Shown one piece after another: positions 1 through 58,335 of a DNA stretch of 58,335 nt. This stretch comes from Pseudomonadota bacterium (GTDB lineage Bacteria > Desulfobacterota > Desulfobacteria > Desulfobacterales > RPRI01): NCBI GenBank assembly GCA_018901125.1, contig JAHIFE010000232.1, forward strand, positions 1 to 58,335. The letters are read 5' to 3'. The position numbers were made by a program, and so were the translations under genes. The number at the start of each line of letters is the position of its first letter. Position 1 is the first letter of the stretch. The notes beneath the pieces were generated by a model. It had not been told where the DNA came from. It searched no databases and saw only the letters and a program-made list of their open reading frames with translations.

Positions 1-538
1 GATTGGCTAATCAGGAAAAGTGGCATACTAATTCTCAAGTAAAGGGTAAAATCATATATTTTATTATTAAAATTTTCTCTGAAGATTTCAAATGGTATTA
101 GTTAGAAATTATAGAAGATCTCTTCTAACACTTTGTAGGTGCTATACGTAACAAAAGGTGATTGAAAATAGATCTAAGCCGCTTCTCGTTTTGAGATATT
201 TTTCACGTATCACAGTTTCACCCAAACCTGTGATAAGAAGAATATCTTGCTGTGGTTCTGTTATAAATTGCTTCCTGTAACATTCAAAATACCAAGCGGA
301 TGAAACATAGATAGTTATAAATGTTAATCCAGCTGCGCTTGCGTAATTACCGATAATCTATGTGTCCAATATATCATGATAGTATGGATAAAAGATGTGA
401 TAGAAAGGAATTGATTGACAATTACTTTCTATAAATCTATCATTTTTGAAACGAAATCAAATTTATAACTTTTATATATTTTGGAATAAGTATTAGGTAT
501 ATTAATAGAAGGACTTCGATAAATAAGGAGAATAATTG
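1..538. other. AT-rich intergenic region, no convincing gene
   Basis: No open frame of useful length is visible in this stretch. It is strongly AT-rich and holds one copy of a 51-bp repeat (195-245) that recurs at 1244-1294 beyond the next gene. The last bases carry the ribosome binding site aaggag (525-530) of the gene starting at 539. Confidence 0.5.
195..245 (+). repeat. 51-bp direct repeat, copy 1
   Basis: This copy matches 1244-1294 in the same orientation, including an identical core 'cacccaaacctg', at about 43 of 51 positions by eye. The two copies lie on either side of the small gene at 539-1063 and the sequence just after it. This suggests duplication or insertion, but no terminal repeats or target duplications of a known element are seen. 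Confidence 0.6.
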
Positions 539-1063
539 ATGAGCTGGTCTTTAATATCTTTGTTCGTTGGCATTATTGGGGTCATCGTCGCCTTATATCA
601 GAGTTTTGAGAAGAAACGGTTATCCCATTACTTGCGTTCTCAGTCTTGGTATATATATTCAATGTCTCTTTTATCATGGAATGCTGCACAAACAGCTTTG
701 ATAAAATATAAAGATTCCGATGGCCAAGAATTAAATCCAGACATCTTTGAGTCTTTATCAAAATGTGATGCGTATAATTTGAGCCTTTCCCTTGAAGCCA
801 TTCGGCAGATACAACTATCTGAACCTCATTTTGACAATGAAACAATAACGACTTGGGCCACGCAGGGGAAAATTCCAAAAGACCATACCGCTTTGTTTTT
901 GCGGATTCTATCATTTGAAACTCCCGGTTCTCTCTGCCTTTTATGGAAATCATTTACTGCCAGACTGAGCATGAAATTACAGAAAAAAAAGATACAACAA
1001 TCAACTATAGTAATCGATTCCCAAAAGGATACTGAGATAGAAAATAAAAGCTGGAAACTTTGA
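539..1063 (+). CDS. Hypothetical protein with N-terminal membrane segment
   Basis: I do not recognise the family. The 174-residue product begins with one hydrophobic segment (about residues 4-20, SLISLFVGIIGVIVALYQS) followed by a basic stretch (EKKRL), which suggests an N-terminal membrane anchor with a cytoplasmic body. The rest is mostly polar and helix-prone, with a lysine-rich region near the C-terminus. The ATG at 539 is chosen over the TTG at 536 because aaggag at 525-530 sits 8 bases upstream of it. The gene stands alone between two copies of a 51-bp repeat and beside gene remnants, so it may be accessory DNA. Whether it is expressed is unknown. Confidence 0.55.
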   Translation: MSWSLISLFVGIIGVIVALYQSFEKKRLSHYLRSQSWYIYSMSLLSWNAAQTALIKYKDSDGQELNPDIFESLSKCDAYNLSLSLEAIRQIQLSEPHFDNETITTWATQGKIPKDHTALFLRILSFETPGSLCLLWKSFTARLSMKLQKKKIQQSTIVIDSQKDTEIENKSWKL

Positions 1064-1243
1064 ATTTCCAAGTTACCAATTATAACAAGACATATTAAAA
1101 GACCTTGCAATCGAGCAGCTAAGTGTCTTTCTCCCCCAGCCCTAATAACACTTAACATGGGGTATAGTGCGGGACACCCTTTAGTTTTTTAGTTTCTTTT
1201 AATTCTAACCATAATACGCTTGTTTTTTTTAAATTTCGGTTAA

Positions 1244-1294
1244 GATATTTTTACCATATCACAGTCTCACCCAAACCTGCGAAAAAAAGAATAT
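1244..1294 (+). repeat. 51-bp direct repeat, copy 2
   Basis: This is the second copy of the repeat at 195-245, same strand, about 1.05 kb downstream. The conserved centre 'cacccaaacctg' and the flanking 'gatattttt' and 'agaatat' are shared. It lies between the hypothetical gene and the DUF4143 remnant. Confidence 0.6.
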
Positions 1295-1397
1295 ATCAGT
1301 AAAGCCAGTTCGCAAAAACCGATTTTCTGCTCTTTCAAACAGAAGCAGGCTGCACTGCATCCGCCTATTCGAATTACCTTCCACCAAGGTGCAGCCA

Positions 1398-1556
1398 TTA
1401 CGCGCCGGGTAAGCGGAAAGGTTTGGTCACAGCCATGCAGAAGTATGCACCATCCACAAGGTCGGGGGATTCGTCAAGGAAGGCTTCCAGACCCCTGGCA
1501 TCAGAAGTAGTAACACGAGCGGTGGCCTTGATCTCGATGGGCAACAACGGCTGCGC
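1398..1556 (-). pseudogene. C-terminal remnant of a DUF4143-type AAA ATPase
   Basis: Read on the minus strand, this stretch gives an open frame with LLPIEIKAT, then TTSDARGLEAFLDESPDLVDG, ending in a TAA at 1400-1398. The PIEIKA...D.RGLE.FL pattern is typical of the nuclease-like C-terminus of DUF4143 ATPases (the ExeA/ATPase-with-DUF4143 family). The ATP-binding N-terminal portion, which would lie at higher coordinates, is absent; AT-rich palindromic sequence is there instead. This is a decayed end fragment of a gene once about 1.1-1.3 kb long and should not be functional. Confidence 0.6.
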
Positions 1557-1559
1557 GAT

Positions 1560-1673
1560 GTTGCATGCAACGCCATTATGTTGCGATTATATTGCAACAT
1601 AATAATTATTATATTATTATATAAGATATATAACTAATATAATCTTAATTATTTGTGTTGCATATTATGTTGC
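1560..1673. promoter_or_regulatory. Cluster of GTTGCA-type palindromes in AT-rich DNA
   Basis: Three related sites are visible: the perfect palindrome GTTGCATGCAAC (1560-1571), ATGTTGC-N9-GCAACAT (1578-1600), and GTTGCATATTATGTTGC (1657-1673). They are separated by an almost pure A+T stretch. They lie about 200-300 bases upstream of the large Hdr/two-component operon. A closely related motif occurs at 19745-19795. Operator sites or a structured AT-rich element are possible; no regulator can be named. Confidence 0.4.
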
Positions 1674-1679
1674 TTTAAC

Positions 1680-1713
1680 TTGACACCCCTTTTCCGGTTT
1701 TCCTTTCATAAAC
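1680..1713 (+). promoter_or_regulatory. Possible promoter of the Hdr/two-component operon
   Basis: A perfect -35-like TTGACA lies at 1680-1685, and a weak A/T-rich -10 candidate (around 'ttcataaac', 1706-1713) lies at roughly suitable distance. It is downstream of the GTTGCA palindrome cluster and about 160 bases before the first gene of the operon. The -10 match is poor. Confidence 0.25.
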
Positions 1714-1869
1714 AATATCCCACTGTAATTAATAGATATCTTACCACCTCCTTTTTTTGGCACAACCTGTGCAATTACTGTCAGCTAAAAGTCTGTTTAT
1801 TTCCATATTAAATACGTAGAACATGTTTTTTTATAAACGGGACATTTCAGTTCGCTGAGGAAAATGTTT

Positions 1870-2292
1870 ATGGAGCAAGGAAACGAAATTAAAAATATTC
1901 TGGTTATCACTGATGAATTGGATATGCTCATTTTTCTTTCAAATCTTTTGCGGGCTGAGGGCTTTTCAGTTTTAGAAGCCAAAAATGGTGCGGAGGGAAT
2001 AACAAAAGCACGAAAGAACCCACCTGCTCTTATTATACTGGATGTTATGATGTCAGAAGAGTCCGGAATCCAGATATATCGTTTATTAAAATTCGACAAA
2101 CAGCTTAAAAGGATCCCGGTTATAATGCTTTCGGCAATAGACAGGGATACTTTTTCTCATTATCAGAAATTTGAAAGCAGCCAGCCAGGACAAAGCATCC
2201 CTGAACCTGAAGCATTTCTTGAAAAGCCGCCGGAAGCAGAGGAACTCATAAATATTGTGCTTGAATTGACTTCAATGGACAAAAAACCATGA
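1870..2292 (+). CDS. Stand-alone response regulator receiver protein
   Basis: This is a single CheY-like receiver domain of about 140 residues with no output domain. The phosphoacceptor is Asp58 in the motif LIILDVMM. The signalling Ser follows strand 4 (IMLSA) and the conserved Lys is in FLEKPPE; the acidic site near the N-terminus reads TDE. The ATG at 1870 is preferred to that at 1864 because GAGG at 1857-1860 is 9 bases from it but only 3 from the upstream ATG. Its stop overlaps the start of the next gene (ATGA at 2289). It is the first gene of the operon, so it probably shuttles phosphate between the two kinases at the operon end, or binds a partner directly. Partner assignment is inference. 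Confidence 0.85.
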   Translation: MEQGNEIKNILVITDELDMLIFLSNLLRAEGFSVLEAKNGAEGITKARKNPPALIILDVMMSEESGIQIYRLLKFDKQLKRIPVIMLSAIDRDTFSHYQKFESSQPGQSIPEPEAFLEKPPEAEELINIVLELTSMDKKP

Positions 2293-4586
2293 TTGATAAC
2301 TCTGTTGATCCAAAACTGTATAGTGAAATTCAAAAATTCGGAGCAATGGATATGGAGATCTGCATGCAGTGTGGTGCCTGCAGCGCATCCTGCCCTCTGT
2401 CTGAAGGCACTAATCCTTTTCCCCGAAAGATATACCGGTATCTTCAGTTAGGATTAAAAGACAAGCTTTTACAATCATCGGTGCCATGGCTGTGCTATTA
2501 CTGCGGCGAATGCAACAAGGAGTGTCCCAGAGGGGCCGAACCGGCTGAAACCATGATGGCAACCCGCCGATGGTTAACCGCACAGTATGACTGGACAGGA
2601 CTTGCCAGGAAGCTTTATCTTTCAAAAGCCTGGGAAATGGGCGCATTAATTTCTGTGGCGCTTTTTATCATTTTGCTGTTTGTTTTTTTCCACGGCCCAA
2701 TCATAACCGATCATGTATCGGTTAACTCCTTTGCGCCTGTCATGTGGATAGAAATCGGCGATTTGTTGATGGCGACAATACTTTCTACCTTTCTTCTTTC
2801 CAACGCATTCAGAATGTATCGTTTTATTATGAGTGATACAAAGGCGCCTTTATCGCTTTATGTTAAAGAAGCAAAAACATTTATTTTAAACTTTGCAACT
2901 CAGAAACGCTGGAGGGAGTGCAGTGAGGACAAAAGCCGGTGGGTGAAACACTTTATTCTTGTTACCGGATATCTCACAATGATGACGCTGATAATTGTTT
3001 TTATCCGCTGGTTTCAAGTCGATGACAGCAGCTGGCATTTTACAAGCATATTCGGCTACTACGCTACCGGTGTGCTGCTTTATGTCACAGTGGATATGTT
3101 TAGAAGCCGCATGAAAAAGCAGGAAACTATCCATCGATACTCCGAAGTTTCCGACTGGCTTTTTCTGATTCTGCTTTTTCTGACATCTCTAACCGGCATA
3201 ATTATGCACATCGTTCGTCTTGCCGGATGGCCCATGGGAACATATGTCACATACGTAATACACCTTGCTGTTGCTGTGCCTATGCTCGTAATTGAGGTTC
3301 CTTTCGGAAAGTGGTCCCACATGTTTTACAGACCGTTGGCTCTGTTTTTATCTGCTGTAAAAGATAAGGCATCAAAAATATCCGATATAGATGTACAAGA
3401 GATAATTGCCACAGTGGGCAAAACTTTTATGATCTGCCAGCAATGCGGAACCTGCACCAGCGTTTGCCCTGTCAATCTGGTATCATCATACAGCCCCCGT
3501 CATATTCTGCGTCGGCTTGCATTAAATAACGGAACCCAAAAGTCGGTTGATAAGGCTGTCTGGAATTGTTTTACATGCAATGCATGCGGCGATAGCTGCC
3601 CGAGAGGAATAGATATAATAAATGTAGTAAAGACTGTAAGAGCCCTTAATATATCTTTTGGGATAATTCCCGAATCGCTTAAAGCACCGTTTGACAGCCT
3701 GAAAAGAAACGGCAATCCATGGGATGTCGTCCGTAATAAGCGCCTGGAATGGACCGGAAATTCAGATATCAAAGCATTTGCTCCTGATCACAAATACTAT
3801 CTTTTTACCTGTTGCACAACAGCGTACAATCCGGAAAACAAAAAAGCCGGTCAGGCTCTGTTACAACTTATGGAACTTGCCGGAATAAGTTTTGGCACAT
3901 TCGGTGAAAAAGAAAACTGCTGTGGCGATCTTGCCCATAAATCGGGTGCAAACGAGATATTCTCTGATCTTTGCGTAAAAAATACCGAATTATTTTTGAA
4001 GGAAGGAGTTAAAACAATACTTACCACATCGCCTCATTGTCTTAATTCTTTTAAAAACGACTACCCTGATTTAAAAGATTTGAGTTGTGAGCACTACACA
4101 GAGCTTCTCGACCGGCTGATATCAAAAGGCCGCCTTATACCTTCTGGCAGAATTGAATCAACTGTCACATATCATGATCCATGCTATCTGGGACGGCATA
4201 ATAATATTTACGAAGCGCCCCGTAGGATACTTCAAAGCATCCCGGGTCTTAAGCTGTTTGAGATGGGAAACAACAGAGAAGGCAGTATTTGCTGCGGTGG
4301 TGGCGGCGGAGGTGCATGGAATAAAGCAAATGACCATAAAGACGATCAGAATCTTAGTATGTTGCGAATAGAAGAAGCGCTTAGCACAGGCGCTGAGATG
4401 ATCGTAACAGCATGCCCGTTTTGCATCCTCATGCTAAATGATGCGATAGATAAACTTGGCGTAAAACATAAGTTAGCTGTTTATGATCCTGCACAATTAC
4501 TGCTGCAATCTGTAAACCTGGGATATAAAGTTGATATGATGGATAATATCAAAACAAACTATAGTAGTGAGGTCTGCCATGTCTGA
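2289..4586 (+). CDS. Membrane HdrC/HdrE/HdrD-type iron-sulfur protein
   Basis: The 765-residue electron-transfer protein has this domain order: an HdrC-like double 4Fe-4S domain (first motif CMQCGACSASC from Cys25; second CYYCGECNKEC), a cytochrome-b-like membrane region of about five or six helices (about residues 115-340), a second double 4Fe-4S domain (CQQCGTCTSVC and CFTCNACGDSC), and an HdrB/HdrD-like C-terminal part with two CCG-type cysteine motifs (KENCCGD and GSICCGGGGG). The layout resembles QmoC or HdrE joined to HdrD, so it should link a membrane quinone or heme pool to a thiol/disulfide or Hdr partner. The usual family members are split over two genes. It overlaps the receiver gene by 4 bases and the following HdrA by 8, which indicates translational coupling. 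The physiological substrate is unknown. Confidence 0.85.
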   Translation: MIDNSVDPKLYSEIQKFGAMDMEICMQCGACSASCPLSEGTNPFPRKIYRYLQLGLKDKLLQSSVPWLCYYCGECNKECPRGAEPAETMMATRRWLTAQYDWTGLARKLYLSKAWEMGALISVALFIILLFVFFHGPIITDHVSVNSFAPVMWIEIGDLLMATILSTFLLSNAFRMYRFIMSDTKAPLSLYVKEAKTFILNFATQKRWRECSEDKSRWVKHFILVTGYLTMMTLIIVFIRWFQVDDSSWHFTSIFGYYATGVLLYVTVDMFRSRMKKQETIHRYSEVSDWLFLILLFLTSLTGIIMHIVRLAGWPMGTYVTYVIHLAVAVPMLVIEVPFGKWSHMFYRPLALFLSAVKDKASKISDIDVQEIIATVGKTFMICQQCGTCTSVCPVNLVSSYSPRHILRRLALNNGTQKSVDKAVWNCFTCNACGDSCPRGIDIINVVKTVRALNISFGIIPESLKAPFDSLKRNGNPWDVVRNKRLEWTGNSDIKAFAPDHKYYLFTCCTTAYNPENKKAGQALLQLMELAGISFGTFGEKENCCGDLAHKSGANEIFSDLCVKNTELFLKEGVKTILTTSPHCLNSFKNDYPDLKDLSCEHYTELLDRLISKGRLIPSGRIESTVTYHDPCYLGRHNNIYEAPRRILQSIPGLKLFEMGNNREGSICCGGGGGGAWNKANDHKDDQNLSMLRIEEALSTGAEMIVTACPFCILMLNDAIDKLGVKHKLAVYDPAQLLLQSVNLGYKVDMMDNIKTNYSSEVCHV

Positions 4587-7500
4587 TAGAATCGGATTTT
4601 ATATCTGCCATTGCGGCATAAATATAGCTTACAAAGTTCGTGTAAAAGAAGTAGCCGAATACGCAGCTACTCTTCAAAATGTTGCGGTTTCGCGCGATTA
4701 CCTGTTTATGTGTTCAGACCCCGGACAGGAACTTATAGAAAATGATATCAGGCAGCATCATCTAACCCGGGTAATAGTATCATCATGTTCACCCAGGATG
4801 CATGAAAAAACGTTTCGCGCCGCATGCCAGAGGGGCGGTCTTAATCCTTATAAAGCCTTTCATATGGTATGTGTCCGCGAACATGTTTCATGGGTAACGG
4901 AAAATGAAGATGAAGCAACCAAAAAGGCGATAGAATTAGTCAGGGCTGGCATAATGAGGGTTACCCACCAGCATGAACTGACACCTGCCACTTTTTCGGT
5001 TTGCACCAACACCCTTGTTGTGGGCGGAGGTATCGCTGGCATGCAGGCCTCCCTTGATATAGCCAAAGCCGGATATAAAGTCTATCTTGTGGAAAGACAA
5101 CCTACAATCGGCGGGCATATGCTTCAATATGACAAAACCTTTCCCACTCTTGATTGCGCGGCCTGCATCGGCACACCCAAAATGGTTTCCGTCGGTCAGG
5201 AACAAAAAATAAAATTACTCACTTACTGCGAGGTTCAAGATGTAAGCGGCTTTGTCGGCAATTTTAAGATAAAAGTAAAAAGAAAAGCCCGCTATGTGGA
5301 AACAAACTGCACCGGGTGCGGCGAATGCGAAAAAGTCTGTCCTGTCGAGTTTACAAATGAATGGGATGTAAACACCAAAATCAGAAAGGCTATATACAGA
5401 CCATTTCCCCAGGCAGTTCCCATCACATATTGCATCGACAAGTATGACCGCGCTCCCTGTGCTCAGACCTGTCCTGCAGGAACAAATGTTCAGGGCTATG
5501 TAGCTCTCATCAAAGCAGGAAAATTCAAAGAAGCCTTGAATTTAATTATGGAACGCCTGCCACTGCCTGGAACTCTGGGCCGCGTATGTCCGGCTCCTTG
5601 CGAAAAAGCCTGCCGGAGGGCTGAGGTGGACACAGCTGTTGCCATACGCGATCTGAAGCGCTTTGCAGCAGATCAAACTGACCTTTCCATGTTGCCTCTG
5701 CCGGATATCAAAGATCTGCCGGATAAAGTAGCGGTTATCGGATCAGGCCCGGCAGGCCTTACCGTGGCATATTATCTAAGGCTTAAAGGCTACCAGGTAA
5801 CTATTTTTGAGGCACTGCCAGTTTTAGGAGGCATGCTTCGCTTAGGCATACCGGATTATCGGCTCCCGCCGGAAATTCTTGATAAGGAAATCCAGAATAT
5901 TCTTCGTCTTGGCATAAAAGTACAGACTGAAAAAAAACTGGGAATAGATTTTAGTATTGATGATCTCAAAAACGAGGACTTTAAAGCAATCTTTCTTGGA
6001 ATCGGCGCTCATAAAAGTCTTAAACTGCAAATACCTGGTGAAGAAAGCTTGGATGGGGTAATTGACGCAGTGGATTTTTTAAAAAAAGCGAATCTGGGAA
6101 ACGTAGAAAAGCCGGGTGATCGTGTGATAGTAATCGGCGGAGGCAATGTAGCTATTGATGCGGCCAGGTCGGCATTGCGGATAGGTTCAAAACAGGTGGA
6201 TATTATTTATCGCCGCAGTCGCGAACAGATGCCTGCTGATCCTGAAGAAATCAGGGACGCAATGGAAGAAGGAATCAAAATACATTATCTAACATCACCA
6301 GTCGCCATTAAAGGAAACGGCGGCAGAGTGAATGCAGTTGAATGTATCAAAAACGAACTCGGTTTGCCTGATGCAAGCGGACGAAGCAGACCTGCTCCTG
6401 TTGAAGGATCGGAGTTTGTGATTGAATGTGATGCGGTTATACCGGCAATAGGGCAACAGCCCGATGTTGACTGGATTGTTAAAGATAAACTTGTAGAAGT
6501 TTCAAAACGAAATACTATTATTGTAAATCCGCAGACAATGCAGACAAATGTATCTTATATATTCGGCGGAGGCGATGCTGTTAGCGGTCCGGCAACTGTT
6601 GTAGAGGCAATATCCGCGGGTCACAAAGCCGTTGAAGCGATTCATTTTTATCTTTGCAATGATAATCCTGAGACTTTAAGCCAAAGCATGCTCTTACAGG
6701 AAGCACCCGGGAACAACTGGGCCGGGATACCTGAATACGCCAGAATAACAGACAGGGTTAAACCACAGCATCGCGATGTCAAAGATCGTATTACTTCATT
6801 TAAAGAAGTGAGTTTAAGCTTTGCAGAACAGGAAGCACAAGCGGAAGCTTCCCGCTGCATAAATTGCGGCGGTTGCTGCGAATGCAAGCTTTGTGTTGAT
6901 TCCTGCGAAGCAAAAGCTATCAATCACAACATGAAAGATGAAATAGAAGAAATAGAAGCCGGATCAATTATTGTAGCAACAGGTTTTGATCCGCTAAATC
7001 CAACGCCCATGCATCAGTACGGTTATGGCAAGTATTCAAATGTTTTTACCAATCTTGAGTTTGAACGAATTTCGAATGCGACCGGACCAACAGGCGGAAA
7101 ACTGCTTAAACGAAGTCTTACCAATCGCCTGAAGTTTACGGAACCTCCGAAAAGTGTCGCTATTCTTCATTGCATAGGCAGCCGCGATATTAATTTTCAC
7201 GAGTACTGTTCGCGCACCTGCTGCATGTACGCGCTAAAATACGCCCATCTTATCAAAGATAAATGCGGGCACGATACAGAAGTATACAACTTCTACATAG
7301 ATATGCGCTGCTTTGGCAAAGGATATGAGGAATTCTACAAGCGCGTACAAAGTGAGGGGGTACGCATGATTCGCGGCAAGGCATCACGGATTGAAGAGAA
7401 AAACGGTATCCTTACAGTTACTGCCGAAGATACTCTTTCCGACAGAATATTAAAAATTCCGGTTGAGATGGTTATCTTGTGTACAGCCATGGAACCGCGT

Positions 7501-7959
7501 TCAGACGCAAATGAAATATCACGTACATTCGGGATAAGTGTCGGCAGTGACGGTTTCTTTCTTGAGGAACACCCAAAACTCGAACCTGTTTCCACTGCTA
7601 CGAGTGGTATTTTTCTGGCCGGGACATGCCAGGGCCCGAAGGATATTCCGGATACGGTTGCACAAGCCAAGGGAGCAGCAGCAGAGGCTCTGGCATTAAG
7701 TATATCAGGGCGAGTGGCGGTATCTCCCATGATTTCATATATCAATCCGGATATATGTGTAGGCTGCCAGGTTTGCATAGATTTGTGCGCCTATTCGGCA
7801 ATCGAATTTAATGAATTAAAAGGCATAAGCGAGGTTAATGAAGCTGTGTGCAAAGGCTGCGGAAGCTGTGCAGGTTACTGCCCAAGCGGTGCTGCCCAGA
7901 TACGGCATTTTACAGGCAAGCAGATATTTTCTGAAATTGATGGTCTTCTTGCGGGATAA
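4579..7959 (+). CDS. HdrA-like flavoprotein with inserted GltD-like module
   Basis: The 1126-residue protein has an HdrA framework: the N-terminal HdrA domain (ICHCG), an FAD motif GGGIAGMQAS near residue 148, and a 4Fe-4S motif CTGCGECEKVC from Cys244. A complete glutamate-synthase-small-subunit-like (GltD/NfnB) module follows at about residues 280-690, with its own CPAGT segment, FAD motif GSGPAGL near 387 and NAD(P)-type motif GGGNVAIDAA near 520. HdrA then resumes with a cysteine-rich cluster (CINCGGCCEC near 760), the FAD tail and two C-terminal ferredoxin motifs (near 1061 and 1092). HdrA is the bifurcating subunit in known Hdr complexes; the insert would supply NAD(P)H oxidation. The ATG at 4579 is chosen over GTG 4567, as gtgagg lies 6 bases upstream. 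The electron donors and acceptors are inferred. Confidence 0.87.
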   Translation: MSDRIGFYICHCGINIAYKVRVKEVAEYAATLQNVAVSRDYLFMCSDPGQELIENDIRQHHLTRVIVSSCSPRMHEKTFRAACQRGGLNPYKAFHMVCVREHVSWVTENEDEATKKAIELVRAGIMRVTHQHELTPATFSVCTNTLVVGGGIAGMQASLDIAKAGYKVYLVERQPTIGGHMLQYDKTFPTLDCAACIGTPKMVSVGQEQKIKLLTYCEVQDVSGFVGNFKIKVKRKARYVETNCTGCGECEKVCPVEFTNEWDVNTKIRKAIYRPFPQAVPITYCIDKYDRAPCAQTCPAGTNVQGYVALIKAGKFKEALNLIMERLPLPGTLGRVCPAPCEKACRRAEVDTAVAIRDLKRFAADQTDLSMLPLPDIKDLPDKVAVIGSGPAGLTVAYYLRLKGYQVTIFEALPVLGGMLRLGIPDYRLPPEILDKEIQNILRLGIKVQTEKKLGIDFSIDDLKNEDFKAIFLGIGAHKSLKLQIPGEESLDGVIDAVDFLKKANLGNVEKPGDRVIVIGGGNVAIDAARSALRIGSKQVDIIYRRSREQMPADPEEIRDAMEEGIKIHYLTSPVAIKGNGGRVNAVECIKNELGLPDASGRSRPAPVEGSEFVIECDAVIPAIGQQPDVDWIVKDKLVEVSKRNTIIVNPQTMQTNVSYIFGGGDAVSGPATVVEAISAGHKAVEAIHFYLCNDNPETLSQSMLLQEAPGNNWAGIPEYARITDRVKPQHRDVKDRITSFKEVSLSFAEQEAQAEASRCINCGGCCECKLCVDSCEAKAINHNMKDEIEEIEAGSIIVATGFDPLNPTPMHQYGYGKYSNVFTNLEFERISNATGPTGGKLLKRSLTNRLKFTEPPKSVAILHCIGSRDINFHEYCSRTCCMYALKYAHLIKDKCGHDTEVYNFYIDMRCFGKGYEEFYKRVQSEGVRMIRGKASRIEEKNGILTVTAEDTLSDRILKIPVEMVILCTAMEPRSDANEISRTFGISVGSDGFFLEEHPKLEPVSTATSGIFLAGTCQGPKDIPDTVAQAKGAAAEALALSISGRVAVSPMISYINPDICVGCQVCIDLCAYSAIEFNELKGISEVNEAVCKGCGSCAGYCPSGAAQIRHFTGKQIFSEIDGLLAG

Positions 7960-7979
7960 TTACTGAAAGGAACTAAAAT

Positions 7980-8402
7980 ATGAGCGAGTTTGAACCGACA
8001 ATTGTGGCTTTTTTTTGCAACTGGTGTACTTTCACTGCTGCGGATTTAGCTGGTACTTCTCGTCTGTCATACCCACCTAACATAAAAATTATTCGGGTGA
8101 TGTGTACCGGCATGGTTGACCCGCAATATATCATTAAAGCCTTTCTGGAAGGCGCTGATGGTGTGCTGGTCAGCGGCTGCCATCCGGGCGACTGCCATTA
8201 TATTAATGGAAACTATAAGGCTCGAAGGCGGATTAAGCTATTAAAAGAAATTCTTCCTCAATTCGGCTTTGATTCAAAGCGGTTAAGATTAACATGGATA
8301 GGTGCCAGCGATGGAATTCGTTTAGCGGAGATTATGAGGACTCTTGTTTCGCAAATCAAAGAGCTGGGACCCAGTCAATCCAAGTTAAGTATGGTGATTT
8401 AG
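7980..8402 (+). CDS. mvhD: MvhD-like iron-sulfur subunit
   Basis: The 140-residue protein matches the delta subunit of methyl-viologen-reducing hydrogenase (MvhD/FlpD family), which carries a [2Fe-2S] centre and passes electrons to HdrA. Conserved features are FFCNWCTF at residues 10-17, VMCTGMVDP near 43, and GCHPGDCHY near 63-71. The length is normal for the stand-alone family. It follows the HdrA-GltD gene by 20 bases with a gaaagga site upstream. No hydrogenase large or small subunit is in the operon, so its electron source is more likely the FdhB/FrhB-like or GltD-type partner encoded beside it. Confidence 0.88.
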   Translation: MSEFEPTIVAFFCNWCTFTAADLAGTSRLSYPPNIKIIRVMCTGMVDPQYIIKAFLEGADGVLVSGCHPGDCHYINGNYKARRRIKLLKEILPQFGFDSKRLRLTWIGASDGIRLAEIMRTLVSQIKELGPSQSKLSMVI

Positions 8403-8420
8403 ATAATATTCGGAGGGAAT

Positions 8421-9566
8421 ATGACGGTTACGGCAAAAATCGATGTGAAAAATCAGGATATATCAGAATCGATAAGAAAGTTATTGGAAGATATTCTTAA
8501 GACTGAAATTATCCAGGCGATTCTGGTATCGCAGCATCTTCCGATGAAAAAAATGGTCATGCCGACACTGGTTACTGATCCGGATCATCTGGACGGGATT
8601 GATCCTTTAGCGCCGGCTTTTCCTGTAAATGCAGCAACAATTGCAGCCCGGCTTACCCGTAAACCAATTGGAGAAAAGATAGCGGCTGTATTACGTCCCT
8701 GCGAGATCCGCGCTTTTATTGAACTGGTAAAGCTGAACCAGGCCAAAAGGGGAAATATAATATTAATAAGCGTAGATTGCCCTGGCGCATTTCAAAATAA
8801 AGATTATTTAAAATTTGCCGGACAAAACCCTAAAGAAGCAACTCTTCGATTTTATAAAAAAGTTATGGACGGAAATGCTGTTGAGGTGGAAGGAGTTGAA
8901 CTTGCCACAGCCTGCAAGGCATGTGAATATCCGGTTTCTGAAAATGCTGATATCCAGATCGGCTTATATGGTATGAAGACAGATGAATCCATACTGGTTA
9001 AGGCTCAAACTGAAGCAGGAGATCATATTTTAAAACAAATTAATCTTAGCGCAACAAATGAACCGGCTGCAAGACAAACTGCCATCAACAGCCTGATCAC
9101 AAAGCGCTCAAGCTTTCGGGATGAGATGTTTTTAAAAACAACTGAAACTACAAACAGCCTGGAGAAAATATCTTCTTTCTTTGCTTCTTGCGTCAACTGC
9201 TATAATTGCCGTGTTGCATGTCCGGTTTGTTATTGCAAAGAGTGTGTTTTTGTTACTGATGCATTTAACCATGATTCTTTCCAGTATATAAGTTGGGCAA
9301 AGAAAAAAGGGATCATTAAAATGCCTACCGATACACTTTTTTATCATCTTACACGTTTGACTCATATGAGCACGGCATGTGTCGGCTGCGGCCAGTGTTC
9401 AAATGCGTGCCCGAATGATATTCCCATTATGGAGCTGTTTCGAACCATAGCCCATGTTACCCAAAAGGCGTTTGATTATCAGGCAGGAAAAAGCATTGAA
9501 CAAAAGCCTCCGCTGTCAATATTTTGCAAAGATGAATTTCAAGAAGTAGTAGGGATAAACGATTAA
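8421..9566 (+). CDS. FdhB/FrhB-like 4Fe-4S electron-transfer protein
   Basis: The 381-residue protein resembles the beta subunits of F420-reducing hydrogenase and F420-type formate dehydrogenase (FrhB/FdhB C-terminal family), often found with HdrA and MvhD in anaerobes. A middle region carries LRPCEIRAF and SVDCPGAF, and there is an ACKACEYP cysteine pair. The C-terminal third has two cysteine clusters, CVNCYNCRVACPVCYC and CVGCGQCSNAC, consistent with at least two 4Fe-4S centres. The ATG at 8421 follows GGAGGG by a few bases. Whether it binds a flavin and oxidises F420, NADH, formate or only relays electrons cannot be told from sequence. Confidence 0.75.
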   Translation: MTVTAKIDVKNQDISESIRKLLEDILKTEIIQAILVSQHLPMKKMVMPTLVTDPDHLDGIDPLAPAFPVNAATIAARLTRKPIGEKIAAVLRPCEIRAFIELVKLNQAKRGNIILISVDCPGAFQNKDYLKFAGQNPKEATLRFYKKVMDGNAVEVEGVELATACKACEYPVSENADIQIGLYGMKTDESILVKAQTEAGDHILKQINLSATNEPAARQTAINSLITKRSSFRDEMFLKTTETTNSLEKISSFFASCVNCYNCRVACPVCYCKECVFVTDAFNHDSFQYISWAKKKGIIKMPTDTLFYHLTRLTHMSTACVGCGQCSNACPNDIPIMELFRTIAHVTQKAFDYQAGKSIEQKPPLSIFCKDEFQEVVGIND

Positions 9567-9575
9567 GAGGTGAAT

Positions 9576-12500
9576 ATGGCCCCAAAAAACGGTAAAGCCC
9601 TGGTGGTTGGCGCCGGAATAAGCGGTATCCGCGCAGCTCTGGATCTGGCTGAATACGGATATGGTGTAACTTTGATAGACACGTCGCCCAATATCGGCGG
9701 CATACTAAGCCAACTGGACTATCAGTTTCCAACTGACAGTTGCGGAATGTGCAAAATGCTGCCTCTTTTCAACAGAGATGAAGGCTCACAATATTGCCTG
9801 CGTAAAGGCCTGTTTCATGAAAATATTGAAATACTTCTGTCAACCGATCTTATATCCGTGGAAGGCGAAGCCGGTCAATTTAAGGCTACAGTAAGGCAAC
9901 ATTTAAATTGGGTTGATCCTAAATTATGCACCGGATGCGGTTATTGCGCAGATGTCTGCCCGGTAGACATACCGGATAAATTCAACGAGAATATCGGCAC
10001 TCACAAAGCTGTTTATCTGCCTGTTCCTCATGCCATACCTAACCCGTATATAATCGACTTTGCTTCTTGCACACGTTGTGGGGCCTGCATAAAAGCTTGC
10101 CCGACCGACGCAATTAAATTACCGCAGGATAAACGCAATTCTTTTCATATACTGGTGGTAGATGATGAGTTGGTTATGCGCGATTCTTTAAAGGAATGGC
10201 TTACGGAAGAGAGATTTTCCGTAGATATGGCCGCTTCAGGTTCGGAAGCTCTCGATATGCTGAAAGCTAAACCATATGATTTGATGCTGCTTGATATCAT
10301 GATGCCGGGCATGGATGGCGTTGAAGTACTCCAGAAAGCTAAAGAGAATTTTGCTGATCTGAATGTTATAATGATGACAGCATATGCAACTGTGGAAACC
10401 GCTGTTGAAGCCATGAAAATAGGGGCTATGGATTATCTGGTAAAGCCCTTTGACCCTGATGCATTGACACCGATGATCCTGCGGATATTTCAGGATGCTG
10501 ATGGTGCTGCTGAAGACAGGCAGATAGAAGTCGGTGCGCTTGTGCTTTGCAGCGGAACCGGCTTTTTTGATCCGGGCAGCGGGAAAAACCCTTTTGGTTA
10601 TAAGACCTACCCTAATGTTGTAACAAGTCTTGAATTTGAACGCATGATCAGCGGAACCGGGCCCTGCCAGGGAAAGCTGCTGCGTCCTTTTGATGGAAAA
10701 CCCGTAAAAAAAGCTGCCTGGATACAGTGCGTCGGATCGCGCGATTTACAAACCGATGCGGATTTTTGCACCGGGATCTGTTGTATGTTTGCAATCAAGG
10801 AAGCGGTGATTGCAAAGAAGACAAGCGATCAAAATATAGAAACGACAATTTTTTATATGGATATGAGAACATATGGCAAAACGTTTCAGCGGTATCGTGA
10901 CCAGGCTAAAAACATATATGGTGTTAATTTTGCGAGAGAAAGAATTCATTCCGTGATCCAGGATATGGCTACGGGAGATTTATTGATAAAAAGTGTGGAT
11001 GTATCCGGCAATTCAAAAGAAGATAGATTTGATCTTTTGGTTCTTGCTGTCGGGCAAAGACCGGCGGAAGGAATGTCAAAACTGGCTGAATTGGCAGAAC
11101 TAGCGTTGAATGAATGGGGTTTTGGAAAAACTGGGCCTTTTTCGCTGGCCAAAACAAGCCGGGAAGGAATACTTCTTGGCGGTTCTTTAACAGGCCACAA
11201 AGATATAGGCGATTTGCTTATACAGGCGTCATCGGCAGCTGTAAATGCTTCACGTTTTATTCATTCCAAAGGCGGCGACCTTTCAACAGAGCACACGCTT
11301 TATCATCCTCCAAGCGGTGTGATGAAAGAAATACCTAAAATACTTATCGTTATCTGCACATGCGGCAACAGGTTTTTGCAATTGGCGGATTCAGACCATA
11401 TTGCCGGACAACTTAAAGCCGACCCCTTGATTGATAAAGTGGTATTTTCAGAAAAACTATGTACCGATCAGGGCTTGGGAAATCTTGTTGAACTGGTAAA
11501 AGAAATTACTCCCAATCGACTTCTTATTGCTGCATGTCTTCCCTATGTATACAAACTTAAAGCTAAGAAGCTTGGTAACGAGATCGGGCTTGATCCGGCT
11601 CTCATAGAAATCGTTGATATAAATACAGGCTATTCCCATTTGCTTAACCCTAATGCTTGTTATGAAGAAAATAAGACCGAAATCTTAGATGAGGAAAGCT
11701 CATCTGCGTCAACACATCACCTGCTTTCTATAATTGAAACAGGCATAGCAAAACTTAAATGGGCGGATGCATCAGAAACACCCAAAGTTTCCGTTTGTCA
11801 GAAAACGCTTGTTGTCGGAGGCGGAATAGCAGGTATGACGGCTGCCTTAGCGATTGCCGACCATGGATTTGAGGTTGATCTTGTGGAGCAATCCGAACAA
11901 TTAGGCGGAAATCTGAATTGGCTGAAACGAACATTGGACGGACATAGCGCAAATGAATTATTGAAAAATACACTTGAGTCTGTAAAAAAACACCCGAAGA
12001 TTAATATACACACCCAATCCGAAGTTATTAATTCTGCTGGTGAAGCAGGAAATTTTCATACTGAAGTTAAAGATCCGCAAAATCAGATTCATACTATAGA
12101 ACATGGCGTAACAATTTTAGCTACCGGAGGTTCACAAGCTCCAACTCAATCTTACTGTTATGGAACAAATCCGGCTATAATCACCCAGAAGGAACTGGAG
12201 ATAAAACTTTCGGATAATACGATTGATCCTGAAAAATTACATTCGGTAGTAATGATTCAGTGTGTTGATTCCCGGGAAGAACCGCGCAACTACTGTAGTC
12301 GTGTTTGCTGCGCCAATGCTTTAAAACACGCACTTTGTATTAAAGATAAAAATCCAAACGTCTCAATATATATTCTTTACCGGGACCTGATGGCATACGG
12401 TTTTTATGAAGCTTATTATACTCAGGCCAGAAAAGCCGGAATTGTATTTATTCAGTACAGCACTGATGACAAACCATTGGTTGAGATTGAAAATAACGAA

Positions 12501-13043
12501 CTAAGCCTTTCAGTATTTGAACCAATCCTGGGAAAACGGCTGCAAATCGAAACCGACATAGTAGTTTTAGCCACAGGTATTGTTCCGAATATATCTCAAA
12601 ATCTGGCGGATATGTTTGGCGTATCACTTGATCAGGACGGTTTTTTTCAACAAGCCGAATCGAAATGGAGACCGGTGGATTCACTTAAAGAAGGAGTGTT
12701 TGCATGCGGTTTGGTTCATTCTCCCCGCAATATCGCAGAAACCATTGCCACAGCCGAAGCTGCTGCTCAAAGAGCGCTTGGAATAATAAGTCATAAATAT
12801 CTTACAGGAAGCAGAATCACGGCATCCGTTCATCATAGTAATTGCGCCTTGTGCGAACAATGCATTAACGCATGTCCCTATGGGGCCCGTACTGTTGATT
12901 ATGATAACGAACGGATTTTTGTTAATCCGGGCATCTGTCAGGGATGCGGTACATGTGCTGCCGTCTGCCCCAACAGCGCGAGTGTGCTGGATGGATTTAT
13001 AAAACAGCAAATGCTTGCAATAATTGATGTAGCCACAGGTTAA
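9576..13043 (+). CDS. Double HdrA flavoprotein with embedded receiver domain
   Basis: The 1155-residue protein contains two HdrA-like units. Unit 1 begins with FAD motif GAGISG and has 4Fe-4S motifs CTGCGYCADVC (Cys118) and CTRCGACIKAC (Cys165). A whole response-regulator receiver domain is inserted at about residues 190-310: acidic pair Asp196-Asp197, phosphoacceptor Asp240 in LLDIMMPGMDG, Thr268 in MMTAYA and Lys290 in YLVKPF. The FAD domain then resumes. Unit 2 starts near 590 with an HdrA N-terminal domain (ICTCG), has GGGIAGM near 749 and ends with two ferredoxin motifs (Cys1090 and Cys1121). The reading frame is unbroken, so the insert is a true fusion. The ATG at 9576 is preferred to GTG 9570, which is inside the AGAGG site. 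The kinases follow immediately. Phosphorylation control of electron transfer is my inference. Confidence 0.88.
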   Translation: MAPKNGKALVVGAGISGIRAALDLAEYGYGVTLIDTSPNIGGILSQLDYQFPTDSCGMCKMLPLFNRDEGSQYCLRKGLFHENIEILLSTDLISVEGEAGQFKATVRQHLNWVDPKLCTGCGYCADVCPVDIPDKFNENIGTHKAVYLPVPHAIPNPYIIDFASCTRCGACIKACPTDAIKLPQDKRNSFHILVVDDELVMRDSLKEWLTEERFSVDMAASGSEALDMLKAKPYDLMLLDIMMPGMDGVEVLQKAKENFADLNVIMMTAYATVETAVEAMKIGAMDYLVKPFDPDALTPMILRIFQDADGAAEDRQIEVGALVLCSGTGFFDPGSGKNPFGYKTYPNVVTSLEFERMISGTGPCQGKLLRPFDGKPVKKAAWIQCVGSRDLQTDADFCTGICCMFAIKEAVIAKKTSDQNIETTIFYMDMRTYGKTFQRYRDQAKNIYGVNFARERIHSVIQDMATGDLLIKSVDVSGNSKEDRFDLLVLAVGQRPAEGMSKLAELAELALNEWGFGKTGPFSLAKTSREGILLGGSLTGHKDIGDLLIQASSAAVNASRFIHSKGGDLSTEHTLYHPPSGVMKEIPKILIVICTCGNRFLQLADSDHIAGQLKADPLIDKVVFSEKLCTDQGLGNLVELVKEITPNRLLIAACLPYVYKLKAKKLGNEIGLDPALIEIVDINTGYSHLLNPNACYEENKTEILDEESSSASTHHLLSIIETGIAKLKWADASETPKVSVCQKTLVVGGGIAGMTAALAIADHGFEVDLVEQSEQLGGNLNWLKRTLDGHSANELLKNTLESVKKHPKINIHTQSEVINSAGEAGNFHTEVKDPQNQIHTIEHGVTILATGGSQAPTQSYCYGTNPAIITQKELEIKLSDNTIDPEKLHSVVMIQCVDSREEPRNYCSRVCCANALKHALCIKDKNPNVSIYILYRDLMAYGFYEAYYTQARKAGIVFIQYSTDDKPLVEIENNELSLSVFEPILGKRLQIETDIVVLATGIVPNISQNLADMFGVSLDQDGFFQQAESKWRPVDSLKEGVFACGLVHSPRNIAETIATAEAAAQRALGIISHKYLTGSRITASVHHSNCALCEQCINACPYGARTVDYDNERIFVNPGICQGCGTCAAVCPNSASVLDGFIKQQMLAIIDVATG

Positions 13044-13087
13044 CACAATTTGTAAATAATATTACAGCAGGAGATACAATTAACAGT

Positions 13088-14599
13088 ATGTTGGAAAAAA
13101 CCAGTATAAAAAGATCCGGGTTAAACATACAGCAAAGTGAATACCAGACTTTGTTTGAACTGGTTCCATGCCTGATAACAATTCAGGACAGGGAATTCAG
13201 GCTTATTCGCTACAATCATCTGTTTTCAGATCATTTCCATCCTGAACCTGGGGCTTATTGTTACCAGGCCTATAAGAACAGAAATTCAAGATGTGAAAAA
13301 TGTCTGGTGGCTATGACTTTCGATGACGGGAAATCACATTATGGAGAAGAATCCAGCACTAATGTTGATGGTTCTGTTACTTATTGGATTGCCTATACTT
13401 CTCCTTTAAAAAACGAAAAAGAAGATATTGTGGCTGTTATGGAGGTTTGCCTTGATATAACACACAGAAAAGAACTTGAAGAGAACCTGGAAAAATCCGA
13501 AAAAAAATATTACTCCATATTTAACAACATGCCCAATCCAATGTTTGTACTCGATATAGATACACTAAAGATTTTGGACTGCAATGAAAGCGTCACGACG
13601 GTTTATGGATTTACGAAAGAAGAAATAATCAATAAATCATTTGTAGATTTCTTTCCTGATGATGAAAAAAACAGCTATGGGCTGAAGATGAGAGCATATT
13701 CGTCTTTAAACAAGGTTAAGCAGTTAAAGAAAGACGGTAAAGCAATTTTTGTAAATATAAGAATAGCGCCTTCGGAATATCCCGGCCAGAAAGTTATGCT
13801 TGTTACAACAAGCGATATAACACAACGTCTTGAAGTTGAACAGCAGCTCATACAGGCCGGGAAAATGGCGACACTTGGTGAGATGGCCACAGGAATCGCT
13901 CATGAACTTAACCAGCCGCTTTCCGTTATTAAAACCGTCAGCAGCTTTTTCATTAAAAAGATAAGCAATCATGAAGCTATATCTGAGTCCACGCTTAACG
14001 ATATGCTGATTAAAATTGACAACAATGTAGATAGGGCTTCGCGTATTATTAATCATTTGAGAAATTTCGCCAGAAAATCGGAAGTGATTTCTGTTAAGGT
14101 ACAGGTAAATGAAATACTTGAAAGGGCTTTAGCGATATTTTCCCAGCACCTTAAAATAAGAGGAATTGATGTTTTATGGGATGTTGAAAATACTTTACCC
14201 ATGTTTTTGGCCGATCCGGACAGGCTTGAACAGGTTTTTATAAATCTTCTTGTTAACGCCCGTGATGCAATCGAAGAAAGATGGAAGCATACGGAACCCA
14301 TGCCGGGAGATAAAAGAATTATTATAAAAACCTTCCGTGAAATAAATAATATTAAAATTGAAATATGCGATACCGGAATAGGAATACCGAAGAATATTTT
14401 AGAAAAAATATTTGAGCCATTTTTCACTACAAAAGATGCAGGAAAAGGCACCGGCCTTGGTTTATCAATAAGTTATGGAATAGTAAAAGATTTTGGCGGT
14501 TCCATTAAGGCCGTATCGGAAGAAAACAATGGAGCCTGTTTTACAATTACCTTCCCAATACAGGATAAACAAGATGGAAAAACAAATACTGCTGGTTGA
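13088..14599 (+). CDS. PAS-domain sensor histidine kinase
   Basis: The 503-residue cytoplasmic-looking kinase has no membrane segments. Two PAS domains lie at about residues 18-135 and 140-255. The first holds the cysteine pattern Cys58-x10-Cys69-x2-Cys72 (RCEKC), which could sense redox state or bind metal. The HisKA domain has His272 in [10 protein letters not shown], and the ATPase domain shows [15 protein letters not shown] and GTGLGLS. AGGAG lies 14 bases before the ATG, a long spacing. It starts 44 bases after the HdrA-receiver gene and overlaps the next gene by 26 bases. The likely phosphotransfer targets are the receiver inside HdrA, the receiver at 1870 and the downstream hybrid; specificity is not shown by sequence. 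Confidence 0.9.
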
Positions 14600-15698
14600 T
14601 GATGAAGAAGATATCCGTGATGTTCTTGGCGTTTATCTCAAAGACCAGGGTTATAAAGTATTTATGGCGGGAAACGGCGAAGAAGCATTAAAGATATTTG
14701 CAGAACATAAAGCGCCTATAGTACTTTCCGATATTAAGATGCCTGGAATAGACGGGATTGAGCTGCTTAAAAGAATCAAACAGGATAATCCCGATACCGA
14801 ATTTATCATGATAACCGGTCATGGCGATATGGATCTTGCCATAGCAAGCTTTCATGACCAGGCGGCGGATTTTATCACAAAGCCGATAAACGTTAATATC
14901 CTGGATATTTCGCTTAAGAAATTGCAGGAAAAGATAAAAGGCCGCAGGCAATTAAGAGAATACACTGAAAATCTTGAAAGATTGATAAAAGAGAAATCCG
15001 AACTCCAGAGTCATTTGTCTTCTCTGGGACTAATGATCGGATCTGTTTCCCATGGCATAAAAGGACTGCTTACCGGTCTTGACGGCGGTATGTATATGGT
15101 TGAGTCAGGCTTTTCTAAATCGAATACCGCCCAGATCGACGAAGGCTGGACAATCGTAAAATTGATGGTTGACCGTATAAGAAAAATGGTCTTGGATATT
15201 CTTTATTATGCAAAAGAAAGAAATCTTAACTGGGAAAAAGTTGAAGTATTGAGTTTTGCCAGAGAAGTTGCCGATATAATGGAGCGAAAGATCTCTTCTC
15301 ATGGTATTGAATTAATACGTGATTTTAATAAGTTATCCGGAAATTGTAAAATTGACACAGGATACATCAATTCCGCTTTGATCAATATTTTTGAAAATGC
15401 GGTTGATGCATGCATCAATGATAAATTAAAAGAAAAGCACCAAATATCATTTAAGATGTCTCAGGATAAAGATAATATTTATTTTGAAGTAAGCGACAAT
15501 GGAATAGGTATGGACAGAGAAACACGTGACAAACTCTTCACATTGTTTTTTTCATCAAAGGGAAGCAAGGGAACAGGGCTGGGTCTTTTTATTTCAAATA
15601 AAATAATAGAGCAGCACGGAGGTTCAATTAAGGTGTTTTCAACGCCAGGACAAGGGTCAAAATTTACGATAAATATTCCAAAATTAATGCCTTCATAA
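14574..15698 (+). CDS. Receiver-histidine kinase hybrid protein
   Basis: The 374-residue protein has a receiver domain first: acidic pair DDEED, Asp53 in VLSDIKMPGIDG, Thr in MITGHG, Lys in FITKPIN. A coiled-coil linker of about residues 120-150 follows, then a kinase with a diverged histidine box (His160 in GSVSHGIKGLL) and an ATPase domain (NIFENAVDA, DNGIGMD, GTGLGLF). The receiver-first order is that of phosphorelay intermediates rather than DNA-binding regulators. The start ATG at 14574 lies inside the upstream kinase gene with AGGA 8 bases before it, indicating translational coupling. The longer frame from 14493 has no support. No transcriptional output domain occurs anywhere in this operon. 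Confidence 0.88.
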   Translation: MEKQILLVDDEEDIRDVLGVYLKDQGYKVFMAGNGEEALKIFAEHKAPIVLSDIKMPGIDGIELLKRIKQDNPDTEFIMITGHGDMDLAIASFHDQAADFITKPINVNILDISLKKLQEKIKGRRQLREYTENLERLIKEKSELQSHLSSLGLMIGSVSHGIKGLLTGLDGGMYMVESGFSKSNTAQIDEGWTIVKLMVDRIRKMVLDILYYAKERNLNWEKVEVLSFAREVADIMERKISSHGIELIRDFNKLSGNCKIDTGYINSALINIFENAVDACINDKLKEKHQISFKMSQDKDNIYFEVSDNGIGMDRETRDKLFTLFFSSKGSKGTGLGLFISNKIIEQHGGSIKVFSTPGQGSKFTINIPKLMPS

Positions 15699-15717
15699 AA
15701 TACTATCCCGCAATGGT

Positions 15718-16146
15718 TCAGTAATGCTGCTTATATGCTTTCTTCCATGGATCACGGCGAAGTTCTTTAACATTGGCAAGCGCCAGATATAGGGTTCCCA
15801 CAGCCAATTCCGCACAATGGAAATGATCTTCAGGCAGAGTTTCAAGATATTGAGCCACATCTTCAGGTATAACATCCCATGCATCATCAACCGTTTTACC
15901 TTCTATCATATCAATAATCGTATTGGCGCATGCAACAGTATTAAGACAGCCGTTAATGTTATAGGAAGCAGTTTCAATAATATCACCGCTGGTTTTTAAA
16001 AAGATTTCAACGGTATCTCCGCAATCCCCCTCTTTTTTCCCGTAGCCGTCAGGATTTTTTATTATCTCATTCTTATCGGTTCTAAAGGCCATTTCAAGAT
16101 ATTTAAGTGAATGATTTTGCCAGAAGTCCGATCCATCAATGTCCAA
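15718..16146 (-). CDS. NifU/IscU-like iron-sulfur cluster scaffold protein
   Basis: The 142-residue protein matches the NifU N-terminal (IscU-type) scaffold family, which assembles Fe-S clusters from iron and cysteine-derived sulfur. The three expected cluster-binding cysteines are seen in GDCGDT (about residue 42), NGCLNTVAC (about 67) and HFHCAEL (about 111). The start is a TTG at 16146, supported by aaggag at 16160-16155, 8 bases away; the first in-frame ATG is 18 residues further in and would lose conserved sequence. It faces the Hdr operon tail to tail with only 20 bases between stops. It leads into an FmdB-type gene and belongs to a minus-strand cluster of metal- and sulfur-related proteins. 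Confidence 0.85.
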   Translation of the reverse strand: MDIDGSDFWQNHSLKYLEMAFRTDKNEIIKNPDGYGKKEGDCGDTVEIFLKTSGDIIETASYNINGCLNTVACANTIIDMIEGKTVDDAWDVIPEDVAQYLETLPEDHFHCAELAVGTLYLALANVKELRRDPWKKAYKQHY

Positions 16147-16185
16147 TGTTCTATCTCCTTAACCGTATCGCATAAAAAGTTATAA

Positions 16186-16434
16186 TTAATGCTTTCCGCA
16201 ACAACTCCCCGGTCCTGCACATTGCGCCTGACCCGGTGAAGAACCACAGCAAGCAGTGTCCTTGGGTCCAGGAAACCGTGATGCCTGCTGCCCTGTAAGA
16301 GAAGAAGGCGCGGAAAGCTGTTTTTGCATACTGGAGCTGCCGCAATCTCTGCACAAGGGTGAATCTTTGGCAGCAACAATCAAGATTTCAGATGTTTTAC
16401 CGCAATCTAAACAAACATAATCAAATAATGGCAT
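16186..16434 (-). CDS. FmdB-type zinc ribbon protein
   Basis: The protein is small (82 residues) with an N-terminal MPLFDYVCLDCGKTSE and a second CRDCG pair, the four-cysteine zinc ribbon of the FmdB/PF09723 family. The C-terminal tail is cysteine-rich (TACCGSS, GSCCGKH), which is common in anaerobe members. FmdB was named as a putative regulator of formylmethanofuran dehydrogenase, but the family's role is unsettled. The ATG at 16434 is chosen over the TTG at 16440 because aaggag lies 7 bases upstream of the ATG. It is co-oriented with the NifU-like gene, 39 bases away. Confidence 0.8.
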   Translation of the reverse strand: MPLFDYVCLDCGKTSEILIVAAKDSPLCRDCGSSSMQKQLSAPSSLTGQQASRFPGPKDTACCGSSPGQAQCAGPGSCCGKH

Positions 16435-16498
16435 ATTCAAGCTCCTTTTATACTAAAATTGTTTATGCAGCTCAAGTGTTATAATACCAGCAAGTTCT

Positions 16499-17326
16499 CT
16501 AAAACTCATATCTTGCTCCTGCATATCCGGGTATAATCTGATCGCCGAATGCTTCTTTCAATACCTGTGTTGCATTTTTTCCTGTACAATGACAGGGAAA
16601 CAGCAAGATCGGTAAAAATGACTGCAATGCGGATATTGTCATATCGAGTCTCTGTTTGCCTGCGTTAAGCAAATGAAAACCTCCCATAACAGATAGTATT
16701 TTTGATTCCGGATATAAGAGTGATATCTGATTCAAAGTATTTATAAGTCCGGCATGGCAGCAACCCACAAAAACAACTATGCCTTTTTCAGTTTTTATAA
16801 ATAAAGCAAGATCATCATCAATTGCATCTTCACGCAAACCTTGCGGATCTAAATAAAACGGCCCGCCGGTATCCTCGTAACTTGTTTCTCTTTTTATGGG
16901 ACATGCGATACCAATCCTTTCATTGATCATTCCTGACTTTGAAACCCAGTGGATATTATGTGAAGGCAATCCATCAATTGCCGCCATTGATTTTTGCGGC
17001 ATCTGGATCGGCCTTGCGGAGCCGTCCCTTACTAAGTAACGAGGCCTCATTACCCCTGGATGACAATAGACAACGGTATTTTGAGAGTTCTTCAGTACCT
17101 GGTCAATACCGCTTGTGTGATCGTAGTGCCCATGGCTTAATATAAGAATATCGGTCAGGCCTAAATCTATCCCCAACCTGTCCGCATTATGAAACAAAGC
17201 ATCTCCCATACCGGTATCAAACAGAATCTTTTCTTTTCCTGTCTCTATCCATAAAGAAAAACCGTGCACGGATAATAGCCCTTCAGCGACCCGATTATCA
17301 ACTAAACATGTAATTTTGATTCCCAT
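16499..17326 (-). CDS. Metallo-beta-lactamase-fold hydrolase
   Basis: The 275-residue MBL-fold protein has the metal motif SHGHYDHTSG (HxHxDH) near residue 70 and further ligands in VGCCHAGL and in a C-terminal FPCHCTG. It is closest in pattern to the family annotated as 7,8-dihydropterin-6-methyl-aminobenzene phosphate synthase (methanopterin-related in archaea), widespread in Desulfobacterota without proven function. The length is normal. The ATG at 17326 is used rather than the TTG just before it. It lies 18 bases downstream of the ATC-hydrolase-like gene, so the two are likely co-transcribed. The substrate is unknown. Confidence 0.8.
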   Translation of the reverse strand: MGIKITCLVDNRVAEGLLSVHGFSLWIETGKEKILFDTGMGDALFHNADRLGIDLGLTDILILSHGHYDHTSGIDQVLKNSQNTVVYCHPGVMRPRYLVRDGSARPIQMPQKSMAAIDGLPSHNIHWVSKSGMINERIGIACPIKRETSYEDTGGPFYLDPQGLREDAIDDDLALFIKTEKGIVVFVGCCHAGLINTLNQISLLYPESKILSVMGGFHLLNAGKQRLDMTISALQSFLPILLFPCHCTGKNATQVLKEAFGDQIIPGYAGARYEF

Positions 17327-17344
17327 CAAACCAACCTTTTATTA

Positions 17345-17851
17345 TTAAGTTCTTTTGACAGATTTAACTTCAATGATGTGTTCACAATAGCCATCGCCTG
17401 CCGGAATTGATTTTCCGATACTATATTTCAAATCCTGATTCAATTCTTCCACAACTGTTTTTTCCATAGTAGTATGTGCTAAGCACATCTTGGGATCTTT
17501 AAAATTTAGCGGACAATGATCGGCTCTGATTACTGCCCTGGTCTTGGTAAGTTCTGTAAGGCCTGTATCATTTCTGCCCCATGTCATTGTTTCAAATATC
17601 CTTAATATAAAACTTGTTATCGATTCAAGATCACGTTTATCCAGTCGGTTTTTTGCTCTTTTTGCTATATCCAGACCATATTGGTGGCTCATTTCGGATA
17701 TAATTTCCAACCCGTCATCACCAAATTTTTGGTATATAAAATCATAATTACTTCTAAGTCTAGAGTATAAACCACTGACAGCACTTCTATATATTTGTTC
17801 CAGTGAACGATTACTCTCACCTTTCATACTTTTTTCAGCATTTTCAATCAT
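17345..17851 (-). CDS. ATC-hydrolase-like protein
   Basis: The 168-residue protein resembles the L-2-amino-thiazoline-4-carboxylic acid hydrolase family (PF14196). The visible pattern is RADHCP near residue 112, a central MCLAH, and the C-terminal LKYSIGKSIPAGDGYCEHIIE, which carries the family's GD.xC...I signature. The true ATC hydrolase opens a sulfur-containing ring in cysteine production; most relatives have no known substrate. Its start overlaps the DUF364 gene by 8 bases, so the two are translationally coupled. With the NifU-like scaffold in the same cluster, a role around cysteine sulfur or metal-cofactor chemistry is possible, but this is guesswork. Confidence 0.65.
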   Translation of the reverse strand: MIENAEKSMKGESNRSLEQIYRSAVSGLYSRLRSNYDFIYQKFGDDGLEIISEMSHQYGLDIAKRAKNRLDKRDLESITSFILRIFETMTWGRNDTGLTELTKTRAVIRADHCPLNFKDPKMCLAHTTMEKTVVEELNQDLKYSIGKSIPAGDGYCEHIIEVKSVKRT

Positions 17852-18647
17852 GCAAAGCCTCTCTCATCATGCTAACAAGTTTTAGGGCACCTGTTCTTTT
17901 CAACTGCCGGAAATTAACACCTTCGCTTATATACTTCAGAGCAGTTTTTTCATCTATAACGATACTGCCGGAAATAATATCAATCCCAAATTCAAAAAGC
18001 TCCTCGCTCATCGGTGTTGTTGGACCTAAAAGCATCTTTACGCTGTTTCGAGGGCATAATTCTAATAAGCCATGCAAGGTGTGGTTTATTAACGTTGTGC
18101 TGGATATAGCTATAATATCAGATTGTGGCAAATATTCTTCTGCGCTGTCTTCAGGATAATCACCTTCTATAACTCTCTTTTCGATAACCCAGAGGTTTTT
18201 TGCCACTTTCTTCAAAGCATCTGTGAACGGGAAATGCCCTATGACGGAAACATTTTTGTTCTGCCCATCCTTTAATAATAATTCTCCCGCATTGATGTCA
18301 AGAATCCGTGATTTGTCGATTTCGATTAAAGAATTTATTGCCGCAAGTCCTAATGAAGCTTTCGATAAATCATCAGAAAATGAATATTGCGCAAGTTCCA
18401 TGGCAGTCATATCCGTAAGTGACGCCGGAGTGATTTCTTCGACGCTTTCGTGTAAACAATGTTCCCCTATCATTGTAGATGAAAGCCCGCAAAATCTACT
18501 TACTACCGCCGTCCAGTGCAAACCCCTTCTTACCTCTTTTATTTGTGTATCGCAATTTAATTTGTCAATAATTGCCTGTAAAATATATTGTCCGTTTATG
18601 TTTTGAAGATTGCTGTCTTTTACCGTAGTTTTATTCAAACTGTTCAA
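17844..18647 (-). CDS. DUF364/DUF4213 Rossmann-like protein
   Basis: The 267-residue protein has the pattern of the DUF4213-DUF364 pair. The N-terminal part (VRRGLHWTAVVS, then CGLSSTM) resembles an enolase-like domain, and the C-terminal Rossmann-like half has SVIGHFPF, DIIAISSTTLINHTL and LLGPTTPMS. Family members occur near metal transport and molybdenum genes and have been called putative heavy-metal chelatases, without firm biochemistry. The start is uncertain: the TTG at 18647 is only 2 bases from AGGAGG, while the in-frame TTG at 18638 has an 11-base spacing and may be the true one. It heads a minus-strand operon running down to the NifU-like gene. Confidence 0.75.
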   Translation of the reverse strand: MNSLNKTTVKDSNLQNINGQYILQAIIDKLNCDTQIKEVRRGLHWTAVVSRFCGLSSTMIGEHCLHESVEEITPASLTDMTAMELAQYSFSDDLSKASLGLAAINSLIEIDKSRILDINAGELLLKDGQNKNVSVIGHFPFTDALKKVAKNLWVIEKRVIEGDYPEDSAEEYLPQSDIIAISSTTLINHTLHGLLELCPRNSVKMLLGPTTPMSEELFEFGIDIISGSIVIDEKTALKYISEGVNFRQLKRTGALKLVSMMREALHD

Positions 18648-18662
18648 TCCCTCCTATACGCT

Positions 18663-18706
18663 GTAGAGACGCAAAATCTTGCGTCTCTACAATCTTGCGT
18701 CTCCAC
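18663..18706. repeat. GTAGAGACGCAA palindromic repeat
   Basis: GTAGAGACGCAA at 18663-18674 and its exact complement TTGCGTCTCTAC at 18679-18690 form a 12-bp hairpin with a 4-base loop, followed by an imperfect third half (ttgcgtctccac, 18695-18706). Repeats of this sequence are scattered through many bacterial genomes. It sits between the yqeB-like gene and the DUF364 gene and could act as a weak terminator, but it lacks a T-run. Confidence 0.65.
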
Positions 18707-18736
18707 AAACATGGAGTTCAAAATAATTGTTTCAGT

Positions 18737-19537
18737 TTACAAAGATACATTGTAGTGCTGCATGATAGCTTCGAGAACACTTCCACCTATAGCCCTTGCT
18801 TTTTCTGTTATAGTATGGCAGTAATCCTTATCGCCTCTGGGATCGATATCTCCTACCTTTTCCTTTCCCACAACCTCAATCTCACGTATAAGACCTCGCA
18901 ATATGCCATCGATAGATGCATACACAGGAGTTTCGTTCACAAAGAGAATAAGATCGCCTTTCTTGACTTCATCTCCCATGTTTTTGCTATGCTTTATCAT
19001 GCCACTATGTGGGGCACGCAATACCCGTTCTTTAGTAAATCCCATTGTGGGACCTGGAATGCCTGTGTGGGGTTCAGCTGAACCCTTGTATATAAGTCTG
19101 CCAAGGTTATGCCCTCTGTTGCTTTCAATTATAATATGCGCATTCTCGGAAGCAGTAAAGCCGGGTCCGACGCCGATAACTAAAGGAGCTTCATCGATTA
19201 TAGTATTTGTATTTCGCTTTGTCATAATTGCATCGACTATCACATCCGGCTTTATCTCATTTATAATTTTCCATGAAGGATCAACTATTACAGCAATATT
19301 TTTTCTTCCCCATACTTTATAGACTTCATCAAATTTAACTATATATTCGGCCTTTATGCCTTCAACTTCTTTTTTACTATCATACACAGCCCCAGAAAAT
19401 GCAACGGCTCTTCGCACAGTAATCGGCTTTGGAATCTCTGTCATAACTATTTTTTTAAGATTTGACATATACAGTCTGCAAGCAATGCCGGTGGCCATCT
19501 CACCAGCGCCCTTTATCACTATTTTAACATCTTTCAT
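18737..19537 (-). CDS. yqeB: YqeB-like selenium-dependent molybdenum hydroxylase accessory protein
   Basis: The 266-residue protein matches the EF2563/YqeB family, linked by genome context to selenium-dependent molybdenum hydroxylases. An N-terminal Rossmann start reads [17 protein letters not shown] central segment has DAIMTKRN and VIGVGPGFTASEN. The C-terminal part is lipoyl/biotinyl-like with APHSGMIKH and GDEVKKGDLILFV. The ATG at 19537 is preceded by gaggagg. An aldehyde-oxidoreductase-type molybdenum enzyme is encoded at 31.8-35.7 kb, a possible client, though not adjacent. The intergenic region upstream carries a GTTGCATATATGC inverted repeat. Confidence 0.8.
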   Translation of the reverse strand: MKDVKIVIKGAGEMATGIACRLYMSNLKKIVMTEIPKPITVRRAVAFSGAVYDSKKEVEGIKAEYIVKFDEVYKVWGRKNIAVIVDPSWKIINEIKPDVIVDAIMTKRNTNTIIDEAPLVIGVGPGFTASENAHIIIESNRGHNLGRLIYKGSAEPHTGIPGPTMGFTKERVLRAPHSGMIKHSKNMGDEVKKGDLILFVNETPVYASIDGILRGLIREIEVVGKEKVGDIDPRGDKDYCHTITEKARAIGGSVLEAIMQHYNVSL

Positions 19538-19744
19538 TTATTCAAGCCTCCTCAACAGAGAAATCCTTTCAGGATTCCATACTTCTATCACTATTTATGC
19601 ACTGCCATTAATGTCAATCTAAAATTAAACAGCATTTATTATGCCACAGTTAATAGAACTTAACAAATAGTAGATAAATAAACAAGTTATATGGATATAT
19701 AGATATATTAATGGGAAATAAAAGGAATACATACAAGGGCGTAT

Positions 19745-19795
19745 CGTTGCATATATGCTATCTTGTCTTGTTTTGGAGATTGCATATATGCAACG
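19745..19795. promoter_or_regulatory. GTTGCATATATGC inverted repeat upstream of yqeB-like gene
   Basis: CGTTGCATATATGC at 19745-19758 is repeated as its exact complement GCATATATGCAACG at 19782-19795, with a 23-base spacer. Each arm contains the near-palindrome TTGCATATATGC, so the sites read equally as a tandem pair. The element lies between the tex stop and the start of the yqeB-like gene. It resembles the GTTGCA palindromes at 1560-1673. It could be an operator pair or the stem of a terminator for tex; no T-run follows in the tex direction. Confidence 0.45.
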
Positions 19796-19851
19796 ACAAA
19801 AACGATAAGCCAACTGTTTTTTTACTTAAATGTAAAAAGCAGTCTAAACCA

Positions 19852-22125
19852 TCATGCTTTAGGTATATTTAAAAGTTTTTCGAAGGGGTTATTAAAAGGA
19901 GTATTTTTCGGTTTTACTGATTGCGCCGGTTTCTTAACAAACTTTTTGTTTTTCCCTTGTTCGGACAAGTTTTCAGATTTTATTTTTTCCCCCGGAACTT
20001 TTTTCATGGAAAGTGAAATTCTTTTTCTGTCAACATCAACATCTAATACAGTAACAGTCACCTTCTGTTGAACTTTTACTACATCAGAAGGATTCTTAAT
20101 ATATCTGTCCGACAGTTCACTCACATGCACAAGACCGTCCTGATGAACGCCCACATCAACAAACGCACCAAACGCTGTAACATTTGTCACAATACCCGGA
20201 AGCTTCATACCTGCCCTTAAATCTTCCATCTTTTCTATACCGCTTTGAAAAGCAAATTCTTCCAGTTCTTCCCGCGGGTCACGCCCGGGTTTTGCAAGTT
20301 CTTCCAGTATATCATTTAGGGTAGGAATACCGACTTCTTCTGTGATATATTTTTTAATATCAATATTGCTTCTTTTTACCGGATCATTTATTAAATCCTC
20401 AACCCCGCATGAAAGATCTTCTGCCATTTTATACACAATATGATAACTTTCCGGATGCACGGCGCTTGAATCGAGAGGATTCTCTCCTTCTATTATTCTT
20501 AAAAAACCTGCCGACTGCTCAAATGCTTTTGCTCCCAGCCGGGAAACCTTTTTGAGAACGCTTCTTGATTTAAACGGTCCGTTTTCATTTCTGTATACAG
20601 TAATATTTTTTGCAAGCTGAGGTCCAAGGCCCGAAACATATGTAAGAAGCTGAACACTTGCCCTGTTCACATCCACTCCAACTTTGTTAACACAGCTTAT
20701 TACCACATCATCAAGAGATTTTTTTAGAGCGCTCTGGTCGACATCATGCTGGTACTGGCCCACACCAATTGACTTCGGATCTATTTTAACAAGCTCGGAA
20801 AGCGGGTCCATAAGCCTTCTTCCTATTGATACCGAGCCTCTTACAGTTAAATCAAGATCGGGAAACTCCTCTCTTGCAGTTTCGGAGGCTGAGTAAATTG
20901 ATGCTCCGCTTTCGTTAACCATGATAACCGGAATTTTTTTCGAAAATTCAATGCTTTTGCAAAAAGATTCTGTTTCCCTTCCCGCTGTTCCGTTTCCTAT
21001 TGCTATAGCTTCAATTTCAAACCGTTCACAAAGTTCCTTGGTTTTTAATAAAGCCTCGTTCTCGCCTTTTTCGGAAAAGTGAGGATATATTGTATCGTGA
21101 TGAAGGAGTTTTCCCTGCCGGTCAAGACAAACAACTTTGCACCCGGTTCTGAACCCAGGATCAAGTCCCATCACACGCTTTGCCCCTAAGGGCGGAGATA
21201 AAAGCAGGTGGCGAAGATTTTCGGCAAAAACCCTGATTGCTTCGGCATCAGCCTTTTCCTTGGTAAAAAGTCTTGCTTCGGTTTCCATAGAACGTGATAG
21301 CATCCTCTTATAACTGTCATGCACTGCACTTCTCACCTGTTCGGAATCTTTTCCTTCAGCCTTGACAAAAAGATTTTCAAGCAAATTAAGTGCATCTTCT
21401 TCCAAAGGTGCGAGGGTTAAATTAAGAATATCTTCCTTTTCTCCTCTTCGCATTGCCAGAACCCTGTGGGACGGAGCATTAGATGACGGCTCCAGCCAAT
21501 CAAAATAATCTTTATATTTTACGCCATCCTCCTCTTTACCGCTTGCAACTTTACAAATAAACATTCCTTTTGCAGCAAATAGATCTCTTAATGAGGAACG
21601 CGCTTGCTGATCTTCATTCACTATTTCGGCAATTATATCCCTTGCACCTGCAAGAGCGTCTTCAACAGTTTCAACTCCCTTTTCGATATCAATAAATGAT
21701 TCGGCTTCCTTATGGGGATCAACTCCTTCCTGCCTGAATATAAGCAGAGCAAGCGGCTCAAGACCTTTTTCCTTTGCAACCGCGGCTTTGGTACGTCGTT
21801 TCGGCTTAAAAGGAAGATAAATGTCTTCCAACACCGCAAGTGTTTGAGCAGCCATTACTTTTTCGCGTAGTTCATCAGTAAGATGGCCATGTTGTTCCAG
21901 AGATTTTAAAACAGCCTCTTTCCGATTATCCAGTTCTTCAAGCCTGTCGAGCGTATCTCTTATGGTAGTGATTACTACTTCATCAAGACTTTCTGTAGCT
22001 TCCTTTCTGTACCGGGCAATAAAAGGAATGGTTGCACCCTCTTCAAGCAGCGCTGAAACAGCACTAACCTGTGATAATTTCAGACTAAGCTCATTTGCAA
22101 TATTAGATATATGTATTTCGCTCAT
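19852..22125 (-). CDS. tex: Tex-family RNA-binding transcription accessory protein
   Basis: The 757-residue protein is full length for Tex. It has the N-terminal Tex helical region with PFIARYRKEATESLDEV, a YqgF/RNase-H-like domain around VMGLDPGFRTGCKVVCLD, helix-hairpin-helix segments (KVGVDVNRAS and YVSGLGPQLAKNI), and a C-terminal S1 RNA-binding domain (VTNVTAFGAFVDVGVHQDGLVHVSELSD). A basic tail of about 50 residues follows. Tex binds nucleic acid and affects transcription and, in several bacteria, virulence or stress traits. It is transcribed alone, with intergenic DNA on both sides, and nothing looks unusual in the protein. Confidence 0.95.
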   Translation of the reverse strand: MSEIHISNIANELSLKLSQVSAVSALLEEGATIPFIARYRKEATESLDEVVITTIRDTLDRLEELDNRKEAVLKSLEQHGHLTDELREKVMAAQTLAVLEDIYLPFKPKRRTKAAVAKEKGLEPLALLIFRQEGVDPHKEAESFIDIEKGVETVEDALAGARDIIAEIVNEDQQARSSLRDLFAAKGMFICKVASGKEEDGVKYKDYFDWLEPSSNAPSHRVLAMRRGEKEDILNLTLAPLEEDALNLLENLFVKAEGKDSEQVRSAVHDSYKRMLSRSMETEARLFTKEKADAEAIRVFAENLRHLLLSPPLGAKRVMGLDPGFRTGCKVVCLDRQGKLLHHDTIYPHFSEKGENEALLKTKELCERFEIEAIAIGNGTAGRETESFCKSIEFSKKIPVIMVNESGASIYSASETAREEFPDLDLTVRGSVSIGRRLMDPLSELVKIDPKSIGVGQYQHDVDQSALKKSLDDVVISCVNKVGVDVNRASVQLLTYVSGLGPQLAKNITVYRNENGPFKSRSVLKKVSRLGAKAFEQSAGFLRIIEGENPLDSSAVHPESYHIVYKMAEDLSCGVEDLINDPVKRSNIDIKKYITEEVGIPTLNDILEELAKPGRDPREELEEFAFQSGIEKMEDLRAGMKLPGIVTNVTAFGAFVDVGVHQDGLVHVSELSDRYIKNPSDVVKVQQKVTVTVLDVDVDRKRISLSMKKVPGEKIKSENLSEQGKNKKFVKKPAQSVKPKNTPFNNPFEKLLNIPKA

Positions 22126-22292
22126 TTATTCCCTTATTATTTTATTACCTCTGATTTACGTCTTTATGACCGCGCTTTTAAGCTTTGAGGAATATATTCG
22201 TAGTTATATGATTTAATGAATTGTGAAAGTTGATTTCTTTTTTTGTGGAAGCGGTTTCCTTTTAGTTCGACAAGCTCTTTAAAAGACATATT

Positions 22293-22736
22293 CTATCTTT
22301 GCTGCTTTCTGCTTTTGCTCATATTGATAATTGCATCTTTGAATGAAATATATTCACCTTCATTGCCGTAATTTATATAAGGAGTAATTGCCGGTTTGTT
22401 ATGAACGATCCTTGAGATACCTTCCCGGAAACTGAAAAATTTTTCTTCACCCTCCTGTGAATAATAAGAATCTGATATAGAAGATGTTTTTATTACATCA
22501 TTTTCATCATTAGCAATTGGTTCATATATAAAGCCATCTTTTGTAGGAATTGCTCTTACCTTTATATTTATTTTGCCATTTTCAGGGATTGCACCGGTTT
22601 GGTTTAAAGCTTCCCGGCTGAATGCATTCAGCTCATCTATTCTGTTTTCAACCATAGGTTCATTTCCGGCTGATAATGGTAATGAAATTAGCATTGTAAA
22701 TGAAAAAACCATTAGAGATTTCACAAATTTTTTCAT
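22293..22736 (-). CDS. Hypothetical secreted protein
   Basis: The 147-residue protein has a clear N-terminal signal peptide (KKFVKSLMVFSFTMLISLP, cleavage probably after LSAG at residue 24). The mature part is polar, without cysteines, and is not a family I recognise. It includes an acidic stretch (ANDENDV) and a basic C-terminus (KSRKQQR). It is likely periplasmic. It is divergent from the TVP38 gene at 22881, and the 144 bases between them must hold both promoters. No function can be given. Confidence 0.65.
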   Translation of the reverse strand: MKKFVKSLMVFSFTMLISLPLSAGNEPMVENRIDELNAFSREALNQTGAIPENGKINIKVRAIPTKDGFIYEPIANDENDVIKTSSISDSYYSQEGEEKFFSFREGISRIVHNKPAITPYINYGNEGEYISFKDAIINMSKSRKQQR

Positions 22737-22880
22737 ACAGCCTCCTCATGTTTATTATATGGATATATTTCCGTTATATGTTATTATCAAACAAATTATT
22801 TGAATGATACCATTCCTGTCTATTTCGGTCAATTTAATGTTTTTCTGTAGTAATAATTTCTCACCCGGGAAAGGAGGCGG

Positions 22881-23555
22881 ATGAACAAAAATAAAATATT
22901 CATCGTCCTGTTTGTTGTGATCATAATAGTTATTTTTTACATGACCGGCCTTGAGCAGTACATGTCTCTTGATTTCCTGAAACTTCGGATGACAGAATTT
23001 ATAGATTATTACAATAGCCACAAGCTGCTTGTAATATTTGCTTATGCAACAATTTACATACTGGTTACAGCTTTAGCACTGCCAGGGGCTGCTGTCATGA
23101 CACTTGCCGGCGGAGCTGTATTCGGTATCCATATAGGCACTGCCATTGTTTCAATATCATCTACTGTCGGAGCAGCACTTTCTTTTGCAGGCGCAAGATA
23201 TCTGTTCAGAGACTGGATAGAGAATAAATATAAAAATAATCTTGTAAAGTTTAACGAAGGTATTGAAAAAGACAGTTTTAACTATATCCTGTTTCTAAGA
23301 CTGGTCCCATTATTTCCATTTTTTGTAATCAATCTCGTTCTTGGGCTCACAAGGGTAAAATTTAAAACCTATGTGCTTACAAGCTGGATCGGTATGCTGC
23401 CAGGCACTTTTGTATTTATTTATGCAGGAAAGCAGCTTGCGGGAATTGATTCTGTCAAATCCGTAATGTCGGGGCGGGTATTAATGGCTTTATCTATGCT
23501 TGGACTGCTTATGCTGGTTCCTTTATTTTACAAAAAGATAAAATCAAAAATGTAA
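22881..23555 (+). CDS. TVP38/TMEM64-family membrane protein
   Basis: The 224-residue protein of the VTT (SNARE-associated/DedA-like) family is predicted to sit in the inner membrane with about five or six helices. After a first helix (FIVLFVVIIIVIFYMTGL), the signature region reads ALPGAAVMTLAGGAVFGIHIG, and the later family motif is FLRLVPLFPFFVINLVLGL. gaaaggagg lies just upstream of the ATG. VTT proteins in other organisms act in lipid scrambling or membrane maintenance. The gene is followed 56 bases later by a mercuric-reductase-like flavoprotein, a pairing seen repeatedly in bacteria, sometimes as a fusion. Confidence 0.88.
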   Translation: MNKNKIFIVLFVVIIIVIFYMTGLEQYMSLDFLKLRMTEFIDYYNSHKLLVIFAYATIYILVTALALPGAAVMTLAGGAVFGIHIGTAIVSISSTVGAALSFAGARYLFRDWIENKYKNNLVKFNEGIEKDSFNYILFLRLVPLFPFFVINLVLGLTRVKFKTYVLTSWIGMLPGTFVFIYAGKQLAGIDSVKSVMSGRVLMALSMLGLLMLVPLFYKKIKSKM

Positions 23556-23611
23556 AATAAAGGATAAAATGACATATAACTTGTTGTATCTGTTTGAGAA
23601 AGGAGGCTTGC

Positions 23612-25024
23612 GTGAAATATGAGTATCATATTGCAATAATCGGAGCAGGTAGCGCCGGTCTGTCAACGGCTGCCGGTGCTGCCGGACTTGGAGCAAAAGT
23701 TGTGCTTATAGAGCGCGAAAAAATGGGGGGAGAATGCTTAAACAGCGGGTGCGTTCCTTCAAAGTCATTTTTGCGCTGCGCACACCAGGCCGCAGAAATC
23801 AAACATAGTGCAAAATATGGAATCAGGGCTTCATTTGAAGGAGTCGATATGAAAGCTCTGATGGATAGAGTTCAAGGCGTTATAAGAGAAATTGAGCCAC
23901 ATGATTCCGCTCAAAGATTTAAAAGCCTTGGAGTAAATGTGATTTCAGGCCAGGCTCAGATTACCGGTCCAAACAGCATAAAAGCCGGTGAAAGGGAAAT
24001 AAGCGCTAAATATATTGTTATTGCAACAGGTTCTGAAGCTATAGTACCGCCTATTAAAGGACTGCTGGATACTAAGCACTATACAAATCGTGATATTTTT
24101 TCTCTTGAATATTTACCGAAAAAGCTTGTGATACTGGGCGGAGGCCCCATCGGACTTGAACTCGGGCAGGGTTTTTGTCATCTTGGTTCTAAGGTCGCGG
24201 TTATCGACATGGCCCCAAAGCTTTTCACAAAAGATGATCATGAGGTCGGCCCTCTAATGGAAAAAATCATGCGTTCAGAAGGCATGGAGTTTTATCTGGG
24301 TGCAAAGATTGTGGAGATAATAAAAGATGGTGAATCGACATTTGTGCGCATCAACAAAGACGGAAAAGATACAGACCTTGAATTCGATACTCTTCTTGTT
24401 GCGCTTGGAAGGGCGGCTGTAACAGACGGGCTTGGACTTGCCGCCGCCGGAGTTGCAACCGATAAAAGAGGTTATATAATAACAAATGAGCGCCAGCAAA
24501 CCAACATTTCTTCAATATATGCCTGCGGGGATATTTGCGGCCCCTATCAGTTTACTCATATGGCCGGATACCAGGCAGGAATTATCCTTAGAAATATTAT
24601 ATTCAAATTTCCTGCAAAGGTTGATTATTCGGCTGTTCCCTGGGTAACTTATGCAATGCCTGAAGTAGCTCATGTAGGCTATACTGAAGATGCGGCAAGA
24701 GAAAAAGGGCTGCTGGGGGATATCCGCCTTGAATCTTTTGATGAAATCGACAGGGCAAAAACGGAAGATGATACCGCCGGATTCATAAAAATTGTAATGG
24801 ATAAAAAAAAGCGTATTATCGGAACAACTATTGTAGGCAAAAAAGCAGGCGAAATGATTGGGCTTTCAGCTATTGCGATAAAAAAGAAAATCAAAGCCAC
24901 ATATTTCATGAACATGATATTTCCATACCCGACAGAATCTGAAATTTACGCTCTTGCATCCAGAAATATTGCAAAACAATCTCTGAAACCCTGGATGAAA
25001 AAAATTATAAAGATGCTGATATGA
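23612..25024 (+). CDS. Mercuric reductase/lipoamide dehydrogenase-like flavoprotein
   Basis: The 470-residue class I pyridine nucleotide-disulfide oxidoreductase has FAD motif IIGAGSAGLSTAAGA at the N-terminus, the redox-active disulfide in GGECLNSGCVPSK, an NAD(P) motif LGGGPIGLELGQ in the middle, and CGDICGPYQFTHMAGYQ. The dimerisation domain is complete and ends at PWMKKIIKMLI. There is no N-terminal heavy-metal-binding domain, and the C-terminal vicinal cysteines of true MerA are absent, so mercury reduction is unlikely. The start is GTG at 23612, 5 bases after aaggagg; the upstream TTG at 23594 precedes that site. Its partner is probably the TVP38 protein encoded upstream; the substrate is unknown. 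Confidence 0.87.
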   Translation: MKYEYHIAIIGAGSAGLSTAAGAAGLGAKVVLIEREKMGGECLNSGCVPSKSFLRCAHQAAEIKHSAKYGIRASFEGVDMKALMDRVQGVIREIEPHDSAQRFKSLGVNVISGQAQITGPNSIKAGEREISAKYIVIATGSEAIVPPIKGLLDTKHYTNRDIFSLEYLPKKLVILGGGPIGLELGQGFCHLGSKVAVIDMAPKLFTKDDHEVGPLMEKIMRSEGMEFYLGAKIVEIIKDGESTFVRINKDGKDTDLEFDTLLVALGRAAVTDGLGLAAAGVATDKRGYIITNERQQTNISSIYACGDICGPYQFTHMAGYQAGIILRNIIFKFPAKVDYSAVPWVTYAMPEVAHVGYTEDAAREKGLLGDIRLESFDEIDRAKTEDDTAGFIKIVMDKKKRIIGTTIVGKKAGEMIGLSAIAIKKKIKATYFMNMIFPYPTESEIYALASRNIAKQSLKPWMKKIIKMLI

Positions 25025-25055
25025 AAAATTATCAAAAAGCACCGGGAAATTTTTC

Positions 25056-25084
25056 TTGACTTTGCACCCGTTCTTTAATAGATA
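25056..25084 (+). promoter_or_regulatory. Possible promoter of tRNA-Asn
   Basis: TTGACT at 25056-25061 is followed by 17 bases and then TAGATA (25079-25084), a weak -10. The tRNA begins 22 bases later, which suits a short leader. The match at -10 is imperfect. Confidence 0.4.
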
Positions 25085-25105
25085 AACAGTTCTTTAAAAG
25101 ACTGA

Positions 25106-25181
25106 TCCCCAGTAGCTCAGCAGGTAGAGCAAGTGGCTGTTAACCACTTTGTCCGCGGTTCGAGTCCGTGCTGGGGAGCCA
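25106..25181 (+). tRNA. tRNA-Asn (anticodon GTT)
   Basis: A complete cloverleaf is visible. Acceptor strands tccccag (25106-25112) and ctgggga (25171-25177) pair fully. The D arm contains agctcagcaggtagagc, and the anticodon stem is agtgg/ccact with loop ctGTTaa, anticodon at 25139-25141. The T arm contains ggttcgagtcc. The discriminator base G is followed by an encoded CCA. A strong hairpin terminator follows 10 bases later. The only tRNA in the window. Confidence 0.96.
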
Positions 25182-25190
25182 AACAAATCA

Positions 25191-25226
25191 AGGGCTTAGA
25201 GAGTATTTATTCTAAGCCCTTTTTAT
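25191..25226 (+). terminator. Rho-independent terminator of tRNA-Asn
   Basis: agggcttaga (25191-25200) and its exact complement tctaagccct (25211-25220) form a 10-bp stem with a 10-base loop, followed by ttttat. Confidence 0.9.
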
Positions 25227-25596
25227 ATTACCGCACTATTCCCCAAGCTGTTATTAAAAAACAAATTAAAAAAATAATTTCTTCCAATCACATTAAATAT
25301 ACCCTGACATTCCAGTTGACTCATAAATAATTAAACACTATCAGAACACACAATTCTTCCTTGAAGTCAGTAAAAGCATGATTGAGGAATAGTTCATGAT
25401 TTCAAATGGTAAATATGGATTTGATGACCCTTAATAATATTGACTTATGATACTTTTAAAGGGTAGACTGTTTATCAAACGTACCGAATTGATAAATAAA
25501 TTTACAGGCTTTCGTTATCATAAATGAGGTCAACTATCTGTTGGCCCAAAGAGGACATCCGTCGCGGTATCCGAGTTTGGTATGGGGGTGTGAGCA

Positions 25597-28500
25597 GTGA
25601 TCTGTAAACTGAAACCAAGCGTGCTTTGGCTTAACCTGGTGTTTTGCCTTCTGGCGGCAAGTATTTTGCTGCTGACAGCAAAGGCGGAAGGCGGCCAAGA
25701 CAATCGCTCTGTAAAAACTCCGGTCTCTAATACCTTCCTGAAATCTCTTACGGAAAAAGAGCAGGTCTGGCTGCATGACCATCCCGTCATCCGCACGGTC
25801 CAGGATCCGGGCTGGCCTCCGATCGAATTCACAGACTTGCATGATGAACCATCCGGCATGGCCGGGGATTATCTGAGTCTTATCGAACAACGGCTGGGCG
25901 TGAAGTTTGAGCGGATACGAAACCTGAGCTGGCAGGAGGCATATGTCCGCCTGAAAAGCTGGGAGATCGACATGACCACCTCCGTGGCCGTTACACCTGA
26001 ACGCACTGAATTCTGGGCATTCACCAAACCTTACATGAAAATTCCCATTGTCATAGTCGCCCATGCGGATGTCACCTACATTGCCGATATGCGGGAACTT
26101 GCCGGAAAGAAGGTTGCCGTGGTAGATGGCTATGCGGTTAATGACTGGATACCGAGAGACTTTCCCAAGATCCAGATTGTACGCGTCAAGACAGCACAGG
26201 AAGGTCTTAAAGCACTGCAACGTGGAGAAGTATTTGCCTATATAGAAAACATGCTCGTCGTGGGCTATTACATGACAAAGCTTAAAATGACGACACTCAA
26301 GATTGCCGGAGAGACTCCATATGCAAACAATCAATGCATGGCGGTTCGAAAAGACTGGGTAATCCTGGCCGGGATTCTACAGAAGGCGTTGGATTCGATT
26401 ACCGAATCGGAACGAAATGGCATTTACAGGAAATGGCTGCCCATCCGCTATGAACACGGATTCAACTATACACTGCTCTGGAAGGCACTGGCCGCCTTCG
26501 CTGTGGTTCTCCTGGCACTGGTGTTTTGGATTCGGAAACTGGCCAGGGAAATCAAGTATCGTAAAAAAGCGGAAGCGGCCTCAAATGAGAACGCACTTCG
26601 CTTCAGCCGACTCTTCGAAGTAGCAGCGATGCCGCTGTGCCTTATCGATAAGGATGGCGTACTGATGAATTTAAACGAATGCTTCGTGCATACCTTCGGG
26701 TACAACAAGGAGGATGTACCAACCTTTGCCGAGTGGTGGCGACTCGCCTATCCCGATCCCGACTATCGGCGCTGGGTAATAGATACATGGGAAACTGCAA
26801 TTAAACGCGCTGCAGAAAACAATACCAACATTGAACCGATTGAATACAATATAACATGCAAGAATGGCGAGGTACGTACAATCATCATATCGGGAACCCT
26901 TATCGGTGAAAACTTTCTTGCTACATTTTTCGACATCACCGAGCACAAACGAGCCGAGAAAAAGCTCTTGAAAAGTGAGGAAAAATTCAGAACCATTTTT
27001 GATATGGCCAGTGACGGAATTCTGATAGTTGATCCTATAAGCAAAAAATTTCTTCAGGGAAACACTGCCATATGTTCCATGCTGGGGTATACGGAAGAAG
27101 AAATCGAAAGTCTCACTATCTATAATATCCACCCACAGGAGGATATCTCCCATGTTCTTGATGAATTTGATAAACAGCTAAAAGGGGAGAAAGTTTTTGC
27201 CGAAGATCTGCCGGTATTGAGAAAAGACGGGGCAATTTTTTATGCCGATATAGGGGCTGCCCACATTACTATTGGAGGAACACTCCACCTTATGGGCATC
27301 TTCCACGACAGGACCGAGCGCAAGCGGGCGGAAGAAGAAGCCCTTCGGACAGCGCGGGAGTGGCAAACTACCTTTGACGCCTCAAATGATGCCATCTGGA
27401 TTCTGGACCGGGAACAACGGGTATTGCGGTCGAACAAAACAGCGGAGCAATTCTTTCATCTCCCTTGCATGGATTTGATTGGCAAACACTGTTGGGAGAT
27501 CGTACACGGCACTGCGCAACCGATCCAGGATTGCCCTCTTCTCTTATCGCGCAAGAGCCTTCAACGTGAGACTATGGAACTGCGGATTGACGAGGGCTGG
27601 TTTCAAGTAATCGTGGATCCTATCCTGGATGCAGCCGGCAATTATGCCGGCGCAGTCCACATAGTCAGCAACATCACCGAGCGCAAAAGGATGGAAGAAG
27701 AGCTTTTAAAGGCTCATAAGCTTGAATCTGTTGGGATACTTGCAGGAGGCATAGCCCATGATTTCAATAACATCCTTACTTCAATTTCGGGAAATATCTC
27801 TATGGCAAAGATTCTGATAAAACCTGGGCATAAAATATTCGATTTGTTAAGTGCAGCAGAAAAAGCCTCGGTGAGAGCCCAGGGACTTACCAGGCAGTTA
27901 CTGACCTTTGCCAAAGGCGGTGCGCCTATAAAGGAGACTTCTTCAATTCAAAAGCTTATCGAAGAATCTTCTCTTTTTGTGTTGCAGGGTTCAAAATCTA
28001 TATGTGAATTTCAGATAGCAGAAGACCTCTGGCCGGTTGAGGCAGACGTGGGACAAATAAGCCAGGTTATCAGCAATATTATAATAAACGCAAACCAGGC
28101 AATGCCTGAGGGAGGAATTATCAGAATTGCGGCAGAAAATCTGATGCCGGAAAAGATAGGTGAAATACCTGTTAAACCCGGAAGATACATCTGCATATCA
28201 ATAAAAGATCAAGGAGTGGGCATAGACGAAAAGAATATTTCAAAGATATTTGATCCATATTTTACTACAAAGCAGGCCGGAAGCGGTCTTGGACTTGCAA
28301 CGGCCTATTCCATCATCAAAAAGCACAACGGGCACATCTCTGTGGACTCCATTCCGGGAACAGGGACGACCTTTGATATTTATCTGCCAGCTTCCGACAA
28401 AGAGGTTCCTGCAAAAAAAGAAGCAGTTCTATTAACAGGCCGGGGGAAGATTCTCATGATGGACGATGATGAGCTGTTGAAGGAAATAGCTGAGGATATG

Positions 28501-28818
28501 CTCGATATGCTGGGTTATGAATCAGAGTTTGCAAAAGATGGCACTGAAACAATTGAGATGTATGAAAAAGCAGTAAAATCGGAAAAACCCTATGATGCCG
28601 TATTCCTTGACCTTACCATTCCAGGCGGTATGGGAGGAAAGGAAGTTATAGGGATACTGCAAAAAATGGACCCTGAAGTTAAGGCCATCGTTTTAAGCGG
28701 TTACTCTGATGGTGAGATTATGTCAAATTTTCTTGAATATGGTTTCAAAGGCATGATGGCAAAGCCTTTTGATGTCTATGCATTAGGAAAAGCGTTAAAT
28801 GATGTATTAAAAGGATAA
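25597..28818 (+). CDS. Hybrid sensor kinase with periplasmic solute-binding domain
   Basis: The 1073-residue BvgS/EvgS-like protein starts with a signal segment (about residues 8-28), then a family-3 solute-binding domain (about 50-285, WPPIEFTD...LIEQRLGVKFE) and a transmembrane helix (ALAAFAVVLLALVFWI, about 292-310). Three PAS domains follow (about 330-450, 460-580, 585-700). His721 lies in GGIAHDFNNIL; the ATPase domain has NANQAMPEGG and GSGLGLATA. A C-terminal receiver has Asp1005 in FLDLTIPGGMGG and Lys in MMAKPFD. It should sense a small molecule in the periplasm. The start GTG at 25597 has only a weak upstream site. No response regulator is adjacent, so the downstream partner is unknown. 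Confidence 0.9.
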   Translation: MICKLKPSVLWLNLVFCLLAASILLLTAKAEGGQDNRSVKTPVSNTFLKSLTEKEQVWLHDHPVIRTVQDPGWPPIEFTDLHDEPSGMAGDYLSLIEQRLGVKFERIRNLSWQEAYVRLKSWEIDMTTSVAVTPERTEFWAFTKPYMKIPIVIVAHADVTYIADMRELAGKKVAVVDGYAVNDWIPRDFPKIQIVRVKTAQEGLKALQRGEVFAYIENMLVVGYYMTKLKMTTLKIAGETPYANNQCMAVRKDWVILAGILQKALDSITESERNGIYRKWLPIRYEHGFNYTLLWKALAAFAVVLLALVFWIRKLAREIKYRKKAEAASNENALRFSRLFEVAAMPLCLIDKDGVLMNLNECFVHTFGYNKEDVPTFAEWWRLAYPDPDYRRWVIDTWETAIKRAAENNTNIEPIEYNITCKNGEVRTIIISGTLIGENFLATFFDITEHKRAEKKLLKSEEKFRTIFDMASDGILIVDPISKKFLQGNTAICSMLGYTEEEIESLTIYNIHPQEDISHVLDEFDKQLKGEKVFAEDLPVLRKDGAIFYADIGAAHITIGGTLHLMGIFHDRTERKRAEEEALRTAREWQTTFDASNDAIWILDREQRVLRSNKTAEQFFHLPCMDLIGKHCWEIVHGTAQPIQDCPLLLSRKSLQRETMELRIDEGWFQVIVDPILDAAGNYAGAVHIVSNITERKRMEEELLKAHKLESVGILAGGIAHDFNNILTSISGNISMAKILIKPGHKIFDLLSAAEKASVRAQGLTRQLLTFAKGGAPIKETSSIQKLIEESSLFVLQGSKSICEFQIAEDLWPVEADVGQISQVISNIIINANQAMPEGGIIRIAAENLMPEKIGEIPVKPGRYICISIKDQGVGIDEKNISKIFDPYFTTKQAGSGLGLATAYSIIKKHNGHISVDSIPGTGTTFDIYLPASDKEVPAKKEAVLLTGRGKILMMDDDELLKEIAEDMLDMLGYESEFAKDGTETIEMYEKAVKSEKPYDAVFLDLTIPGGMGGKEVIGILQKMDPEVKAIVLSGYSDGEIMSNFLEYGFKGMMAKPFDVYALGKALNDVLKG

Positions 28819-28922
28819 TTTTATGGCTATTACACTTGCCTTTAATGTCTATGGTACTTTTCAGATACTCATGGCGTCACAATTACGCTTAAAATTTAAA
28901 CGGGAATCATGTTAGAATCATT

Positions 28923-29636
28923 ATGAGCACTGAAACTAATCAAATCATAAGCAAGTTACAGCAACTTGGCAACAGCGATATTGCAGCCCATTCGCAACGA
29001 TTTTTTAAGACCGGTAAGGGAGACTATGGGGAAGGAGACATATTCCTTGGGATACGTGTTCCAACCATAAGAAAATGCGTAAAAGAATACCGGAAAATAT
29101 CTTTGGAAGATACGATAGAAGTTCTAAAATCTCCTTTCCACGAAGCACGGCTGCTTGCATTGCTGATATTAGTCGCAAAATATTGCTCTACAAATATTAG
29201 TGCTGATAAAGAAGTTATATATAACCATTATTTAGGTCATACAAAATTCATCAACAATTGGGATCTGGTTGACTGTTCGGCAGAACACATTGTGGGGGCT
29301 CACCTGTTTAGTAAAGACAGAAAACCGATATACATGCTTGTACTTTCAAAGAATCTTTGGGAGCGAAGAATCGGCGTTATATCCACTTTTCATTTCATAA
29401 AAAGAGATGACTTTACAGATATTTTGGCAATTGCAAAAATGTTGCTGCATGATAAAGAAGACTTAATCCACAAGGCCGTTGGATGGATGTTGCGTGAAAC
29501 GGGAAAGCGAAGCCCAAAAAGCGAAAAAAGATTTTTGACAAAATACTACAGAAAAATGCCGCGCACCATGTTACGCTATGCTATCGAAAAACTACCTGAA
29601 ACCGAAAGACTGGAATATTTACATGGAACCAAATAA
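28923..29636 (+). CDS. AlkD-like DNA alkylation repair protein
   Basis: The 237-residue all-helical HEAT-repeat protein of the DNA alkylation repair family carries the conserved segments FLGIRVPTIRKC, LLALLILVAKY and NNWDLVDCSAEHIVG, the last typical of AlkD. AlkD-type enzymes excise positively charged alkylated bases without base flipping. The length is normal. The ribosome binding site is weak. Its 3' end overlaps the start of the phosphatase gene by 14 bases, indicating co-transcription, though the two products have no obvious link. Confidence 0.85.
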   Translation: MSTETNQIISKLQQLGNSDIAAHSQRFFKTGKGDYGEGDIFLGIRVPTIRKCVKEYRKISLEDTIEVLKSPFHEARLLALLILVAKYCSTNISADKEVIYNHYLGHTKFINNWDLVDCSAEHIVGAHLFSKDRKPIYMLVLSKNLWERRIGVISTFHFIKRDDFTDILAIAKMLLHDKEDLIHKAVGWMLRETGKRSPKSEKRFLTKYYRKMPRTMLRYAIEKLPETERLEYLHGTK

Positions 29637-30324
29637 ATTTATTTACAAACCATATACAGAAAACGGCTTACAGCCCAGTCCTCATCCGCAGCACTCTTCC
29701 TATAAGATGAAATTGGCCATAGCCATCATAGCTGCCATTTTTATTCTTGCCAGTTTTGCCATAGCGGATGAGTCGGGCTTTATCCGTCCTGCCTCGTGGG
29801 CACAACCTGTTATGACAGACGGTGTTCCAAACCTTTATAAGGTTAGTAATGATTTGTACAGGAGCGCCCAGCCTACAGAGCAGGGCATGAAAAATCTGAA
29901 ACAGACTGGGATTAAAACGGTTGTGAATCTGCGTTCTTTCCATTCGGATCGGGACATAATTGAAAATACCGGGATAGAGTATGAACACATATATATGAAA
30001 GCCTGGCATCCGGAAAGGAAAGAAGTCGTCCGTTTTTTACAGATCGTCACCAACCCGAATCGCACTCCGGTTCTGTTACATTGTCTGCACGGTGCCGATC
30101 GCACCGGAACCATGTGCGCTTTGTACCGGATTGTAGTCCAGGGCTGGACGAAAGAAGAAGCAATTCGTGAAATGACACAGGGAGGCTTCAATTTCCATAC
30201 TGTGTTTGACAATCTTCCCGAATGGATTCAGAAACTGGATATCGAATCAATCAAAAAGGAGGCCGGAATTAAGAGCGGCGCAGAACAAACTCTTTCAGAA
30301 AACATACTAAACACAACCTCTTAA
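29623..30324 (+). CDS. Secreted dual-specificity/tyrosine phosphatase-like protein
   Basis: The protein has an N-terminal hydrophobic signal (MKLAIAIIAAIFILASFAIA), so it probably acts in the periplasm. The catalytic P-loop is LLHCLHGADRTGTMC, fitting the cysteine-based HCxxGxxR motif of dual-specificity phosphatases. The general-acid region is probably MKAWHPE, and NLYKVSNDLYRSAQPT is the usual opening of this bacterial family. The start is uncertain: ATG 29623 adds a 28-residue polar leader before the signal; ATG 29707 would give a standard signal peptide. Neither has a strong ribosome site. Its substrate could be a phosphoprotein, phosphoinositide or sugar phosphate. Confidence 0.8.
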   Translation: MEPNKFIYKPYTENGLQPSPHPQHSSYKMKLAIAIIAAIFILASFAIADESGFIRPASWAQPVMTDGVPNLYKVSNDLYRSAQPTEQGMKNLKQTGIKTVVNLRSFHSDRDIIENTGIEYEHIYMKAWHPERKEVVRFLQIVTNPNRTPVLLHCLHGADRTGTMCALYRIVVQGWTKEEAIREMTQGGFNFHTVFDNLPEWIQKLDIESIKKEAGIKSGAEQTLSENILNTTS

Positions 30325-30389
30325 TGCGATAGCTGGCAGTTCCATCACAAAGATCTGTTGAACTGTTTTTTCAATAAAGGACTAGTAAT

Positions 30390-31553
30390 ATGGATAAGAA
30401 TGAACATGTTTATATCAAACTGCAACGCCATATAGACAATCAGGCGATAGGATTCCCCTCAACAAAGTCAGGTTCTGAGATAAGAATTTTAAAACATATT
30501 TTTACTCCTATAGAGGCTGAGATAGCCACATGTTTGACCTACAGACCTGAACCTCTTGAAAAGATATTTGAAAGAGCCGGATATTTGGTTGAATCACCTG
30601 AAAAACTATCACAGATGCTTGACTGTATTGAGAACAAAGGAGGGATTGAATCAAAAGTTAAAGATGGAAAAAGACTTTATTGCAATGCTCCCCTTGTTGT
30701 GGGAATGTACGAACATCAACTCGGCAAACTTACCCCGGGGTTTATAAAAGATTTTAATGAATACGTATCGGATAAAAGATTCGGAATAGCATTTATTAGT
30801 ACAAAACTTCCACAGATGCGCACCATTCCAATTGCCGAAAGCATCCAGCCGCAACACAATGTAAGTACATTCGATGAAGTAGCCGTGCTGTTACAACAGG
30901 CTGAAGCACCTTTTGCCGTCTTCGAATGCATATGCCGCCAAAAAAAGTCCTTGGAGGATAAGCCCTGTCAGGTTACAGACCGAAAAGAAACCTGCTTTGC
31001 TTTTGGCAGCACCGCCCAAGCTGTGTTGAGACGTGGCAGCGGAAGAGAAATTACGCTGGATGAAACTATGTCGATACTTGAACAAAATCAAAAACAGGGT
31101 TTGGTTCTTCAACCATCCAATACACAAAAAGCCGAATTCATTTGTTCATGTTGCGGATGCTGCTGCGGAATACTAAGTATGCATAAAAGTTTGCCTAAAC
31201 CTTTAAATTTCTGGGCCTCAAATTTTTATGCCGTGATAGATACCGATGCATGTGATGCATGCGGTATTTGTGAAACGCGCTGTCAAGCCGGAGCGGCCAG
31301 CGTATCCGAAAAGACACAGCAAAGCTCAATAGACCTGAACCGTTGTATCGGATGCGGAATATGCATACCCGCATGTCCCCCAAAAGCCATATCCCTGCAA
31401 AAAAAACCTGCAGAAGTAAAACCACCTCAAACCAGGGAAGATCTTTATGACATTATTATGTCCCATAAGAAAGGAAAGCTGGGGAAACTAAAAGTGACCG
31501 GAAAACTGTTTATTGATGCAAGCCTGACAGGACAAACCCATTTACTCAAGTAA
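30390..31553 (+). CDS. 4Fe-4S ferredoxin-type protein
   Basis: The 387-residue cytoplasmic protein has an N-terminal winged-helix-like region (about residues 20-100). A cysteine-rich middle follows with FECICRQKKSLEDKPC and FICSCCGCCCG, and then two C-terminal ferredoxin motifs, CDACGICETRC and CIGCGICIPAC. This architecture is common in anaerobes and annotated only as 4Fe-4S binding protein. AAGGA lies upstream of the ATG. It sits before the aldehyde oxidoreductase genes with a decayed acetyltransferase fragment between, so a role as electron carrier for that enzyme is possible but the periplasmic location of the enzyme argues against direct contact. Confidence 0.8.
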   Translation: MDKNEHVYIKLQRHIDNQAIGFPSTKSGSEIRILKHIFTPIEAEIATCLTYRPEPLEKIFERAGYLVESPEKLSQMLDCIENKGGIESKVKDGKRLYCNAPLVVGMYEHQLGKLTPGFIKDFNEYVSDKRFGIAFISTKLPQMRTIPIAESIQPQHNVSTFDEVAVLLQQAEAPFAVFECICRQKKSLEDKPCQVTDRKETCFAFGSTAQAVLRRGSGREITLDETMSILEQNQKQGLVLQPSNTQKAEFICSCCGCCCGILSMHKSLPKPLNFWASNFYAVIDTDACDACGICETRCQAGAASVSEKTQQSSIDLNRCIGCGICIPACPPKAISLQKKPAEVKPPQTREDLYDIIMSHKKGKLGKLKVTGKLFIDASLTGQTHLLK

Positions 31554-31593
31554 AGAATCGAGATTCTTATCAGCCTTCAACATGAGGCCTTAG

Positions 31594-31730
31594 ATGAAAA
31601 TTGATATCAAATTTGACTGTTTGGAAGTAGACTGGAAATTAATATCGGAAACATTAAGGCGTGAATGAAGACGGGCATGGCATTTTTCAGAAACGCACAA
31701 AAAATGAAGGAAAAAGGTTTCACTGATTAA
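31594..31730 (+). pseudogene. N-terminal remnant of a GNAT-type acetyltransferase
   Basis: An ATG at 31594 opens a short frame giving KFDCLEVDWKLISETLRR before a TGA at 31666. In another frame the sequence continues as GMAFFRNAQKMKEKGF before a TAA at 31728-31730. The combined pattern D-W-x-x-I-x-E-x-L...GMA(F/Y)F is the N-terminus of a common GNAT acetyltransferase family. The catalytic part is missing. It is a frameshifted and truncated fragment. Identification rests on a short match, so confidence is moderate. Confidence 0.4.
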
Positions 31731-31792
31731 ACCGGTTAATGTCTGAAATTCAGAGTCACAAATACTTTTTTACCCTTAAAAAGGAGCCGGTA

Positions 31793-32410
31793 ATGGAAGA
31801 AGACAACAAAAATAAACATATCCACTTGACCCGCCGCAGCTTTTTCAGCACCATGGGCATGGGCGCTGCCACTGTGGTTGCTTCGAATAATCTTGCTGCA
31901 TGGGCTTCCGAAGAGAATAAGGTTATGGACCCGACGGAACCGACCAAAATCACACTGAAGATTAATGGCCAAACCCATCGTATCCTTGTGGAGCCTCGCT
32001 GGTCGCTGCTCTTTGTTCTCCGTGAACACCTTGGCCTTAGCGCAGCCAAAACAGGTTGTGAAAGGGGTGAGTGTGGCGCCTGCACTGTCCTAATCGATAA
32101 TGTGCCTCGCTATGCCTGCATGACTCTTGCTGTGGAGGCCCAAGGCACTGAGATTGTTACACTGGAAGGTCTTATGAAGGGTGAAGAGCTTGGCCATGTA
32201 CAACAGGCCTTCCTGGAACAGGATGCCTTCCAGTGCGGCTATTGCACGCCCGGGCAAATCATGGCTGCCGATGGCCTTCTTAGAAGCAATCCTAAACCAA
32301 CGGATGGCGAGATTCGGAAAGGGATGAGCGGAAACCTTTGCCGATGCGGTGCTTACCACAACATCTTTCAGGCTGTTAATCGCGCGGTCGAACTTAAGGG
32401 AGGTGGATGA
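31793..32410 (+). CDS. paoA: Periplasmic aldehyde oxidoreductase, 2Fe-2S subunit (PaoA-like)
   Basis: The 205-residue subunit has a twin-arginine signal: LTRRSFFSTMGMGAA near residue 11, cleavage expected after the alanine-rich segment. The plant-type [2Fe-2S] domain has CERGECGACTVLID, and the second [2Fe-2S] domain has QCGYCTPGQI and GNLCRCGAYHN. The export signal and domain order match PaoA (YagT) of the molybdenum aldehyde oxidoreductase PaoABC, which is carried across the membrane as a folded complex. The ATG at 31793 is chosen over 31739 because aaggag lies 6 bases upstream. The next gene starts at the stop. Confidence 0.88.
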   Translation: MEEDNKNKHIHLTRRSFFSTMGMGAATVVASNNLAAWASEENKVMDPTEPTKITLKINGQTHRILVEPRWSLLFVLREHLGLSAAKTGCERGECGACTVLIDNVPRYACMTLAVEAQGTEIVTLEGLMKGEELGHVQQAFLEQDAFQCGYCTPGQIMAADGLLRSNPKPTDGEIRKGMSGNLCRCGAYHNIFQAVNRAVELKGGG

Positions 32411-34740
32411 TGAAACAGGATGAAAAAGGCGTGTATTATGCAAAAGATATTTTTGTCACCGAAACGCCGGAGCCCGGAAAAGATCCGAAACCCTGGGGCA
32501 AAACAGCTGTGATTGGAAAATCGCAATCACGCATAGATGCCTATGAACGGGTCAGCGGAACCGCTGTCTATCCTTCCGATTTATCCTTACCCAACATGCT
32601 ATACGGCGCCATCCTTCGCTGCCCTCATCCTCATGCCATAATTAAAAAAGTGGACACAAGCAGGGCGAATAAAATGCCGGGTGTCCTTGCCATAATCAGT
32701 GCAGCAACTTCGGAAGCCGATATCTACTGGTCTTACTCTAAAGATGTGAAGACTAAGCTTTTTGATCCACACTGCCGCTTTGAAGGAGAAACAATAGCTG
32801 CTGTGGCGGCCCAAACACCTTATCAGGCATCCGATGCTTTACGCTCCATCCAGGTGGATTATCAAATTCTTCCTTATATTGTGGATGAGCAAAACGCCCT
32901 GGAATCCGGTGCCACCAAGGTGCACGAAGGCGGAAATCTTGTAAAACCTGAAGAAACATATTTTAGAGGGGATATAGAAAAAGGCTTTGCACAGGCGGAT
33001 GTGGTACTTGAAGAGTCCTACCGAACTGAATGTCAAGTGCATACTCCGATGGAACCACACGGTTGTGTTGCTTATTGGGACGGCGATCTTCTGGTCATTC
33101 ATGAATCCACACAAGGTGTCTATAGCGTGCAAAGCAACGTTGCTCAGACCCTGGGTTTGCCCCTATCCAAAGTACGCGTCATTGGTCATTACATGGGTGG
33201 CGGATTCGGCAGCAAGCTTGTGGCCGGAAAGTACACGGTAATTACCGCCTTGCTCGCCAAGAGAACAGGCAGACCGGTCAAGCTTTTCCTTACCAGGGAA
33301 GAAACATATCTTTGCACAGGCAACAGGCCGCCTGCCAACATGACCCTGAAAGCCGGGGTGAAAAAGGACGGCACCCTCACGGCGCTGGATTTTTCCGTAA
33401 CCGGAACAGGCGGCGCCTATCCGGCAGGAGGCACCGCTCTGGTGGACTGGCTAATAAAAGATCTCTATACCTGTCCCAACGTCAGCACAAAAGCAACTGA
33501 CGTTTATATCAATACAGGTCCGGCACGCCCCTTTCGCGCTCCCGGACATCCTCAGGGCGCCTGGGCTCTTGAGCAAATGATGGATGCCCTGGCAGAAGCT
33601 GTTGGCATAGATCCCGTTCAATTGCGGCTTAAAAACATTCCTTCTTACAGTCAGGCACGAGAAGGCAACCCGCCTTATACGACAACAGGCCTTAAGGATT
33701 GTCTGGAGCAGGGAGCGCAAGCCTTTCGCTGGAATGAGAGAAAAAAAGAAATAGAAGGTTTCAATTCATCAAAGCATCTTAGAAGAGGTGTGGGAATGGC
33801 AAGCTGTCTTTGGATTGCAGGTGGAGGCGGACCTCCCTCAACAATCATATTAAAGCTTTTTTCAGATGGCAGCGTAAATCTTAATATGGGGGCAAGCGAT
33901 ATCGGAACCGGTACCAAAACGGTTATGGCCATGGTGGTGGCTGAAGAGTTGAATGTAAGAACTGAAATGATACAGATCGAGCATGCGGATACAGGCACCA
34001 CTCAATACGCTACGCCCAGCGGCGGGAGCAAGACTGTTCCCACAGAAACACCTGCAGTTAGATCAGCAGCTATTAATATAAAACAGCAGCTTCTTCAGAT
34101 GGCTGCCGATGATTTAAAAACACAAGTTTCCACTTTGCATTTCAATGGAGATGAAATCGTTGCCAAAAATGATAATTCCATAAAGATAAAGATCAGTGAA
34201 ATTTCCGGCCTTAAAAAACGGGGTGTAGTTGTCGGAATAGGCTACCGCGGACCTAACCCTGAAGGCAAAGTGGTTAACCCCTTTGCGGCACAGTTTTGCG
34301 AAGTGGAAGTAAACACAAAAACAGGAGAAGTTCGAATCATAGATTTTCTTGGTGCCAATGATAGCGGCCGTGTTATGGATCGCTTAACTTATGATAATCA
34401 GGTTTATGGCGGGATTACCATGGGCATTGGATTTGCCATGACCGAAGTTCGCATCCTTGACAGCAACGATACCGGTAAGATGTTGAACAGAAACTGGCAT
34501 GACTACAAGTTGCCCACTGCTCTGGATATGCCACCCCACATGGAATCTTTACCCATAGATCTGCCCGATACTGAGGCAAACATCACCGGAGCAAAGGGTC
34601 TGGGTGAACCGGTTACCATTCCCACGGCTGCTGCTATTGCCAACGCGGTCTACCACGCCACTGGTGTTCGAATCAGGAAAACACCTCTAAATCCCACGCA
34701 GCTCAGCATGATTTTTTCTGAGCATTTAAAGGAGAAATAA
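32410..34740 (+). CDS. paoC: Aldehyde oxidoreductase, molybdenum-binding subunit (PaoC-like)
   Basis: The roughly 776-residue large subunit of the xanthine oxidase family binds the molybdopterin cofactor and oxidises the substrate. Visible landmarks are GKSQSRIDAYERVSGTA at the N-terminus, HYMGGGFGSKL, RPFRAPGHPQGAWALE, GASDIGTGTKTVMAMVVAEEL, and the active-site glutamate in GAKGLGEPVTIPTAAA. The protein has no signal of its own and would ride on the Tat signal of the small subunit. ATG 32410 has a GGGAGG site 6 bases upstream; ATG 32407 is also possible. Gene order small-large-FAD differs from the E. coli pao operon. Substrates are probably aromatic or aliphatic aldehydes, inferred from family. 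Confidence 0.88.
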   Translation: MKQDEKGVYYAKDIFVTETPEPGKDPKPWGKTAVIGKSQSRIDAYERVSGTAVYPSDLSLPNMLYGAILRCPHPHAIIKKVDTSRANKMPGVLAIISAATSEADIYWSYSKDVKTKLFDPHCRFEGETIAAVAAQTPYQASDALRSIQVDYQILPYIVDEQNALESGATKVHEGGNLVKPEETYFRGDIEKGFAQADVVLEESYRTECQVHTPMEPHGCVAYWDGDLLVIHESTQGVYSVQSNVAQTLGLPLSKVRVIGHYMGGGFGSKLVAGKYTVITALLAKRTGRPVKLFLTREETYLCTGNRPPANMTLKAGVKKDGTLTALDFSVTGTGGAYPAGGTALVDWLIKDLYTCPNVSTKATDVYINTGPARPFRAPGHPQGAWALEQMMDALAEAVGIDPVQLRLKNIPSYSQAREGNPPYTTTGLKDCLEQGAQAFRWNERKKEIEGFNSSKHLRRGVGMASCLWIAGGGGPPSTIILKLFSDGSVNLNMGASDIGTGTKTVMAMVVAEELNVRTEMIQIEHADTGTTQYATPSGGSKTVPTETPAVRSAAINIKQQLLQMAADDLKTQVSTLHFNGDEIVAKNDNSIKIKISEISGLKKRGVVVGIGYRGPNPEGKVVNPFAAQFCEVEVNTKTGEVRIIDFLGANDSGRVMDRLTYDNQVYGGITMGIGFAMTEVRILDSNDTGKMLNRNWHDYKLPTALDMPPHMESLPIDLPDTEANITGAKGLGEPVTIPTAAAIANAVYHATGVRIRKTPLNPTQLSMIFSEHLKEK

Positions 34741-34741
34741 T

Positions 34742-35719
34742 ATGCTGCCAAATTTTACCTATGTCTGTGCCAGTTCCGAAAAGGAAGCGATAAAACACCT
34801 TGCATCCGACGGTGCCAGAATTCATGCAGGAGGAACTGATCTTCTCGGATGCCTCAGAGATCATGTCTTTACCGCCAGAAAAATCGTCAGTATCAGCAAA
34901 CTTGATTCATTGCATGGTATAAGAAAAACAGCTGAAGGCGGCCTTCGTGTCGGCGCACTCGCAACCATTACAGAAGTTGCACGAAATCCCATTATCAGAG
35001 ACCGCTACCATGTCCTTGCCCAGGCTGCCTCTGAAGTTGCAAGCCCTCAGCTTCGCAATCAGGGAACAATTGGCGGAAATATTTGTCAGAAACCCAGATG
35101 CTGGTATTATCGAGGAGAATTTCATTGCCTGCGCAAAGGCGGTGATCAATGTTTCGCGGCAGGAGGTGAAAATCAGTTTCACTGCATATTCGGCGGAGAC
35201 ATGTGCTACATTGTCCATCCTTCAGATACCTCCCCTGCCCTGCTATCTCTTGGAGCGTCCGTTCAAATATCAGGAAAACGAGGATCAAGGACAGTGCTCA
35301 TGGAGCATTTTCATATTCCGCCCGGCCAGGACGTTCAGAAAGAAACTATACTCGAACCGGATGAGATCGTTACTGCAATCCTGCTGCCTCCTGCGTCCCC
35401 GGCTATGAAGAGTTCTTATCGCAAGGTAAGAGCCCGTCAATCCTGGGACTTTGCTTTGGCCGGGACAGCCTTGGCTATTCAATTTAGCGGTGCAACAGTA
35501 GAAAAGGCAAGGGTGGTTTTTAGCGGCGTTGCGCCTGTACCCTGGCGATCCAAAGAAGTAGAAAAAACTATTACTGGCAAACGCCTCGATGCGAATTTAG
35601 CGGCAAAAGCTGCCGAAGCAGCAGTAAAGGGAGCTGAGGCAATGGAAAAGAACGCTTATAAGATTCCTCTTCTTCGCGGAATAGTTGAGGAAGAACTGAT
35701 AGCTATAGCGAAATTATAG
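34742..35719 (+). CDS. paoB: Aldehyde oxidoreductase, FAD and 4Fe-4S subunit (PaoB-like)
   Basis: The 325-residue FAD-binding subunit of the xanthine oxidase family has an N-terminal PCMH fold with RIHAGGTDLLGCLRD and NQGTIGGNICQ, and a C-terminal CO-dehydrogenase flavoprotein domain. An insert after the FAD loop carries closely spaced cysteines (KPRCWYYRGEFHC, GDQC, FHCIFGGDMC). Such an insert holds the extra [4Fe-4S] cluster in PaoB (YagS) and related enzymes. It follows the large subunit by 1 base. No PaoD/XdhC-type maturation chaperone is encoded nearby; the yqeB-like gene at 18.7 kb is the only accessory gene in the window. Confidence 0.87.
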   Translation: MLPNFTYVCASSEKEAIKHLASDGARIHAGGTDLLGCLRDHVFTARKIVSISKLDSLHGIRKTAEGGLRVGALATITEVARNPIIRDRYHVLAQAASEVASPQLRNQGTIGGNICQKPRCWYYRGEFHCLRKGGDQCFAAGGENQFHCIFGGDMCYIVHPSDTSPALLSLGASVQISGKRGSRTVLMEHFHIPPGQDVQKETILEPDEIVTAILLPPASPAMKSSYRKVRARQSWDFALAGTALAIQFSGATVEKARVVFSGVAPVPWRSKEVEKTITGKRLDANLAAKAAEAAVKGAEAMEKNAYKIPLLRGIVEEELIAIAKL

Positions 35720-35912
35720 CAGGGTTCCACTGCAGATCCTCAGAGAAGTTATTTCTCATATTCCTGTGATGGGAAATGACCACTGTCAGGATAGTAGTAA
35801 TACACTTTAAATAAGAATTAAAATCTGTAAATTATTACACAGTCAATATCCGTTAAACACAAGTTTTAGTTTTAACTCAATCTATTTAGCAAACACTTAA
35901 AGAGAGGGAAAC

Positions 35913-36479
35913 ATGAATATCATTGAACGTATCAAAGGAATTTTATTTAACCCGAAAGAGGAATGGCAGACCATTGCAGGGGAAACGACATCTATTGCTG
36001 AGTTATATAGAAACTATATATTTTTATTAGCCGCCATCGGACCGATTGCCTCTTTTATCGGAATGTCCCTTGTGGGAGTTAGCCTGCCTTTAAGAGGAGT
36101 ATACAGAATATCGATAGCATCAGGCATTACGTCTGCTGCCATTCAGTACGGGCTAACCCTTGTAAGTGTATATATCCTCGCCTATATTATAGATGCCCTT
36201 GCACCTACCTTTTCGGGTGAGAAAAATCTCAACCAGGCCTTCAAGCTGGCAATGTATTCTTCGATACCGGGTTGGTTGGTAGGCGTTTTTGCCCTCATCC
36301 CTGCATTTGGGGTTCTCGGCATTTTAGGCTTATACGGTTTATATCTACTCTATGTCGGGTTACCCGTCCTCATGAAATCTCCAAAAGAAAAAACCACAGG
36401 GTACACGGTTACTGTGATCGTAGCAGCGATGATTATTTTTATCTTGATAGGAGCCATTTCACGAATCTTTGTTTCCTGA
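35913..36479 (+). CDS. Yip1-family membrane protein
   Basis: The 188-residue protein has about five membrane helices (around residues 25-50, 68-92, 105-120, 122-142 and 160-183). It opens with IIERIKGILFNPKEEWQTIAGE, the usual start of bacterial YIP1-domain proteins. No catalytic motif is present and the bacterial family's role is unknown. GAGAGGG precedes the ATG. The gene is monocistronic and ends at a clear hairpin terminator (36586-36620). Confidence 0.85.
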   Translation: MNIIERIKGILFNPKEEWQTIAGETTSIAELYRNYIFLLAAIGPIASFIGMSLVGVSLPLRGVYRISIASGITSAAIQYGLTLVSVYILAYIIDALAPTFSGEKNLNQAFKLAMYSSIPGWLVGVFALIPAFGVLGILGLYGLYLLYVGLPVLMKSPKEKTTGYTVTVIVAAMIIFILIGAISRIFVS

Positions 36480-36585
36480 CAAACGGCAAATATGACAAGC
36501 AAATCGGCCTGACTCAGAAGGGGTTGCGAAGGCATCGCAATAGAGGAAACAGGAACGGTTCTATATTTAAAATTACCCGTTGATC

Positions 36586-36620
36586 CACCGGACGTTTATT
36601 GTTCGAACCGGTGCTTTTTT
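36586..36620 (+). terminator. Rho-independent terminator after the Yip1 gene
   Basis: CACCGG (36586-36591) pairs with CCGGTG (36608-36613), and ctttttt follows. It is 106 bases after the Yip1 stop. Confidence 0.7.
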
Positions 36621-36697
36621 CGATATGGGATTGAATAATACAGGTTTAATTTAAAAAAATAGCTTCGAATATAGTGTTAGGGAAATTACAGATAAAA

Positions 36698-36821
36698 GAA
36701 GCCGCATTGAATACCCATATTGGGGGTGCGCGGCTTCGTCCAACCAGATTGTATACGGAATGAAGCTGCACAAAGTTTGCTAAATTTACAATTTTTTTTT
36801 GCTTCACTCCGTATACAATCT
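36698..36821. repeat. Two consecutive inverted repeats
   Basis: The first is gaagccgc (36698-36705) with gcggcttc (36730-36737). The second is a 21-base near-perfect pair: agattgtatacggaatgaagc (36746-36766) against 36801-36821, with one mismatch and a 34-base loop. They lie just before the 12-bp inverted repeat that opens the toxin-antitoxin block. No coding potential is seen. They could be folded transcripts or the end of a mobile element. Confidence 0.65.
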
Positions 36822-36906
36822 TAATTGTTCGCCCAAACTAAGCATAATTTTGACATTTCACAATATTGGTGTTATTTTATAGAAAAAATTAAATAGGATT
36901 TATATT

Positions 36907-37125
36907 ATGCAGAATACTTTAGAAATACAAAATCTTTCTAGAGAAGATAAGCTTAGAATGATAGAGACTATCTGGGAAGACTTATTAAAAGAAGGTGAAG
37001 AGTTAGTCTCCCCCAATTGGCATCAGGAAGCCCTTCAGGAAACAGAACACCGTATAGAATTGGGAGAGGAAAAAATTCTCGACTGGCATACTGCAAAAAA
37101 GGAACTTCGGGAACGCTTCGAATGA
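36907..37125 (+). CDS. Addiction-module antitoxin (TIGR02574/PF09720 family)
   Basis: The 72-residue antitoxin-like protein has the family's pattern LSREDKLRMIETIWEDL at the N-terminus, W.QEALQETEHRI in the middle and a WHTAKKELRERF tail. Proteins of this family pair with RelE/ParE-type toxins encoded just downstream. AGGA precedes the ATG. The stop overlaps the toxin ATG (ATGA at 37122), but that toxin is frameshifted and cut short, so the antitoxin is now an orphan. A related intact pair is at 55291-55808. Confidence 0.85.
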   Translation: MQNTLEIQNLSREDKLRMIETIWEDLLKEGEELVSPNWHQEALQETEHRIELGEEKILDWHTAKKELRERFE

Positions 37126-37285
37126 AAATCAAGTTGCTTTCTTCTGCACTTGAAGATTTATATGATGGAAGATTATTCGAAGATTATTCTATGAGAAGCA
37201 AGGGGAAGGGGTAGGTGATTATTTCTTCGATTCTCTATTTTCCGATATAGATTCTCTGGTACTTTATGGAGGAATCCACATTGAA
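37122..37285 (+). pseudogene. Frameshifted, truncated RelE/ParE toxin
   Basis: The ATG at 37122 opens as KIKLLSSALEDLYDGRLF, the start of a RelE/ParE plasmid-stabilisation toxin, but the frame ends at a TAG after 30 residues. A shifted frame continues with GEGVGDYFFDSLFSDIDSL and VLYGGIHIE, then all similarity stops at the 12-bp repeat near 37286. The catalytic C-terminus is missing. The toxin is dead by at least one frameshift and a deletion. Confidence 0.8.
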
Positions 37286-37434
37286 GGTTGGGCGAACAAC
37301 GCGGTGAAAAGGGACCGGGCTTTTTTACCGGCTTTTTGAATCACCTGATGTTTAAAAATTATTTCCACTATTGTAAGTGAATTAGCTTGCGCCGCCCGAT
37401 CCCTTACCTTGTCGTTGTTACTTTCTTTCCAACC
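37286..37434. repeat. 149-bp imperfect foldback sequence
   Basis: Nested complementary segments pair across this stretch: ggttgg (37286-37291) with ccaacc (37429-37434); aacaacg with cgttgtt; and aagggaccgggc with gcccgatccctt, which has one mismatch. Together they form a long bulged hairpin with an AT-rich loop. It begins at the junction of the truncated toxin. Bulged palindromes of this kind occur in foldback elements and integron attC sites, but the attC core boxes are not both present. Confidence 0.45.
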
Positions 37435-37498
37435 ATAATCCTTAATTCTGACAACTGCCTAATATAGAATAGAAGCAGGTAAAACAACTATTAAATAA

Positions 37499-37713
37499 AT
37501 ATCATATATCATACGGTTTTAAAAGAACCGTTCGTACTTCGTGATTTGCAAGGGGTGCTTAAACAATAATAGCATATCCTCAGACAGACTCATACTTCCC
37601 GGTATTTTCCGCTATCCCTGATAGATTCAAATCTATTAACCTTGGTCAAATCCCCGTTAGAAATTAAGATTGACATAGACTTGATAAGTGAGAAAATGAT
37701 TTTTAGAAATAAG
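37499..37713 (+). repeat. Dispersed intergenic repeat, copy upstream of asrA
   Basis: Three blocks match 48630-49040 in order and orientation: 'catatatcatac', 'aggggtgctta..aataatagcatat' and 'attaagattgaca...gtgagaaaatga'. The spacers differ in length and content. A short open frame (37642-37917) runs through the third block, and its first residues (IKIDIDLISEKM) resemble those at the other copy, but neither looks like a real protein. This copy ends about 225 bases before asrA. Confidence 0.55.
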
Positions 37714-37938
37714 TTTGATGTATTGGAAGGGCTAATATTATATCGAAACCACCCAAAATTCAATCGATATCGCCAGAACTTCCTTTGGCTAGGTTATCAC
37801 AATCCATGCGGTATACGGGTATCACGGTTGAAATTTATGCCCGGGAATGTTGAGGATATTATTGACTTAAGTCAAAGACTTTTTCCATGCCGGTTGTTAA
37901 AGTATAAATCAGTTTGAGAAAAGAAAGGGGTATAAAAC

Positions 37939-38955
37939 ATGGGATGGAAATTTACAAACACAGCCTTTAATGATCTGTTTGCCGGTCTGACCGAGGATTA
38001 CATAATTCTTGCCCCAAAACGCTTTGTAAATCGCGGGCGTTTTTCAGATACTGATCTTATTCGCTATGACGAAGTTAAAAAGTCTGATGATATCATCTGG
38101 AAGGAAAAATCGACTTTTTCTCCTAAGGAAGCAGTCTTTCCTGTCACACAGACGCTTTTTTATTTTACGGAAGAAGCCTTTCGTGAGCCGCAGCCTGAAG
38201 AAAAGCAGTATCTTGTTTTTCTTCGCCCCTGTGACATCAACGGCATCCGCCGTCCGGATACAATTAATTTAAAAAACGGCCCGGAACCTGATTCCTATTA
38301 TGCCAATTTGCGAAAGCGCGTCAGATTCGTTATGATTGAATGTACAGAAAGTTTTGATAACTGCTTTTGCGTATCCATGAAATCCAATATAACTTCCGAC
38401 TATGATATGGCTGTGCGTTTAACCGATGATAAAGTTTTGCTTGAAATAAAAAACGATGACTTTCTTCGGTATATCAGGTCGGATATACCGAAGATCGAAT
38501 TCAGACCGGAGTTTGTCCTGGAAAACAAAATCAAAGTCAATGTTCCGGAAGTAGATGAAATGCCCGCCGGTGTTTATGAGCATGAAATGTGGAACGAATA
38601 TAAAAGCCGCTGCATAGCTTGCGGACGCTGCAACACAACCTGCGTAACATGCACTTGCCACACGACAAACGATATATTCTATGATGATAACAGCCTTGCC
38701 GGAGAAAGAAGACGTACCTGGGCATCGTGTCATGTAGACGGTTTTACCGATATGGCCGGAGGCATATCATTCAGGAAAGATAACGGGTCCCGTATGCGCT
38801 TTAAGGTTCTACATAAAATTTATGATTACAGGAAACGTTTCGGTGAACATATGTGTGTAGGATGCGGCCGATGTGATGATAATTGCCCCGAATACATTTC
38901 ATATTCAGGCTGCATCAACACTCTCAATAAGGTGATACGGGAGACAGTATCATGA
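37939..38955 (+). CDS. asrA: Anaerobic sulfite reductase subunit A
   Basis: The 338-residue iron-sulfur subunit of the AsrABC dissimilatory-type sulfite reductase has an N-terminal region with FLRPCDINGIRR, a middle segment with CTESFDNCFC, and two C-terminal ferredoxin motifs, CIACGRCNTTC (followed by VTCTC) and CVGCGRCDDNC. AsrA passes electrons towards the siroheme subunit. The length fits the family. aaagggg lies upstream of the ATG. It overlaps asrB by 4 bases. The repeat-rich intergenic region upstream is unusual for this operon. In a sulfate reducer AsrABC would be additional to DsrAB and may serve detoxification or redox balance; that is inference. Confidence 0.92.
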   Translation: MGWKFTNTAFNDLFAGLTEDYIILAPKRFVNRGRFSDTDLIRYDEVKKSDDIIWKEKSTFSPKEAVFPVTQTLFYFTEEAFREPQPEEKQYLVFLRPCDINGIRRPDTINLKNGPEPDSYYANLRKRVRFVMIECTESFDNCFCVSMKSNITSDYDMAVRLTDDKVLLEIKNDDFLRYIRSDIPKIEFRPEFVLENKIKVNVPEVDEMPAGVYEHEMWNEYKSRCIACGRCNTTCVTCTCHTTNDIFYDDNSLAGERRRTWASCHVDGFTDMAGGISFRKDNGSRMRFKVLHKIYDYRKRFGEHMCVGCGRCDDNCPEYISYSGCINTLNKVIRETVS

Positions 38956-39749
38956 ATAAAAATCCGCTGATACCCAAACCACACAAAATAATCGGAATAA
39001 ACCGGGAAACCGATCTTGAGTCAACATTTCGGATTGAAATGGATACCGCTCCTGTAATGGGACAGTTCTACATGGTATCTATTCCAAGAATCGGAGAAAT
39101 GCCTATTTCCATAAGCGGAATCGGGCAGGGCTGGATCGATATGACAATCCGCAATGTCGGCAAGGTAAGCCAGGCCGTACATTTTCTGGATATGGAATCT
39201 ACATTGTTTTTACGCGGTCCTTACGGAAACGGTTTTTGCCTGGAAGAATTCAAAGGACAGCATCTTGTTATCGCTGCAGGCGGATCAGGTATAGCCCCTG
39301 TTCGTCCTATAGTAGAGTATTACTATAACAACCAGCACGAGATTGATAAACTCGACCTGCTTTTTGGTTTCAAAACTCCTGATGCCATAATGTTTGGAAA
39401 AGACATCAAACGCTGGAAAGAAAGGTTCAAAACAATTCTTACAGTTGATGATGCCTGCGGCATATGGGATGGGGAATGTGTAGGTCTTATCACAGGATAT
39501 GTAAAGGATATTAAGCTTTCGGAATATGACAGAATGGATGTAATCATAATCGGCCCGCCTGTCATGATAAAGTTTACTGCCGCAGAATTTATCAAAAGAG
39601 GAGTAAGCGAAGAAAGAATAATAGTTTCCATGGAACGGCGGATGTCCTGCGGACTAGGTAAATGCGGTCACTGCAAGATCGGAGAACATTATATCTGCCT
39701 TGATGGTCCGGTTTTTCGCTATAACGATGCTTTCAAGATGATTGATTAA
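38952..39749 (+). CDS. asrB: Anaerobic sulfite reductase subunit B
   Basis: The 265-residue FAD/NAD(P)H-binding subunit of the ferredoxin-NADP reductase type, related to PyrK, takes electrons from NAD(P)H for AsrC. The flavin region includes LRGPYGNGF, and the nucleotide-binding part VIAAGGSGIAPVRPIVEYY. A C-terminal cysteine cluster for a [2Fe-2S] centre reads MSCGLGKCGHCKIGEHYIC. It overlaps asrA and asrC at its two ends, so the three are one transcription and translation unit. Confidence 0.93.
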   Translation: MNKNPLIPKPHKIIGINRETDLESTFRIEMDTAPVMGQFYMVSIPRIGEMPISISGIGQGWIDMTIRNVGKVSQAVHFLDMESTLFLRGPYGNGFCLEEFKGQHLVIAAGGSGIAPVRPIVEYYYNNQHEIDKLDLLFGFKTPDAIMFGKDIKRWKERFKTILTVDDACGIWDGECVGLITGYVKDIKLSEYDRMDVIIIGPPVMIKFTAAEFIKRGVSEERIIVSMERRMSCGLGKCGHCKIGEHYICLDGPVFRYNDAFKMID

Positions 39750-39762
39750 CAGGAGGAATGTG

Positions 39763-40770
39763 ATGACTCTTGATGTAAATACAAAGGCAGTCGTAAAAAA
39801 TGCCTACCGGATTACCAAACATAGAGGCAAAACCGCGTTGCGGATTCGTATTCCCGGCGGATATCTGAAAGCAAAGCATTTTGACCTGCTTAAAGAAATC
39901 GCCGAAGTATACGGAGACGGCATAGTGCATTTAACCACAAGACAGGGCTTTGAGATTTCAGGTATCGATTATAGCAGTATTCCCAAAGTCAATAGCCTGA
40001 TCAATCCTTTGCTACAGGATCTTGAGATTGATATCGGCGTAATAATCAAAGATACTTCCAATGGTTATCCTTCTGCCGGGACCCGTAATATTGCAGCATG
40101 TATCGGCAACCGTGTATGTCCCTTTGCCAACTACAATACCACAGCTCTGGCACAAAGGATTGAAAAGGAAATCTATCCGAACGACTACCATGTTAAAGTC
40201 GCTCTCACGGGCTGCCCAAATGACTGCATTAAATCTCGTATGAATGATTTCGGAATTGTGGGTATGGTGGAACCTCAATATGATTACCAGCGCTGCATAG
40301 GATGTGAAGCATGTGTCAAAAACTGCAAAAGTAATGTTACAGGAGCGCTTAGTCTTCATAAAGGAAAGGTGAAACGTGATGCAAGGCGTTGTATCGGCTG
40401 CGGCGAGTGTATACTCAAATGCCCAACAGCTGCCTGGACACGCAATCCGGTCAAATTTTATGATATCCTTATTATGGGCCGCACAGGAAAGAAGAACCCG
40501 CGCATTGCAGAAGAGTTCATTCAATGGGCTGATGAAGATGTCGTCATAAAAGTTATAAAAAACACATACAGATTCATTGATGAACATATTGATAAAACAC
40601 TTCCCAAAGAACACATCGGATATATTGTTGATAGAACAGGATATCAGGTTTTCCGCGACAAAGCACTTGAAGATATCAAACTAAACCCTGAAGCCCGGAT
40701 AGCTAAAAACATCCAGTGGGGCGGCTTCAGATACAGCAGTGATGTATTTATGTCCGATAAATTGCAGTAA
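39763..40770 (+). CDS. asrC: Anaerobic sulfite reductase subunit C (siroheme)
   Basis: The 335-residue siroheme-containing catalytic subunit reduces sulfite to sulfide. The siroheme/4Fe-4S ligands are visible as CIGNRVC and, further on, TGCPNDC. Two ferredoxin motifs follow: CIGCEACVKNC and CIGCGECILKC. The N-terminal half-domain has HLTTRQGFEISGI. The ATG at 39763 is preferred to the upstream in-frame ATG at 39742 since AGGAGG (39751-39756) lies 6 bases before it. It is complete and is the last gene of asrABC; a cupin gene begins 51 bases later. Confidence 0.94.
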   Translation: MTLDVNTKAVVKNAYRITKHRGKTALRIRIPGGYLKAKHFDLLKEIAEVYGDGIVHLTTRQGFEISGIDYSSIPKVNSLINPLLQDLEIDIGVIIKDTSNGYPSAGTRNIAACIGNRVCPFANYNTTALAQRIEKEIYPNDYHVKVALTGCPNDCIKSRMNDFGIVGMVEPQYDYQRCIGCEACVKNCKSNVTGALSLHKGKVKRDARRCIGCGECILKCPTAAWTRNPVKFYDILIMGRTGKKNPRIAEEFIQWADEDVVIKVIKNTYRFIDEHIDKTLPKEHIGYIVDRTGYQVFRDKALEDIKLNPEARIAKNIQWGGFRYSSDVFMSDKLQ

Positions 40771-40821
40771 CAATAATAGAATGATAAATAGCGTTAAAAC
40801 CCAAATAAAGGACTGTAAAAA

Positions 40822-41127
40822 ATGAAATCAAAAATTAATGAAATGATAAATTATCAGGCAAATGCTGTTGTAAGCAAAACTCTTCTTGAAAAAAAATCCG
40901 GCACCATAACCATTTTTGCTTTTGATAAAGATCAGGGATTAAGTGAACACAGCGCTCCTTTTGATGCAATGGTTCAAGTAATTGAGGGAGACGCTGAAAT
41001 AAAAATTTCAGGCGAACCACATAAATTGTCTGAAGGAGAAATGATTATAATGCCTGCAAACAAACCCCATGCATTAAAGGCAATCAACAGATTCAAAATG
41101 ATTCTGACCATGATAAAATCTCAATAA
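40822..41127 (+). CDS. Cupin-domain protein
   Basis: The 101-residue single-domain cupin has motif 1 as EHSAPFDAMVQVIEGDAEI and motif 2 as LSEGEMIIMPANKPHAL. The metal-binding histidine pattern is partial. The family includes small metal- or ligand-binding proteins of unknown role. aagga precedes the ATG. It follows asrC by 51 bases in the same direction and could be the last gene of that operon. Confidence 0.85.
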   Translation: MKSKINEMINYQANAVVSKTLLEKKSGTITIFAFDKDQGLSEHSAPFDAMVQVIEGDAEIKISGEPHKLSEGEMIIMPANKPHALKAINRFKMILTMIKSQ

Positions 41128-41892
41128 ATTTATGATATAGAAGGTAATTGCAAAACATTTTGTCATGCCAGAATGCTCTTATCGGGCATCCATGCTTTCT
41201 TGCATTTACAAACCGGATTCCCGCCCGGAAACTTCTTTTGGCATAACTGGTTTTTTTTCCAATTGGGTTATCATAATTATTTTCTCCAACTATTGACGGC
41301 ACTCTATCAACGATTAAAAGAGAATTATGCCCCGATATTTCTCTTTCTGAATAACTTTTGGCAGGCCAACGGATACTATTTGGCTCTCGGGTCGGAACAG
41401 TCGGCAATTCTCTCTTTTAGCCCTCTTCTCCTGGTTCTCACCTGACACATGTTGATCTTTATCGTTTGATATTATGAGGCGAAATATTATTTCGTGGTAA
41501 TAAGGTCTCGGATGACATTATAATTTTTTTTGCAATATTATCCATTTAGTGTCAGGACATTAGGGGCCGATAACGGATTGAATGCAATAAATCTCTTTTA
41601 TTGAGCCACTTTCAAAATATTTCAGCTTGGTCAATGTCAAGGGGGATGTAAATTTTAACCGCAGGAATACATGGAGTATTTCGAGGATAGCGCCAAAGCT
41701 TCACTAAAGTGCAAAATTTTCGCCCAACGCAGAGATCGGCCAAAATGGGGCGTTTTGAAACAGGCTCAGATGTTATTGTCTCCTGATTGTCCTGCGCCTG
41801 TGTTGCTTTATTAAATCACAGGCCAAACGATTATTCGGAAGTAATATTTTCCTGTTACAAATAGCTAAAAATCCAAAAAGGGGGTAATGAAA
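41128..41892. other. Intergenic region of about 765 bases without a convincing gene
   Basis: Overlapping open frames on both strands (41093-41407 minus and 41173-41445 plus) have no ribosome sites and no recognisable pattern. The sequence may be decayed coding DNA. The last bases hold the ribosome binding site aaggggg (41878-41884) of the next gene. Confidence 0.45.
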
Positions 41893-43320
41893 ATGTCGGA
41901 AAAATTCGATTGCATCGTAGTGGGAGCTGGAATATCGGGAATTACATGTGCGGGATATCTGGCCAAGGCCGGCAAGAAGACGCTGGTGGTGGAAAAACTT
42001 TCCGAAGTTGGAGGCGTCACCGCTGCCAGAGATGTGATGGGATGCAAAGTCTCAATGAACATTCCCCTCGTATCAAAAGACAGGTACGGCGATGCAAATG
42101 GATGGGCAAAGGCAGCGCAGGACTTTGGAGCGGACGTGCGTGTCGTGAACTGTTCCGTGCCGCGCATCTATCTGGCGGGGTCCGGAAAGCCGCCTATGCC
42201 GCTTCCAATATGCCTTTCTCCGGAGGGGGCTGCAAAATGGATGACAGAGATACTGGCAGCTTCGCGGCCCGATCTAATGGAAAATAATATTGAACGGGAA
42301 TTAGTTCCCATCATGAAGGAAATATACGAAACCCCGGTCGAAAAAATGACTGTGGATTGGGATGAGATGCCGGTTAAGAAATGGATCACCCGTCGCACAG
42401 ATATTAAAGGCATCCATTTTGTATTCAACATGATGATGAGCGTCTCTATATACACATCGGATGCCGATTATACCTGGAACTATGGAAACGTCGGCAAAGC
42501 CCTTGAGCAGTTTCGCATCTGGATTTCCGGCGACGGAAAAATGGCGGTTCCATTGCCGAATACACAATTTGGAATTTGCGTACCTCTCGCTGATGCCATC
42601 CGGAAAAATTTTAACTGTGAGATACGCTTGAATCAGGAAGTAAAGAAAGTCATCATCGAGGATGGCAGGGCCAAGGGAATCGAGATAATAGGCAAGAACG
42701 GAGAGATTCAAAAGATATTTGCAGACGAAGTAGTGGTTAGTACCAGGTGGGTCAGCTACAGCAGTATCTTCGATCCAATGCCGGTATTCCTGGAAGAAAT
42801 AGTCAGGCAAGCGTCTTCGCCTGAACATTACATGGGAGGCGCCTTTATTACCTTTATCATGAACGATTCAATCAAGCTTGACGGGGCATATTTCTTAATA
42901 TTCGATGCCAAGACCGGAACAAATATCCTTGGTGGATGCGCCCAAAGCACGGAGCAACCATGGAGCGCTCCCGAAGGAAAACAGTTCATATGGATTTTTA
43001 AAATTCTTACGGGCAAAGAGTACGAAAAATTGGGTTTGGAAAGCATCGGCGTGGAAATGAAAACACATATGGAAACAATGTTTCCAGGGTTCTCGGACGC
43101 TCTCGTCTGGGAAAGCCCGGCGCAAGGACGACATGCTCCAACCCATTTCTATTACAACTCGCAGCCCAAGGTAAGACATAGTTACCCGGCAATAAAACAC
43201 CTTTATTTCGCCGGTGATTGTACTTACCCAATGTACGGTTTGCTTACAGACGGAGCATCCAGCACCGGATTCATTACTGCAATGGAGATTCTGGGAGTCG
43301 ATCAGCCGGCTGATATTTAA
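41893..43320 (+). CDS. CrtI/phytoene-desaturase-like FAD oxidoreductase
   Basis: The 475-residue flavoprotein has an N-terminal dinucleotide-binding motif CIVVGAGISGITCAGYLAKAG, then VVEKLSEVGG, and a C-terminal FAD motif LYFAGDCTYPMYGLLTDGASSTG. The pattern is that of the CrtI/amine-oxidase-like NAD(P)/FAD-dependent oxidoreductases often found in Desulfobacterota. No carotenoid genes are nearby, so carotenoid synthesis is unlikely and the substrate is unknown. The ATG at 41893 is chosen over 41887 because it sits 8 bases after aaggggg. It is a single gene ended by a terminator at 43379. Confidence 0.8.
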   Translation: MSEKFDCIVVGAGISGITCAGYLAKAGKKTLVVEKLSEVGGVTAARDVMGCKVSMNIPLVSKDRYGDANGWAKAAQDFGADVRVVNCSVPRIYLAGSGKPPMPLPICLSPEGAAKWMTEILAASRPDLMENNIERELVPIMKEIYETPVEKMTVDWDEMPVKKWITRRTDIKGIHFVFNMMMSVSIYTSDADYTWNYGNVGKALEQFRIWISGDGKMAVPLPNTQFGICVPLADAIRKNFNCEIRLNQEVKKVIIEDGRAKGIEIIGKNGEIQKIFADEVVVSTRWVSYSSIFDPMPVFLEEIVRQASSPEHYMGGAFITFIMNDSIKLDGAYFLIFDAKTGTNILGGCAQSTEQPWSAPEGKQFIWIFKILTGKEYEKLGLESIGVEMKTHMETMFPGFSDALVWESPAQGRHAPTHFYYNSQPKVRHSYPAIKHLYFAGDCTYPMYGLLTDGASSTGFITAMEILGVDQPADI

Positions 43321-43378
43321 ATACCGAAGAAAGCTGCTGCGCCTGGGCAAAATAGGTCTATCTATCATCTCTTTCCAC

Positions 43379-43409
43379 AAAGGCAGTGTCAAATAGCCCT
43401 GCCTTTTTT
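43379..43409 (+). terminator. Rho-independent terminator
   Basis: aaaggca (43379-43385) pairs with tgccttt (43400-43406), followed by more T residues. It lies 59 bases after the stop of the CrtI-like gene. Confidence 0.65.
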
Positions 43410-43796
43410 ATTGCGTTTTTTAAACAGTATTCGTTAATTTCGGAAACGACCTGTTTAGAATAGTTGCAGGTGACATGTTTGATACTGACAATCTTTCCTT
43501 ACTGAAACCAACAGAGCGAACATTTTAATGAAACCATTAGATTTCTAACATAAATCATGATAGTATGTATGCTACAGAATCTGAAAGGCAGGTTAATAAA
43601 ACCTATGCCGTATAACCATGCTGAATGGGAATATTCTTACCGGCAAGAAACCTAATCAAAGGATAGTGGCCGTTCTGGTTACCTCTTAAGATCTGTGTCA
43701 GGATTTTGAGAAAAACATCACTTTCTGGTGTCAGATCTAAAAGACCAGTTTTATTTGGACGGGGTATAAGCTTTTTAATAATCGTTGGAGATTTTA
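43410..43796. other. Intergenic region, nothing recognised
   Basis: No supported gene is visible. ggag at 43787-43790 is the ribosome site of the next gene. The stretch is AT-rich. Confidence 0.4.
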
Positions 43797-44282
43797 ATGA
43801 GTAAACAGCCAACTTACACAGAACTGGAACAAAAGCTTAAGTCAAGCGAAGAACATGTCAATGCACTTGAATATAAAGTTAAATCTCTGGAAAATGAGTT
43901 GCAACAACGAGACAGCTTCTTTTTATTTGAAAAAGACAGATTAGAAACAGTTATAGAAAGTCTGCCCGGTATTTTTTATATTTTTCATGAAGATGGAAAA
44001 CTTTTCATGTGGAATAAAAACCTGGAGCGCGCTATCGGCTATTCCAGCGAAGAAATTTCAAAGATGAACGCCATTGATTTTTTTACCGAAAACAACCATC
44101 CACAAGTTTTTGAAAAAATGCAGGAAGTATTTTCCAGGGGATCGTCTTCTGCTGAATGGGAAATAGAATCCAAAGCTGGAGATAAATTCACGTATTTTTT
44201 CACGGCGGGTATCTATGTTTACAGGAGTACAAAATACATATTGGGAATGGGATGTAAAAGAACAGGTAATGTTCTGGACTAA
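43797..44282 (+). pseudogene. N-terminal part of a PAS histidine kinase, split by frame change
   Basis: The 161-residue product has a coiled-coil opening (LEQKLKSSEEHVNALEYKV) and one PAS domain (about residues 50-150, SLPGIFYIFHEDGKLFMWNKN). The PAS reading ends at STKYILGMG and then runs out of family pattern into CKRTG before a stop. In the next frame the same DNA reads YWEWDVKEQVMF, the beginning of the following PAS domain. A deletion has probably joined the end of one PAS to the middle of the next. ATG 43797 has ggag 6-7 bases upstream. Confidence 0.7.
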
Positions 44283-46521
44283 AGAAACTTACCGCATACA
44301 TGATATTGAAGAACCTGATGAGAATACACATTGCACAGCCGAATGCATCTCAAGGAGCCTTCAGTGCTATGACACAGAGGATCGCTCCGCGATTAGGGCT
44401 GCATTTCATCTCTGTTTTGAAAAAGGTGAACCTTTCGATCTGGAAATTCCTTTTACCCCGGTAATAGGACGCCCGATATGGGTTCGCATTATAGGCCGGC
44501 CGGTTTTTGAAAATAATAAGCTTGTAAAAGTAATCGGCAACATTATGGATATTACCGAACGGAGAAAAGCTGTAGATGCCTTACAGGAAAGCGAGGAGCG
44601 GTTCCGTCTCTTTATGGACAATAGCCCGAATATCGCTTGGTTGAAAGACGAACAAGGGCGGTACGTTTACCTCAGCAAAACTTTCAAGGATCGGTTCGGC
44701 GTACAATTTGATGACTTTAAGGGTAAGACAGATGAGCAACTCTGGTCGGCTGCCACAGCCGAGCAGTTTCGTAAGAACGATCTGGCCGTTCTGGCTTCCA
44801 ACCATGCAATCGAGGTTATTGAGGAAACCTCTAATCCGGACGGCAGTATCTGCTATTGGCTTATCTCAAAGTTCCCCTTCCACGATATGGCTGGGAACCG
44901 ATTCGTCGCAGGCATCGGTCTCGACATCACCAATCGTAAGCATGCTGATGAGGAACTGCGAAATACAAAAGAACGGCTGGAAGCGCATATCTCTAATTCA
45001 CCTCTCGCAATTATCGAATTTGATTCGTCTTACAGGGTGACTCTGTGGACCGGGGCAGCAGAACGGATGTTTGGCTGGAAGAAGAACGAGATCATTGGAA
45101 AACCCATCAATGAGATACGTTGGAGGCATGAAGACTACAAGAAAGCTAATATTAAGATATGTGAGGCCATGCTGGCCGGGCGCATTATTCGTAACAAGTA
45201 TGCCAATCGTATGTACCGAAAGGACGGATCGGTTATTCATTGCGAGTGGTATATTTCGGCCATATACGATGCGCAAGGACAGCTTGCTTCGGCATTTACT
45301 CAGGTGTTTGATGTTACTAACCGTGATATAGCCGAGGAGGCGCTTCGCAGATCACGGGATGAACTGGAATTACGTGTTAATGAGCGGACAGCTGAACTCA
45401 GGGAAAGAGCTGAACAACTTGCAAGGTTAAGCTCGGAATTGACATTGATCGAGCTGCGGGAACGGCAAAGATTTTCAGAGTTTCTACACGACGAACTCCA
45501 GCAGTTGCTTGTGGGAGCTAAGATTTGCCAGGAAATGTTAATCAGCGATATGGACGACTTTTTAAAGCCGGATGCACAACATGTCCTTGATCTTATCAGC
45601 CATTCTATCAAGGGTACACGTTCTTTGAGCACTGAACTATCACCGCCTGTTCTCCGAACAGGTGATTTGACAGCATCATTAAAATGGCTGGCAAAGTGGA
45701 TGTACGAAAATCAGGGCTTTGAGTTAAAATTTAAATCCGAAGTACTAGTCTCGCTACATAGGAAAGATTTTACCGTTCTGCTGTTCCAATCAATACGGGA
45801 GCTGCTTCTAAATGTGCTTAAACATGCCGGTGTAAAATCGGCAGAATTGGAAATGAAACATGATAATGGGGAGTTGCGAATCAAAGTAAGGGATCAGGGT
45901 GTAGGATTTAATCCTGAAACAGTATGGCAGAATACAGATTCCAACCAGAAGTTCGGTTTGATCAGTATCCGCGAACGGTTGATGCATTTGGGGGGGCGTT
46001 TCGAGATTGAAAATGCACCTATCACAGGATCAAGCATTTCATTGATTGTTCCCCTGGATGAGAAAAAACCGGTTAAAAATGGGATGCGGACTTTGAACGG
46101 GAAAACCTCTAAAAAGTCTATTACAGCGACGGCCTGCAAGCATAGATTTGGTGGAAAAACACAGCTTAACCTTATGATAGTTGACGATCATCCGATTATG
46201 CGAAACGGCCTCTCCAGTATACTTAACACTTACCCTGAAATAAAGATTGTGGCCGAAGCAATGGATGGTGAAAAAGCCGTTCATTTGGCCAGGAAAATTG
46301 TTCCGGATGTCATCCTAATGGACGTTGACATGCCGAATATGGACGGCTTGGAAGCAACCCGTATCATAAATTCGGAGTTTCCCCACATCCGTATTATCGG
46401 GCTTTCCATGCATGAAAGTGATGATCTGGCCACTGCAATGATTGAGGCCGGAGCCTCGGCATACTGTTCAAAGGGTGGGAATATAGACCATTTACTCTCA
46501 ACGATATGGGGTGAGTATTAA
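44215..46521 (+). CDS. PAS histidine kinase fused to NarL-type receiver (C-terminal part of split gene)
   Basis: The 768-residue frame lies in a different frame from the preceding fragment and overlaps it by 68 bases. It has a PAS domain lacking its true N-terminus (from YWEWDV), two further PAS domains (about residues 125-245 and 250-370), and a HisKA_3-type kinase with His425 in FLHDELQQLL. The ATPase domain has RELLLNVLKHAG and DQGVGFN. The C-terminal receiver has DDHP, Asp703 in LMDVDMPNMDG and Lys in CSKGG. It resembles a NarL/FixJ receiver, but the usual LuxR DNA-binding domain is missing and the protein ends right after the receiver. Expression from ATG 44215 is doubtful, as no strong ribosome site precedes it. 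Confidence 0.8.
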   Translation: MFTGVQNTYWEWDVKEQVMFWTKETYRIHDIEEPDENTHCTAECISRSLQCYDTEDRSAIRAAFHLCFEKGEPFDLEIPFTPVIGRPIWVRIIGRPVFENNKLVKVIGNIMDITERRKAVDALQESEERFRLFMDNSPNIAWLKDEQGRYVYLSKTFKDRFGVQFDDFKGKTDEQLWSAATAEQFRKNDLAVLASNHAIEVIEETSNPDGSICYWLISKFPFHDMAGNRFVAGIGLDITNRKHADEELRNTKERLEAHISNSPLAIIEFDSSYRVTLWTGAAERMFGWKKNEIIGKPINEIRWRHEDYKKANIKICEAMLAGRIIRNKYANRMYRKDGSVIHCEWYISAIYDAQGQLASAFTQVFDVTNRDIAEEALRRSRDELELRVNERTAELRERAEQLARLSSELTLIELRERQRFSEFLHDELQQLLVGAKICQEMLISDMDDFLKPDAQHVLDLISHSIKGTRSLSTELSPPVLRTGDLTASLKWLAKWMYENQGFELKFKSEVLVSLHRKDFTVLLFQSIRELLLNVLKHAGVKSAELEMKHDNGELRIKVRDQGVGFNPETVWQNTDSNQKFGLISIRERLMHLGGRFEIENAPITGSSISLIVPLDEKKPVKNGMRTLNGKTSKKSITATACKHRFGGKTQLNLMIVDDHPIMRNGLSSILNTYPEIKIVAEAMDGEKAVHLARKIVPDVILMDVDMPNMDGLEATRIINSEFPHIRIIGLSMHESDDLATAMIEAGASAYCSKGGNIDHLLSTIWGEY

Positions 46522-46646
46522 TGGAAAGATTATCATTCCCGCGAAATAAACAAACTAATAAGCAGATTCATTACTCTCTTTCCATCAGTATTTCTCAACT
46601 ATAACGATCAACCACAGTTATGCACTTGTATTCTGAGGAGGCAGTC

Positions 46647-47285
46647 ATGAAAACTAAGTTATTAACATTATTGCTATGTTTAGTTGTTTTGGTTGTTCAA
46701 GGCTGCAACGAGGAAAGAACGAACGTATCGTCTTCTAAACAGAAGGTTGAAGTCACTGAGAAAAAGGCGGGGGTGTTGGAGAAGAACGCCGCAGCCAAAG
46801 GCAGCAAGGCGCCACCAACTCCATCCGAGATCATCAGCAAAGCTGAAGTGCAGGCGGTCGATCCGGTCGGCGAAGAGCCCTTAAACGATGCAATCACCTG
46901 TCTTTCACGCACCATTTACTGGGAGGCCAGGGGTTCGGGGACTGCTGCTATGAAAGCAATCGCCAATGTTGTTATGAATCGGCTTGGCCATGAGGGCTTC
47001 CCCAACACGATTTGTAAAGTTGTCATGCAAGGCCGCGAGCAGGGTGCCTGCCAGTTTTCGTGGTGGTGCGATGGCCGTTCTGATGACGCAAAAGAGGATG
47101 AATCTTACGCGATCGCCAAGGAAATCTCCCGAAAGGCTCTTAACCGGCAACTAAAGGACCGAACCGGTGGCGCATTGTATTTCCATCAGCGAAAAGTAAC
47201 CCCCAGTTGGTCCGCGGAATATATCAAGACAGTCGAAATCGGCGAGCTTGTCTTCTATAAGCCTCATGGAGGCACGGCAAAATAG
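46647..47285 (+). CDS. SleB-like cell wall hydrolase lipoprotein
   Basis: The 212-residue protein has a lipoprotein signal peptide: LLTLLLCLVVLVVQGC, with the lipid-attached cysteine near residue 20. A charged linker follows, and the C-terminal hydrolase_2 (SleB/CwlJ) domain has CLSRTIYWEARGSG, VVMNRLGHEGFPNTIC and GACQFSWWCDG. It should cleave peptidoglycan in the periplasm from an outer- or inner-membrane anchor. The ATG at 46647 is chosen because gaggagg lies just upstream; the longer frame from 46620 would hide the signal peptide. Confidence 0.88.
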   Translation: MKTKLLTLLLCLVVLVVQGCNEERTNVSSSKQKVEVTEKKAGVLEKNAAAKGSKAPPTPSEIISKAEVQAVDPVGEEPLNDAITCLSRTIYWEARGSGTAAMKAIANVVMNRLGHEGFPNTICKVVMQGREQGACQFSWWCDGRSDDAKEDESYAIAKEISRKALNRQLKDRTGGALYFHQRKVTPSWSAEYIKTVEIGELVFYKPHGGTAK

Positions 47286-47746
47286 GCACCATGCATTCTG
47301 CCCGGCTTTTACTGCAGTCTATAAACCCATGGTGAAAAGGAAAATGCGCCCTCACACCTGTCAGTGCTGGCGCTACTCTCTTTCAACCTATAATTCTCAT
47401 TTTGGCAAATATCCACTATATAGTACTTGTAAGTGAAAGAGTACATTTTCGGCGGTTTGGCGACCTCAAAAAATCTTGATGCGGTTTTTTATTGAATCCT
47501 TCCTGTTATCAATAAATCGCCAATCTCGTCGAAAACGCAAGACTTCAAATCGTAATAATTGATATTATTTCCAGAATATGAGATATTTATAACCGGCTCT
47601 AAAAGATGCTGGGGCCAAAGGATACATGCTTGGAATAATGTGGCACCGACGGGCAACCAGGCGGAAAACGGAGAAAATAAACATCAACCTTATCGGAAGA
47701 AACCGTCTTTTTCACTCAGATAGAAGAATTAACAAGGAAGAGATAT
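47286..47746. other. Intergenic region with a dispersed repeat
   Basis: No gene is supported here. The stretch 47444-47505 matches 55949-56010. The end holds the aaggaag ribosome site of the methyltransferase gene. Confidence 0.45.
47444..47505 (+). repeat. 62-bp dispersed repeat, copy 1
   Basis: It aligns without gaps to 55949-56010, same strand, about four-fifths identical by eye, with the shared blocks 'ggcggtttggcga' and 'gttttttattga'. Both copies are intergenic. Confidence 0.6.
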
Positions 47747-48526
47747 ATGAATCCAGCCCATTTACACAATCGTACTGACCATGATTTCTTAGAAGCAAAC
47801 CGCCGGTTTTACGATCTGCTGTGGACAGACGCGCACGTGGTCGAACCCGAGCGCTTTAACACATGGCCGCTTGTATGCTCACTTGTCTCTCTTTCGGGGT
47901 CGCAGCTTGAAGTCGCACCAGGGCTGAGACCACGGCTCCCTCTCAAAAAGACGTGCTTTGTGGATATCAGCGAGACAGCAATTGCCAAGCTGCGCGCACG
48001 TGGAGCAAATGCAGTTTCCGGTCTCGTGTCCTCACTTCCGTTTCCTGACGGTATGTTCGATCTCGTCTGCGCCCTCGATATTGTCGAGCATGTTGACGAT
48101 GATGATGGTGCGTTGGCCGAGTTGTCACGCGTAGCCGCTATCGGCGCCACTTTTCTTCTCTCAGTTCCGCTTCACCCATCGCAATGGACGGCATTCGATG
48201 ACTTCGTGGGACACCGGCGCCGTTATGAAACAGAGTGCCTGCTCACTAAGCTCAAGGAGCACGGCTACACTGTGGAGCAGAGCGCTGTTTATGGAATGAA
48301 GCCGAAATCGTCGCGCCTGCTCGATACCGGAATGTGGTTCCTCACACATCGGCGCAAGAAGGCGATGTGGTGGTATAACCATGTATTTATGCCACTGGGG
48401 TTGCTCTTTCAGAAGAAGCTTGCACTCTTTCCCCGGATGATCGACACCGAGTCGGTGAGTGAGATACTGCTCGTCTGCCGGAAAGTCGGAAAAGCTGCGG
48501 AAAGTGGTCAATTAACAGAAGAATGA
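47747..48526 (+). CDS. Class I SAM-dependent methyltransferase
   Basis: The 259-residue protein has a SAM-binding start LEVAPGLRPRLPL (a motif I variant), an acidic strand VDISETAIAKLRARG, and LVCALDIVEHVDDDDGALAEL, all typical of UbiE/Methyltransf_11-type enzymes. A segment FVGHRRRYETECLL follows, as in many enzymes that act on lipids or sugars. A hydrophobic C-terminal segment (MPLGLLFQ) may touch the membrane. aaggaag lies before the ATG. The gene is visibly more GC-rich than its neighbours and stands alone between repeat-bearing gaps, which hints at recent acquisition. The substrate is unknown. Confidence 0.82.
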   Translation: MNPAHLHNRTDHDFLEANRRFYDLLWTDAHVVEPERFNTWPLVCSLVSLSGSQLEVAPGLRPRLPLKKTCFVDISETAIAKLRARGANAVSGLVSSLPFPDGMFDLVCALDIVEHVDDDDGALAELSRVAAIGATFLLSVPLHPSQWTAFDDFVGHRRRYETECLLTKLKEHGYTVEQSAVYGMKPKSSRLLDTGMWFLTHRRKKAMWWYNHVFMPLGLLFQKKLALFPRMIDTESVSEILLVCRKVGKAAESGQLTEE

Positions 48527-48629
48527 TCTCATGTATGAGGGTGACATGTAACTATTACCATCGCTAATCATCAGTTCTTTCAACTACTCCCAAGTGTTTA
48601 GTTGTAGGCGGATTCAGCGATTAAAGAAA

Positions 48630-49040
48630 ATAGCATATATCATACATTTTTGCTTTGCGGCTTGTGAGGGGTGCTTATATAATAATAGCATATTCTCGGC
48701 GCCCGGCTCCATCCGTGCCGGGAAGCTAAAACACAATCCGTTAAATTTGGTGGTGATTACTTAACGTAAGGCCAAGTGGAATAAATCAATCCCAGTCTTG
48801 ACATTTCTTATGCATACATGCCCCTATCTAAACCCACTTACCCTACCCTACTCGCAATCAAATGAACCCCTCTTACCATATGTTCCATGTGAATGTCTCT
48901 CCGCTCTCCGGCAGGCACACGCATCACGGCAGCTCTTACTACAATGCTTAACTTCAACCCGGCTAAACTCGATTAGTTCCACCGTGGTAATTAAGATTGA
49001 CATTGGCTTAAGAAGTGAGAAAATGAATTTTCGGGATAAA
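48630..49040 (+). repeat. Dispersed intergenic repeat, copy upstream of the flavodiiron gene
   Basis: The same three blocks seen at 37499-37713 occur here in order ('catatatcatac', 'aggggtgctta..aataatagcatat', 'attaagattgaca...gtgagaaaatga'), with a longer insert of about 230 bases between blocks two and three. A GC-rich hairpin (gcccggc...gccggg, near 48701-48722) lies in the insert. It ends 114 bases before the flavodiiron protein start. An open frame 48798-49058 crosses it but is not convincing. Confidence 0.5.
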
Positions 49041-49153
49041 ATTGTGGAATATGGGTAACTTGATTTCTGTAAACACTACGGCAAACAACTGATTCAGACC
49101 TGCTGGTTATTTTATCAAATACACATACCAAAACATCATAAGGAGATATCACC

Positions 49154-50332
49154 ATGCACAAAAGAAAAATTAAGGAAAACATTTACTGGCTGGGCGCTGT
49201 TGATTGGGACAGGCGTCTTTTTGATTCTCTTATTCCGCTACCTGACGGCACTTCGTATAATGCTTATCTGGTTGAAGGAAGTGAGAAAACCGTTTTGTTT
49301 GACACTGCCGATCCGGCCATGGCCGATCAGTTGATGGCACAACTGGACGAGGTTCCCGGAATTGATTTTATCATCTCTCACCATGCCGAGCAGGACCATT
49401 CCGGGAGCATCCCGAAAGTTCTTGAAAAATTTCCGGAAGCGAAAGTGATTACCACCCCCAAAGCTAAACAGATGCTTATTGATTTACTAAAAGTCCCTGA
49501 GAACGCTTTTGTTACTGTGACAGACGGTGAAACTTTATCCCTCGGAAACAAGACGCTTAAATTCATCCATACACCCTGGGTACACTGGCCGGAAACCATG
49601 GTGACTTACCTGGAAGAAGACCGGATCCTTTTCAGTTGTGATTTCTTTGGTTCCCATATAGCAACTAGCGATCTTTTTGTGACCGACCAAGGGCGTGTGT
49701 ATGAAGCGGCTAAACGATACTTTGCCGAAATCATGATGCCGTTTCGGAATATAATCAAAAATAATATTGAAAAACTTGAAGGATTTGACATTCAGATGAT
49801 AGCCCCGAGTCACGGGCAGATCTATGACCAGCCGGCCTGGATAATTGATGCTTACCGGGAATGGATTCTTGGAGCATCTAAAAACACGGTTGTGCTACCT
49901 TATGTGTCCATGCACGCAAGTACCAAAATAATGGTGGATCATCTGCTGTCATCTCTGGTGAGCAAAGGAGTTCGTGTTGAGCTTTTTAATCTGACTGTAA
50001 CAGATATCGGCAAACTTGCCATGGCGCTGGTAGATGCGGGAACTATTGTCGTTGGTACTCCCACGGTTCTGGCTGGTCCGCATCCTTTAGCTGCATACTG
50101 CGCTTTTCTGGCTAATGCCTTGCGGCCCAAGGCTCAATTTCTTTCGATTATAGGCTCGTATGGATGGGGTGGCAAAACCGTGGAAACGCTTGCCGGAATG
50201 ATTCCCAATTTGAAAGTTGAGGTGTTAGATCCTGTATTATGTAAAGGGGCTCCTTCGGAAAACGATTTTATAGCGCTGGATAAATTGGCTGACTCTATTG
50301 CAAAAAAACACGCGGAGCATGGATTCAAATAA
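49154..50332 (+). CDS. fprA: Flavodiiron protein (A-type flavoprotein, FprA/ROO-like)
   Basis: The 392-residue protein has an N-terminal metallo-beta-lactamase-type diiron domain and a C-terminal flavodoxin domain. The diiron ligands are all visible: His77-x-Glu79-x-Asp81-His82 in HHAEQDHSG, His in WVHWPETM, Asp in FSCDFFGSH and His in APSHGQIYD. The FMN domain starts near residue 250 (VLPYVSMHASTKIM) and has GTPTVLAGPHP and GSYGWGG. Such enzymes reduce O2 to water or NO to N2O in anaerobes, fed by rubredoxin. The ATG follows aaggag. No rubredoxin gene is adjacent. A VOC-family gene follows after 17 bases. Confidence 0.94.
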   Translation: MHKRKIKENIYWLGAVDWDRRLFDSLIPLPDGTSYNAYLVEGSEKTVLFDTADPAMADQLMAQLDEVPGIDFIISHHAEQDHSGSIPKVLEKFPEAKVITTPKAKQMLIDLLKVPENAFVTVTDGETLSLGNKTLKFIHTPWVHWPETMVTYLEEDRILFSCDFFGSHIATSDLFVTDQGRVYEAAKRYFAEIMMPFRNIIKNNIEKLEGFDIQMIAPSHGQIYDQPAWIIDAYREWILGASKNTVVLPYVSMHASTKIMVDHLLSSLVSKGVRVELFNLTVTDIGKLAMALVDAGTIVVGTPTVLAGPHPLAAYCAFLANALRPKAQFLSIIGSYGWGGKTVETLAGMIPNLKVEVLDPVLCKGAPSENDFIALDKLADSIAKKHAEHGFK

Positions 50333-50349
50333 CGCAAAGATAATACAAT

Positions 50350-50730
50350 ATGATAAGCACCAACATAATTCTTTATTGTAAAGAATGGGAGCAAACGGTC
50401 AGGTTTTATAAAGACCGTTTGCTCCTGCCCGTAAATTTCTCAACCGACTGGTTTGTGGAATTCATCTTAACTGCAAGTTCAAGATTGAGCATTGCCAACG
50501 AAAAACGATCTTCGATAAAAAGCTGCGCGGTTAAGGGTATCACTTTAGCGCTGGAAGTTGAAGATATTGAAGCCGTGCGGGAAGATATGGTAATAACCGG
50601 TTTAGAGCCGACGGCAATCAGGGAACACTCATGGGCCGCAAGGGTGTTTTATCTTTTTGATCCTGAAGGACACCGGATAGAAATATGGCAAAAGATCGCA
50701 GACGAAACAAAAGATAATTTTGTTTGTTGA
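50350..50730 (+). CDS. VOC-family (glyoxalase/bleomycin-resistance-like) protein
   Basis: The 126-residue single VOC unit begins ISTNIILYCKEWEQTVRFYKDRLLLPV and ends with ARVFYLFDPEGHRIEIWQ, where the terminal Glu is in the usual metal position. The middle strand reads GITLALEVEDIEAVREDM. It may bind a metal and a small substrate, but no substrate can be given. It follows the flavodiiron gene closely in the same direction and precedes the RND genes by 47 bases, so it may share a transcript with either. Confidence 0.85.
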   Translation: MISTNIILYCKEWEQTVRFYKDRLLLPVNFSTDWFVEFILTASSRLSIANEKRSSIKSCAVKGITLALEVEDIEAVREDMVITGLEPTAIREHSWAARVFYLFDPEGHRIEIWQKIADETKDNFVC

Positions 50731-50777
50731 ACTAAGCGGCCATGCAACGCATTTTTCAAAAGGAGCCGTGCTCTGAA

Positions 50778-51890
50778 ATGAAAAAACCCATCAAACGCAT
50801 AATTTGGATTTTAATCGGAATTGCCATAATTATTGCAGCAGTTATTCTGGTCCGTCACCGAAAATCGGAACTTGCAAACCTGGCACAGCCATCGATTCGT
50901 CCAATTCCCGTTCATATCAAAACGGCAATCAGTGGAAAGCTCCCGATAATCGAACACTATCTGGGAACTATTGAACCAGTAGTAGAGGCAGTATTGTCCG
51001 CCCAGGCAACCGGATATCTCACATCAATTTATAAGGACACCGGAGACCGGGTTGCGGCTGGAGAAACTGTTGCCAAAATTGACGATCGATTGCTTGTCAG
51101 TCAAAAAAGCGCGATAGCGGCAGAGCTGGCAGGGGCCCGGGAAGATTTGGAAGTTAAAAAAACGATGCTTGATCGGCGTAAAGAATTAATTAAAACAAAA
51201 GCTGTTTCCATAGAATCTTTAAATGAAGCATATCTTGCTTATGAATTGGCATACTCACGACTGCAACGATTGAAACAGGAAATTGAAGCATCGAATGTTT
51301 CCCTGTCATTTACCGGCATCAGGTCTCTTTTTAACGGGGTCATTACAAAGCGTTTGAAAAATCACGGCGATATGGTCACGACCGGAACCCCCGTATTTAA
51401 GATTGAAGACACCAAACGAGGATATAAAGTTATCGTTCACGTGTCGCAGGAAACAGTCACACGATTATCCAAAAACATGCCGTTTCATTTGAGTAATGGC
51501 GCCGTTTCCATTGATGCTACCGAATATCGTATTCATCCGGCCATTACCACCGGGAATCTGGCGACTGTGGAAATTCGCGTACCTGATCGGCCGTTCGGGC
51601 TGCCGAGTTACGGCACCGTTGGGGTGGATATGATCGTCGGAATGCCGGAAGGCCTTGTTGTTTCCTCAGACTGCATTCTTGAACAGGAAACAGGCGCTTT
51701 GGTCTTTGTGGTTCAAGATAATGAAAGTGTCCGTCCGGTTCCTGTAAAGATACTCGGATATAATGGTGAACAGGCTGTTATTGAAGGATCATTGTCACCC
51801 GGCACACCTCTGGCAGCCGGTGCTGAATCCATGCTTATGCAGTTAAGCCGGCATGGGCGCATCATGATAATTTCCGAAGGGGAAAAATGA
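50778..51890 (+). CDS. RND efflux periplasmic adaptor (membrane fusion protein)
   Basis: The roughly 370-residue protein opens with an N-terminal membrane anchor (RIIWILIGIAIIIAAVILV). The lipoyl half-domains read SAQATGYLTSIYKDTGDRVAAGETVAKID and, later, IRSLFNGVITKRLKNHGDMV. An alpha-helical hairpin lies between them (about residues 90-170), followed by a beta-barrel part (VIVHVSQETV). It would bridge the inner-membrane pump to an outer-membrane channel. The start is uncertain: aaggag lies 12 bases before ATG 50778, while the ATG at 50742 has none. Its stop overlaps the pump gene (ATGA at 51887). Confidence 0.88.
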   Translation: MKKPIKRIIWILIGIAIIIAAVILVRHRKSELANLAQPSIRPIPVHIKTAISGKLPIIEHYLGTIEPVVEAVLSAQATGYLTSIYKDTGDRVAAGETVAKIDDRLLVSQKSAIAAELAGAREDLEVKKTMLDRRKELIKTKAVSIESLNEAYLAYELAYSRLQRLKQEIEASNVSLSFTGIRSLFNGVITKRLKNHGDMVTTGTPVFKIEDTKRGYKVIVHVSQETVTRLSKNMPFHLSNGAVSIDATEYRIHPAITTGNLATVEIRVPDRPFGLPSYGTVGVDMIVGMPEGLVVSSDCILEQETGALVFVVQDNESVRPVPVKILGYNGEQAVIEGSLSPGTPLAAGAESMLMQLSRHGRIMIISEGEK

Positions 51891-54800
51891 ACTGGATATC
51901 TGCCTATCTCAAGCGACCGCATGCGGTAACTGCTTTGATACTGTTAGGAGTAGCATTCGGCTTTATCGGTTTCAAAACCCTGCCCTTGAATCTATTCCCG
52001 GATTCCAATTATCCCAAGATATCTATTTTGTTGATCTGGCCCGGGGCGTCTGCTGAAGATATGGCGGATAAAATTTCCCGGAAGGTGGAAAAAGAAATGG
52101 CCTCTTTGGACAAATCCCGGTCCATCAAATCCACCGTGCGTGACGAAACCGCTGCCGTAAAGGTAGAATTTGAATATGACAAAAGTCTTGACGCTGCTGT
52201 CACGGATGTGAATGCCGCCTTAAATCGTATCATGCCAACGCTTCCCGCAGAAATGCTGCCACCAAGAATTTTCCGGATTAGCGACGCCACTGCGCCGGTG
52301 CAAACACTGGCTGTTTACCCAAAGCCTAAATCATCTCTTACTCTGTCCAAGATTCGTCAATTATGCGACAATGAAATCCAGGAGATGTTTCTTCGGGTCC
52401 AGGGCATTGCTGATGTAGAAATTTTTGGTGGATACGTTCCCGAGATCAATTTGACTGTTGACCGGGACCGGCTTGCCCGATTCGGATTATCGATTGATAA
52501 TGTCATCGCTGCCATATACTCTCAAAACCGGAATATTCCCAGCGGCCTGCTGATCCGGAAAAACGATGAATTAATGATCAAGATTCAGGGAGAACACACC
52601 CGGCGGCATGAACTGGCTGATATCATTATTGGAAAGAACGCGGGCGGCGGCGCTGTTTATTTACGCGATATTTCAGACATCGAAACATCCCATCAGCAGC
52701 GGCGTTCTTTTTTTCATGGAAACGGCAAACCGGCCATCGGTATTAATATTCTTCGAACTGAAGGCGGTAATGTCACAACAACACTCAATGCTTTAAACAA
52801 AGTACTGCCGGACGTACGCGCTGCCTTCCCGGAGCTGGTGTTTGAAGTCGCCGATACCCAGGGCGAACTGATCAATACATCGGTATCCAATCTGCTTACC
52901 TCCCTTCGCGATTCCATCATTTTAACCGTTGCCGTTATTTTCCTGCTTATTGCACGCATGCGGACAACACTTTTAGCCGCCATCTCCATTCCGTTTACAT
53001 TTCTGCTGACTTTTGCCGGCATGAAGCTCATCCATTATGAACTCAATATCGTTACTATGACAGCTATTATCCTTGCTGTAGGCCTGCTGGTGGATGATGC
53101 CATTGTCGTGATTGAAAATATTGACCGGCACGTCACCTCCGGTGCTAAATCCCTTTTTCAGGCATCTGTTGACGGCACAAAAGAAATCTTTCTTGCTGAT
53201 TTTGCCGGCACAGCAACCACACTGACCGTTTTGCTGCCGATTATGTTTGTGGGCGGATATTCCCAGAAAATCCTTCGGCCGCTTTCAGTGGTGCTGTCTT
53301 TGGCCCTTTTGTCTTCATTTGTGATATCTGTTACGGTTATTCCGTTGCTGGCACCGATTCTTATGAAACCAGGCAAACAGGCAAACCGGATCGAAACTGC
53401 GCTTCAGCGTTTTTGTGAATTCTGGATCACACCACTTCAGAATTTTTTTATACAAAGTTTTCGGATGGCAACATCGAAATGGGGTATTTTGATTTTACCG
53501 ATTCTGATCGGCCTTTTGCTGATCAGTCTGCGGCAGATGCCGCTGGTTGGAAGGGATCTGATGCCGTCAATGGATACAGGTATTGTTAAGATCGAATTTG
53601 AAGTCTGGCCTAACAGCACCATTGAACAAACCGAAATAGTAGTGAAAAATATGGAGCACTTAATTGAAAAAGTGCCGAGTTTCGTCCGTATGGCAACAAT
53701 CGTAGGAGCCGAGCCCAATGTCATTAGTTTCGGTGCGGATCGCACCTCCCAGGAAGGACTGATTACTGTCCATTTCCAAAACCGGTTTGCACGTACCAAA
53801 TCCATCTGGGAAATAGAAGAAGGCCTTCGCAAGACATTCCGGGAACTGCCCGGTCTGAAGCGTTTTAATGTTTATGATTACGGCGCAACCCCCCTGTCCT
53901 CCATTGCAGCGCCGATAGATGTAATGATTTCCGGGCCTGATCCGCGAATTCTGGATCAGCTTGCCGATGACGTCGCCGCCAGACTTCATAAAATCAGGGG
54001 ACTGACATCCATATCCCGTTCATGGGACTGGTCCAAACAGGAAATTGCCATCGATCTTGATGAAACAAAACTCGCCCGTTACGGCATTTCTCCCAAAGAT
54101 GTTTCAGAAATGCTTATGACGGCAACAACAGGTAAAATAGCTTCACAATTCAGTATTGCCGGAGAAGACGGTTACGGCATTCGACTGCGCTTTGATCAGA
54201 AAACAATAAATACCGTCAACGACCTGGCTGTCCTGCAGATTCCGGGACCGGCAGGCACCGTGCCGCTGAAAGAGATCGCCGATTTCCACACCGTCTGGCG
54301 CCAGTCAAAGATCACCCGGCAGAACCTTTTGCCGGGTGTCAACCTGCTGGGTTACCGTTCCAGAACTGCCATCACACATCTTCAGGATCAGGTCACTGCC
54401 GTGCTTTCAGACATTAAACTTCCCGGCGGATATACGCTGAGTCAGGAAGGAGAAATCCGGCAAATGACTGAAAGCTTCGGCAATCTTGGCGGTGCAATGG
54501 CTCTGGCGCTTATTTTTCTGTATTTTTCACTGGTGATTACTTTTAAGTCATACCTGCACCCCATAATTATTATGAGCGCCATTCCTCTGGCTTTTATCGG
54601 AGTGCCATGGGGTATGCTGCTCCTTAAACGGCATTTATGCATGCCTGCGGCCATGGGCATGATCCTTTTGGCAGGCATCGTGGTGAACAATTCAATTCTG
54701 CTTGTCGATTTTATTGAAACCGCGCGCTCAAACGGGGCGGACATTCATTCAGCCATTGAAGACGCGATCCGCCGTCGGACGCGGCCAATTTTAATGACGG

Positions 54801-54988
54801 CCCTGAGTACCATAGCCGGGATGCTTCCAATTGCCGCTGAAATGGCTGTCGGACTCGAAAGGTTATCACCTTTAGCGGTTGTGGCCATTGCAGGATTGCT
54901 GGTCTCAACCTTTCTGACTTTGGCCTACGTACCGGCGCTTTATCTGGTAACCGATCGAATCAAAAGAAAAGTAAAAATCACAGTCTGA
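51887..54988 (+). CDS. RND-family efflux pump permease
   Basis: The 1033-residue inner-membrane pump is full length for the AcrB/MdtB/HAE-RND family, with 12 expected helices and two large periplasmic loops. The first helix reads AVTALILLGVAFGFIGFKTLPLN. Two adjacent acidic residues in LAVGLLVDDAIVVIENIDRH form the proton-relay region. The second half repeats the pattern with GMILLAGIVVNNSILLVDFIETAR. The gene is translationally coupled to the adaptor. There is no outer-membrane factor gene next to it, so a shared TolC-type channel elsewhere must be used. Substrates cannot be told from sequence. Confidence 0.93.
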   Translation: MNWISAYLKRPHAVTALILLGVAFGFIGFKTLPLNLFPDSNYPKISILLIWPGASAEDMADKISRKVEKEMASLDKSRSIKSTVRDETAAVKVEFEYDKSLDAAVTDVNAALNRIMPTLPAEMLPPRIFRISDATAPVQTLAVYPKPKSSLTLSKIRQLCDNEIQEMFLRVQGIADVEIFGGYVPEINLTVDRDRLARFGLSIDNVIAAIYSQNRNIPSGLLIRKNDELMIKIQGEHTRRHELADIIIGKNAGGGAVYLRDISDIETSHQQRRSFFHGNGKPAIGINILRTEGGNVTTTLNALNKVLPDVRAAFPELVFEVADTQGELINTSVSNLLTSLRDSIILTVAVIFLLIARMRTTLLAAISIPFTFLLTFAGMKLIHYELNIVTMTAIILAVGLLVDDAIVVIENIDRHVTSGAKSLFQASVDGTKEIFLADFAGTATTLTVLLPIMFVGGYSQKILRPLSVVLSLALLSSFVISVTVIPLLAPILMKPGKQANRIETALQRFCEFWITPLQNFFIQSFRMATSKWGILILPILIGLLLISLRQMPLVGRDLMPSMDTGIVKIEFEVWPNSTIEQTEIVVKNMEHLIEKVPSFVRMATIVGAEPNVISFGADRTSQEGLITVHFQNRFARTKSIWEIEEGLRKTFRELPGLKRFNVYDYGATPLSSIAAPIDVMISGPDPRILDQLADDVAARLHKIRGLTSISRSWDWSKQEIAIDLDETKLARYGISPKDVSEMLMTATTGKIASQFSIAGEDGYGIRLRFDQKTINTVNDLAVLQIPGPAGTVPLKEIADFHTVWRQSKITRQNLLPGVNLLGYRSRTAITHLQDQVTAVLSDIKLPGGYTLSQEGEIRQMTESFGNLGGAMALALIFLYFSLVITFKSYLHPIIIMSAIPLAFIGVPWGMLLLKRHLCMPAAMGMILLAGIVVNNSILLVDFIETARSNGADIHSAIEDAIRRRTRPILMTALSTIAGMLPIAAEMAVGLERLSPLAVVAIAGLLVSTFLTLAYVPALYLVTDRIKRKVKITV

Positions 54989-55102
54989 AATAATAATCCG
55001 CAAAATAATTATAGCATTTTCAACCCCATTTTTAAAGAATCGGGAGAAATCCTCACAGGATAACCGCATTTAGAAATAATGGTTTTGTACAAACATCATA
55101 GA

Positions 55103-55133
55103 CCGTCATGCCGGACTTGATCCGGTATCCAGA
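55103..55133. repeat. Small palindromic repeat (ccggacttgatccgg)
   Basis: The sequence gtcatgccggacttgatccggtatccag contains an imperfect hairpin ccgga...tccgg. This resembles the short palindromic repeats dispersed in intergenic regions of many proteobacteria. Only one copy is in the window, so repeat status rests on general knowledge. Confidence 0.4.
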
Positions 55134-55290
55134 ACCCATTAAAATTACTGGTTTCCGTCCCTGTTCTGATATTACCAAAAAATTAGTTAGTGTCCATTCT
55201 GCACCGAATGATAAAATATAAATTCATTTTGCAATAAATATGTTGTATTATAGTTTTATCACATTTTTAAAGTGAAAAAAGGAATGAAAT

Positions 55291-55524
55291 ATGGCTGAAT
55301 TAGCTGATAAAATTTATAAACAAGCGCTTGATCTGCCAATTGATGATCGATTGACTCTGATAGATAAGCTGCTTATTAGCACAAATTTACCTACCCAAAA
55401 CGATATTGATCAAGCATGGTCAAAAGAAGTTGAGCGCCGATGTCAAGAACTTGATAGTGGGAAAGCTAAACTGATTCCTGGTGAAGAAGTTTTTGAAAAG
55501 ATTAAGAAAAGATTTTTTAAATGA
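55291..55524 (+). CDS. Addiction-module antitoxin, intact pair
   Basis: The 77-residue protein of the same PF09720-type family as 36907-37125 has LPIDDRLTLIDKLLIS at the N-terminus, the central W.KEVERRCQELD, and a C-terminal PGEEVFEKIKKRF. It should neutralise the toxin encoded by the next gene, whose ATG overlaps its stop (ATGA at 55521). aaagga lies upstream of the ATG. It may autorepress its operon, as is usual for the class, but no operator is visible. Confidence 0.87.
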   Translation: MAELADKIYKQALDLPIDDRLTLIDKLLISTNLPTQNDIDQAWSKEVERRCQELDSGKAKLIPGEEVFEKIKKRFFK

Positions 55525-55808
55525 AATTCAGCTTTCATGAGGCCTCCGAGAGAGAATTTTTTCATGCAATTGAATATTATGAAGAATGCCAGGCAGGTTT
55601 GGGACTAAGATTTTCTGAAGAAGTATATGCTGCTATCGAACAAATTTGCGAACATCCATATGCATGGACAGAACTTGATTCGAGAACAAGACGTTGTCTC
55701 ACAAATAAGTTTCCTTATGGTATCCTTTACCGAATTATTGAAAATGAAATCCGGATTATGGCTGTAATGCATTTGCATAGAAAACCAGATTATTGGAAAG
55801 ATAGGTAA
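55521..55808 (+). CDS. RelE/ParE-type toxin
   Basis: The 95-residue protein shows the RelE/ParE fold pattern: FSFHEASEREFFHAIEYYE at the N-terminus, YAAIEQICEHPYAW in the middle, and RRCLTNKFPYGILYRI with MAVMHLHRKPDYWKDR at the end, which carries the basic residues and the C-terminal H-RKP-YW pattern of plasmid-stabilisation toxins. It is unbroken, unlike the homologue at 37122. Toxin action could be ribosome-dependent mRNA cleavage or gyrase inhibition; sequence alone does not decide. Confidence 0.88.
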   Translation: MKFSFHEASEREFFHAIEYYEECQAGLGLRFSEEVYAAIEQICEHPYAWTELDSRTRRCLTNKFPYGILYRIIENEIRIMAVMHLHRKPDYWKDR

Positions 55809-56280
55809 AAATGCTGAACAAGCCTCTTGCACCTGAGGGGAACGCAGCTAAACTCCATTTCCATAAGTGAAGCACATGTTATCTGCTTTCAATCAGTAAT
55901 AAATATTTTTCAAAGAATCCGATAGCCTTTCTTTGCAGGGGAAGCTGGCATTTTTGGCGGTTTGGCGATCTTGAAAAATATTAATTCAGTTTTTTATTGA
56001 CTCCTTCTGAAAGATGTAGATTAAACAATTTTATGAAGATAGTAGATTACTAACTATAATCATGATAGGGGATTGCAAAATTAAAAAGGTTTGATAATAG
56101 AATTTCAATTCTATTATGAATAACGCCAGTCTATAAATTTCAAAGTCTGCACCTTGTGTTGCTGGCCAACGTGAGGAAAATACCACAGTTACAGTCCGAA
56201 AGCTTCAACGGCATATATCACCGATGGGCGCGGAGTGTAGTAGAATTCCCCTCCAAGGGCGCGGAGCTTATCGGGCTGTC
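55809..56280. other. Intergenic region with a dispersed repeat
   Basis: No gene is supported. It contains the 62-bp repeat at 55949-56010 and otherwise AT-rich sequence with no clear structure. Confidence 0.45.
55949..56010 (+). repeat. 62-bp dispersed repeat, copy 2
   Basis: This is the match of 47444-47505, same strand. It lies between the intact toxin-antitoxin pair and the small CxxC protein gene. Confidence 0.6.
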
Positions 56281-56520
56281 TTAAGCTACCCTGATGAGAA
56301 AAACTTGATTATTATCTTTTTGAAAAAATGTTTTTTTCGTATTTGGACAAATCATACTACTATTCATTAAAGAAGCGATATTCGTTGGCAGCGCTTTACC
56401 GGCAAAATGGTCACTTATGCTTTTTTTATCTGCTGGCCCATCTTTTAACTCCAGCCTTGTTCTCATCGGATGAATACCGCCACACTCATCGCAAACTACA
56501 AACACTCCATATCCTGACAT
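56281..56520 (-). CDS. Small conserved CxxC protein of unknown function
   Basis: The 79-residue protein starts SGYGVFVVCDECGGIHPM, with a CxxC pair near residues 10-13, and has a later single cysteine in MICPNTKKTF and the ending QKDNNQVFLI. The sequence resembles a family of short uncharacterised proteins I associate with Desulfobacterota, with the same CD.C...HPM start and ICPNT..F.QKDN.QVF end. It may bind zinc or iron. The ATG at 56520 is chosen over the upstream frame start because an aggaag site lies just before it. No function is proposed. Confidence 0.65.
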   Translation of the reverse strand: MSGYGVFVVCDECGGIHPMRTRLELKDGPADKKSISDHFAGKALPTNIASLMNSSMICPNTKKTFFQKDNNQVFLIRVA

Positions 56521-57201
56521 ATCCTCTTCCTTTCGGTTAGACGATGCCAATTAAACTTTGCAAATCACTAATAGCTGTATATGCAAATTATCGGTAAGAA
56601 CTATACCATTTCAAATTCTTATGAGTCAAGGAAAATGAAGGAAAATCTGAATATTACCACTTGGAAGCAAGTATATTTCGGCAGCAACCTTTGGTGTCAA
56701 ATTCAGGAAGGAGCACTCAAGCCTGGCCATTCTCCTAAAATGGCACCTTTCAATCGTAACTTATTGATATGCTGTAGCAATAAAAATTGCACCTTGCGTT
56801 TAGAATGGTGGCTTTTTGGGGTTATGAGTGAGAGCGACGGCTCCTTCCAGTAATGTTGTTGTTTTAATTCTGTTTGTCGATGCTACGTTTCGACCGGTAA
56901 TTTGCTGAAGCCACATTTATCCGTTGATACATGGCTTATACGGGCGTAGAATTTTTAAAATATTTTTTTACCGTGCTTATTACTGGGTGGAAGGGGATTG
57001 CGGAGCTTACTTATTTGAGCCCCCCAGCGCTGACGAGTGCTACGAGTGTGCCGGGGGGCTTAAGTAATAATTATGTCAGAAAATGATGTAGCCGGGCTCT
57101 ATTTGTCCCTTGATCTTTAGAAAATTTCCGTATATAAATAACAAGATATTACTCATTATTTTCAAAAAAAGCCAAGATATACTGACCATGTGAGGGTTCT
57201 T
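56521..57201. other. Intergenic region with a GC-rich palindrome
   Basis: An open frame at 56581-56853 has no ribosome site and no recognisable pattern. A strong hairpin lies at 57018-57060. The last bases hold the gaggg ribosome site of the hydrolase gene. Confidence 0.45.
57018..57060. repeat. GC-rich hairpin agcccccc/ggggggct
   Basis: agcccccc (57018-57025) pairs with ggggggct (57053-57060), and the loop contains a second pair, agtgc/tacgagt-type. The flanks ttactta and taagtaa extend the symmetry. No T-run follows, so a terminator is unlikely; it may be a repeat element or a structured RNA. Confidence 0.5.
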
Positions 57202-57948
57202 ATGCGCGTAATCATGGAGAAAATATCATTCCAAAATAAAAGAGGGAAAAAATTAGTTGGTATACTTCACTTGCCAAAGGAAAAGACAAATTTGGCAATT
57301 ATTATTTCTCATGGTTTTGGTGCAAATAAAGATAGCCCTCCCCTTATTAGATTAGCAGAAACTTTGTCTAAAGATCGCTTTGCTGTTCTGAGATTCGATT
57401 TCGGTGGTTGTGGTGAAAGCGAGGATAGTGAAATCACTTTAAAGAATCAAGCTGATGACATAAAATCCGCAATAGACTACCTAAGAAATAATGGCTACAT
57501 GAGGATTGGATTATTAGGGGAAAGTGTTGGGGGTCTAAATTCTATCCTCGCTTATGATGAAGAAATCAAAGTGCTTGTTTTATGGTCGCCTGAGACGAAA
57601 GCAAGAACTTCCTTCAGAGAAGATTGGAAGCAACAACTAAATGAGAGAGGTTTTGTAATTTATGAAAAGGATGGAAAGGAGTATAAATTTCCAAGAGAAT
57701 ACTTTAAGGAGAGGCAATCCATGAAGCAAGAAGAGATTCTAACCAAAATTAAATCCCCAGTTCTAATTATTCACGGCCAAAAGGATCATCTTGTTCCCCT
57801 TGAACACTCTATAGAAGCAATGCAGTATCTATCGGAAGAATCAAAATTAGCAATCGTTAAAGATGGAGATCATGAATTAGATGATAAGATGGATGAAGTA
57901 ATCTCTCTATCTGTTGAATGGTTTGAAAAGTATATGACCCCCGAATAA
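57202..57948 (+). CDS. Alpha/beta hydrolase (esterase/acylaminoacyl-peptidase-like)
   Basis: The 248-residue serine hydrolase has an oxyanion segment IIISHGFGANKDSPPL, the strand FAVLRFDFGGCGESE, and the nucleophile elbow GLLGESVGGLNS (Ser in GxSxG form GESVG). The acid is in IIHGQKDHLVPLEHS, and the catalytic His in KDGDHELDD. There is no signal peptide, so it is cytoplasmic. ATG 57202 is chosen because gaggg lies 5 bases upstream. The substrate is unknown; it stands alone near the window end. Confidence 0.88.
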   Translation: MRVIMEKISFQNKRGKKLVGILHLPKEKTNLAIIISHGFGANKDSPPLIRLAETLSKDRFAVLRFDFGGCGESEDSEITLKNQADDIKSAIDYLRNNGYMRIGLLGESVGGLNSILAYDEEIKVLVLWSPETKARTSFREDWKQQLNERGFVIYEKDGKEYKFPREYFKERQSMKQEEILTKIKSPVLIIHGQKDHLVPLEHSIEAMQYLSEESKLAIVKDGDHELDDKMDEVISLSVEWFEKYMTPE

Positions 57949-58335
57949 TCATATCATTAGTAAGATGAGAGAGCGTAGCGAGCTCAAGAAATGAAGCATG
58001 AGCGTCTCCATGCGAATTCTGAACTCAGATTAGATGGCCTCAGTCCATGAACGTAGCACCCGCAGGACGCGAATTTTAAGCGGAGAGAATTGACGAGGAA
58101 GCGCCCGGAGCATTGCGGAAGCCGTAATTAAGTTTGAAATAAATCGAGAAAGTTCTTTCTTCCAACCAGTGATGACCCTGGGAAATGGGGAAATGGGGTC
58201 ACCCATTAAAGGTCAGGTCAAGAGAAAAAACACCTCCCCTTGTAAAAAAATAACTTCTTTTTCACTTGACCTTTTTCCCTTACGGAGAACGCTATTACAA
58301 TACCCGATTGCACCCGTTGCTTCTTCTATCGGTTA
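57949..58335. other. Window-end region without a complete gene
   Basis: No complete gene is visible. The stretch holds an inverted repeat at 58215-58272 and 'ggggtcaccc..aggtcaggtcaag' sequences of a kind often found upstream of REP-associated tyrosine transposases, whose coding part would lie beyond the window. This last link is only suggestive. Confidence 0.35.
58215..58272. repeat. Imperfect inverted repeat aggtcaag...cttgacct
   Basis: AGGTCAAGaGAAAAA at 58215-58229 pairs with ctttttCaCTTGACCT at 58257-58272, with one mismatch. The loop is about 27 bases. The function is unknown; see the window-end entry. Confidence 0.5.

Follow-up and report, generated by a model that had tools for sequence, protein, structure and literature searches.

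A complete receiver domain inside a fused HdrA flavoprotein of Desulfobacterales, a candidate phosphorylation-controlled variant of the enzyme

In electron bifurcation, reduced ferredoxin is formed at the cost of a second branch, and its regulation in anaerobes is usually sought at the level of transcription. The locus described here lies in a stretch of 58,335 nucleotides (contig JAHIFE010000232.1, hereafter the window) and raises the question of whether an HdrA protein may carry its own two-component switch. The original prediction, made from the sequence alone, placed a receiver domain of about 120 residues between the inserted ferredoxin domain and the second part of the FAD domain of the first of two HdrA units, with all five residues of the phosphorylation set (D196, D197, D240, T268 and K290) in place.

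The reading frame starts with the ATG at 9576, just 3' of a ribosome-binding-site-like AGAGGTG (an alternative start is the GTG at 9570), and continues through 1155 uninterrupted codons to the stop at 13041-13043. The Pfam profile Response_reg (PF00072) matches residues 192-300 with 113.6 bits (E 6.9e-33, cut-off 30.2). In the alignment to 5odc_A, residues 7-185 and 311-496 of the query correspond to contiguous segments of the chain that meet at residue 313; because query residues 185 and 311 both align to this position, 125 residues (186-310) were inserted and 0 HdrA residues lost. The profile and the alignment bear out the predicted location of the receiver, and the five residues are all found where they had been placed.

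The frame was also said to be open through two HdrA units. It is indeed a single frame of 1155 residues, but, as judged from the domain content, the two units are complementary halves rather than full copies. Unit 1 comprises the FAD domain, the inserted ferredoxin domain and C59, and lacks both the N-terminal and the C-terminal domain of HdrA. In unit 2 an N-terminal domain and a C-terminal ferredoxin domain are present and the inserted ferredoxin domain is missing; at the position of Cys197 its sequence has no Cys. The residues E356 and K409 of HdrA have been named as key for flavin-based bifurcation (PMC12054007); their counterparts in unit 1, E355 and K408, are invariant in 110/110 homologues, as is C59. 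The corresponding E875 and K917 of unit 2 are present, with the glutamate found in 101 and the lysine in 106 of the 110 homologues. The NCBIfam equivalog models for HdrA score below their curated cut-offs (NF040770, 651.5 versus 1100 bits; NF041778, 534 versus 1400), thus the protein is a relative and not an equivalog, and the receiver insertion of 125 residues makes it a variant rather than a plain member of the fused type II HdrA.

Table 1. Features of the HdrA-REC-HdrA locus, in positions of the window
Feature	Position	Strand	Basis
Free-standing CheY-like receiver, encoded upstream in the cluster; Thr replaces the first acidic residue	1864..2292	+	
HdrF-type membrane protein: QmoC-like part and HdrC/HdrB CCG domains	2289..4586	+	profiles
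HdrL: HdrA whose ferredoxin domain contains a GltD/NfnB-like, NAD(P)-binding insert	4567..7959	+	profiles; HdrL described in PMC2702500
MvhD (FlpD family) [2Fe-2S] subunit	7980..8402	+	profiles
FrhB/FdhB-like subunit, ferredoxin motifs	8421..9566	+	Pfam
HdrA-REC-HdrA fusion, 1155 aa: 'type II' (fused) HdrA carrying a receiver insert	9576..13043	+	Pfam and NCBIfam profiles, 5odc_A alignment, structure match
First part of FAD domain 1 (thioredoxin-reductase-like), residues 5-110; includes C59, equivalent to 5odc Cys197	9588..9905	+	
Inserted ferredoxin domain, residues 111-185, two 4Fe-4S motifs	9906..10130	+	
Segment absent from canonical HdrA, residues 186-310, with the receiver itself at residues 190-306	10131..10505	+	
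Codon of phosphoacceptor Asp240, invariant among 69 intact homologues	10293..10295	+	
Second part of FAD domain 1, residues 311-570: E355/K408 (equivalent to 5odc E356/K409), cluster cysteines C385/C398/C402/C403	10506..11285	+	
HdrA N-terminal domain of unit 2, residues 587-700	11334..11675	+	
FAD domain 2, residues 740-1077, without inserted ferredoxin	11793..12806	+	
C-terminal ferredoxin domain, residues 1083-1155	12822..13040	+	
HK1, AtoS-like sensor kinase: two PAS domains, HisKA, HATPase	13088..14599	+	profiles
RRHK: N-terminal receiver and histidine kinase catalytic domain	14493..15698	+	Pfam

Structure prediction had been proposed as a check of the receiver. The AlphaFold2 model (13 sequences in the alignment, pLDDT 73, pTM 0.72, i.e. 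moderate confidence) predicts a regular (beta-alpha)5 fold at residues 191-309, in agreement with the proposal. Compared in VIA-align, the modeled residues 188-312 match solved receivers with Z of 20-21 and rmsd of 1.3-1.7 Å. The modeled residues 1-567 match HdrA 8rwn over 387 residues (Z 26, rmsd 2.6 Å), so that the HdrA core is intact around the receiver insert.

The junction between HdrA and the receiver is present in 74/194 sampled Desulfobacterales genomes, so the insert, for which occurrence in one assembly only had been raised as a concern, is found well beyond it. A phylum-wide sample contains it in 15/395 genomes, and a second order, presumably Desulfovibrionales, in 45/199. The carriers span many families and several single-contig assemblies, one of them a genome of 8.03 Mb. 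In a scan of contigs with two REC-derived patterns, all fusions among the matches listed belonged to Desulfobacterales-type MAGs; the remaining listed matches that were inspected were ordinary NtrC-type or stand-alone regulators. An artefact (sequencing error, mis-assembly, or a neutral insertion that arose recently in a single strain) has a negligible probability: nothing was found in its favour, and against it stand the genomes of the order, the further genomes of the phylum and a single split in the tree described below. Chance, a chimera, a sequencing error or a mis-assembly is ruled out by the 74 genomes of the order, including the single-contig one of 8.03 Mb; the strain-specific neutral insertion is refuted by the same genomes together with the invariant residues and the single tree split.

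Conservation of Asp240 among homologues was a further check proposed at the outset, and within Desulfobacterales it is complete (69/69). D196, D197, T268 and K290 are equally invariant in these 69 sequences, and so is the switch tyrosine, Y287. Pairwise identity is higher for the receiver (0.69) than for the FAD part that follows it (0.56). The situation is different in the second order, where the insert is kept in 41/41 homologues and the full phosphorylation set in 0/41: D240 is replaced by Gly or Ser in 25/41, the acidic pair is altered in 41/41, and T268 is mostly Ala. The entropy of the acid pocket, the phospho-loop and alpha4 is 0.02-0.5 bits in the intact group versus about 2 in the decayed one, and the pocket and switch elements are the most conserved parts of the intact receiver. 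For alpha5 the order is reversed (1.86 in the intact versus 1.13 in the decayed group), and in the decayed sequences no other helix of the insert is conserved as well. None of the HdrA cofactor residues of unit 1 varies among the 110 intact and decayed sequences, so that by appearance the decayed proteins are functional enzymes. The contrast between the two groups argues that phosphorylation may matter where the set is kept, and counts as one evolutionary event.

In a tree calculated without the insert, one branch (SH-aLRT 99) divides the receiver-bearing from the receiver-less proteins. The decayed group forms one clade (SH-aLRT 100) nested in the intact sequences (88). One gain followed by one decay is the simplest reading, with the root assumed on the receiver-less side. 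Among the intact sequences the receiver distances track the HdrA distances (Spearman 0.67), which fits vertical inheritance. Six orthologous operons (families f93, f79 and f23) have the order HdrA/HdrL-MvhD-FrhB-tandem HdrA with a clean junction and no receiver. In f93, a kinase and two CheY-like receivers that are proteins of their own are encoded directly downstream of the receiver-less operon, which may represent a link of the Rosetta-stone type between the receiver and the HdrA operon.

The order HdrL-MvhD-FrhB-fusion is nearly constant among relatives. The operon combines parts for electron input (HdrL, MvhD, FrhB) with parts for output (HdrBC or HdrF), and usually histidine kinases. The output part varies, being a membrane HdrF upstream in the window and soluble HdrC and HdrB downstream in other loci. 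In the 4 kb downstream of the fusion, a histidine kinase in the same orientation is encoded at 49/57 resolvable intact loci (8/57 are without one) versus 10/40 decayed loci (Fisher p about 1e-9, for lineages that are non-independent). An orthologue of HK1 was not found adjacent to the decayed loci, including the 10/40 that have a kinase. Since the decayed lineage is a single clade, the loss of the site and the lack of the kinase coincide in one event, and a series of many independent losses of site and kinase is rejected. In respect to whole genomes, a kinase of the HK1 family occurs in 67/74 with the fusion versus 44/120 without it, and genomes of the decayed lineage hold members of the family away from the HdrA operon; the idea that HK1 is paired with the fusion alone is rejected on these grounds.

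The reading that we favour, and regard as more probable than not, is a fused HdrA under phosphorylation control, in which HK1 and/or RRHK would phosphorylate the receiver and thereby alter electron flow near the low-potential exit. Phosphorylation of Asp240 would come from these kinases, with HK1 the likeliest donor and perhaps a relay via RRHK or the small receiver, and the Thr268/Tyr287 switch would rearrange the alpha4-beta5-alpha5 face that is predicted to pack on HdrA. The inserted ferredoxin domain of HdrA has been described as a polyferredoxin binding site and the anticipated electron exit (PMC12350162, PMC9012536). In the chain the receiver adjoins this domain, the presumed low-potential exit, whose position or accessibility would change. 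Reduction of ferredoxin would be raised or lowered in comparison with the HdrBC/HdrF branch, by an action either on catalysis or on the docking of an external ferredoxin, and with either sign of the switch. A working phospho-switch fits with the decay of the set in 41/41 sequences of the second order, with the retention there of the HdrA chemistry, and with the absence of an adjacent orthologous kinase. A control role of the receiver is likely, as we infer from these patterns. A more specific proposal is tentative and somewhat doubtful, namely that two-component phosphorylation of the receiver next to the low-potential exit might toggle the enzyme between a ferredoxin-reducing (bifurcating) and a non-bifurcating flow without transcription, and that in the Desulfovibrionales-type relatives, where this switch would have been lost, the same enzyme would operate at a constitutive setting.

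Phosphorylation could instead govern assembly or location, with the receiver as a docking surface for HdrBC/HdrF, the stand-alone receiver or another partner, and the kinase picking the partner. Choice of a partner is plausible from the variant operons, in which the same HdrA-REC-HdrA is joined by membrane HdrF or by soluble HdrC and HdrB, and the conservation of alpha5 in decayed homologues without phosphorylation points to a binding role of this face. The receiver, however, is located beside the presumed ferredoxin exit, not at the entry via MvhD and the C-terminal ferredoxin described for HdrA (PMC9012536), and we consider this explanation unlikely. The signal could also run in reverse: the redox state of HdrA would set the lifetime of the phosphorylated receiver and inform the kinases, as in a trigger enzyme, or the receiver would serve as a phosphate sink for the local ones. 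The cluster holds two further receivers (1864-2292 and within 14493-15698) and two kinases, so that a network sharing phosphate is possible. In spite of this, reverse signalling is quite unlikely, as no DNA-binding output regulator is found among the genes of the conserved cluster core, and as one order has lost the site while keeping the enzyme and its chemistry, which is expected if regulation of the enzyme was lost.

The receiver might finally be mainly structural, a spacer or stabilizing module on which phosphorylation has little effect. The retention of a fold-bearing insert in all 41 decayed sequences speaks for such a role, but the invariance of the phosphorylation residues in all 69 intact ones and the particular conservation of their pocket and switch would be needless for a spacer. 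The receiver-less relatives keep the same operon, therefore a spacer is not required, and the structural explanation is improbable. Under phosphorylation control, the preferred reading, a receiver built into the bifurcating subunit would be a direct and fast control point in abundant sulfate reducers. The data suggest that the cell may switch an energy-conserving enzyme, presumed to divide electrons between two acceptors, by phosphorylation in many sulfate-reducing bacteria. Natural controls exist in the intact, decayed and receiver-less versions of one operon and in the lineage with separate receivers.

A receiver inside HdrA was not found in the searchable, open-access journal literature on HdrA and sulfate reducers, where insertions or fusions of GltD and MvhD are described. 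Automatic annotations of such HdrA-REC proteins surely exist. HdrA-REC-HdrA is real and widespread, and as a variant of HdrA it appears to be undescribed.

The attachment of receivers to enzymes of metabolism has been noted as a general trend (PMC5847659). Thus the principle of a receiver on an enzyme is not new, and the original view that a fusion of a receiver with a metabolic flavoprotein is not an established system holds in part, for the host enzyme and the mode of insertion, which both appear to be new. Response regulators with enzymatic output (PMC5847659) share with our protein the physical connection between receiver and enzyme, but their receivers are joined at an end, while the present one interrupts the catalytic FAD domain of its host, a redox enzyme that is a candidate for electron bifurcation. 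The methanogen HdrA structures (5odc, 8rvy, 7bkd) have the same domain order of the FAD core and the same cofactor residues (E down to 1e-110, Z 26-30), in a single unit of ~650 residues that forms a homodimer and has no receiver. Closer in architecture is type II HdrA, a fusion of two HdrA with two thioredoxin-reductase domains (PMC12054007), and the fused, self-pairing HdrA 3/4 of ANME archaea (PMC9012536). With these the window protein has in common two FAD domains per chain, the complementary distribution of the N-terminal domain and the Cys197 equivalent, and an operon with MvhD and FrhB/FdhB-like proteins. It differs by the presence of the receiver and by its hosts, which are sulfate-reducing bacteria. 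The order of units is also reversed in respect to ANME HdrA 3/4, as the Cys197 equivalent lies in the first unit of the chain and the HdrA N-terminal domain in the second.

HdrL, or type III HdrA, has an insertion of GltD or NfnB in the ferredoxin domain (PMC2702500, PMC9012536, PMC12054007). HdrL, encoded in the same operon, and the fusion both carry an extra domain in the same ferredoxin lobe of HdrA. The extra domain of HdrL, an NAD(P)-binding flavoprotein domain with a catalytic function, lies within the ferredoxin domain, whereas that of the fusion is a regulatory receiver and follows the ferredoxin domain. Within a single operon, the ferredoxin lobe of HdrA has therefore served twice as a site of insertion, for GltD in HdrL and for the receiver in the fusion.

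In a second order of the phylum (taken to be Desulfovibrionales), the same HdrA fusion carries a pseudo-receiver (loci L194-L196 and L226-L263). The complete phosphorylation set, corresponding to D196, D197, D240, T268 and K290 of the window's fusion, is absent by sequence comparison from all 41 fusions of this order, and the alpha5 helix motif of their pseudo-receivers (fVPWLDKlymRi) is strongly conserved. These proteins represent natural controls for the proposed receiver switch in HdrA. The HdrL position is occupied in this order by a plain HdrA of ~680 aa. In the window, HdrL, with its own domain insert, and the receiver insertion in HdrA are found in the same operon.

A version of the operon without a receiver in HdrA is present at two loci of other genomes, L295 (4189-5065) and L296, where it is followed by two stand-alone CheY-like receivers and a HAMP/PAS kinase. 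This gene order suggests that the separate receivers may act on the HdrA enzyme that elsewhere contains the inserted receiver.

The window kinase HK1 lacks the N-terminal transmembrane/HAMP part that is present in its relatives (~770 aa). Its first PAS domain contains a Cys-rich stretch (15 residues), which could serve in redox sensing or cofactor binding. For the stand-alone receiver, the closest NCBIfam model is the DVU0259 family.

Coordinates of the described features in the window
Feature	Position	Strand	Remark
Stand-alone receiver	1864-2292	+	head of cluster; first acidic residue replaced by Thr
HdrL	4567-7959	+	GltD/NfnB-like domain inserted in HdrA ferredoxin domain
HK1	13088-14599		
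YqeB	18737-19537	-	selenium-dependent molybdenum cofactor protein; score above cut-off
Molybdenum hydroxylase operon	31739-35719	+	farther along than YqeB; XdhA-like, score below cut-off
asrABC	37939-40770		anaerobic sulfite reductase, complete; 3/3 genes above curated cut-offs

Numerous additional HdrA copies are clustered in the window's genome (contigs C13, C16, C96, C106 and C192), several with an in-frame TGA, possibly encoding selenocysteine, within the matched stretch. One Desulfobacterales fusion (L057, genome G054) is broken into two frames, one of 435 aa and the other of 715 aa. A TGA codon lies in frame close to the receiver; the split may reflect a sequencing error, selenocysteine or a real break.
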